Source: Oncomelania hupensis (Eukaryota; Mollusca; Gastropoda; Littorinimorpha; Pomatiopsidae). From it: DNA of 64,000 nucleotides. Numbering within the stretch: position 1 is the stretch's first letter; every line of letters starts with the position of its first letter. This document shows positions 1 to 64,000 of the stretch, one piece after another. The stretch spans positions 20,762,286 to 20,826,285 of the forward strand of contig CM072513.1 in assembly GCA_036898135.1 (NCBI GenBank), given 5' to 3'. The translations under genes and the position numbers were made by a program. Under the pieces are notes generated by a model, which made no database searches, was not told the DNA's origin, and saw nothing but the letters and a program-made list of their open reading frames with translations.

Positions 1-620
1 AGCTTGGGGTTCACAATGATGATGTTCTCTGGAAAGTATCGGAGAAAAGAGTATTCGGATATGTTAGAATGGAGAGGCGCACAATAATTACCCACATTTT
101 TAGTTGCAAAGCATACAACGATAGCGTTTATTTAACTTTGATTTGGTGCTATGTTGCTGCTGGAAAAGCTTTGGCATCATGTTGTTTTTCTTCAGTCAGT
201 TTTGGTGTAACAGTATTGAGATCTTTCTGGACTTGTTTGTTTACCACCGATGGAAGATTCCAGATAAATCTAGCAATTCATGGTCAAATACTCTGAGATC
301 GTAGAATATTCTACGACAACACAGTGCGTATTTCTGGTGACGGATTGGTTACTGATTGCGTCATTCATGAATTTTTAAAAACGTTTTTCTGTCATCTGTG
401 CTATGGGTATACCTATAGCACTGTCTATGCGTTCAGATGGAATGTTTGGAAAGAGCTTTTGATCACAGTTGTTGATGCTGTTTGCCTCTTTTGCTGAATA
501 AAGCTGGAAAACTGTATAACAATGACTCTTGCCTTGTTATTGAGTGAGCAGGCTGCATGGATAGGAATTCAAGTTACACAGATTCAAGCATCGGAGCTGA
601 ATCGACCGTCGCAGAGCAAC
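1..620 (-). repeat. Diverged dispersed repeat, copy 1 (unknown class)
   Basis: Read on the minus strand, this stretch matches 15480-15910 on the plus strand in several blocks in the same order: the 'ccatgca' block followed by 'aacaaggca(g/a)gagtc', the 'agaat(g/a)ttctac' block, and the block encoding the peptide like 'LDLSGIF'. The two are therefore diverged copies of one dispersed repeat in opposite orientations. No intact frame or recognisable transposase domain survives. From about 620 to 987 I see only AT-rich sequence, presumably a NOXRED1 intron or downstream region. Confidence 0.5.
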
Positions 621-987
621 AATAATTATAATCAAAATTCATAATTCTTCTTTATAACTCAACATATGCTAACCTTGAAACATTGACCTCAGTAACGTCA
701 TCCAACGTGTTGATGTTTCTCATCATAAGTTAATGTGATATGTGCTGCATACAATTTTCCTTGTAATGGTTAAGGACTAATACAAATCTGTTATCTGTAA
801 ACAGTACATTTGCCACCTCAAAGAGTTGCTCAAGGCACTGGCTGAAATCAAAATCTAACTCAAGAGGCCTATATCAAATGTCCTGGAACTGTGAGGTCAC
901 TAATTGACTTATTACATGTATGTGTGTGTTTGTGTTTTAGCCACTTTGCCTTGCCAACCATGGACACAAGCAGAGCTCTCTAACCTA

Positions 988-999
988 TCATCATCTTCG

Positions 1000-1057
<58 letters not shown>
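988..1057 (+). repeat. (ATC)n microsatellite
   Basis: About 23 near-perfect copies of ATC. It gives spurious poly-Ser, poly-Asp and poly-Met frames in different readings. It lies in the NOXRED1 intron just after the fourth exon (minus strand). Confidence 0.95.
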
Positions 1058-1058
<1 letters not shown>

Positions 1059-1104
1059 TGTACGACCACCACCCTCACCCCCACTGAAAACATCCAAAAG
1101 TCAC

Positions 1105-3669
1105 CCGCAGTGTTGTCCGAAATGGGGCAGGTCTTTTCCACGATGTCTTGCCTCTCTAGTGCCAAGTTGACGTTGATGTTATTGTTCCACGGCCTGCTGG
1201 CGTTATCTGTAGGCCATGTATACTCTGGCTGCAGGATGTTGCTTGTACCCAGCATCTACACATCAAACAAAATAAAAATTATAATAAGACATTGTTACAT
1301 GAGGAATTTATTCATCCAAGAGTTCAAATTGGAAAAGTTGTTCCTGGCCATGCAAAACCGTAATAAGAAGAATAAAAATAATAACAACCTTTATAATACT
1401 AGCGTTTCTTTCCTTTAAAACAAACCACAAAAAAGAATACCACATTACTATAACATTAAAATAAAATGGAATTATATCATTAAATCTATTCGCAAATGAA
1501 GGGTTTAATATAAAAAAAATTTACGATTGGGATCTAACTTGAAAATTACAAGGCATTATATACTTTTCACCTGTGTCATTCAACAGACTGTTTGCTAAGT
1601 ATAAGATTGTGTTGTAATGCAGCAAGCTTATACTATAGTGGCAGTCAACTATCCCAAAAGCGAAGATGACCTTCAGTTGAGGGCATAGGCCTACCTACGC
1701 ACAGCCTGTGCTGGATAGCTAGTATGAAGGTTACCTGTTTAATGGAATCGAAACTGGCCTGTCTACAGAGGTACAAATGACAAAAAGCAACATTGCAAAC
1801 AAAACTAGAATTGCTTCTTCTAAATCTCCTTACGACTTGGTTACGTTTCTTGAGTCTTCATTCTGCACTGCAACAGTAATGATGTCATGTAATATTAGTT
1901 ACTTAAACACTTTGGCCAATTTGCAGTAATAATGAACCTTTTTTGTTTTTGTGTTGTTGTTTTTTTATAAGTATAGCAAACAGCCCTTGTCTTGCACTCA
2001 AAAAAACCCAGTTGACTTGGCATTGATAGCTCCTTTCTAGTGGTGGTTTTCCTATGCTATTCTTTCTGTGGTTTTTCGACAGCCATTTGCATACATTCTC
2101 TCCTATATATCTATCCATTTTACCTGACGCAGTCGTCTTAGCGGTATTCCATTGGTGGGAATGTACATCAGGACATTGGATGGCAGGAAATCCTTGATTT
2201 CCTCAGCCACGGTTGTAAGCTGGGAAGGCAGGACACACACAAAGACCAGGTGCACAGAGCTGACTAGTCCAACATTGTCCTGAAAACAGTCCACTCCCCT
2301 TTGCTGCAGATACTCTGTTTAAAAACAAACATTACAATGAATAAATAAATGAATCGCACAACATCATAAACTAAAGAGGCGTATTTATATAAATTGAGGC
2401 AAGTTATCCCTCACGGCAACAATAAATAAATTTAGGAAACAAGTCCGTCACAACGATAACCAGTGAAGGCTTCAGTGATGTTTTGGACAACCTTAGAATG
2501 ATTATGCTGGGCATGGACCCTTTCATCCCCACAGACTCAATAATGGACTCGCCCTACAGGGAACAACCAATCAGCGCATCGGAGGTGGTCTGGTGGAAGA
2601 GACTGCACTGCGAGAAGTCACTTCCGAGTCTGATGTCGAACAGTACCCAAGTCCATAGCCTTTGCTACAGAGTTCCACAGCCCTCCGTTATTACCGTTAC
2701 ATGTAAGTATATTATTACAATAAGAAATAAAACGCTCATAACTCTCAAGATATAAGGACATACATTTTTGGTTTATTAAAAACCCTTTTCAAGTGTACAA
2801 CACTGGTCAAGAATAAAAACAAAAGACAACAAGCACTATTTATACCAATATCAAATTAATCAAGAATGAATATATCAAGAACGAACACAAATCATGTTCA
2901 ATTTATTTAAGAATAAGTCCAACTATTCTAATCCACCCCATAAATCCTAATTTTAGTACATGTAAGTATTACCATGTAACATAAATAGGTGTCTACCGCT
3001 GACCTGAGCGTTCCCCATTAGGCATTATTCAAGATTCATACCATGAAAAAGTTTCTTTTCTTCTTAATTTAAAATTTACATAATATCTTTTTTCTTTACA
3101 TACCAAGTGTTTCTGGCCTTCTTGTTGAGATCCGCAACTCATTGGGATTCATTTTGCCATAGGTGAGAAGGCAGTATGCGATCTGGCTTCCGAGACGACC
3201 ACAGCCCAATATGCCAACCAAAAATGGATCTTTCCCTTTATCAGCTTGCAATATTTTGGTTGTGTGTCTGAGGTTTGGATTTTTAAGTTGACTTTTCATC
3301 GACCTGAAACCAATAAATATTGTTAACAAAATAAATGCAACGGTGTAATAATCTATTTTTAATAAAAACAACTAAAAGTAATAAGACGTCCTAAATCAAC
3401 CGAAACTGACTCAGTGACTGCTGCGAAGAACAAAACTGTACACTGAATGTGAAAGTACAACACACTCGCCTGATTTCTCTCAAAATGTCCACAAAATAGG
3501 TTGCTTCGGCACATTGAAACACAGTTATGGCATGTGATCTAGCTCTAAGATGTAACAAATCTTTTTCGTCTTCATTCAAAGCACTTTCAAATTGCAAGGA
3601 AAACAAGTTCTTTGTGATATCATTCTCGTTGACTTCGGTTGTCTTTTTTAGACGCGTCATGAGCGCCAT
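1105..3669 (-). CDS. NOXRED1: NOXRED1-like NADP-dependent oxidoreductase, 5' four exons (partial)
   Basis: Minus-strand exons 3669-3470, 3303-3104, 2314-2124 and 1255-1105 join in phase (2, 1, 0, 1). The start is ATG at 3669 (MALMTRLKK). Exon 1 carries the SLQFESAL-type N-terminus. Exon 2 has a Rossmann nucleotide-binding loop GILGCGRLGSQ near residues 97-107, then ISTRRPETLG. Exon 3 has VLPSQLTTVAEEIKDFLPSN. Exon 4 has NILQPEYTWP and TCPISDNTA. This order matches NOXRED1, a pyrroline-5-carboxylate-reductase-like family of uncertain substrate. Later C-terminal exons must lie left of the window, or below 1105 where I could not find one. The exon 1 donor appears to be GC (AG|GCGAGT); a GT alternative two codons further on shifts the frame to an early stop. 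The family call is from remembered motifs. Confidence 0.8.
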
Positions 3670-3811
3670 TTTGTTTCTATGGGGCGGAGCATGCGTTGAC
3701 CACACTTCCCATCTAATAAAATACTTTTTCCGGTAAGGAAGCCCTTCTTCCGGTTGTGGAAAAGTTGTTTTGGTTTTGTACATTGAACGCGTGTGTGTGT
3801 GAATTACAATC
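3670..3811. promoter_or_regulatory. Bidirectional promoter between NOXRED1 and FAM50A
   Basis: Only 142 bp separate the two divergent start codons, so both 5' UTRs and the core promoter elements must be packed here or overlap the first exons. I see no clear TATA box, which fits a housekeeping bidirectional promoter. The function is inferred from gene geometry. Confidence 0.7.
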
Positions 3812-6800
3812 ATGGCTCAGTACAAAGGTGCAGCTTCTGAAGGAGGAAGGGCAGCAAATCTAATCAAGAAACGTCAGAAAGAACAAGAAGAAGTCGAAGC
3901 TAAGAAAAAGAAGATCGAAGAAGAGTTGAAAATTGGCAGTATCACTAACAAGTTTGCTGCCCATTATGATGCCATTGAACAGTCTTTGAAGTCCAGTACT
4001 ATTGGTGAGTTTTGTTTTTAGATAGTTTTACAGTAAAACTTTTGGCTAATTCCTTGCTTTCCTATGAATTTTATCCACACCACCCGTACAAAATCAGCAC
4101 AATCGTACTTTGATAATGTTTTAGTTCCTCAAAGCTATGCAGACAAATACACTTCTTCTAGTTCTTCTTCCGTATATGCCCACAATCAATCGTGTTCATT
4201 AATATGGCACTTTTTACCAAGATGCATGCTGGGTGTAGCGGCACGATTTAAATGTTATTAGCTCCGTATCCGTACTTGACATGCGTACAAAATCTTACTC
4301 TCAAATGCCATAATGATCAACACGATTGATTGTGGGCGTACACGGCAAGACAAGACAAGACAAGGGTGTGTTCTTGTTACCTACACTCACCCGTCTAGGA
4401 CATGACGGGCACTACGTTCTTCGTCTGAACGTCTTTTGACAGCGCCACGCCGAAATATGAAAACTTTCGGTGAACGTGCATTTTCTTTTGCTGCGCCTAC
4501 TCTCTGGAATTCGCTGCCGGCAAACATGAGAGGCGTACCTGACTTGGTGACATTCAAATCGCAACTGAAAACGTATCTGTTCAAGCTTGCATTCAAATAA
4601 TAATAATTATTTTATTTTATTGTACTATTATGTTATATGTGCTGGAATGACAGCATGTACAATGGATGAATGCGAGTGGGTGCGCAATGAGTCACAATGT
4701 GAGATTTGCGTGATATATGTACCATTCATTATTATTATTATGAGCGTCAGGATCTTTAAAGTCCGTTATGATGGAATGTATGTGACTAGACCTCGGTTTA
4801 TACTCTCATCCGAAGGAGTAGGAAATGGGAGTAAAGTGTCTTACCCAAGGACACAACACAATGCCCCGGCCTGGGCTCGAACCCGGGACCTTCCGATCCG
4901 CAATCCAACGCTCTAATCATTCGGCCACCGTGCCTCCCACTTCACTAGATAGAAGGAAAGGGTTTTTTCTTAAGTTATAATGCAATTGACTCTTACATCA
5001 GAAACAATGACAGGTGTTTTACCATCAAACCCTGTAAGACTGATGAGCTCAAAAACTCCTATATAACAGCAATAGACTGGAACCATCTGGACATTAATAT
5101 TGTTCAAGCTGACAGCATCACCAGCTTCAAGACTGAGCAGCTCAACACCAATAGACTAACGAGTCTGCCCACATCATATGTATGCCAGACTACTGATTTC
5201 TTTGAGGTTAATTTCCAGATTCAGGTAGCTTGTTAATTTATAGCACTTGATTGGAAGTTGAAGCAACAGCATTTTGGAGGACACCTTCCCTTAGCGACAT
5301 GGGGCATAAAAATTGAAATTGGCGCATAAAATGTCAAACGTGTGTGCCAGTCTGAGTAGATTTTCAAATATTGCCATCTGTGGCAGTGAACACAGAACAG
5401 CCTGCTCGTTACTGCTGTATTGTCTGTTAGAACTAAGGTAAAAAAAAAAATGTTTACGGCTTGCAACATATTTAAAAAATGGGGTTGGTAGGCCGGCTTC
5501 TTGTTTTTTTTGTTTGGTTTTTTTGTTTGTTTTTTTTACTATTTCCACCTTGGGTGAGATTTTTTTGGATTTTTCCTCTTTTTTTTCCAGACAATCCCCC
5601 CAAAAAGTGTAGGGTTGTGCCAAAAAATGAGGGTCGGTCAGGATTTGTTTCACAAACTTGCAAAGGGGAGCCCTCATACACCGTGCATGATTGACATTGA
5701 TTTTAGACTTGTCAGATATAATGCTATGCAGCTTCATTTCTAAATGCCAGTGTACTTTAAAATTATTATTGGATTAAAATGTGTCCATTGTTTCTCTGAC
5801 CCATAATGATCCCCAAATGGCACATTGTTTAACCCTTAATCACCTATAACATCACTAAACTTGCATTAGGCCTGTACCTAAAACGCCCAGAGAAGCCCGT
5901 CATACATATTTAAAATTGGAAGCCACGTAATATGTTAGTGCTGGCTTCTGTGATGACTACAACAGTTGTCTGCTATAAGCCAAAGGTCAAACAGAAACTA
6001 ACACACTGCACATGCACGCTAAGACACTGTGTGCGTTGAGCTTGACAGTTTTACTGGCTGCAGAGCAAACTGGCCAATCAAATGTTGAGAGAAAATGGTG
6101 AACTACAATCTGTCGAGCGATAGTGATCCTACCTTCTCTGAATTTATGGCGAATCTACAACAATCTTTTGTCAGATTCAGGGAGCAGTGATATCAGTATC
6201 TCTAGTGTGCGTACTTGTGATTTGTTGGACTGGGATGATGAAAATACCGGAGTGTTTTGGTAGTAAGTACCTTGTTTACCTAGGGAACATTTGCAAGATG
6301 ATGGCGGCGAAGCGATCTGGCATCAACGACCAATTTTAGATGAGATCTTGTTTTGCAGCGTTTCACACAATATGTAGTTCCAACAACTCCAGTTGAATTG
6401 GATGCTGCACCTCTTGGCTATTTTCACCAATATTTCCCTGACCCTATGAAGATTTTAACTTGGAGGGAGAAAAGACTGTCATGCTTGCAATGTTCTGGTC
6501 GCCGCACACCTGCCTGCTGGGAATAAAATCAAGTCCACTTATAAGTGTGTTGTCTGCCAGGTTGCTCTGTGCAAGGAGGGAGGTTGGGCAGAGTTTCATC
6601 ACTACATGCAGCAGGGCATGAAATACTGAACAGTATTCTTATCTGTTGACTTACCTGTAGCTCACCTGTCTTCGTTACCTGGATTTTTTCATGCACTGAT
6701 TGATCTAAGGTGGTTGAATTGGTACAAAATATGTTTGAGGTGATTGATCTGAATAACTGTGAGTTACATTTCCTTTCTGGGCTAATTGTAATAGGTTTGA

Positions 6801-9800
6801 TACAAACTTTCAAACATTGTTACTTCGTGTTATGTGCCAAGTCTGGATTACCTGAACGTTTATCGGAAGATTATCATCATGATCACCAAACTAAAATTCT
6901 GTCACTCCTCTGTCGCAGACATGAATACTTTCACACAGACAGAGATATTTTTCACAGCTTTATGTGTTTTATTTGTTATTTACATGTATAGCAATAATCA
7001 AGGTGCATTTTTTCAAGTAATTAACTTATAATTGATTACAGTTACATAATTATAAACAAGAATTAAATTAAACTCCGCAACAATACCATCAAGTACTATC
7101 CTTAAGTTAGCTAATAAAAAAAACAAACAAAAAAAACAGATATAAAGGTCTGTCCATTCAATAAAGTTTATAAAGTTACAGATGTTTTGGTGAAGCAATT
7201 GATTTTCTTAGGGATTTGCTTAGAATCTTCTAGGTACAGCACATTATACATTGTATGTGCTTATAGGTGATTAATTAACAGTTAGCCATGAAAGGGATCA
7301 GCGGACTCCTAGACTATACCCCCCCCCCCCCCAAAAAAAAAAAAAAAAAACCTGCTAAAATTCCATGTTAATTTCATAACTTTTTGTTGTTGTGATTGTA
7401 TTTAGTACTGTGACACCCTGGTGTAACATATAATCATAATAGAGTTATTGTTAAGCGTGAATTTGTCATTGGATGTCATTTTACTAGGAGATGACATAGT
7501 ATAGTTTGCTAAATGCTTACCTTTGTCATTGCAGGTCTGGTTACTCTGAATGAGATGAGAGCAAAGCAAGATTTAGTGGTGAAAGAAAGAGAAAAACAAC
7601 TAGCACACAAGAAGTCTGACATCCACAGTGCAGAGAGGCATTTAGAGGAAAAGAAGAAAAAAGAACAGAAAAAGGTAAGTTTTGCTTTCTTCTGATAAAT
7701 TTGATAATTACTTAATAAATAAATATGACATATATTTTATGTCTTAAAATTATTATTAGATATATTATATTTATTTTTCAAAGAGTTCGTACTGGGAAAA
7801 TAATAAGAATAATATAATATTAATATTAATTAATATTTGGCATGATGTCAAAAGGTGCCTTTGACAGCATACAAAAATGAAAGTGCTATAAAGTACAACT
7901 GTTTTGGTGTATTTTCATTGCTTAGCATCCCTGACATCTTATTTCATTGGGGTTTGTAAGCGCGAGTTATATTCTTACAAGCTATAGACAAGAATGTACA
8001 ACGTGACATTTGTGACGTGTGACAGAAACAAAAGCAAACATACTTGAATAATTGTCAAGGGTATGCAAAAAAAATGTTCTTTTTGCATTATTTTGTGTTT
8101 GTGCAAGCTTCCTAACCTTCTGGTAAACAAAAATTGTTGTTTTGTTTAGTTTTGGTACAAAAAATAATAACCTGTTTTGTGTCACAGTCACAAATGTCAC
8201 AGACGAAAATTTTCAAATTGCATACAGTAAAGACAAATCCCAGAATGAATTCAATAAGGTTTTTTATTCCACTATGACAACCACACAATTCACAGAGACA
8301 ATACAAAAAAAGCACAAGATGCTGTCTCATAGACCATGTTAACCATTCTGTGACATTTGTGACTTTAATGTGTGACTAGAATGTTATTTTTGGTCACAGT
8401 GTCACAAATGTCACATGCACACCTTTAACACATTCAGGTAACAACATATCTGTAAACTAAAATGTAACAAAGAAACACACACCTTTCTAATGTAAATTCA
8501 ACAATATGAGATTTGCATCCCACATAAGAATGATTAAATGTGACATTTGTTAAATTTTGTCACAAGATGTTAACACTTTTTGTTCAATGTCACAAATGTC
8601 ACGTTTAGAGCTGCAGATGTAGTAAAAAATAAAATACATTACAGTAGACTACACACAAATAATCTGTAACTTTAAGAAAATTGAAATATATTTCTGCACT
8701 TTACAGCAACTTTGCTCATCTGCCAAAACAAATAATTATATTTTATGGGACATGTGTAACACCTTTGGTCACACAATAGTCTCAACATTACACATGTCAC
8801 AAATGTAATGGTTTAAAAAAACAGAACTATATTAAAAGATATATGAAAGCCCCACAAAACATATAAATGTAATGTCAATCATTGTAATTCTGCAAACACC
8901 AAGCAGCAAATTCTTTTACCTTGTTAAAAACAACTTCGACTGTTGTGACATTTGTGACATGTCTTGTAACAAATTATTTATACAGAATTAAAACCTGGAT
9001 AAAATACTAGGTCAAAGATACACCTAACAGTGCTCTTAAACATTCGATTCACAACATGAATCCACAAATAAAGGCTACAATAAATGTGGTAAACAGCAAT
9101 TAAATCAGCAAACCATCTTCCTAAACAAGTAAACAAACTATGTAACAGTACCATCATGACTAAAACGAATTTAGGTATTAATTTAAATCATCAAAAGAAA
9201 TCGAAATTGTTGCTTTCTATTTGTTGATTGTTGCTCATCGAGAACATTAATAAGGTTGACCAGCATGGCACGCCTGAAAAATGTAGTGGCAGGCTCCCAC
9301 TGCAAATCAACATCTCCTGGCCAATAGTACAGGTTTTGTTTGTCCGTGGTCATAAAACTGATCTGAATTTGTCCATTTTTGCAGTCTTTGACCTGCAACA
9401 ACATTCAGACTACAAAAGTTATCTGCTATGCTACTAATAAACAATTGCAGATTTTAATCACAAGAGTGAATTCTCTCTAAGCCTATATTCTTCTCCTATC
9501 ACATCCACAGCAAAATGTAAGATGAATGTGATCAGATATGCATGAGTTTTTGTTTTGTTTTTTACATACAAAAGCAATAGCAAAAGAATGTACATTACAA
9601 ACCTGACACACATAGTCTTGCTTGTCCACTTCTCAGGTATACTTGTAAAATAACATGGGTTACTACAAGACAGCTTAGGTTTTTGTCACATCGGATGGCT
9701 GTCATAAATGTCACAGTATAACATACTTACAGTTCAAATTATAGGTAAATGAAACCTTTCATAAGTTAATCTGAAATGAATAACTGCTAGTAATATGATT

Positions 9801-12800
9801 AGCCAACAACCACAACCAATAGTGCTTGGACAATCAGAACTTCAATTCTTTGTGATACTTGTGACATGTGACTAAAATACAGCTGTTCTGTCACAAATTT
9901 AACAAACAAAATATTTTTGCTGGAGGCAATGTTTGAATGATATCAGTGCACAATTTCTCGTTTTAATAGTTCCTTTTTAATGTTTAAGTGTCAAGTTAAA
10001 TAAATTCACAAGCTATCCTAGCTAAATTACACATATTTGTGACATTTGTGACAAAAAGTGACATTTGTGACACACGAAACATAAGAAATAAAGTGTGACA
10101 AAACAACTTGCACTCACCGTTCTCGTTTCCCTCCATTTTTGCACATGAAATGGAGTGCTCGCCTTTGAACTACTGAAAATCCGGTTTACAAAAAATGTAG
10201 ATTGAAATATGGGTGCCGTTTGGTTTTCTTGGTAAGAAGTGAAGTGACATTTGTGACAGTGTGACAAAAATATTTGAGTTGGGCATATTTTATTAGCTAC
10301 TGCAATTAATTTACAATATTGTACTTTTTATTGAAGCTAATAATGAGTACATTTAACACCATCAAAGCTGTTCCAATCCAACTTTTAGACTCGTGGCAGG
10401 ATTTTTTTTTAGTGTGAGAGGTGTGTGACAAAAATTTGTCACAAATGTCACACGATTTCTGTAGCCAATATTCCCATAATTATGCAGCAGTATGGGGTAT
10501 AAACTGCAACAAACTTTAGAATAATATGTTTCTTGTTGTTTTCAGTAACATTAGCAGGAATATAACACCTTTATTTGCAAATATTTGATCAAATGTCAAG
10601 CACCCCTCTTTGTGTGTCATTTTGCACAGCAATTTCCACCCCAAGTTCACAGTATATTATTTTTTTACTACCTAAAATATTGTTTCCATGCGTATGACCA
10701 GCTCAGATTCTCAAGTAAAATATGTATGATTCAAAAATCTCTAAATTTCAAACAATAATATGTAATTTTAAACTAGTTATGAATGTTTATGCATAGCTAG
10801 TATTGCTTTGAGCACCTTTTGACATCACGCCAATTAATAATTATTTCATACTAATATAATTTAATAATATTAATAGTGATGATGATTATAATGCTGATGT
10901 ATGTTATATCGCTGTAAGTGTGTGGGGGTGGGAAGGGATTGGGTGGTGTTGATAACAGTGTGGCAGCTGTGTTTTAGGTAGGAGTATCTCGGTCACCCGG
11001 GACCTTGAACCTTAGGTAACATAGGTTTGATTATGTGTGACTTCAACTCAAAACAAGTTTGTGCCTGCTGGACCACAGATGCAACCTCTTGAGCAGCTTT
11101 ATTAGGTATAAGTGAGCTCAACAACAGCAGTCCTATCCTATCCTATCCTACCCCGTAACTCAAAAGTTGTTGGGGCACCACAGATAATACCCCCGTTGGG
11201 GTGCCGGGGGTTTCAGTATAAATAGTATCCCCACTTTCTGGAAATTTAGTGCTTTAAATTCCCACTGTCGCTGTCTTTCTCATTTGCTCTTTCTCAGTCC
11301 TGCTCTGTTCTATCAATCTGCTATACTATCTTCTTCTTCGCTAGACCAGTCACCTACCTTTTTTCTTGAAAACTCTTCCGGGACAAGACTCCTTGTTTGT
11401 GTATGAGTTCTGTTGGATCAGCTTGGGAATATTGGACGCTTTCTGCCAGGTGGTCACTAGGGCTTCCTATGATGTTATTATTTAGCAATGTAGGCATTTT
11501 ATATGTATGTGTTTTCTTCATAATTTATAATGATGTTTGTATTCTATTTTGTTTTTGTAAACGGGGGTTCGATAAGTTGGGGTGAAGCCTCAGCCGTCCC
11601 CTGCGTGGGATGTCTTTATTGTAAAGTGACTGGCTGGTGGAGAGCTTTCGGTTTTACCACTAGGGTTGTTTCAGCAGATCTTTTATGCGGATTGGGGGTT
11701 GTCCGGTCCTGATTTGGCTCGGAAGAGTCCGCTGGACCTAAAGCAACAATTTTGTAATGTAATGTAACCACAGATAATAGTTTAACCAGCTTTGTGATCC
11801 CCCTCCTCAGCAACCCTCATGGCTTTGCTCAGTGTTAAGCCAGTCCATTCTTGAATGTTGTCCTCCCACCTCTTTTTCTGTAACAGCAGTCCACTACCTT
11901 GAATTATAATTCAAGATAGCAGTCCAGTACCTTGAATCATAATTCAAGACAGCAGTCCACTGCCTCCAATTATTACGACAAGTGGTATAAAATGGAGGAC
12001 AGCTAACATTCAAAAGTGACAATAACCCAAAAAACTAATAATTGTGTACATACTCCCTAGGAATGCTAATTTCCACAAAGGGAAGACAAAACCACACTAT
12101 GCAAACTTTGTACCTAAGCTCTTCGTCAGGCGGACATACGCAAGAGATAACAACTTTGTCCGCCTGACGAAGAGCTTCGCTGGAAAATGGGCACTGTGTG
12201 GTTTGGTCTTGTCTTCATCGACATGAGCTTTCCTTGACTGTTACGTACACGTTGCTTTTTTTATTATCATTACCGCAAGTAGTAGTTTCTGGTTTATTCC
12301 TTTGATCGTGCAGATCAGTATGCTGTCCTTTGAGTTTGACGACGAAGAAGGCGATGAAGGTGGCGATGTGGACAGTGAAGAAGAGAGGGAGAAGATCAAA
12401 GCGAAGGAGGAAATGGCGGCCAAGAAAGCTGCGCAAAGAGCGCTGAAGAAGAAACGCTTCGGTAAGCCCCTCATTGTTATTAATGTCTTTGTTTTAAAAA
12501 AATGGCGTAAGCAGAAGGTGTCTCGCCTACAAAGTTAGGACTGAAGTCTATTGACAGCGTGTTGGATATACACCGCATTAGATTCTCTCCCTTGGGGAAT
12601 GATAGGCAAGATTTATCTCCCCTTCTCTGATGCCAGTGGTTTTGAACAAAGCTATGTAAAAAAAAAAAAAAAAAGTTTAAATCTCCGTCAATTTGTTCGT
12701 CATAACAATGAAAAAAAGTACTTAAATAATAATATACGAAAACTAAAGATCTTAAATAATTTTTTTGGGGTGTTGTCAGGTATGAATCCAGAAGTGGACA

Positions 12801-15800
12801 CCAGTTTTTTACCTGACATCGACCGAGATGAGGAGGAAAACAAGCTGAGGTGAGGCTCACCACAATAAATGATTAAATAAATAACAGAATGAATTTATTA
12901 ACGATGTAAGATAAGTCTGTATATGGCAACCTTGCGACTGCCATGAAAACATATCTCCTGATGCAATAAAGTCAAAGTCGACAGTTTTTTATTCTAAAAA
13001 AAAAAAAAAAAGAACATCAGTTTACAAAGATGACACAATATTAATAAAAAAAATAATGTAAAAAATGCAAAAATGAAAGTTTGAGGCTTGTGTGTATCAT
13101 TCATTTTAGAACACTTCTTTCTTCAACGCGGCGTTTCATAAACATTGTTTTGATGATGCCAGATAAATCTGTACACAGAGAGCAGCTGCGACAGCAGTGG
13201 GAAGAGCAGCAAGAGAGGATCAAGGCAGAAGAAATCACCATCACCTACAGCTACTGGGACGGCTCGGGTCACAGGCGACAGATCCGACTGAAGAAGGGCA
13301 ACACCATCGCCCAGTTCCTGCACAAGGCTCTGGACTCCCTGCGCAAAGAGTTCAACGATCTGAGACCTATCAATGTGGATCAGCTTATGTAAGTTTTAGC
13401 CTGGAACGTTTGTCAAAGTATTTACAGTTTTGCCAACTGACGTTGAAGTGTTATTACTTTGTCTGGGGTGTTCGGACTTTGCAAGCAAGCAGGTGGGCTT
13501 CTTGGTTGGTGTGAGTTAGATGCTGTATTGGCAATGCCTTGAGCTGCACTTGAGCTGGAAAAGTGTGCTATATAAGAACAATACAATAAAAATAATAAGG
13601 CAAAAATTATAATACTTCATTTCTCATCTTATTGGTGCAGGTATGTGAAAGAGGACTTGATCATCCCTCACCATTATTCGTTTTATGACTTCATCGTGAC
13701 CAAGGCTCGTGGCAAGTCAGGCCCGCTCTTCATGTTTGACGTACACGATGACATTCGGCTGACCAATGACGCCAAGGTAAGACTGCATTGTTATGGAAAT
13801 TGTAAAATGTTCAAAAACAATAATAATGCGGGACGCTATCGCACGCTTTTTCTTCAGTGGAACTCAAAGGTCGGCGATCTGAAGTGGTTGCTATTACAGA
13901 AGGCAGAAAAGAAATCAATTGTTATTTTTTAAATGTAGATTGACTGCATCCAATACCGTTATTGAAGGGAGGGAGGAAGCCGTAATATCAGGACAAACCC
14001 CCCAGTGTCCTCAAATGTCTTGTACCTAAGTGATGTAAGCTCAGCCCATGCGGGGTTTCCAACCTGCGATCTTCTGCATAGAAAATCAGCACCCTATCCT
14101 ATCCTATCCTATCCTATCCTATCCTATAACTCGGAAGTCATTGAAGCACCACAGATGATCGTTTAACCAGCGTACTCCATATTTCTCTATCCTCAGCAAC
14201 CCTCATGGCTTCGCTCAGTGTCAAGTCAGTCCATTCTCGAATGTTGTCCTCCTACCTCTTTTTCTTGCTCTATCTTCTGCCTCCCTGCACCGTGCCTTGT
14301 AGGATGGTCTTTGCGAGGCCCGATGCTCCGCAGACGTGGCCATACCATCAGAGTTTCCGTTTCCTCACCACTGTGAGCAGATCATCGTGTTGTCCAATGG
14401 CTTGTGTGATGGTCTGTCGGGCTTCGTCATTGGCGATGTGCTGGGTATAGGAAATGCCCAGAAGTTTTCTGTAGCAAAAGCCTTCTTCTATCCACTGTGT
14501 TATCAGGTCATCACAATGTATTGTACAAAGGAAATAGACTTCATCCGTAACATTAGAGTTACTTGGAAAGGGTGTGATTGTGGCTCGGGGCTATTTTTTG
14601 TCGCTGACGTCAACAGTTTATGCAGCTCATTAGTATGCGAAGTAAACGTTCGCAAACTTCGTCGAGCACAGTCGGCATGGTTTAGTGAATAGTGAGCATT
14701 TTGCTGGGTTTATTTTGTTTATTATGTCGATTGTATAACATGGAAAAAGGATGCGATTTTTGTGTAAATAGACCTTACTCTACCATTTTAGGTATGAAAA
14801 TGGGGATATGCACTAGCTGTGAGACTTAGCACGCAGTTTGAAGTGAAGTACTGGCTATAGAGGAAAGTGAGCCCACTACGGCCATCGAACTGCATAGGGA
14901 CGCCCCTGGAACACGCATTCGCTGCACTTTCTCCACGAAATTGAAATGGAAATAAAATGAAGTCACTTTGATGCCTTTAATGAGTTGCGAAATGACCCTA
15001 GTGATAATACATAGCACTGATATCCATTGTCAGATCAACAAGGGAACCTGTCTTGCCACCACCGGCTATCTTACTGCTGTATTAGTGTGGTGGTTGTGTC
15101 AGGGCATAGTTTAGGTCAACAGTATAATTAGATGAGGCTGTGGGGTCCTGTTCCCCTTACTCCTCCCCCTGTCTTCCTCTCTTCCCCTCTGTGTTGTTTG
15201 TGGGCACTGCACTGCAACTGTTGTACTTTCACTACTACTTACTTGTTTGACTTGCTTCTTTGTTATTTGTTTGTTACAATGAAGTCTGAGGCCTGTTCAC
15301 TGATTCAGTGGAATAATCCAAGACTTGTGGCAAGTTGCGTTTAGACATAAGATTTGTCTAAAAGTTTACATTGAAAATGTTGTTTCCGGCCTTGCAAAAA
15401 CCAAAAATGATAAGGAATAAAAATAATAACGATCTTTACAGTACTAACACAAGAATGAAAAAATGCTGATTGTTGAAACCATGACTAAAGATAAAACCTT
15501 GCACAACAGGACCAAAGAAAGATGCTGTAACACAGCAAAGGTCCATTCAACCCCAATGCTTGAAGCTTTTGTAACTCCAATTTGTTATCCATGCAACAGT
15601 TCACTGGGTAACAAGGCAGGAGTCGTCGTTATTAAATTGTTCAACTATACTCGTCAAAAGGTACAAAGAGCACCAACAACTGCATACACAAATCGTTTTT
15701 GTTACTTTTATGGTCCTATCAACAGTGTCAAAAAATACAGAAAGTTCCAGAATGGCGCAATCAACACTCGATCAAATTAAAGCACGTCGTCGGAATTACG

Positions 15801-16247
15801 CACTGTCTTAAGTCATAGAATGTTCTACAGACTTCCAAAATGTGATCACCTGTTACTGGATCTATCTGGAATCTTCGGTCAGTGGCGAACAGCCAACGAA
15901 AACGTTGGATCAAAAGTACATAAACCTTATCATTTTTACGCTTTGAGCCTAAACACAATATTCCTAAATATCGTGCGCGTCTCAAGCGTAACATACACAC
16001 ACACACACCAAATGGAAGTTAAACTCTTATTGTTTTTTTTTAATATAAATAACGTTGATACGCTGGGGTTGTTATCCCATAGGTGGAGAAGGACGAGTCC
16101 CATGCAGGCAAGGTATGTCTACGATCGTGGTACGAGCGCAACAAGCACATCTTCCCTGCCAGTCGCTGGGAGCCCTACGACCCTGAGAAGAAATGGGACA
16201 ACTACACCATCTCTGACAAAAATGCTGCCATTATTACTGTCAAATAG
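3812..16247 (+). CDS. FAM50A: FAM50A/XAP5 nuclear protein, complete, 7 exons
   Basis: Exons 3812-4004, 7535-7674, 12314-12461, 12780-12849, 13179-13388, 13641-13776 and 16083-16247 join in phase to a 353-aa protein (the human protein is about 339 aa). Every intron is GT-AG. The N-terminus [14 protein letters not shown] and a Lys/Glu-rich coiled coil (about residues 15-110) are followed by an acidic stretch [11 protein letters not shown], a basic ALKKKRFG patch and the motif [11 protein letters not shown]. The C-terminal XAP5 domain includes [36 protein letters not shown] and [16 protein letters not shown]50A is a nuclear protein associated with the spliceosome. The end differs slightly from vertebrates (a short tail ending in VK). 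No AATAAA occurs between the stop and the large transposon at 16492; the first lies at 16787, inside that element. Confidence 0.97.
4172..4341. mobile_element. Short fold-back/MITE-like element in FAM50A intron 1
   Basis: 4172-4209 and 4306-4341 are inverted repeats of about 36 bp, sharing CACAATCAATCGTGTT, around a 96-bp centre. No target duplication was fixed. It probably arose as a MITE; transcribed, it would form a strong hairpin. Confidence 0.6.
4406..4600 (+). pseudogene. LINE ORF2 C-terminal fragment (CR1/L2-like)
   Basis: An open frame of 64 codons ends at TAA 4598-4600. It contains [26 protein letters not shown] and [10 protein letters not shown], the usual carboxy-terminal tail of CR1/L2/Jockey-type reverse transcriptase ORFs. 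It is truncated upstream by an in-frame TGA and lies in FAM50A intron 1. The family is assigned from motifs only. Confidence 0.75.
4738..4940 (-). repeat. tRNA-derived SINE
   Basis: Read on the minus strand, the head resembles a tRNA: an A-box-like TGGCCGAATGATTAGAGCG and a B box GGTTCGAGCCC. A body with TGTGTCCTTGGGTAAGACAC follows, then a tail rich in AAT. The body recurs at 55150-55280 (plus strand), and its 3' part at about 61130-61210. It is a SINE, not a functional tRNA: the acceptor stem is not closed and the body continues. The conserved central block resembles those shared among metazoan SINE superfamilies. Confidence 0.8.
4982..5236 (+). pseudogene. Second LINE-like ORF C-terminal fragment
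   Basis: An 84-codon open frame ends at TAA 5234-5236. It contains [12 protein letters not shown] and [12 protein letters not shown], which resemble the 'W-N-x-L-P' and 'FK..L' end of non-LTR retrotransposon polyproteins. There is no upstream reverse transcriptase domain. It is a different family from 4406-4600 and also sits in FAM50A intron 1. Confidence 0.5.
5829..6640 (+). pseudogene. Degenerate piggyBac-type transposon remnant
   Basis: A TTAACCCTTAATCACC motif at 5829 resembles a piggyBac end next to a TTAA site. A short coding remnant begins at ATG 6095 ([18 protein letters not shown]). A tail at about 6520-6629 reads [18 protein letters not shown]...FHHY and ends in TGA, matching the Cys-rich C-terminal finger typical of piggyBac transposases. 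The catalytic core is almost entirely deleted and frames are broken. I could not place the right terminus. Confidence 0.55.
7837..10833. mobile_element. Approx. 3-kb TIR element with repeated 14-mer, FAM50A intron 2
   Basis: 22-bp inverted repeats with one mismatch (7837-7858 and 10812-10833; shared core TGATGTCAAAAGGTGC) bound the segment, flanked by TTAATAT and TTAATAA. Inside, GTGACATTTGTGAC occurs exactly at 8003, 8350, 8945, 10039, 10058 and 10244, and in reverse complement at 8187, 8401, 8589 and 10438, plus several near copies (about 8540, 8796, 9701, 9852). No coding frame is evident. It is probably a non-autonomous DNA transposon whose repeats could be protein-binding sites. The superfamily is unknown. 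Confidence 0.6.
11120..11880 (-). repeat. LINE 3'-end fragment with (AGGAT)n tail, split by an insertion
   Basis: 11120-11188 carries the 3' tail (CTATC repeats on the plus strand) and 11767-11880 continues the same LINE 3' region ('cctcagcaaccctcatggct', 'cagtccattcttgaatgttg'). The parts are separated by the retroelement copy at 11189-11766. The same LINE is better preserved at 49920-50560 and 14095-14530. Confidence 0.8.
11189..11766 (+). mobile_element. Non-autonomous retroelement of ~715 bp, copy 1 (5' truncated)
   Basis: A 12-bp target duplication ACCACAGATAAT (11177-11188 and 11767-11778) defines the insertion exactly. The copy lacks the first 100-130 bp of the full-length element (compare 37204-37912), as 5'-truncated reverse transcripts do. 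It contains TATAAATA near its start and ends in an ATGTA-repeat tail, unlike the CAAT tail of other copies. Confidence 0.85.
12081..12216. repeat. Palindromic fold-back element upstream of FAM50A exon 3
   Basis: A perfect 21-bp inverted repeat (12116-12136 and 12157-12177, core CTTCGTCAGGCGGACA) sits inside a longer imperfect one (12081-12103 with 12192-12216). The whole could fold into a hairpin of about 135 nt. It ends about 100 bp before the exon 3 acceptor. Confidence 0.75.
13505..13600 (+). repeat. SINE-like 3' end
   Basis: The sequence 'gagctgcacttgagctgg...gtgctatataagaacaatacaat' resembles 49670-49755 ('gagtagctcttgaactgg...gcgctatttaagaacaattcaat'). Both have the conserved 'GCTATaTAAGAACAAT' tail seen in many metazoan repeats. 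It lies in the intron between FAM50A exons 5 and 6. Confidence 0.5.
14095..14530 (-). repeat. LINE 3'-end fragment with (AGGAT)n tail
   Basis: The minus strand encodes the C-terminal end of a LINE polyprotein, seen more clearly at 49920-50560 ([22 protein letters not shown]-type motifs). It ends in tandem AGGAT units (14096-14125). Frames are damaged. It lies in FAM50A intron 6. Confidence 0.8.
15480..15910 (+). repeat. Diverged dispersed repeat, copy 2 (unknown class)
   Basis: Homologous in inverted orientation to 1-620. A 105-codon open frame ([16 protein letters not shown]...) covers part of it but matches no family I recognise. It ends before FAM50A exon 7. Confidence 0.45.
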
Positions 16248-17159
16248 AAACAGAAACTGTAGTATTTTTTTGTTGTTGTGGGTGGGGGAGGGAAGGGGAG
16301 AGAGCAGTGTGAGTTGGGGGGTTGGGGGAGTAGAAGCTGTGGGAAAAAGGGTTGTTGTCTCATCATCATCATCCTTATAGCCATCTGATTGTGATTGTCA
16401 TTGTTATTGTGAAAACATTTGTCACGTGAAAGTTAAATTATTGGTCAAGAACATGTTTATTGGGGCATGATTTTAATTCTAGACAGACTAATAGTCTGGT
16501 GGATAACCAGTTCTAGAAAATGAGGGGAAAAAAATTTCATAGTGGCAAACTGATTTTAATGTATTATTAATCCCCTAAGACCATCAATCTAAAATCCCGA
16601 ATTTATCCTCTGGAAAGCTGCACAATATGAAGATACAGCCGTTTAAAGATATTACCGTTTGAGAATCCTCCTACTAGCCCAGTGCAGAAAAAGCATGGGT
16701 AAATTTATTTTTCACCAAAGAAAGTTGTTTCTTTCATAGCATATGATGTTTGCAGAAGTGTAATAACCTGTGGGAAGTGAAATTTAAATAAAATACAGTA
16801 GAAACTTCATATTATGACACAAAAATGGTGCAAAGAACATGTTCCGAACTACTTTCTTATAATACACAGCAACAAATACAGATCCAGGTTGTGTAGAGGT
16901 GTTAAAAAATCAGGGTATTAATTGATGTGAAAGAATTATTTGAATGAATGACAAATTCCTAGTCAGCAGTTCAGCTAAATATGTAATGATTCTATAAAGG
17001 TTCAATGATTGGAACTAATAAAAGAACATTACCAAGACAGAGAGAGACATTTGACATTTTATTGCGTAAACAAATGTTCATTGCAATGGGAGATGGTGGG
17101 AATGGGATTATAATAACATTTAAAATTAAAACACAGCAGAACATTGTACAGTTATAAAA

Positions 17160-17187
17160 AGGGGGGGGGGGGGGGGGGGGGGGGGGG
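17160..17187 (+). repeat. Poly-G tract
   Basis: About 27 consecutive G, followed by (GA)n, inside the large transposon between its left end and the gene stop. Such tracts are unstable and prone to assembly length errors. Confidence 0.9.
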
Positions 17188-17447
17188 TTGAGAGAGAGAG
17201 AGAATGGGGGAAACAAACATGTCAAATAAAATTAAAATGAGTTCAATCAATAAACCTGTGTTCACTATAGAATTCAAGCATGTGAGATGTCTGAAGAAAT
17301 AGTAAAGTTTATGCAGTCCAGGTAAATAAGCAGTTCACATGATTCTGTTTCAGTTATTCAAACTAGATTGTTCTCTTTTCATAATGCGTCCCGATACACA
17401 TGTTACAGTACATAACACCCTGAAGAGACATATGTATTGCAGTGACG

Positions 17448-20400
17448 TCACCATTCCTCGTCAGTGTCAGATTCATCGTCACTTGCATCACTGTTGTCAG
17501 AATAGTCACTGCCACTGGAATTCTCACTAACCACATCTTCTTGTCTGTTGCAGCAGTCACCGCAGTTACACATGTCACCACACCTCAGATTTTTTTTTTT
17601 GCAACCACATGTGCCATCTACACATTTCCGTTTCTTGCACTTACACCCAACACTGGAAAGAAGTTTTTCTGGTGCAAGTGCTTGGGTAGTCCACTTGACA
17701 ACAAGCTTTCCATTGCAGACTTCCCAGCCAAACCCTTCTGGAGATGGTGCACTGATGTTGGACTGAAGACACCGTCTGTAAATGGCTGCCTGGTAGTTAG
17801 CTCTCAATGCATGCTGTATTAGGCAGTCTTGCGTTGGAGGCAGCAATCTGTCATTTGCTGTTCCCTGGCAGAAGATGTTGTAGCGGGCACTGTTAATGCA
17901 GCTCTCCTTCTTTCGGCCGAACAGATGGCAGACAAACTTTTCCAAGCTTTCCAATAATTGTTTATCCGGTGTCCAATCTTTACCAAGGCGAGCAAAAGTC
18001 TGTTCAAACTCAGGTTCTTCTTCCATCAGTTTCAGGGCTTTGGATTTGCCCTTTCCATGGAAAGCACTGATGGAATCACAACCTGTATAGACGTGCAGTC
18101 CAACAAGTGCTGTGCAATAGGAAGGAGAGAAATGCATGATCCTGTTAAAGTCCAGAATTCTGTTATATTTCAGAACGATGATCAGCTGGGCATTGATTTC
18201 CCTACACACAGATGCACTGATCACAGCCACGTCAGTGTCTGGACTCATAATGGTGATCACATCATGGGTCATGCTGGCATGCCTGGCATGTAGGAAAAGA
18301 CGCGTGTCAGCTTCCTCATGGTCTGAAGTCAAATCCAGAACAGGCTGCACTGTTACAATGCCATCAGTAAACTGGATCAAGTGGCACATCTTTCCATGTG
18401 TAAAATATAGCTTCACGTGACTGCTGAACTTCTTGCACCAGTCTGCAAACAAGAATTCAATGAAGCTGGTCTTGTTCTCACTACTAGCCAGAAATTTTCT
18501 CCACTGTTTTGGAAGTGGTTGACAGCCTTTCATGATTTTTATGGTTGAAATCCCACCTGCTGCTCTCCGTTGTCTTTCACAACCTTTGATGCTGACAACA
18601 GGGTAGGTGTCTGCAATGAAATCAACGCGGTCAGAATTCATCTGTTGGGCCTTGTGAAATACCTTGTCCAAAATTTTCTGAGACAGCTCCGCAAATGTCT
18701 GACAAGTAGACGTTTTCATTGTTTGGATAAATGCCATGCCATCAATGAGAAAGGCACCTGTTCTAACCCAAAGCATGGTTGCCTCCTCGTCTGCAACATT
18801 AGCCTCCTCAAAGACCTCCATTAGTTTTGCTTTGTTGGTTTTCACCAATGACCCATCATAATGTCCCAGACACGGAGGAACTGGTAGCAGTGGATAAGAA
18901 AGGGTTTCTTTGGCACTGGCACTGTCGGCAGCACCCAGGTGAAGCATTCTAGTAAGGAGAGCTTTGCCTGCTTTCAGAGTAACATTTTCCTGCTTTCCAG
19001 ATGAACACTTGACCATCTTTCCCACGTCTGCGAATGTGGACAGTTTCAAGCACTTGATTGGAGCAAATACACTCTTTTCCTTTTTTTCCAGCCTCTCCTT
19101 TGTGAATAAGTTGTAGGCAGCCTGACCCTTTTTAGGTGCATCCAACAGATCGTCCTGAACCTTCTGTTCAGCAACAACACCAGAGGATATGTTAATGAGC
19201 TCATGATCCAGCAGCTGAAATGGGTTTACCATAGCATGGATGGTGTCCACCACATCAGTGACATGTTGCTGAAAGACAGAAATGGAACGTGGCTTCAAAT
19301 GCTTCGATACGGTCTCAGCTTCTGTTCTGAACTGTTTGCCACGGGCTATTTCTTCACAGTGGCTAGTGATCTCTCCTCTGATATGGCTTGTCAAGATCCA
19401 GCGATAAACAGCACCCTTCTTTCTTGTCTTTCCAATGAGACCACCTTGTGTTTTGGAATGTCTGTTTACAGTCTGCTCTATCACTTGGTCACAGGCAGTC
19501 TGACAAAATCCTATCTGCTGCTGCCGCTTCACACCAAAGTCCCCACATCGAAGTTGCAAATCCACTTCTGGGTGAGTGACTGCAAGGTTTTTCATTTCCG
19601 ACAAGTAGCAGGGAAGATACCTGGCATAGTTTACCCTATCATAAGCAAAGAAAAGTGGAATCATCTGCTCAAGACTCTCCAGGTGCAGCTCCCAGTTGCC
19701 GGTTCTTGTTGCTCGTAGGAACTGCTGAAGCAGGAAGACCAAATGTATGTAGGACAACCAGAACCCAAAAGTTGGATTCTCACGGGCTTGCTCTTTTGTG
19801 TATGCAGTGAAGCTGTTCAGCAGAAACAAGACGTTCTCACCAATTACATGCTCTTGAATCAAGGATGGGTTAGTGCTGAAAAGGCTGATCAACTCTCTGG
19901 CACATTCTTCAGCTTTGTCTCGACTGTCATTAGGAAGAGTATTCAGAAACTCCAACCACATCAACCGGCCAAATGCTTCTGACACCACATTGTGCGCACG
20001 AACAGATCTGAAACAAATGGTACAGCACAATATAAATGGCATGTACACTTCTTGATTCCCACTCCCCTTATAGCTTATAAATACTGTGCAAGTTCAACAA
20101 GACAATTATAACCCTCAAGACTCAAGATATGCACACAGACACTTACAATGAAAGTGATGTTTTTTTTTATCATGTTGGGGACACATGTTATGAAGGCCAT
20201 TTTGAAAAGTTCAAAGGTTTTTTCTTCATATAGGCATATAAAAGACAGATAATAATTGTAAAGTGGCAGCTGTGATGACAGACCATCTCGAAGAGACCAT
20301 CTCAAATCGCAGACCATGTCTCAGGGTATACTATTAAACTCGTAAAAGTAATTGCAACGTCAGACCACTTTTGGGCCACACCAATAATAATAAAGAAAAT

Positions 20401-23400
20401 ATAAGGCCAAGTGGCTGTCTGTCATCACAGGTTCCACTGTGTATTTGGTGTTTTTTCCCTTTATATTTTAAATTTTAATTTAGTTACTGTTTTTTGTTTT
20501 ATTATAATATTACACTTGTTTTGGTTTTGTCTAGTTTTCACAATTTTGTTTACCTATTGTAATGGTGGCCTGTCATGACGCCTTGAATAGAGCCAGGGGC
20601 AACAAGACCGCTTTCCACCATTACATCCTCCAGTCCAGCATCTCGAAATCTCTTCCCCAAAACAGCAAGAAAACACATCACGGTGTGGAATGCTCCTAGA
20701 CGCAGGACAAGGCGCTGCTGCAGAAAGTCATCACTCCATCGGATTTGCTGTGCTTTGGAGTACAGTGCCTGATCCATAACAAGCACAACAGCTGGAAGTT
20801 GCAGTTCATCAGCAATCTCAACACTACGATGCAAAACAGTGTTACAAGTGTCAAGTTCAGTTGCGTTTGCATTGATAATGGGTAGATAACCAACTCTGCT
20901 GAGCTTCAGCGTGTTGAAATCTTTGGTGATAGCTTCATTGAAACCAACCCAGCCTGGTAACGACGTTGGGCCCAACAACTTCATCAGACAATATGCAAGA
21001 TCAAGTGCCAGTGATATGTTTGACTGTACATACTCTTCAGTAGCTGGAATTGGCTTGATGACAGGATTTGCTTCTCTTTTCTTTGTGAAAGGAATAATAT
21101 TTTCTCGTGGAGCAGAACAACTCTTCTTGTAACTCCTCTGCTTGTTCTGTGTGTCACCTTGCGTGGCATCTTCTCTAATCCTTTGAATCAAGATCCCGGT
21201 GGTGCAGTGTGTTGTGCCTCTTCCAGTGACTGTCTCCTCATTAAAATCATTATTGTCCCAAACTATGATGGTTGGCTCCCTTTTCTGGAAACCAGATGGA
21301 ATGCAAAGTCCACTGTCTCTGGCACACTTTTCTGCCAGTGCTGTATCCTGCTCCAACACCGACGAGTATGAGGCACCATGCCCCAGGCCATGCAGAATAT
21401 CAACCAATCGCTTAGATCCAGTAATGTGTCGAGTGGCCACACTTAGCATCAGCTGCTTTGGAGAGACCCGCTTGTTATTAAGTCCCATCAAATCATGAGC
21501 CACGGAATGTACTTTCACCTGGCTGTCACTCTTGTCTGCTTTCAGAGAAACACGAGCAGTCTGAATGTCATCATCAGTCAAATCACATGCCCAAGCCAAG
21601 AAGTTGAACAGCAAATCAGGTACATATTCCTGAAAACTTTCAGTGGAAAAGTCCTCACCTGTAGGAGGCCAACACGTAAGACGCCTTGGAGTAGCGAGCA
21701 CATGTTTCAAAGCTAATGCACCTCTATACAGATCTGACAGGAAGTCGTGGCTGTCAATATAACAAACAGGGGTGTTTACATTTTTTAGATTTTTTCTCAA
21801 TACTTTCATGGGTGACAGTCCATCCTCGCTTTCACTATCCGTGCTTACTGTGAACCCTCCAATAGAGCACTCAGAAAGTGATGTTGAAGCACATGGCCTA
21901 ATAAATGATTCTGCAGTGTTTGGATTGGACGTTGTTGCCATATCTTCCTGCTGGTGGTGCACGTTGCCTGTCACATCTGAGTGGTTGGTCTTGGGATTGT
22001 GTTTAACAAATTCCTTGTAGCAACTTCTGTGATACCTGCACAACACACAAACAAAACACTAAGTTTGTTTTTTAAATTGTATTATAACTTTATAAAAATG
22101 TGTGTGTACTAAATAATTGGGTGCATGTGTGCGTGTAGTTTTGTGCGTGCATGAGAAATGGAATTAATCATGATTTTTTCACAACAAAAGGCATAACTGC
22201 AACAAAATGTACTATTAAGTAGTTTGTGACTGAAAAATCATACGCAACATTTCATTCCCAGAACAAAATGTCTGGTGACGAAATGTAAAATGTCACACTT
22301 CTGAAAAATCTGCACATATATGAGTCCTTGACTAGACGTACCATTTATAGATCTGAATACATGTACATGCAAGTATATAAGGAAGACATTATTTATATTG
22401 TTGTGATTTTTTTATGCATGGAAGACAAACATATAAAAGGGTTTTATATAAATCTAAATGCCATGAATTTTTCTGGAAAACAATCGGGTATTAGAAGACA
22501 GTGTTATTCAAAACGTACAAATTGGGGAATAAATCACATAAGGAATTTGGAAATCACGTACAGAAAATTGCTGGCGGGAGTATGAACACGTAACATCAAT
22601 GACTAAAGCCGGTAAAGGGTATGAAAACGAACATAATTTCAGGATGGAGGCATAAACATGTTAAGGTTTTGAAACTGGAGGCTTTCTCAAAAATACAGTA
22701 ATACCTATAGCCTGCCTAGACACTTGTGCAAACATTACTAATGTATTCAGAATGTGAGAATGATGGTTGTAATTTAAAGCTTACAAATAAATAAATAAAC
22801 AAATAAAACTTTTTTTTTAAACAGTCCTATGGTTGTCACCATACTTTCAGTTATTTTTCTGTTTTTGAAACTGGTAGTATGAAAACCCCTTGCAATTCTA
22901 GACATGCATATAAATTAAAATACCTCTGCCTAAAAACAAATGTGTATAAGAATAACTATATCATAACACTGGTAGATTTGTAACACTGATACAGTGGTAG
23001 ATTTGTTTTATTAGTGTGCCCACATACTTGACTTCTGTCGCCGCAGGGTCCTGATCACGAACATATCGAAGAACATGTTGAGCATTCTGCATGAGAGCTG
23101 CTTTCAGGAGACAATCTGAACTGCTTTGGCACTGAAACAAATGGAACGGATAACTAAAGTAAACTATGTATGTACAGTGACTCCTGCTAGCAAAGAACCC
23201 TCAAAACAACAAACCTCTTTCCAGAAGACACCATCATGGCACCAAGTGTTAACAAACTACATAAATGTTCCCATTAAAGAATGGACACCTTTACGCAAGG
23301 GCTAGTCCCAACATATCACGCACCCACCATTTATTAGTCCTAACCTAACACCTAACAGAACCCTAGGCTAAAACTGACAACAAATTCTTAAAAGAGGCCT

Positions 23401-24194
23401 AAAATAATGTGGGGGTAAATAATAGCCTTATACTGTGGTGATTTTATTTTTAGGGGTGGGTGAAAGGAATGTCAAAGACATTTGGGGAGGGGTAGGGGAG
23501 ACCTTGGTATGGGGTCACAGAAGTGGGGTTGGGGTAGGGGAGACCTAGGTAGGTGGTCACAGAAATGGGGTTGGGGTAGGGGAGACCTAGGTAGGGGGTC
23601 ACAGAAGTGGGGTTGGGGTGGGTAAACCATGAGATGCTGGTTTCCTCTTGGAAAGAAAATTAATATTTTTTGTAATACGCATTGGATTAGCCTAATTGGG
23701 ATACAAATTAAGCCATTACAGAAACTGACAAAACAACAGCAATGAGTACAAGCTGACTTTACTTACCACACTCAACAAATCTCTCTGTCGCTTTCCTTGA
23801 GAACATGTCCATTTTTCCTTCTTTTCGCAAATAACGCACACTTCAGGAAACAAGTTGTAAGTTTTCCTGATGGTAGAAGCAAATGCGCTGGAGGACCGAA
23901 GTTTATTGGGTGCACTCAAACATTCTGATTCACTCTTTATTGCAGCGTCAATTCGCTTCTTAACTGTAAATTTTACATAACAATGTGGTAAAACAGCGGT
24001 TTCTCTACCGCGTCACCTGTCTCCAAACTTTGGATAAAATTCCGGGCGATAAAACATTCTTCTTTGAAAGGAAGGGTACACCATACTTTGGCCTTTTCAG
24101 TGGCTGTTTCCCTAGTTGTTGGCGTGAATGCAAATAGCTCATCGCTTTCCTGAACGTTTCCAAAATGCAGTGCACACGTAATACTATCGTCCAT
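17448..24194 (-). CDS. Putative transposase: Cys/His finger, XPG-like nuclease signature, CXC domain (1506 aa, 5 exons)
   Basis: Minus-strand exons 24194-24017, 23963-23767, 23131-23028, 22035-20554 and 20007-17448 join in phase (1, 0, 2, 2, stop). The start is ATG at 24194 (MDDSITCALHFGN); an in-frame ATG at 24245 is possible. An N-terminal Cys/His finger shows CVIC (102-105), C113, C126, C132 and YHRSCYKEF (161-169, split by a splice junction). Near the C-terminus DHEEADTRLFLH, SPDTDVAVI (about 1242) and YTGCDSISAFHGKGK (about 1295) resemble the acidic active-site and H3TH segments of FEN1/XPG nucleases. A cysteine-rich CKCKKRKC...CGCKKK...CNCGDCC block (about 1442-1473) is a tesmin/TSO1-type CXC DNA-binding domain, followed by an acidic Ser/Asp tail. 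There are no internal stops. It belongs to a family seen in many copies in invertebrate genomes with no assigned function. A minus-strand AATAAA lies at 17063-17058. Confidence 0.8.
23487..23625 (+). repeat. G-rich tandem repeat, unit ~51 bp, ~3 copies
   Basis: The unit contains GGGGTTGGGGTAGGGGAGA then CCTAGGTAGG and GGTCACAGAA. Runs of four G recur often enough to form G-quadruplexes. It lies in the intron between exons 2 and 3 of the transposon gene. Confidence 0.85.
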
Positions 24195-24475
24195 TGTGGA
24201 AAACGACAACATTGACGAAACCTGTTTTCTTTTACAGAAAATCATGGAGTTTACTTATCTCCCCTGGTAAAATATGCCCCTGCGTCCTAGTGAATCCACG
24301 CATAAGAAAAAAATATTTCAAAAATTCACTGTGTGTTGTTGTGCAGGATACAAGAGGATAAATTTTGACAGAAACATTGTAATAAACATATCTTCACATT
24401 CCAACAATCAGATCTTTGCCACCATTCCGAAAAAAAAAACCGTCAAGATAAATTGGGTTATCCACCAGTCTATAA

Positions 24476-25970
24476 GCTGATTTTGGTTTTGCAAATAGTC
24501 TACTAATGAATGTTTTTGGACAACAGCCTTGTTAAAATAATAATAATAATAATAATAATTGTTTCATTAAGCAGCTCTTGCTTTTTTTATTTTTAAAATT
24601 TACTACCACTTAATTTCCATTCAGAGTTATGCAAAGTGAAGCTGTTAGTGATAACTGTTAACTGTTGGTTGGTGTTGATGTTTGAGCATTTGGAGAGAAG
24701 GTTTGAAACAATTTTGCTTCTGCAGGTGGTTGAAAAGGGTAACTCTCTACGGAAAATCGCCTGAAACTTGAGAAAACAGGGCTGCATCTGTGTCAAACAA
24801 CAGGTATTGTCATCCTGTGGCACAATGGAATGGCTGTTCTTTGATTTTATCTCGCAGGGACCAGTGATCAGCCTATATGATGGCTCACTGCTTGAGAGAG
24901 CTTAGCTTAACGTAAGACCAGTGACAGGCCATTACGGGAGGATCACAAATACGACGCAGTACTATTTACCTCCTCCATCCCGCACCCAACAAAAATTAAA
25001 ATAATTGAAAAAATATATATATATAAGCAAATTCAATACGAATGTTTGTTTTTTGCTAATTTTTTTTGTAGGTTGTGAAATTGTTTTTGTCTTGTCCTTA
25101 AGTTTTACATGTTGCTGTTTATATTTATGGAATAGTGACCAGTTACTGTGCACGTGTGTGTGTGTTTAAAACATAATAAGAGAGAGGGAGCGGATGTTTG
25201 CTTGGGTGTTTGCATCATTGTGCGATAAAAGAGCAAGCAAATTTGCACGAGTGTTCACTTTTGAAAAGTGGTTGAAAACGTGATTGCCTGTAAATTAGTC
25301 AGGTTTCATTTGGGCTCCAGGTTAAGATGGCAGCTTCTATTAACGTTGCATCGTGCCGTGTTGAAGTTGCTGTATTTAGTGATGTTACATTGATGTTGCT
25401 GTATTTAGTGATGTTACATTGATGTTGCTGTATTTAGTGATGTTACATTGGTCCTATACTCGGACCTTACTTCCTCCACTGCAAAAACTATTAGGGTGAT
25501 GTCATCACCGGACAGCTTGGAATAAACAGCAACGACTAACACTTCTACTGGGTCAATGATTTTTATGTGTATTTGGTTAATCCCTGTTGGGATTTCCATC
25601 CGAAGAAAGTTTGACAATAAATTTGGTATCCATCCGCATTGGTTATAGTTATTAGAATGTTGTGAATGGAACAAAAAAAACAACACAAAAATTCTGCCTA
25701 ATTTTACAAAAGATTTGGTATCCACATTGGTTAGAATGTTGTGAATGGAATGAGACAGTGTCATTTTGGTGCTGTGTATTTGTGTTGTCGTTGTCCGTTT
25801 TAATCATGTAAATAACCTCGTGGTGGAAAATTATTAAAACAAAAATATTGTGGAAAAAGAATCGAATTGACTGGTATTTAATTATGATGATATGTTTTTC
25901 TCTCATACACATGCACACGCTCACACACAAAATAATCAATTGTAAATCTTGGCAAGAAAAGTTTTCTAGT
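24476..25970. other. Intergenic AT-rich sequence with small repeats
   Basis: No coding exon is visible. It contains an (AAT)n run at 24537-24558, a 29-bp tandem repeat in three copies at 25363-25449 (core GTATTTAGTGATGTTACATT) and a local duplication (25625-25660 against 25717-25752, 'ggtatccacattggttagaatgttgtgaatgga'). Confidence 0.7.
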
Positions 25971-26595
25971 AACATTACATTACATGATTATTGCTTTAGG
26001 TTTAGCGGACTCCTCCAAGCCAAATCAGGACCAGACAACCCCTGATCCGCATAAAAGATCTGCTGAAATAACCCTAGTGGTAAAACTGAAGGCGGTCCAC
26101 CAGCCAGTCACTTTACAATAAAGACATCCCACGCAGGGGACTCTGAGGCTATTCTCTATTTTATCAAACCCCCGTTTACAAAAACAAAATAGAATACAAA
26201 CATCATTATAAATTATCAACAAAACACATACATATAAAATCATTTCATATGTATGTGTTTTGTTGATAATTTATAATGATGTTTGTATTCTATTTTCTAT
26301 TAAATGCCTACATTGCTAAATAGGAAGCCCTAGTGACGACCTGTCAGAAAGCGTCCAATATTCCCAAGCTGATCCAACAGACCTTGCACACAAATGAGGA
26401 GTTTTGTCCCGGAAGAGTTTTCAAGAAAAAATGTAGGTGACTGATCTAGCGAAGAAGAAGATAATATAGCAGATTGATAGAACAGAGCAGGAATGAGAAA
26501 GAACAAATGAGAAAGACGGCGACAGTGGGAATTTAAAGCACTAAATTTCCTGAAAGCAGAAATACTATTTATACTGAAACCCCCGTGGGGATTTT
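25971..26595 (-). mobile_element. Non-autonomous retroelement, copy 2
   Basis: Flanked by a 22-bp target duplication (25949-25970 and 26596-26617; one mismatch; begins TTGGCAAGAAAA). The tail on the minus strand is an ATGTA-type repeat. A perfect 50-bp inverted duplication (26186-26235 and 26247-26296) lies in its middle, where other copies have a single arm. Confidence 0.85.
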
Positions 26596-27564
26596 TTGGC
26601 AAGAAAACTTTTCTAGTTAAGCAAACAGTTTATTGTTGTGTAACACATACCCAGCCAGTAAAAAAATGGAGAAGGGAGGGTGGGAGAGAACATAAGAAAT
26701 GATTATTTCCACACAATTTTGGTTAAAAACAAGATTGAAGTATAGCACAACAAACCTTGTTTTGTTAAAAATCAAAAGTACAAGTTTTTTGTTGTTGGAA
26801 GCAACGTTATACGAACACAAGATCAGAACACTTGACCATCCCTAAAAAAGTTACAGCAAGACAAAATGGTATGGATGCACAATGACACATTAAATGACAA
26901 CGCTCCCATGGACATTGGCCACTTACAGACATCAAGACTAACTTCACATACTGCAGGCCTCGAAGACTGTTCATATACTGCAAACATCAAAGACTAATTA
27001 ATATATTGCAAAACATCAAGACTATTCATAACAATGATCACATTTTGCAATGTACAATACAACATGAATACAGTAACAATCATCTTCATTCACCCAAAAC
27101 ACAATGTTGAATATCTTTGTTACTAAGTACAGGCTCAATCATAATACTTAACTGACACTTAAGGAATGCCAGTCGTTAAATAAAACGAAAACTGACCACA
27201 ATGAAAGTAATGGCAGAAGTGCGTTTTCCACCAAATCAATTCAATATTTACACATTGTTGAAGAAAGATATTAAATTGAAATACCGAACACTGAAGTGAA
27301 ATTGAAAAAAACTAAGACTAAAATATACTTGCCCACAAGTATATCAACTAACAAGTTAGCATCTCCCTTCTATGTCTCTGTCGACGTGCGCGTACAACCG
27401 GTTGCTTCCCTTTACATGCTTTGCGCTCCATAGCGTCGTCGGCCTAAAATAATTTTTTTAGAAACTTCAAAACCCAGGGGAGTTATGGGTAGGGAAATCC
27501 TTTTCTGAAATGACGTCGGCAGGACTCTTCGCGATTAGTGCATGGCATACGAGACACACGCAAA

Positions 27565-27751
27565 ATGGCGTCACAAGAAGATTGGTTAGATCTGAATTCG
27601 TCTAATTTGACCTCGCATGCTGCTAAAAAACAATGTAATTTGAATTTGCTATCACAAATCAAAAGAGAGCGAGACCACAACAAAGTACAACGAGCCAAGG
27701 CGACGCAAACACTCAAGGCCGACAGAACAAAAAGCACACAAAATACAAGAG
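27565..27751 (+). CDS. Exon-like ORF inside the 967-bp element (unknown)
   Basis: ATG in a favourable context (caaaATGGCG) opens MASQEDWLDLNSSNLTSHAA..., a 62-codon basic, hydrophilic stretch. It ends at a good donor AGAG|GTAAGT. I do not recognise the family. No matching downstream exon is apparent before the element ends, so it is probably a stranded first exon of a lost transposon gene. A host first exon captured by the TIRs cannot be excluded. Confidence 0.4.
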
Positions 27752-27964
27752 GTAAGTACCCGTGACCATACAGTCAATAAAGTAGGCCTAACCACCATTG
27801 CAAAATAGGATTGATCATCACCATGATTGAATTTTTCCACCCCACCTTCCAATCGGTACGGAATCGAGCATATGCTCAAATCATCATATCTTTGACAGAA
27901 CTTGCATGTGCATTATAGAGTGTGATGCAAGCGATAAATGAACCATCACATCGAAGCGACTCAC

Positions 27965-28130
27965 GATCGCCTGCACTGAGCTCACATATATGTGTGCATG
28001 TTTCTATAAATCCATCGTGTTCTCCTTCGATAATTGAGCAAAGCCTTTGTTCACTACCAAAACTATGCAGTTCCTCTCCCAACTTTCGTTTAATTTCAGC
28101 CAGCACATCTTCGCGAAAAATGGCGACCAT
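27965..28130 (-). CDS. Second exon-like ORF inside the 967-bp element (unknown)
   Basis: The minus-strand ATG at 28130 opens MVAIFREDVLAEIKRKLGEE..., 55 codons to a potential donor GATC|GTGAGT. It faces the ORF at 27565-27751. The composition is protein-like (amphipathic, Cys in CTHIC). The family is unknown and no continuation is visible. Confidence 0.35.
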
Positions 28131-30525
28131 GACTTCAACCGTAGCTAGTTATCAGTTACTTCCCTTGAACAGATTTCCCAGAATTCTCTATTCTATTTTT
28201 AGGTTTGGGATAGCTTGTGGATAAAACCAAGGGCAACGGGACCACCGCACGTCGACTGGGGGCAATACGAGATACTAACTTGTTAGTTGATATACTTGTG
28301 ACTTGCCTCATTACCACAAAATAACATTTTCCTTCAAACTTACAAGAATAGCAATTCCTTCTATCAATCTCAAACCTAACACTTGGGTCGAAAGCATTGA
28401 AAAACAATCATCATGGAAACCATTTTATTGTTGTTACCAAGAGCTGAAATTTTGAATTAAAAACGCTGACATCTCAGCCCTTATGACACAGTTAATTTCT
28501 ATAGTTATTTAGTTACGTTATCAAGCAAGTAAGACTGTTGGCTCTCCTAACTGACCTCTTATACTTATAATACAGGTGATGTGATACAGTAAGTAGCAAT
28601 GTGATGTGATACAGTAAGTAGCAATGTGATGTGATACAGTAAGTAGCAATGTGATATTCTTTTGCCGTGATACAATGACGGTGTACAAGTCGACGTTGCG
28701 TGAAATATCTTTTTTAATTTGTAACGTTTTTTTTTTTAAATCTGTTCTTTCTATGCGTGAAGCAAGTTCTCTAGTATGTTGTTATATGTACTTGGAGCCA
28801 GTAACAAGTTGAAGTCGAAGTTGAACTTCAAGAAGTTGAAGTTGAAAAGCTAACACTTAACCTTCATTCAAACAAACGTCTTAACATTCATCACGTTTTA
28901 TGAACATTTTACAGAAATCACATTGCTTCATCAGATATTGGTCCACAAATGCTGAGGCACCTAAGAACTTTTTTTTTTTTTTTTTTTTTTTTAAATGTAT
29001 GCATGCCATCTGTGCATTATGATCACTTGATACCAAAGCCTATTATCAGTTTTAAACTTACAGCAAAAAAAACAAAATACTCATACCGTGTCACTCAGTA
29101 TGTGTATTTTCTTAGAATTAAAAATTGTCAATTAAAGCAAAATTAAAATGGCCCTTTCACAAGAATAGCAATATAAAATTAAAAAGTACAAATTTAAAAA
29201 GCTTCAATTTTCCTCACTACAATTACAATGGAATAATTTACTCCTAACAAAATACAACTTATTTTCATGTGAAAGAAACCGAAGGAAATCAAGACACAAT
29301 TCTTGACTTTGGGTACATTTACGAACCAAACCTCCGACTTGCTTGCATGAAACTCGACTCGGTGAAGACAAATTAAATCTCCCATCACAAAATAACACAA
29401 CCTTCATTAAAGTTTAAAACCAAATGAAGAGAACAAATTAAATCACTTTCCACAAAGTGCCACTTCTACGCCAGTCAATCATTTTCACAAAGTACGACTG
29501 CTATGTGAACGAAATCACTGGTCACAAAGTAGGACTCGCTATGCCTAAACCCAAACTGGTTGAGTATAACTACTGCACGATGTCATTGGTACAAAACAAT
29601 AGCGAACAGGATTTTTTCCCCAATGTGCATTCCACTTAACGCAAGAGCCACCATTAGGTCCTTGATGAACTGCACTGACAAATCTTGTAAAACAAAACGC
29701 CTCAACAGAAATGGCAACATCCACCAAAATACATAAAAGCCCATGTTATGACCAGCATAACAGTGATTTCCTCACCAAAACAATTGTTGCAACCGCACTA
29801 TTACATAGTTAATGTAATTTGGGAATATAATAAATGACAACATTACAATGTTTTTGTTTTTTTTTTAAGTGGAAGGGAACGTGGTTTTTTGTTTTTTTAC
29901 CAGCAATAAATAAATACAATAATAATAATAAAAACGGCACAAGAAAACCACTTCACTGTACACAAAAAAATTAATGTTTTATAACCTACACACAGATACA
30001 ACACTTCAAAATACATATTTCTTGCCCATTTTCTGAAAACATTACCATTGTACATTCAAAAACTGTCGACAGGAAATGTAACATGTAACATATACTGCTG
30101 AAATAACTCAAAAATAACACTGCCTTTAACTATAAAGCACAAAAACACACTGGACAGTTCAATAAAAGTTCAACATTGAGTACATTTAATTGAATTCAAA
30201 AATAAATTTTCAAAAAAAAATTGCGTACATTTCATTACAAAATTGAAAATAAAATTAAAACCGAATTTTGACACATCACATCCATCAAAACCAACTTCAT
30301 TAAACATTAAAGTCCAAACCCTATTTCCATCACAGATTCCTGCATCACCTTGTTCTGTCATACCATAATACTTCTGTTCAACTGTTGGTACTCCAAACAC
30401 TATACACAAAGACAAATAATGAAACAGTACCATTACACACACACACAATGATGAAAAACTACACATTTTTAGTAGCGGACTTGTCCTATTTTACAGAACA
30501 GCTAAATATTTCAGTTAGCTCCCAA

Positions 30526-31398
30526 CAGAACATTACTTTTATCATTTTTTGTAAGTAGTACTGCGTCTGCATGAAACAAAATGCATACAGTGGTAGAAAG
30601 TCATTGCTGGTCTCTTGATTAAAATCTGGCTGTGACGGACAACAGCATTGATTGATTGATTTATTGTTGCTTTAGGTCCAGCGGACTCTTCCGAGCCAAA
30701 TCAGGACCGGACAACCCCCGATCCGCATAAAAGATCTGCCGAAACAACCCTAGTGGGAAAATTGAATGCCCTCCACCGGCCAGTCACTTTACAATAAAGA
30801 CATCCCACGCGGGGGACGGCTGAGGGTTGACCTCAACTACGCGAACACCCCGGTTACAAAAACAAAATAGAATACAACCATCATTATAAATCATCAACAA
30901 AACACATACATATAAAATGCCTATAGTGCGAAATAATACAATCATAGGAAGCCCTAGTGACCACCCGGCAGAAAGCGTCCAACACTCCCAAGCTGATCCA
31001 ACAGACCTCATACACAAACAAGGAGTCTTGTCCAGGAAGAGTTTTCAAGAAAAAAGGTAGGTCATTGATCTAGCGAAGAAGAAGAAAGTATAGCAGAGTG
31101 ATAGGACAGATCAGGAATGGGAAAGAGCAAATGATGAAGACAGCGACAGTGGGAATTTAAAGCACTAAATTTCCAGAAAGTGGGGATACTATTTATACTG
31201 AAAACCCCCGGCACTCCAACGGGGGTACTGTTGCCGCAGTGAATCTGTCTTGCCTATAAAGGAAAGACAGGTTCCTATTTCAGAACATTACTTTTATCAT
31301 TTTTTGTACTACTGCGTCTGCATGAAACAAAATGCATACAGTGGTAGAAAGTCATTGCTGGTCTCTTGATTAAAATCTGGCTGTGACCGACAACAGCA
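30526..31398. repeat. ~120-bp direct duplication flanking retroelement copy 3
   Basis: 30526-30647 and 31281-31398 are near identical (one 4-bp indel and one substitution) and directly flank copy 3. They behave like an unusually long target-site duplication. A third, inverted and shorter piece of the same sequence (TTGTTTCATGCAGATGCAGT) lies at about 32298-32317. Confidence 0.85.
30648..31272 (-). mobile_element. Non-autonomous retroelement, copy 3 (5' truncated)
   Basis: It begins on the plus strand with TTGATTGATTGAT (the tail) and ends at about 31272 in 'gaaagacaggtt', short of the full 5' end. It is about 90% like copies 5 and 7 by eye. It is inserted between the ~120-bp direct repeats. 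Confidence 0.85.
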
Positions 31399-31399
31399 G

Positions 31400-31640
31400 C
31401 CCATAATGGTACAGGACGCAGTCAATACAAAAAATTTCACAAATAAAAATTTGATTTTCTTTCCGTCTTCTAATAGCGATCTCCCTGCCTTTACACCACC
31501 TGTTTGAGTGATGGATGTGTGTTTGGTATGTGTGAGGGTGGATGAGACAGGTGAGCGTGTATGTTGGTATAGGTCGCCGCGCTTTGAGCCTGAATGATTT
31601 GGGGTAAGGCGCGTATAGCATCCTGTATTATTATTAATGA
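31400..31640 (-). repeat. Dispersed repeat containing the GGCTCAAAGCGCGGCGA block
   Basis: This matches 34640-34870 in inverted orientation over most of its length (GTATAGC, TCAAAGCGCGGCGA, CACGCTCACCTGTCTCAT, GTGGTGTAAAGGCAGGGAGA blocks). The 13925-14010 sequence 'gactgcatccaataccgttattgaagggagg' shares its far end. It is a common interspersed repeat with no coding capacity seen. Confidence 0.75.
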
Positions 31641-31777
31641 CACTTGGACTTAAGTGGGCTGAGCGCGAACTCACTCCGGGCAATGGGCTGCTGTCGTCAT
31701 TGCGAGATGAAATTGAAGATGAGCAATTAAATTTTTCTGCTGTAGGAACGACAATACGTTTTTTGTTAGTCATTGTT

Positions 31778-32292
31778 TACAGGGTCCAGCAGACTGCAAA
31801 GAGTCAAATCAGGACCACAGCATGGTTGAAAGAGGACTCACCCCTGATCCATATAAAATATCTGCTCAAACAACCCTGATGGTAACACTGAAGGCACTAC
31901 ATTAGTCAGTCACTGTACAATAAAGGCAGGGGACGTAGAGGCTGTACTCTAAACTTATTGAGCCCTTGTTTACAAAAACAAAATAGAATATCAACACCAT
32001 TACAAAATATATTAACAAAAGACATACATATAAAATGCCTACATTGCTAAATAATAATACTACAGAAAGCCCTAATGGCCATTTGGCAGAAAGCGTCCAA
32101 TATCCCCAAGCTGACCCAACAGACCCTATACACAAACAAGGAGTTTTGGAATAGCTTTCAAGAAAAAAGGTAGGTGACTGGTCTAACGAAGAAAATAGTA
32201 GATTGATAGAACAGATTAGGAACACGAAAGAACAAAGGAGAAAGACAGCAACAATGGGAACTTAAAGCACTAAATTTCCACAAAGTGGGGGA
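31778..32292 (-). mobile_element. Non-autonomous retroelement, copy 4 (older subfamily)
   Basis: It starts 'acagggtccagcagactgcaaagag', sharing with copy 6 an internal insertion (about 40 bp) absent from copies 1, 2, 3, 5 and 7. It is more diverged than the others. Confidence 0.75.
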
Positions 32293-33284
32293 CAAGACAT
32301 TTTGTTTCATGCAGATGCAGTACTGTTTACAACAGTCATCAGCTAGTACCAATAGGGACTTTCTTTTTACCCATTGTATAGTGCGCCTAGACACTGTTCC
32401 TCAGCAGGTGGGGTCAATTATCAATGCAGACGCAGCTGTCGAAAAGGTTTCCGTGACTAATTACACTGTAAAATAACACGGGGAAAAAGATATAGAAAGA
32501 GGGGAGAGTGAGAGATGAGAAAAACAAAGAAAACGAGAAAAGGAATCAAAGGTGGGAAAGTAAGAGAAAGAAGGAGCAGAAACAACTAGAGAAATAAAAC
32601 ACACACAACCACACACATACACGCCAAGTCATAAACAAGCTTCAAATTAGGTTGACAAGCACCAATTATAATCAAAATGACTAGAATTAATCATGAACGC
32701 AACAAACAATGCATTCTTAATTTGACAAAAATCATTCCACTACCCACTGAAGAATACAGCAACTCTGTAGAAAGAAAATAGGATGGAATAACAATTGAAA
32801 TAATAATGATAATAATGTTATATTTTGCTACAAAACGCAAGTCAACATAGTCTTGCACCAACAAGTTGAATAACATTAAAAAAAAATTTAAATTATAAAA
32901 AATTAGTGCAATGTAAAACTGTAAAAAATGTGCACCCCCAAAAATTGTGTTTCTGACTTGAATTGTGCTAGGTATGTGTTGTCTGTTAGTAAACAATTTA
33001 GTGCACAGTATCCAGGTACACTTGTTCATCACAGCAAGTCAAAAAAAAAAAAAAGAAAAGAAAAGAAACGGTGTGGTTTATTTGTTTAGCGGTACAACTT
33101 TTCACTATGCATTTGATTTTGCAAGTAAAATATAGAGACAATGAACACAATTTTACATGGTGTAAATAAAAACGTACACAGTACAAATGCTTGGTCTAAA
33201 GCTACAACAGAACATTATTTTGTAACTTGTCACCTATACACGTACAAATACCAACTCGTCAAAAGTAATTGTACAACTACTTTA

Positions 33285-33490
33285 ACCATCATACATCATC
33301 ATATAACTGCTCCAATGATCATACATCATACAACTATTCTAATCATCATACAACTGCTCAAAATAATCATACATCATACAACTGCTCCAATCATCTTACA
33401 TCACCATACAACAGTTTCAATCATAACACAAACTGCTCCAATCATCATACATCCTACAACAGCTCTCTCCAATCATCATACATAATACAA
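33285..33490 (+). repeat. Degenerate minisatellite
   Basis: A unit of 20-25 bp resembling CATCATACAACTGCTCCAAT is repeated about nine times with drift. Confidence 0.8.
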
Positions 33491-34491
33491 GCGAGCACAT
33501 TTATTCGCATAATCACACTTCTAAATCATCAACTCAAAATTCAAGAAATTCCTTCTGCCACACACATCCTTGCAAACTATTAACACAATCAGAATGCACA
33601 ATGCAGACAATGTTCAACGTTACACTAGACAGTGGCTCTGCCCAAAGGCTTGTTAAAAAGGTTGGGATCTATCAGGTGAGGACACTGAAACACCCGTTGT
33701 TCACTTGGCGCACTTTGTGTTAACATTATTAACGCAACTTCTATACAACCACCTTACATACAACACAGAAATTGCTCTCCTCTTTGGTCGATTTAGAAAC
33801 TGCTCCGGATTTCTTGCTGTGTTCTAACTTCACAATCATCTGTCATTGCCTCATGTCACGCATGCACACAAAAACAATAAAATTAGAACACCGGCATTCA
33901 ATGTTAATCAAAACTTGCGTAAAATTAGAAAATTCGCAACATAATAATACTATGTTTTCGATATCATTATCTATTTAACATAACAATAACTATTACTACT
34001 ATCAGCCTGTTTGCGAAATGTCATACACAAGCTGATGCAACCACATGCATGTGAATACTTAAGAGAGGTGCTCGTAATAGTCATCGTCAGAGATCAAACA
34101 AAGTTTTCCACACAAATAAAATTCAGCAAAACGGAGAAACGAAGCAAGCCATGTTACAGGTTGCAATGTTACAGACATAATGGACAAACAACTCTATATA
34201 AAGGCCACTCGCTAGAAAGACACCACACAACATTGCACTAGTAGATGTACCAAGTTCTTGACGGTTGGATGGGGGCCCGATACTGCCATTTTCGTTACAA
34301 AAGCACTGAGGAAGAGAAGCATATCTTGCAACAAAACAAACTGCCAATATTGATGACAAATACATCGCATTACATGACATGACAAAGCACTTGTGACATT
34401 TATGTAACGAAACTAATGCAGATATTGATGAAATATAATTGAAGCACTTAGCAAAGGGAAGTTTGGAAACAACACTACAGAGCCAGCTTTG

Positions 34492-34493
<2 letters not shown>

Positions 34494-34571
<78 letters not shown>

Positions 34572-34590
34572 TGGGTCCCGCAAATACACA

Positions 34591-34633
<43 letters not shown>
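34494..34633 (+). repeat. (AT)n and (CT)n compound microsatellite
   Basis: (AT)n runs from about 34494 to 34568 and (TC)n from about 34593 to 34633, directly followed by a dispersed repeat (34640-34870). Confidence 0.95.
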
Positions 34634-34634
<1 letters not shown>

Positions 34635-34639
34635 ATAAT

Positions 34640-34935
34640 AATAATAATACAGGATGCTATGTACGCGCCTTTCCCCAAGGCTCAAAGCGCGGCGATCTAT
34701 ACCAACATACACGCTCACCTGTCTCATTTACCCTCACACACACCAAATACACATACATCACTCAAACAGGTGGTGTAAAGGCAGGGAGATCGCTATTAGA
34801 AGACGGAAGAAAATCGAATTTTTTATTTTTGAAATTTTTATATTGACTGCATCCTGTACCATTATTGAAGGGAGGAAACCGGAGTGCCCGGAGAAAACCC
34901 TCGGTGACCTCAATAGTCTCGTACCTAAGTCACAT
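34640..34935 (+). repeat. Dispersed repeat, inverted mate of 31400-31640
   Basis: Same family as 31400-31640. It continues into 'ccggagtgcccggagaaaaccctcggtgacct', a segment also seen in degenerate form at 13980-14030. Confidence 0.75.
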
Positions 34936-36009
34936 ACGTATATATATATATCAGTAATAACTAATGGAAATACGGAGTCAAATGAAAACAGAATACAATC
35001 AAGTCAGTATATATGCTTAGCATAGAACTCTCTCCTTATTGCAGACCTCCAACCTAACACAAGTTTTGGCTTTGAAGATCAACAAAATCAAATTTAGACA
35101 CTGGGTTTCTTGAAAGACAAACTTTTGTACTGAAAACATCTACATCCACATTTAACATTTTAAAAATTTCAATCTCAAGGAATACACAGAATATTTGTTC
35201 TTTAATAAAATTTAAATGTTCGCACTAAACTTCCTGTAAACGGTGTCTCAAACGGACAATATTTCAATGTTGCAATGCTACAGAATTTTCAACAAAATGA
35301 AAGTAATTATTAATATGTGAAACTAGGCCAGGAAAAGGGAGGTGCCCATGAAAAGAAAAAAACAATGTGTAGGCAAGATGAGGGCGTTTTAAAGCATTCA
35401 AAGCAAATGTTTTTGCCAATATACGTGTTTGTTTTTCAATAACATGAAAATTAATTTTAAAAACTTCAACGGGACGGCTGTGATGGTCAGAGGCAACATT
35501 TTTCGTCAACTAATTTCATACACCAAAAAGTTCCATTTAAGCCGTACTCAATCAAGTCTATTTTATGCCTATTTTATTGTAAGCATAGCTAAAAGGTCTG
35601 TATTTCTACTGTCGAAGCATACACATCAATTTCACGCTACTTGTACCAGGCTTCATTTCTCATGGGTCTACAAAACTGTGCATACCAACCTTGCGTCGGT
35701 GCACACAAACACACAATTATAAAACTAGAACCAGCGAAACAAACGGTGGAAGACATCACAACAAAATGATACTGTGTGTCATACACACACAAATGATACT
35801 GTGTCATATTCAATTCACACCAAATCCCATAGTAAATGCATTGAAATCACACTAAAGAATGCAGACAAAAAAAATACTAAAGAATGCAGACAAAAAAAAT
35901 TATATAATTTTAAACAAATGTCATCTTTAAAGCTATGAATGACTGTGCACTATGGCAATGTAAAACGTTGCAATATGACGTAATGCCAGTTCAACTTCAT
36001 GGTGAAGGT

Positions 36010-36729
36010 TGATTGATTGATTGATTGTTGCTTTAGGTCCAGCGGACTCTTCCGAGCCAAATCAGGACCGGACAACCCCCGATCTGCATAAAAGATCTGC
36101 TGAAACAACCCCAGTGGGAAAATTGAATGCCCTCCACCGGCCAGTCACTTTACAATAAAGACATCCCACGCAGGGGATGGCTGAGGCTTTACCCCAACTA
36201 CTCGAACCCCCGGTTACAAAAACAAAATAGAATACAAACATCATTATAAATTATCAACAAAACACATACATATAAAATGCCTATAGTGCTAAATAATGAC
36301 ATCATAGGAAGCCCTAGCGACCACCCGGCAGAAAGCGTCCAACACTCCCAAGCTGATCCAACAGACCTCATACACAAACAAGGAGTCTTGTCCAGGAAGA
36401 GTTTTCAAGAAAAAAGGTAGGTCATTGATCTAGCGAAGAAGAAGTTAGTATAGCAGAGTGATAGGACAGAGCAGGAATGGGAAAGAGCAAATGAGGAAGA
36501 CAGCGACAGTGGGAATTTAAAGCACTAAATTTCCAGAAAGTGGGGATACTATTTATACTGAAACCCCCGGCACTCCAACGGGAGGGGGGGGGGGGGGGGG
36601 GGGACTGTTGCCGCAGTGAATCTGTCATGCCTATAAAGGAAAGACAGGTTTTCAACTGGGGCTTTCACTTTTCCCTTTTTAGGTTAGAACAATCTACAGT
36701 GGCAAGATTGCTCATGACCCCAAGGGGTA
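36010..36729 (-). mobile_element. Non-autonomous retroelement, copy 5 (full length, 720 bp)
   Basis: Exact 11-bp target duplication ATGGTGAAGGT (35999-36009 and 36730-36740). In sense (minus) orientation it begins ACCCCTTGGGGTCATGAGCA, has TATAAATA about 170 bp in, and ends in (CAAT)n. A run of about 22 G replaces the usual GGGGGTAC at 36582-36603. Confidence 0.92.
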
Positions 36730-36766
36730 ATGGTGAAGGTAAGCCAGCTGAAATTTAGTTAATTCT

Positions 36767-38070
36767 TCATTGCTTACAGGGTCCTGCGGACTGCAAAGAG
36801 CCGAATCAGGACCACAAAATCAATACTACAACTTGTTTGAAAGAAGACTTGCCCCTGATCCGTATAAAAGATCTGCTGACAAAACCCTAGTGGTAACACT
36901 GAAGACACTCCACCAGCCGGTCACTTTACAATAAAGGTATCCTACACGGGGGACGCTGAGGCTATATTCTAATTTATCGAACCCCCGTTTATAAACAACA
37001 AATTAGAATATAAACATCATTATAAAATTTCAACGAAACACACACACATATAATGCCTACATTGCTAGATAATAATAACATAGGAAGCCCATAGTGACCA
37101 TTTGACAGAAAGCGTCCAATATTCCCAAACTGGCCCAACAAACCTCATTCTCAAATGAGGAGTTTTGGAAGAGTTTTCAAGATAAAAGGTAGGTGACTGG
37201 TCTTTATTGATTGATTGATTGATTGATTGTTGCTTTAGGTCCAGCGGACTCTTCCGAGCCAAATCAGGACCGGACAACCCCCGATCCGCATAAAAGATCT
37301 GCTGAAACAACCCTAGTGGGAAAATTGAATGCCCTCCACCGGCCAGTCACTTTACAATAAAGACATCCCACGCAGGGGATGGCTGAGGCTTTACCCCAAC
37401 TACTCGAACCCCCGGTTACAAAAACAAAATAGAATACAAACATCATTATAAATTATTAACAAAACATATACATATAAAATGCCTACATTGCTAAATAATA
37501 ACATCATAGGAAGCCCTAGTGACCACCCGGCAGAAAGCGTCCAACACTCCCAAGCTGATCCAACAGACCTCATACACAAACAAGGAGTCTTGTCCAGGAA
37601 GAGTTTTCAAGAAAAAAGGTAGGTCATTGATCTAGCGAAGAAGAAGATAGTATAGCAGAGTGATAGGACAGAGCAGGAATGGAAAAGAGTAAATGAAGAA
37701 GACAGCGACAGTGGGAATTTAAAGCACTAAATTTCCAGAAAGTGGGGACACTATTTATACTGAAACCCCCGGCACCCCAACGGGGGTACTGTTGCCGCAG
37801 TGAATCGGTCATGCCTATAAAGAAAAGACAGGTTTTCAACTGGGGCTTTCACTTTTCCCTTTATAGGTTAGAACAATCTACAGTGGCAAGATTGCTCATG
37901 ACCCCAAGGGGTGGTGACTGGTCTAGCGAAGAAGAAGATAGTATAGCATATTGATAGAACAGAGCAGAAATGAGAAAGAGCAAATGAGAAATACAGCGAC
38001 AGTGGGAATTTAAAGCACTAAATTTCCAGAAAGTGTGGATACTACATGTATTTATACAGAAAGCCCCGGT
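36767..38070 (-). mobile_element. Non-autonomous retroelement, copy 6 (older, interrupted by copy 7)
   Basis: 36767-37203 and 37925-38070 are the two halves of one diverged copy, split by the nested full-length copy 7. It is related to copy 4. Confidence 0.88.
37204..37912 (-). mobile_element. Non-autonomous retroelement, copy 7 (full length, nested)
   Basis: Inserted in copy 6 with an exact 12-bp target duplication GGTGACTGGTCT (37192-37203 and 37913-37924). This gives element ends identical to copy 5: sense start ACCCCTTGGGGTCATGAGCA and a (CAAT)n tail. There is no ORF longer than about 70 codons. The B-box-like GGGGGTTCGA lies internally; a Pol III or Pol II origin is unresolved. Confidence 0.95.
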
Positions 38071-39904
38071 ATCCTCACAGGCGTGAGGGGGGAGGGGTTG
38101 GGGTGGGCCAGCTAAAATGAATGTTGTCTTCATAGCATGGCACAAATGACTCCATAAATGAACTTGTGACTTGAGCTACGATGATGTAAGTCATCGACTT
38201 GAACACAGCTCTAAGGCAGTGAGAGAGGTTAAATAAAGAAAGAAATAATAATCAATAATAAATACCAACTAAACACAGAAATACAATTTAAATGTAAAAC
38301 CAAGATAGAGTGCTACAACCGCAAATTATGTTGTCATTTTGCGTTTTCACAGTCACATACCCAAAACCAAAGTTTAACGCTGAAAGCAGCAAACTGCTCT
38401 TGAAAAGAAGTTAAAGCAACAACAACAACAATAATAATAATAATAATAATAATAAAAACTAAGAGAGAAACAAAAAATAACAATGGAACAACAACAATAA
38501 TAACAATAATAAAATAATAGTTGATATACATACTCGAATGTCGACAGAACGTGAAGTCTTGTCAGAGCCACCCAAGTACAAAACTAATTCAAACTCTAAA
38601 TTGTCATTTCACGTGTAGCCGATTTGTTGGTCCTACTCATCACATACATGTGCAGTCACAACGATAACAAATTCAGTGCATTCAAATTCAAATGGTGCAA
38701 TCTTTAGTGAAATGAACACATTGTAGCTGGTTAGCAGAAAACAGTGCATGATTAGATAAGTGATCTAGCACACTGGTTGTAACCAATTACCTCCCTTTGC
38801 TTGCCGTCTTCTCTGAAAATAAAGCCGCAAAGACCCAAGTTAGGATCAGTTTGTAACAGGTACCAGGGTTAAACCACTGTGCCAGGATATAACCTGATTA
38901 TACTCTAAACTTTGCGTTAGTGTTCTGTGTCTACTTCGTTAGTTGTGAAAAGTTATGCTACATTAACGAAAAACAAACATGAATGCAAATATTGTATTTT
39001 GTGATGCTTTGCGTGCTCTGATGATGAATATAAGATTGGCTAAACACAACACCACTATCATTGTCTACCCTGCTGTGAAAGTTTACACCCCAAGCAAATC
39101 AGTGTATGGCTGTGTTTTTGGTGGTTTCATCTGACTAATGTTAAGTTATTTTATCGTTAATATAATTATCAGTTATTTGAATACAAACAAACATTGCCAA
39201 GAAGGATTCCAGTAAACGAAGAAACATTGCAAGACATATTACTCAGTCCAATACCTACAGCAGATATTTTGTTCTTGTTCTTTTAATTATGTCCTTGCTC
39301 TCAAGATTTAAAAAAAAAGGGTTACTTGTAAATGTGCTGACAGCATATGTACTTCCACTTTTGGAACAAAGAATTGATATGATCCTGTCTACTACAGTTG
39401 CAATATTCAGCAAAAGCTTGAAACAACTTATAGTGACATCGACTCTTACTTTCACGAGCCAAAACTTCAAACTGTGCGCTGGTGTTATTTAGGATCATGC
39501 TGATGTGCGCTCAACTTAGCTCACACTTTCTGACATCCCTCTATCAGACATAAACAAACTCACAGAATACATTAGTAGCCCATAAATTATAACTGAAGAG
39601 GAGGAGATGAGTTGTTGAAATCGGTCTCAAATTCTCATACCCTGTTGTCCAGCATGAAGGTAAACTACATCCGATTTGTCTGTTTTTTACAATTAATTCT
39701 GTACATTTTACATTGTAATGGCAGTGACGGATCTTTAATAAGACTAAAATTAATGAAATTTTGTTACAACCTAACGTGGGTTATGTTCTCTCAGTCCAGC
39801 ACAATTCTAAACTAAACATTGGCACATGAAGCAAATCGCTACAATGACCCCCACATCAATACTAGTTAAGTACCAGACCATTCCTCCACACTGAAAACAT
39901 TTTG

Positions 39905-40005
39905 CTATGAGGATGGCCATGATGATGATAGCTGTGGTGGTGGTGATGATGATAATAAGGGTGATGATGCTGATGATGCTGATAATCGCGGGTGGCGATG
40001 ATATG
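39905..40005 (+). repeat. GATGAT-rich simple sequence
   Basis: An irregular (GAT)n/(GTG)n stretch with no further structure seen. Confidence 0.7.
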
Positions 40006-43000
40006 ATTATGTTGACTTGCTAAGCTCTCTTCTCTATGAAGTCATGCTGAATGGGCATCGTCCAGGTTTGAACGCAATTCTTAAACATTTTCCGTTCTGA
40101 ACATTATTCCTATAATCTCTGATACTGTAACCAACAGCCCTATAAAAGCACACAGTCACATTGTGATTATCACTAAAGCATTGGTCCAAAGTTTAAGTAA
40201 TTTATTTGTATCGCGGGTACGATTTACCCACATACAATGAATGATGTTCCAGTTCTATCTACCAAATAAATACATGTCAGCATTAAATGAATACAATAAA
40301 TGACTTTGTAATGCACATCCAGTCTGTCTTCTATAAATACAACCTACAAAAAGCAATTAACAAAAAATCAACATGCAAATTAATATTGAGTATTTTTTTC
40401 CCAATCATGAAATATGACCAAGAGTAAGATGAACAGTTTATATTATATATATATGTGTGTGTGTGTGTGTGATGTACTATGGCGTCTAAGAAAGGGTCAC
40501 ATCAAATCTTACTATTTTATTTTAGATTGAACTGAGGGTAAAAAAGAAATTACAATTGTATCCAACGATGATATTGCAATGTAAGTACTGGGACTTGACC
40601 TGACATGTACAAACAACTCTTCACACCAAAACAAGAAAGGTTAAATACAATTTCTGCACCTAATAGTTACCGTACTTCACAGACCCTACCTCCACCCGCC
40701 TTCCCCCCCCCTCCCCTTGATTTCGACTTGTGTGTCTTATAAATTGGGGCTCCTAATGTGTAATTACAATCTATCTGGTCAAACGTAGTCCAGACTATCA
40801 CAATATGAACATCATTTTCTTGTGCGTCTAATCATATGCAGCAACTAATGAGTAATGTACAGATTAAATTGTATTTTTTCTCTCCACATTTGGGGATTGC
40901 AGCTTTTAATGTGCTTCGTCTTGTAGTGCCTAAAATACAGTCTAGTATACTGCAAGTCCCAGACACAAACACTGTAAATGATTGTCAAAGATTTTCATAC
41001 AGATGAGGTACTGCTCTCTTTCGTCAAATAATTTAGTACTGATCTTGCCATCAAACCCTTCTGTCTTGACTGTCTCAAGTCACTGTGTACTGTAGGTTCT
41101 TTCATTTAATACAAAACTAAAAAAAATCTATCTCCGCATGAATTTTGATACATTCGTTCCCCTTTCATTCAAGGTCTGGGAATTTTGTACGAAAAAAAAG
41201 CAGTAAATGAATCAAATAACCTTTTTGGGGGGTTATGTAAATTAAGTATACTGTCATATGAGGTAAATACACAATCTGTAACTATCTCTAATAATACCCA
41301 TATGAGTCGTAGCTGTTTACAGTCAGTCTAATTACTAGCATAGTGACAACTAAGAAAGAGAGAACTTCAGAGTCTTGCATGCCTACGAAAAAAAAAAATT
41401 AATAAAAGGAGAGGCGAAGAATTTTTTTTTTTTTTAAAAGAAAAAAACCAAACATAAACGGAATTTCAAGTAAAAGTGACAGAACATTGAAACATTAGGA
41501 AAAAAAAAAAAAAGCTTTTAAAAACCTTGCAGCGAGAGTGAGCGATTACAGCTGATTTCTCCCCAAAAATACTGCTGTGGTGTTTGGACCGTTCACCATA
41601 CCGATCGTTAATATCAAACCGGAAGACCCAACAATCTATTCAAAAAATTATCATAAGCAGGCAAGCAGTTGCAATGGATAGACAGACAAGATGAAGGCCT
41701 ATGTGTGTAACATAAGTTACATAATAACCACTACTACCAGAGTACAGCGCAATAATTATACACAAAGATAGGTACAGAGCAACTATAAGCACAGAGAAAA
41801 ATTAAGACATGATGATGAAGTAGTACTGTATAGCGCAGTTCATGCTCATTGTATTCACACATTAAAAAAAAATCAAAAAGAAAGAAGGGAAAATAGAAAA
41901 TGTATGATTTTACAAATGGTAAACAAGCAAGTACAGAGGATCTGGCACATACATATCAAACTATATAAACACTAATATAAACATAACGCACAAGTTCAGA
42001 AGCAAGAACAATGTTATATATTTGTAACCATAGAGAAACAAAAACTGTTATGAAATTATAACCACTAATGTCAGAGTAACGCAAGATCTGCAGCAATAAA
42101 ATTATAAGCTCAAAGAAAAAGATGATACACCCTAACGATGCTGTAATGGTTGGGTAAGACCACAAATAACAAAAAAATTGAAATTTTCTTTTTGAGGAAG
42201 AATGAATGCTTCTGACTCGACGTGAATTGACCAAGAGTATGAAACATCAGTCCCTGGAACGATCAAAGAAGAATGTTAGCCCTTGCGAAAACCAATGACA
42301 GCAGTCAGCGTTAATGCAGTGGAAATTAAGAATTCTTAAAAAAGAAGAATAACACTCAGTACACAGATGTATCTGTGCCTGCAACAAATGAAAGAATGCC
42401 CGGAAAAAAACCAAAGCAAAAACCAATACAAAGAACTAAAAGAAAGCATTGTTCCTTTACAATGTAGATGTTCACAAATGTGTATACATATACCTGGTCA
42501 AACATCATGTGCAAATAGGGTTGCATTCATGGATTAATTTGAAGACAAAAAACAACTCAATAACAGTTGACACAACACAAAATACTCTAACACGTAACAG
42601 AACAATAATGACCATTAATACATAACCAATGAGCATTGTGGATCACAAAATTGATGCAATTGTTTTGTTGGATGAAGCCTGTGTTAAGATGGGGAGCAGC
42701 GGGATGCACCAGTCTAATAAAAAAAGAAAAATAAATCACGTTTCTTTGTTTCAATTGAGCATCCAAAGGCTTGACAATCATCTCACAACTCTGGCCATAA
42801 GGTTAGGCGCCTTTATTGAATTGTCAAATGTTATCTTTTTTTTATTTTTACTTTTTGTATTCTTTTGCTCAGGATGAACATACTCGGATCACCTGCGCAT
42901 TGCACATTCTCAGTCATTAGTGTTGCTACCACACTCCTCTCTTCAAAATGTTTCCAATATTATATTATCTTCCTCCTCTCTCTCACAGTAATACTCCTCT

Positions 43001-43979
43001 TAAGTCCAATCCTCCTCCTCCTCCTCCTCCTGCTCTGACCAACAAAGTCTGAACTCCTATCTCCCAACACAAAAGTCTCCACAACAGTCAAATATACATA
43101 ATGTGTCAAATGATGTTGTTTTAATATTTAGTGGACCCGAGAGTCAAACGTCTCGTTCCAACACCAGGCAACGACGAAAAAGGTCCTCACACAATGCAGT
43201 AAAGTGTAATAACGCACACATCGCGATAAAAAGGGTTTCAACATTTTAGGGTCAAACCAAATCTCCTAAATCCTTGTTCCACCAATTGACGCAGCATTGC
43301 CACCACAGTGTTCTGTTACAACACAACATAATGTTTCCACCAACATGAAACTGTTACATAACACTCAAGCCAACACCAAACGTACTGCTAAAAACGGCGT
43401 TCCATTTCCAAGCTGTGCTGTACTTTCAGGCACATCTCGGGGAAGAACATACAAGGTCCTACCAAAACACAAATACTTTTGCACTTGCATCAGCCGCAAA
43501 TCCCACTCTAGCGCACACGTAGCTAACACTACGGGACTTCAAAATAATTAGCAAGTGGGACCAAATTTCTCTTGTGGAAACTAAAAAATAAATTTAAAAA
43601 ATAAATAAATAACACACCAGCTTTCTATGGTCGAGATCTAAAACACTGGTTCAATCGATATTCTTATGTTGCTGACAAATCGACAACGCAATGCAGGTCA
43701 CCAAAATACTTTCTTTTACGCTGCTCACAGTGTTTTTAGGCTGTATGGCAAAAGGATGGCGAGGGGGTTTGAGTTGAAGTCCTGGGCTGTGCTTCATCAA
43801 ATCAACGTGGAACCAGCTCTTCTTGATGGATAAACATGTTCTGAAAGAGTGATGTATACCTCAAAAACGCTCGGCTTCGCTGTATGATGCAGCTACATCC
43901 CCGCAATGTTGTTGAACAGAAACTATTCACCATCATGCTCAAAAAAATGGCCAATTAGCTTTCCTAGTGGATGAAAGTG

Positions 43980-44006
43980 TTGATAGGTGGCTAAACCATA
44001 ACACAC

Positions 44007-44042
<36 letters not shown>
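43980..44042 (+). repeat. Poly-A tract
   Basis: About 30 consecutive A (44011-44040), possibly the tail of a retrocopy; no retrocopy body was recognised upstream. Confidence 0.85.
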
Positions 44043-44627
44043 ATAGATGAAGCTCTGTAGGTCTTTGAATTCAGCTAGTTTGTCAAAGATGGACCGGTCA
44101 GCTTCATCACACACACACACACCAAATTTATTCAAACATTTTCATCACTTTTTTTCCAATCAACACTGAGCATCTCTCACTCAGCTCAGAATGCTTTAAC
44201 AGACCATGAAACTGTTGACCTAATAAAATCTCATTCCAGTTCACAAACAAGCTCTATTCCTCCCCCCCCCCCCCCTCCTCCCCCCAACATAAAAAATGTG
44301 ATTGTTTATTGCTTCTAAGTATGAACTCAAAATTCACTTCTCATAAACAAGCTCCTCATATCATGAACACTCTTCTTTTCCCTTTCATTTCTCTGGATTA
44401 AATTAAGTAACTCGCCATCTTAGGAACAAACTTGATACAAAGGCAATGTTTTTAAAAAAAAGTTATTTTCATGATAAGTTTTGGGGACTGTTGTTGGGGG
44501 TAGAGATGGTTGGGGAGGAGGGAGTGGGGGGTGGGTGGGTGGTAAATTCTGTTTAGGAGTTGGCTGCTTTGTGGGAAAAATCTGTTGTCATTTCTTGGAC
44601 TATTAACTAGACGCGTGCAGGAAGACT

Positions 44628-58603
<13,976 letters not shown>

Positions 58604-59339
58604 CTGCAAAACAGAAATGTGAAAATCAACTCTAATATTTTTCATATATTAAGGAAACTGCACTATTGGCACCATACTTCCACTGTGAAACTTTCACAAT
58701 CTGTCAGTTGGCCTTTGAACAGTCTAAGATTCGACTCCCTGCCAAGTTTGAATTTACTGGACCTGGGTTTTCCCACCTCAGCGAAATTGATCATTTCAAC
58801 TGCATGTTTTAACTTCTCATTGGCCGTAATATACAAATTCAAGACTATGGCTGGTGCTTCCCACTGATTAACTACTTACTGTCACTAGACATAAGAAGCT
58901 ATGTATTTTAGGCACGCATGAAATAAGTAAACTATCAACTTCATTCCTTCCCCACCCCACCCCACCTCTTTGTAAAAATAATGAATATGATTATTAGCTT
59001 AGCATCAAGTGGACATCGACTAAAGCACAAGTGGGCTCACCAGGGAGATCGAGTTAGATTTTCTGCAGTCCAAGTGGACTTTGACAGACATGCCTACCCC
59101 AAAATGTGAGTTTCACGAAAAACATTTTTTTCTCCGGAATTGGCCACGATTTTCCAGGACACTAATACGTAAGAAAAATACCTTGTATTTACACTATGTA
59201 CATGCTGAAATGTCTCTATGTACATGCTGAAATATCTTCTTCGGTTACTGTTGTTTTTGAAGGGACTTAACTTCTTTTCAGCTTTCTCGAAAGACATCTC
59301 CTGGCCTGAATTTGGCAATGAGTAGAGCTTCACATGGGG

Positions 59340-59568
59340 TGCAAAAACAAAAGGTTTTTCTTTATTTGTTCACCACGAGACGTGTCCGGCCACTTTTCTG
59401 TGTAGTCCTGTTTAAACTTTTGAATCCTTTGCTTGTTCTTCTACAACACTTTTGGAGGTGTTCGTTTTCTGTCTCCACGGACACATGCCGTTTGGTAGCA
59501 GTCATCTTCGCCACTAGTAGGCCTACTCTGGAAGTTTCGGAGAAGCCGCTTTGCACATGCGCATCCAT
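59340..59568 (-). pseudogene. Possible hAT-like BED-finger transposase remnant
   Basis: The minus strand opens MDAHVQSGFSETSRVG at 59568. In shifted frames it shows KFKQDYTEKWPDTSRGEQIKK and then FCFCTPCEA, a pattern like the start of ZBED/hAT-type fingers (F..Y...W..... C..C). At least one frameshift is needed, so it is degenerate. This is a weak call from pattern only. Confidence 0.3.
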
Positions 59569-59990
59569 TTTGAATTAGAACGCGCATGCACACAAACTAG
59601 GAGTTACTTCCACAGAGGTGGAGAACCACTCCTCAGCAAACTGGGATGGAAATGTGCTGTCTGTGCTCTGACCGACATGTGAAATCAGAGATCTTTATTT
59701 TTGGAGGCAATTTTGCTACTGGAACAGGCGAATAGAATTAGTTTTTTATCAGAATTTACCGCTATTTTATTGATTTTCCTAAATAAATACGGCTGTACCA
59801 AAGCAGCAAGTGGTCACCCCGAGCGGCAGAAGTTAGATCCAGCATCGGCCAACACCTAGTGCAACTCTTTCATTTGCACCCCGAGCATGTCTCTACAACA
59901 TGGAGTTGTGTGCCATACAAGTGGACATTGGATTGGATAGGATCATTTGAATAATGCTCCCACAGGGGTATAACTGAGTCAATACATACA

Positions 59991-60327
59991 CAGAGCTGCC
60001 AACCCCTAAAAAAAATTTCAGTAGCAAACAAAGAAAAATATCAGTAGTTTCAGCTCAATTTCAGTAGCAAATGTACGAACAAGAATTTTCACATGATAAA
60101 ATGAGCATTATTTAAAATGTTGATATTAGCTTAAATAAAAACCAAACACCAACACAAAAAGCATTAACTTTCAAATATTTATTTTTAAAATGATAGAAAT
60201 GTTCCTGAAAAAAAAAAAAACAGTTTTAACATTTTGTTCGGAAAAGCTAACCCAATGGCTCACTACATGTACTAATGGCATGGATACTGCATTGGTTTAA
60301 AACCAAATTGTTAAAGCTGCTATTTAT

Positions 60328-60365
<38 letters not shown>

Positions 60366-60780
60366 ATTGTCTGTTATAGGTTCACAGGCATAGACATGTT
60401 AGGGCTTTTCTTCTGCTAGGGCAGAAACAGTTGCCCTCTTGCATCTCTGTAGCAGCTCTACTGGCAAATCTGCCAGGTAGCAAGGAAACACGGGGATCAC
60501 AGGACATGACTGTGGTCTCTCTCTCTCTCTCTCTCTCAGTCTACTGCGCAGTGGCTGCTGAGCTAAAAATAGCGCACAAGCAAAGCGCTATACGAAAGTC
60601 TATGATATTGACGAAAGCCTAGTAGGCCTACGTCTCTCGCGGCTTTGTTTCGATACTTGTAAAAAAATAGGTATGCTTTGAAATTTTTCTTCCGTAGTAT
60701 TTCTTGAAATGGCGTAGTTGCGGAATTAAAGAACATTTTCCGGGGAAACTACGGACGTTCCGTAGGGGTTGGCAGCTCTG
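59991..60780. mobile_element. hAT-like non-autonomous element (790 bp)
   Basis: Perfect inverted ends CAGAGCTGCCAACCCCTA (59991-60008 and 60763-60780), flanked by CATACA on both sides (59985-59990 and 60781-60786). The CAGAGCTGCCAAC start is typical of hAT ends, which normally make 8-bp duplications; six bases match here. The interior has a poly-A tract (60331-60364) and (CT)n, with no transposase. Confidence 0.8.
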
Positions 60781-60939
60781 CATACAATTGTTGGCCACAG
60801 TTTTTACACATGTAGCCTTATTTTGCTTCGAGAAAGAGTTTTAAAAGATAACGTTGTAATGTTGTAATGTTGTTTTTAATCGTTTATATAAAGGCAATTA
60901 AATTTTAAAAATTTTTAAAAATTATTTATTTCATCACAT

Positions 60940-61250
60940 TTATATCAGCTCAAGAGCTGCTCAAGGCGCTGGCCGATGCAGGATGTAACTCAAGCTGCCC
61001 GTGGCGCCCACGTGCTGCCTTACAGCATACAGTGTAACGCCCAGACCACTGTGTACAATACTGGGCCACTGGGGATGGGGTGAAGAGTGTGCTGGGTGTA
61101 TTTGTATAGCCGGAAATCACCCACCTAGGACATCAGGATCTTTAAAGTCCAATGCGATGGAATGCTTGCATGCACAGACTAGACCTCAGTTTATACTCTC
61201 ATTGGAAGGATTTAAAAATAAATCTATTATTTGCATCACTGACCCAGCTT
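60940..61250 (-). repeat. SINE fragments
   Basis: 61130-61210 is a degraded inverted copy of the SINE body at 4740-4830 (AGGATCTTTAAAGTCC, ATGGAATG, GACTAGACCTC, TTTATACTCTCAT). 60950-61000 (GAGCTGCTCAAGGCGCTGG) resembles 820-880 (GAGTTGCTCAAGGCACTGG), suggesting another shared repeat. Confidence 0.6.
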
Positions 61251-61484
61251 GAGGGAGTCTTGCTTCTCAAACATCTCTCTCCAATGAGAGTCCATGAAGA
61301 GACTGCTGTACGTACTGTCCATACTGCTCAGGTACTTGGCTATTGCACTGCCCCCTGGATGTTGGAATGCAAATAATTATAGTATTAATAATATTTATAA
61401 TACTAATGACAACAACCAATAATAATAATAACAATAATAACAATCATATTTATGACAATAATAATATTTATAACAATAATAATA

Positions 61485-62294
61485 CAGTGGAACCTCCGGT
61501 ATACGACCATCCAAAATCTGAGAAAAAAGGGTCTTATAATAGAGGTGGTCTTATACCGGAAACATGGGGTGGGGGGGGGGGGGGGGATTGGGAGGTCAGG
61601 CTCAGAGGGGTATGTAGTCATAATTTTCACACTCACCAGCATGTATTCTCTGACAAAGAAAACTTAAAACATGTTTCATTTTTAGCTTTGTCTTTTAGTC
61701 ACAACTTCAAAAATAGAAAACAGTCGGGTCTTCAGACTTTTTGAACAGGAAATAACTTTGAAATTGAAGACTGTTTTCAATTAATCAGGTCCTTTCTAAG
61801 TCTGTCAGTGCAGAAGCTCTCAGTTTTGATGTTTTCTTTTCGCCACTTTCTCCACTCTACCATCGTAGTTTCATAGATTCCTTATCCTTTATAATGAGCT
61901 GAATTTGGGTCTTCCCAACGTCTAAACTTCTTGCAATAGACAAACAACTCTTCCCATTTTCACTTCTTTCAATTACTTTTATTCTCTCGGCCAAACTCAA
62001 AACTTTCCTCTTGCGCGATGCCATTTTGACACGCCAGTGTAGGCGAGTAATGTCCCTTACTTGCGAACCGCAAATAGCAGACAATAGTACACTAACATGA
62101 GAGAAAAAACTATATCTCTTTTAAATTGCCTAAGACGGTCGTATAAAGGGCTTAAGACATGGTCGCTGGTCGCATAAACGAGGTTGTCGCATACCAGAGG
62201 TCATTTATTATTGGAAGTGAATCCGTCAGAAGTTTTCAGGTCACATAATAGAGGGAGTCGTATACCAGAGAGACGGATACAGGAGGTTCCACTG
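61485..62294 (-). mobile_element. pogo/Tigger-type element (810 bp, internally deleted)
   Basis: Inverted ends CAGTGGAACCTCC (61485) and GGAGGTTCCACTG (62294) are flanked by TA on both sides. Sub-terminal CTTATACCGGA/CGTATACCAGA-type modules repeat at both ends. This matches the Tc1/mariner-pogo (Tigger) group. It keeps only the start of a transposase. Confidence 0.9.
61857..62024 (-). pseudogene. Truncated pogo/Tigger transposase (CENP-B N-terminal HTH)
   Basis: ATG at 62024 opens MASRKRKVLSLAERIKVIER...GKSCLSIARSLDVGKTQI, the pipsqueak/CENP-B-N helix-turn-helix that binds the TIRs. The frame stops after 55 codons (KLRW*). The second HTH and DDE domain are missing. Confidence 0.9.
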
Positions 62295-62499
62295 TATTTA
62301 TATTAATTTTGAAAAAATTAAATATTAAGAATAATATTTATATAGCACTTTTTCCTAGAAAAACTCGGTTCAAAGCACAATTCCCATGCACTTGCACACT
62401 ACATCAAGAAAATCATTAAGATTAAAAAAACCAAAAAACACAAGGTATAATAAAGAGATACATGAAAGATAAAAATATGAAAGGGGACATACAGACAAG

Positions 62500-62555
62500 G
62501 AGAGAGGGGGGAGGAAGAAGGGGAGAGAGAGGAGGGAGAGAGATGGGGGGGGAGG

Positions 62556-62591
<36 letters not shown>

Positions 62592-62712
62592 GAGAGAGAG
62601 AGAAATAAACAAAGACAGAGAGAGTTAATCAACCAAAAACAATCAAGACATCCAAAATAATCATAACTCATACTGCCAGTTCAACAAAAAAAAAAAAAAA
62701 AAAAAAAAAAAA
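62500..62712 (+). repeat. (GA)n-rich tract followed by poly-A
   Basis: A purine-rich (GA)n/(GGGA) stretch at about 62500-62605 and about 27 A at 62685-62712. On the opposite strand it yields spurious Ser/Leu/Pro frames. Confidence 0.9.
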
Positions 62713-62805
62713 GCGAATAAAATTAAAATTAAAGAAGGGTATATAATATTTTTGAAATATTTTGAATTAATTGGTTGTGTATCATTTTCCCCTTGTATAT
62801 ATTTT

Positions 62806-62950
62806 AAAACTCAATAGAATTAAAAAAAAAAGGTAACCTTCAGGAGTGTGAAAATTACCGCACCATCAGTCTCTTTTCTCTATTTTTAAAACTCAATAGA
62901 ATAATTTTTTAAAAAAGGTAACCTTCAGGAGTGTGAAAATTACCGCACCT
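62806..62950 (+). repeat. Tandem duplication of ~80 bp at the LINE 5' edge
   Basis: AACTCAATAGAAT...GGTAACCTTCAGGAGTGTGA...ATTACCGCACC occurs twice (about 62809-62873 and 62889-62954); only the second leads into the open RT frame. Confidence 0.85.
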
Positions 62951-64000
62951 TCAGTCTCATCAGCCATCCCAGCAAGGTCCTCCTGAAAATAATACTCAAC
63001 AGGTTGAAACCCCAAGCTGAACAAATCATAGCTGAAGAACAAGCAGGATTCAGGGCAGGGCGAAGTACCACTGAGCAGATTTTCAACCTCAGAATAATCT
63101 GTGAGAAATACCTACAGCACCAACAACATCTATATCATGTGTTCATAGACTTCAAGAAGGCGTTTGACCGGGTCTGGCATGCAGCTCTATGGGCAACATT
63201 GAAAGTGTACAACATCAGCCCTAAAATTATTGAAGTCATCAAAAGCCTGTATGACAAGGCTACCAGTGCAGTCCTCCACAACAGCGCCATCGGGAACTGG
63301 TTCAGAACAACAATCGGTGTGCGTCAAGGATGCCTACTCTCTCCAACACTCTTCAACATCTTCCTAGAGCGCATCATGTCAGATGCTCTTGCAGACCATG
63401 AAGGCACAGTCAGCATAGGGGGTAGAGCAATCTCCAATCTTCGTTTTGCAGATGACATTGATGGATTGGCTGAAGAAGAACAAGAACTTGAACAGCTGGT
63501 ACAGAGGCTTGACACCACCTCCAGAGCCTATGGAATGGAAATAAGTGCAGGGAAGACCAAAATGATGACCAACAACACCAATGGCATCAACACGGACATC
63601 AAAGTCCAAGGCCAATCCCTCAACACAGTGCATAGCTTCAAATATTTAGGAGCCATTGTATCAGACAATGGGTCCCGACAGGAAGTCAGCCCATTTGGAA
63701 AGACAGGACCATCAGTCTACATTCCAAAGTAAGACTGCTGCGCTCCCTTGTCATCTCCATCTTCCTATATGCTTGCGAAGCATGGACCCTCACAGCAGAT
63801 CTCCAACGAAGAATACAAAGCATGGAGATGAGGTGCTACAGAAGACTTCTGGGCATTTCCTATACCCAACACAACACCAACGACGAAGTCCGACAGACCA
63901 TCACACAAGCCATTGGACAACACGATGACCTGCTCACAGTGGTGAAGAAACGGAAACTCCGATGGTATGGCCACGTCACCAGATCATCAGGCCTTGCAAA
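62913..64000 (+). pseudogene. Non-LTR retrotransposon reverse transcriptase, frameshifted, continues past window
   Basis: The frame runs from about 62913 (NLQECENYRTFSLISHPSKV) through EEQAGFRAGRSTTEQIF, VFIDFKKAFDRVWH, GVRQGCLLSPTLFNIFLE, LRFADDIDGLA (the catalytic YxDD box appears as FADD) and KTKMM. These are RT blocks in the right order. At about 63685 a deletion shifts the frame: the original frame stops at 63732, while the +1 frame continues PIWKDRTISLHSK...FLYACEAWTLTADLQRR...KRKLRWYGHVTRSSG to the window edge. The endonuclease part is absent (5' truncated). It is the same family as 49920-50560. Confidence 0.9.

Follow-up and report, generated by a model that had tools for sequence, protein, structure and literature searches.

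An Academ-like transposon of Oncomelania hupensis encodes a likely transposase that appears to combine two different DNA-cutting domains

How does a transposon move whose protein seems to carry a nuclease of the FEN1/EXO1/XPG type? The question is raised by an element at 16492-24472 of the window (the whole 64-kb stretch of Oncomelania hupensis DNA that was analysed), which has 17-bp inverted tips, is flanked by duplicated TAA and contains a gene of five exons with an open reading frame; the initial annotation had proposed a cut-and-paste system with an XPG-type rather than a DDE catalytic core. The answer appears to be one long protein with two different DNA-cutting domains, one transposase-like and the other FEN1/EXO1/XPG-like.

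Tips, duplications and genomic copies

The left terminal inverted repeat, TAGTCTGGTGGATAACC (16492..16508, plus strand), and the right one, TAGACTGGTGGATAACC (24456..24472, minus strand), are identical in 16 of 17 bases, with one mismatch, and are enclosed by the two copies of the TAA target-site duplication (16489..16491 and 24473..24475, neither assigned to a strand). When the tip pattern, with W at the mismatch, is allowed up to three mismatches, only the two element ends match in the 64-kb window. Shuffled windows contain a mean of 0.25 matches, and two of 100 shuffles gave two or more, so that the window taken alone is only moderately convincing; it is their matches throughout the genome, with the 3-bp duplications found there, that establish the tips as real. 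Inward of the 17 bp the two ends are weakly alike (41 of 100 bases in register), and a block, GTGGCAAA, recognized by eye, is common to the inner parts of both. Near the left tip the window copy lacks 9 bp that are present in the 14 other aligned copies.

In the 1.45-Gb genome at least 22 matches to the left end and at least 20 to the right end were found, dispersed; the 17-bp repeats with one mismatch occur at both ends of 19 copies, and every one of the 19 copies in which both tips were read is bordered by an exact 3-bp duplication; these duplications represent 18 independent sites and vary in sequence. The flanks of the copies are unrelated, except for one segmental duplicate and for repeats shared in other registers. 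Between pairs of the 13 full-length copies the mean difference is 0.23%, and 103 of their 107 variable positions are singletons (the remaining four are shared); such singleton-dominated variation is what a single recent burst would leave. An empty paralogous site was detected, this being the single site examined to an answer, and the element family is recently mobile. The initial annotation had described an intact element with these tips, this duplication and a stop-free gene; the sequence agrees in each point, and dispersed copies, duplications, low divergence and the empty site identify it as a real transposon.

The same data bear on the idea that a host gene was merely caught between unrelated repeats, or that the copy is domesticated. 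Relatives of the protein that carry a name are, almost without exception, entered as uncharacterised or hypothetical proteins, as might be the case for host genes, but copies dispersed over 18 independent sites, with their duplications, rule this reading out, and the nonsynonymous to synonymous variants among copies (40:13, raw counts without a neutral expectation) are unlike the protection of a host gene; its probability is negligible. Among the 15 copies read whole (five pairs with ends 10-20 kb apart and two partnerless left ends were left out), the gene is open from end to end in three, namely the window copy, L029 and L035, and broken in 12.

The gene and its predicted domains

The gene lies on the minus strand and consists of five exons encoding 1506 amino acids without an internal stop, with GT-AG borders at all four introns. 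Exon 1 (24017..24194) begins with the ATG at 24194; exon 2 (23767..23963) contains the first cysteines of an N-terminal Cys/His-type motif (consensus of the relatives, CxxC...YHxxCYxxY), which may bind zinc, and is followed by exon 3 (23028..23131). Exon 4 (20554..22035) encodes the conserved D420, D423, D581, H610 and E634 of an RNase-H-like (DDE) region, and exon 5 (17448..20007) the remaining helical middle part, a FEN/XPG-type nuclease, a CXC domain and the stop codon. Joining the exons at the last two splice junctions re-creates YHxxCYxxY and GxHYNR, motifs that are also conserved among relatives. Because no other long gene was found in the element, the product is likely its transposase, as had been suggested from the sequence alone.

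The nuclease call is strongly supported at the level of predicted structure. For the C-terminal part (residues 1050-1440; 17649..18821, minus strand) a structure model of the window protein and a fold search returned the FEN1/EXO1/XPG (Rad2) fold, likewise in a relative, and seven acidic residues in this fold are conserved. Conservation was read from two alignments, A1 and A2, which hold 84 of 113 relatives (the other 29, mostly with lower query coverage, were left out); the aligner scattered the start of the window fragment in A2, where the model is also less sure (pLDDT 69). Identity to FEN1/EXO1/XPG nucleases is roughly 10-16%, and the domain is here part of a transposon protein. By sequence, no nuclease appeared among the Pfam matches of the window protein or in PDB searches with exon 5 and the family profile. 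Exon 5 of the window gave nothing useful in PDB, and the profile, at E ≤10, matched three sequences: LIN54, HMGB1 (E 0.018, interpreted as a hit to acidic sequence of low complexity) and a hypothetical protein (E 0.11). A library of viral structures yielded two matches at E ≤0.001, both XRN nucleases.

The nuclease is followed by a Tesmin/TSO1-like CXC domain (residues 1441-1475; 17544..17648, minus strand), matched by Pfam PF03638 at E 0.0037 with 18 bits, which is below the curated cut-off of 23.5. The cysteine pattern is present, the family profile matches the CXC of LIN54 (5fd3) at E 0.00044, and in a relative the domain is paired with LIN54 over 37 columns (Foldseek probability 1.00, E 1.1); a resemblance to the CXC of this DNA-binding protein is supported by profile and model together. 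The FEN1/XPG-like core and the CXC domain of the initial annotation both recur in the predictions. Two of the conditions under which that annotation would have failed, an unrelated fold and a lack of further copies with these tips, were checked, and both results speak for it.

Its claim of an XPG-type core in place of a DDE core is not supported, since the same protein contains a second conserved region (residues about 412-653; 20556..21281, minus strand), which precedes the first acid of the nuclease by about 440-660 residues. In the model of this region, which is that of a relative, P0007, and not of the window protein, strands and helices follow the RNase-H-like order (pLDDT 91). D420 is conserved in 81 of 83 aligned sequences, D423 in 83 of 83, D581 in 85 of 85 and E634 in 77 of 85, and strand order and conserved D/D/E residues together fit a DDE-type region. 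It is overlapped by a weak match to Pfam DUF6589 (residues 540-789 of the window protein), below the curated cut-off; among six relatives scanned, DUF6589 exceeds the cut-off in one (P0059) and has no match at E ≤1 in two.

That the XPG-type domain is the sole catalytic core, and that transposition proceeds with no DDE chemistry at all, could be argued from the strong support for its fold and acids, which are better conserved than E634, and from the whole-model fold search with P0007, which gave no strong DDE match among solved structures (RAG1, HzTransib and ISCth4 at probability ≤0.16). Because the FEN-like domain fills this search, the lack of a strong match speaks neither for nor against a DDE-type fold. 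Against the sole-core reading stand the RNase-H-like strand order with D420, D423, D581 and E634 in the same protein and the counting of Academ, in the parts of the sources concerned, among the DDD/E superfamilies (PMC9587614, PMC9004415, PMC10294476). It is rejected as the leading reading on account of the RNase-H-like region, and we consider it very improbable.

Placement within Academ

AcademX elements encode a nuclease of the XPG type. As published descriptions go, the window element is probably an autonomous cut-and-paste DNA transposon and represents a new family within AcademX, a lineage of the Academ superfamily, which had rightly been named at the outset; the novelty seems to lie at the level of the family, the superfamily being known, and not in a new kind of transposon. 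According to the passage on these lineages in PMC10045372, AcademX elements encode a nuclease and make duplications of 3-4 bp, whereas AcademH elements have a helicase in place of the nuclease and duplications of 9-10 bp, so that a nuclease-bearing Academ lineage with short duplications is already known. The window family resembles AcademX, whose superfamily is described as DDD/E, in its predicted FEN/EXO1/XPG-type nuclease and in the 3 bp duplicated (19 of 19 copies), and it has the terminal inverted repeats expected of an Academ element; from AcademH, of the same superfamily, it differs by its short duplications, and no helicase was found among the Pfam matches of the window protein.

The same genome contains a second family, whose protein is 29-30% identical. 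TAGTC-type tips and duplications of 3 bp border all four of its copies for which both tips were read; seven were tried, the other three having an altered right tip (one) or a left tip absent from the small piece fetched (two). For a family with 40% identity the right tip was read in both copies; a left tip did not turn up within 6 kb of fetched sequence, and a run of N is present in one of the pieces.

Kinship with Academ is here drawn from descriptions, not from reference Academ protein sequences, which leaves some room for a separate superfamily with convergent features. This appears quite unlikely, as three features, the nuclease, the DDE-type region and the length of the duplication, fit the AcademX passage (PMC10045372), and as Academ is reported from animals such as bivalves, with 100 curated consensus elements and a mean of 5565 bp (PMC10294476); compared with that mean of 5.6 kb, the window family, with 8 kb and five exons, is long. 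Outside Academ, KolobokE, KolobokD and KolobokP likewise unite a DDD/E transposase and an accessory nuclease in one element, but their nucleases, as far as the source describes them, are of the PD-D/ExK, DEDDh and His-Me finger types (PMC9587614).

A possible division of labour

The Cys/His motif and the CXC domain might help to bind the element ends, where the RNase-H-like site would make the cuts and attach the 3′ ends to the target strands at points separated by 3 bp. At the same ends the FEN-like domain could trim 5′ flaps or the non-transferred strand, work that would otherwise be left to host FEN1, and gap filling would produce the 3-bp duplication.

In a further scheme, with two cutting cores, the RNase-H-like site would cut and join the transferred strand and the FEN-like domain would cut the second strand, so that the nuclease helps to fix the stagger of 3 bp. 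Against it speaks that the majority of DDE transposases produce their stagger with no additional nuclease. One polypeptide carries both sites in conserved form, and the AcademX passage links duplication length (3-4 against 9-10 bp) to nuclease against helicase (PMC10045372), which would favour it; we regard the scheme as doubtful. The same doubt applies to its stricter form, that of two independent cores in one chain, where the FEN/XPG-type cut (cleavage of the second strand, or removal of flaps where the ends are joined), and not the RNase-H-like site or host FEN1, would determine the 3-bp duplication.

With open-gene copies, a recent burst and two predicted active sites, the family is a practical candidate for studying the role of the nuclease in Academ transposition. 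It also offers a likely identity for a large set of animal proteins which are listed as uncharacterised in the databases.

The element, its copies and their age

The transposon occupies positions 16492-24472 of the window, with tips TAGTCTGGTGGATAACC and, inverted, TAGACTGGTGGATAACC, and is flanked by TAA on both sides; its minus strand carries a gene of five exons with GT-AG introns, which encodes a predicted transposase of 1506 aa free of stops. The inverted tips, the TAA duplication and this gene structure had been described in the initial annotation, which is borne out. Splicing is further supported because the motifs YHxxCYxxY and GxHYNR, conserved in relatives, are rejoined across introns 3 and 4. 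Immediately inward of the left tip (near 16513), 9 bp present in all 14 other aligned copies are missing from that of the window, apparently lost between CTA repeats; its exon 1 is 6 bp longer than theirs.

The host genome (1.45 Gb, 428 contigs) yielded at least 22 left-end and at least 20 right-end matches; the 20 right ends all have a left counterpart on their own contig, which leaves two left ends unpaired. One pair (L042) has lost its right tip; in all 19 others the 3-bp target duplication is identical on both sides. Two of these 19 copies share their flanks as a segmental duplicate, which leaves 18 independent sites, and the chance of 18 random 3-bp matches is near (1/64)^18. The duplicated triplets vary (TAA, GAA, ATC, TAT, ACA, TTA, CAA, TAG, TTT, TCA, AGT, AAA, TGA). 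Besides the segmental duplicate, three cases show similar flanks, either in different registers or inside one locus, which is the pattern that repeats would give. The two ends of five pairs are separated by 10-20 kb, presumably owing to later insertions; there the ends alone were read, and were paired by position, orientation and matching duplication. The family has been mobile in the past. One copy, L030, lies in sequence that by eye resembles a retrotransposon reverse transcriptase, and the sequence at C6:71470255-71470561 matches the whole of its joined flanks at 89%, with the element absent; the junction bases differ slightly, and the site is a paralogous empty site, not an allelic one.

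Fifteen copies, including that of the window, were read whole, 13 of them full-length. The latter differ pairwise by 0.06-0.42% (mean 0.23%), and the columns with a base in all 13 comprise 103 singleton and 4 shared variable ones, a star-like pattern expected from one recent burst. Relative to the majority, coding variants number 40 nonsynonymous (3 of them stops) and 13 synonymous, a ratio that looks like neutral decay. With the exon boundaries of the window copy applied, the gene is open from end to end in three of the 15 (the window copy, L029 and L035), and the other 12 are disrupted by stops, frame shifts or large deletions.

Elsewhere in the window, a 652-aa open frame at 52200-54158 (minus strand) matches the Pfam Mutator-like transposase PF20700 (E 3.3e-67) and is a second transposase gene, apparently unrelated to the first; a 275-aa frame at 62905-63732 (plus strand), which contains a reverse transcriptase domain (RVT_1, E 2.6e-41), is perhaps a LINE remnant. 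At 56109-57712 a long array of short GACA/GATA-like units gives rise to spurious long open frames, and a dispersed repeat recurs in several copies, direct (D7-D14) and inverted (I1-I7), at 25972-38057 and 11188-11750.

Relatives and sister families

Residues 380-1380 retrieved 113 homologues and a family profile 335, of which 120 are covered by the listing. Hosts named among the matches listed are all animals: echinoderms, fishes, one hagfish, a tunicate, a hemichordate, a lancelet, a soft coral, a sponge, a limpet, spiders and a beetle. The listed proteins are for the most part nameless; the names among the matches listed are nearly all "uncharacterised" or "hypothetical protein", the others being generic CXC/CRC-domain labels, one unnamed product and one VIP36 label, and "transposase" occurs in none of these names, some of which are abbreviated.

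Within its own genome the exon-5 protein matched 55 places, among them further families that share about 37-40% and 29-31% identity with it. The 29-30% family (L052-L065; contigs C5, C8, C2, C10, C3 and C4) has tips TAGTCCAAGATRTAAGG, with C at position 4 in one of four two-tipped copies; seven copies were tried, and all four in which both tips were read show exact 3-bp duplications (GAA, ATA, AGG, TAT). Three copies compared over the 3' part are 98.5-99.1% identical, and this is a second recent family in the genome. Both copies read from the 40% family end in TCTGGACTA. The tip 5'-TAGTC is thus common to the three families, except that the right end of the window's family reads TAGAC and single copies are altered. 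A 30% relative at G000:C14:261782-263992 (minus strand) falls within one open frame of 1525 aa and could represent a gene variant that has few introns or none.

Predicted domains and probable affiliation with Academ

Residues about 412-653 contain conserved D420 (81/83), N421 (83/83), D423 (83/83), D581 (85/85), H610 (85/85) and E634 (77/85). In the model of a homologous protein, P0007, strands at 124-131, 144-153 and 253-261 are followed by a helix (268-284), a strand (290-294), a helix (296-306), a strand (316-320) and helices at 322-337 and 342-348; the first acids lie in the first strand or at its end, the second directly follows the fourth strand, and a helix following the fifth ends in the glutamate. 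Such an order of strands, helices and acids is that of an RNase-H-like transposase core. Pfam DUF6589 matches this region of the window protein weakly and below cut-off (E 0.011); among six relatives scanned it lies above cut-off in one (P0059, 31.4 against 27), below it in three and is absent in two. A whole-model search returned RAG1, HzTransib and the ISCth4 transposase only at probability <=0.16, the part of the model covered being unstated. The DDE-type reading is supported by the predicted pattern and by the Academ literature, the fold search falling short of proof.

Academ is one of 20 superfamilies listed as having a DDD/E transposase (PMC9587614), as likewise stated in PMC9004415 and PMC10294476, and one Academ-1 gain is recorded in Daphnia mutation lines (PMC8594854). 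As far as described in PMC10045372, duplications of 3-4 bp go with the nuclease of AcademX and those of 9-10 bp with the helicase of AcademH; with 3-bp duplications and a predicted nuclease fold the window's family resembles AcademX, and it differs from AcademH in duplication length. By these published descriptions the preferred interpretation is a new family within a lineage already described. The initial annotation had named the element Academ, which holds, and had an XPG-type core replace the DDE core, which is not supported, since the RNase-H-like pattern with D/D/E is found in the same protein; apart from that replacement its finding is sound and accurate.

Proposed mechanism

The C-terminal CXC domain matches LIN54 with the family profile (E 0.00044), and that of P0007 does so in Foldseek (probability 1.00, E 1.1, 37 columns); the LIN54 entry matched is a DNA complex, which makes a role of the CXC domain in binding transposon ends likely by analogy. 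The data show the structure of the element, its mobility in the past, the length of its duplications and the predicted nuclease fold, and every catalytic step is inferred from these. Most likely, the CXC domain and the N-terminal Cys/His motifs would bind the ends, the RNase-H-like core would perform cutting and joining, and the FEN-like domain would process 5′ flaps at ends or joints. Alternatively, the second-strand cut might be made by the FEN-like domain, whose nuclease fold is predicted by modelling. The family gains interest from uniting a recent burst and copies whose gene is open with two predicted active sites, each of which can be mutated on its own.
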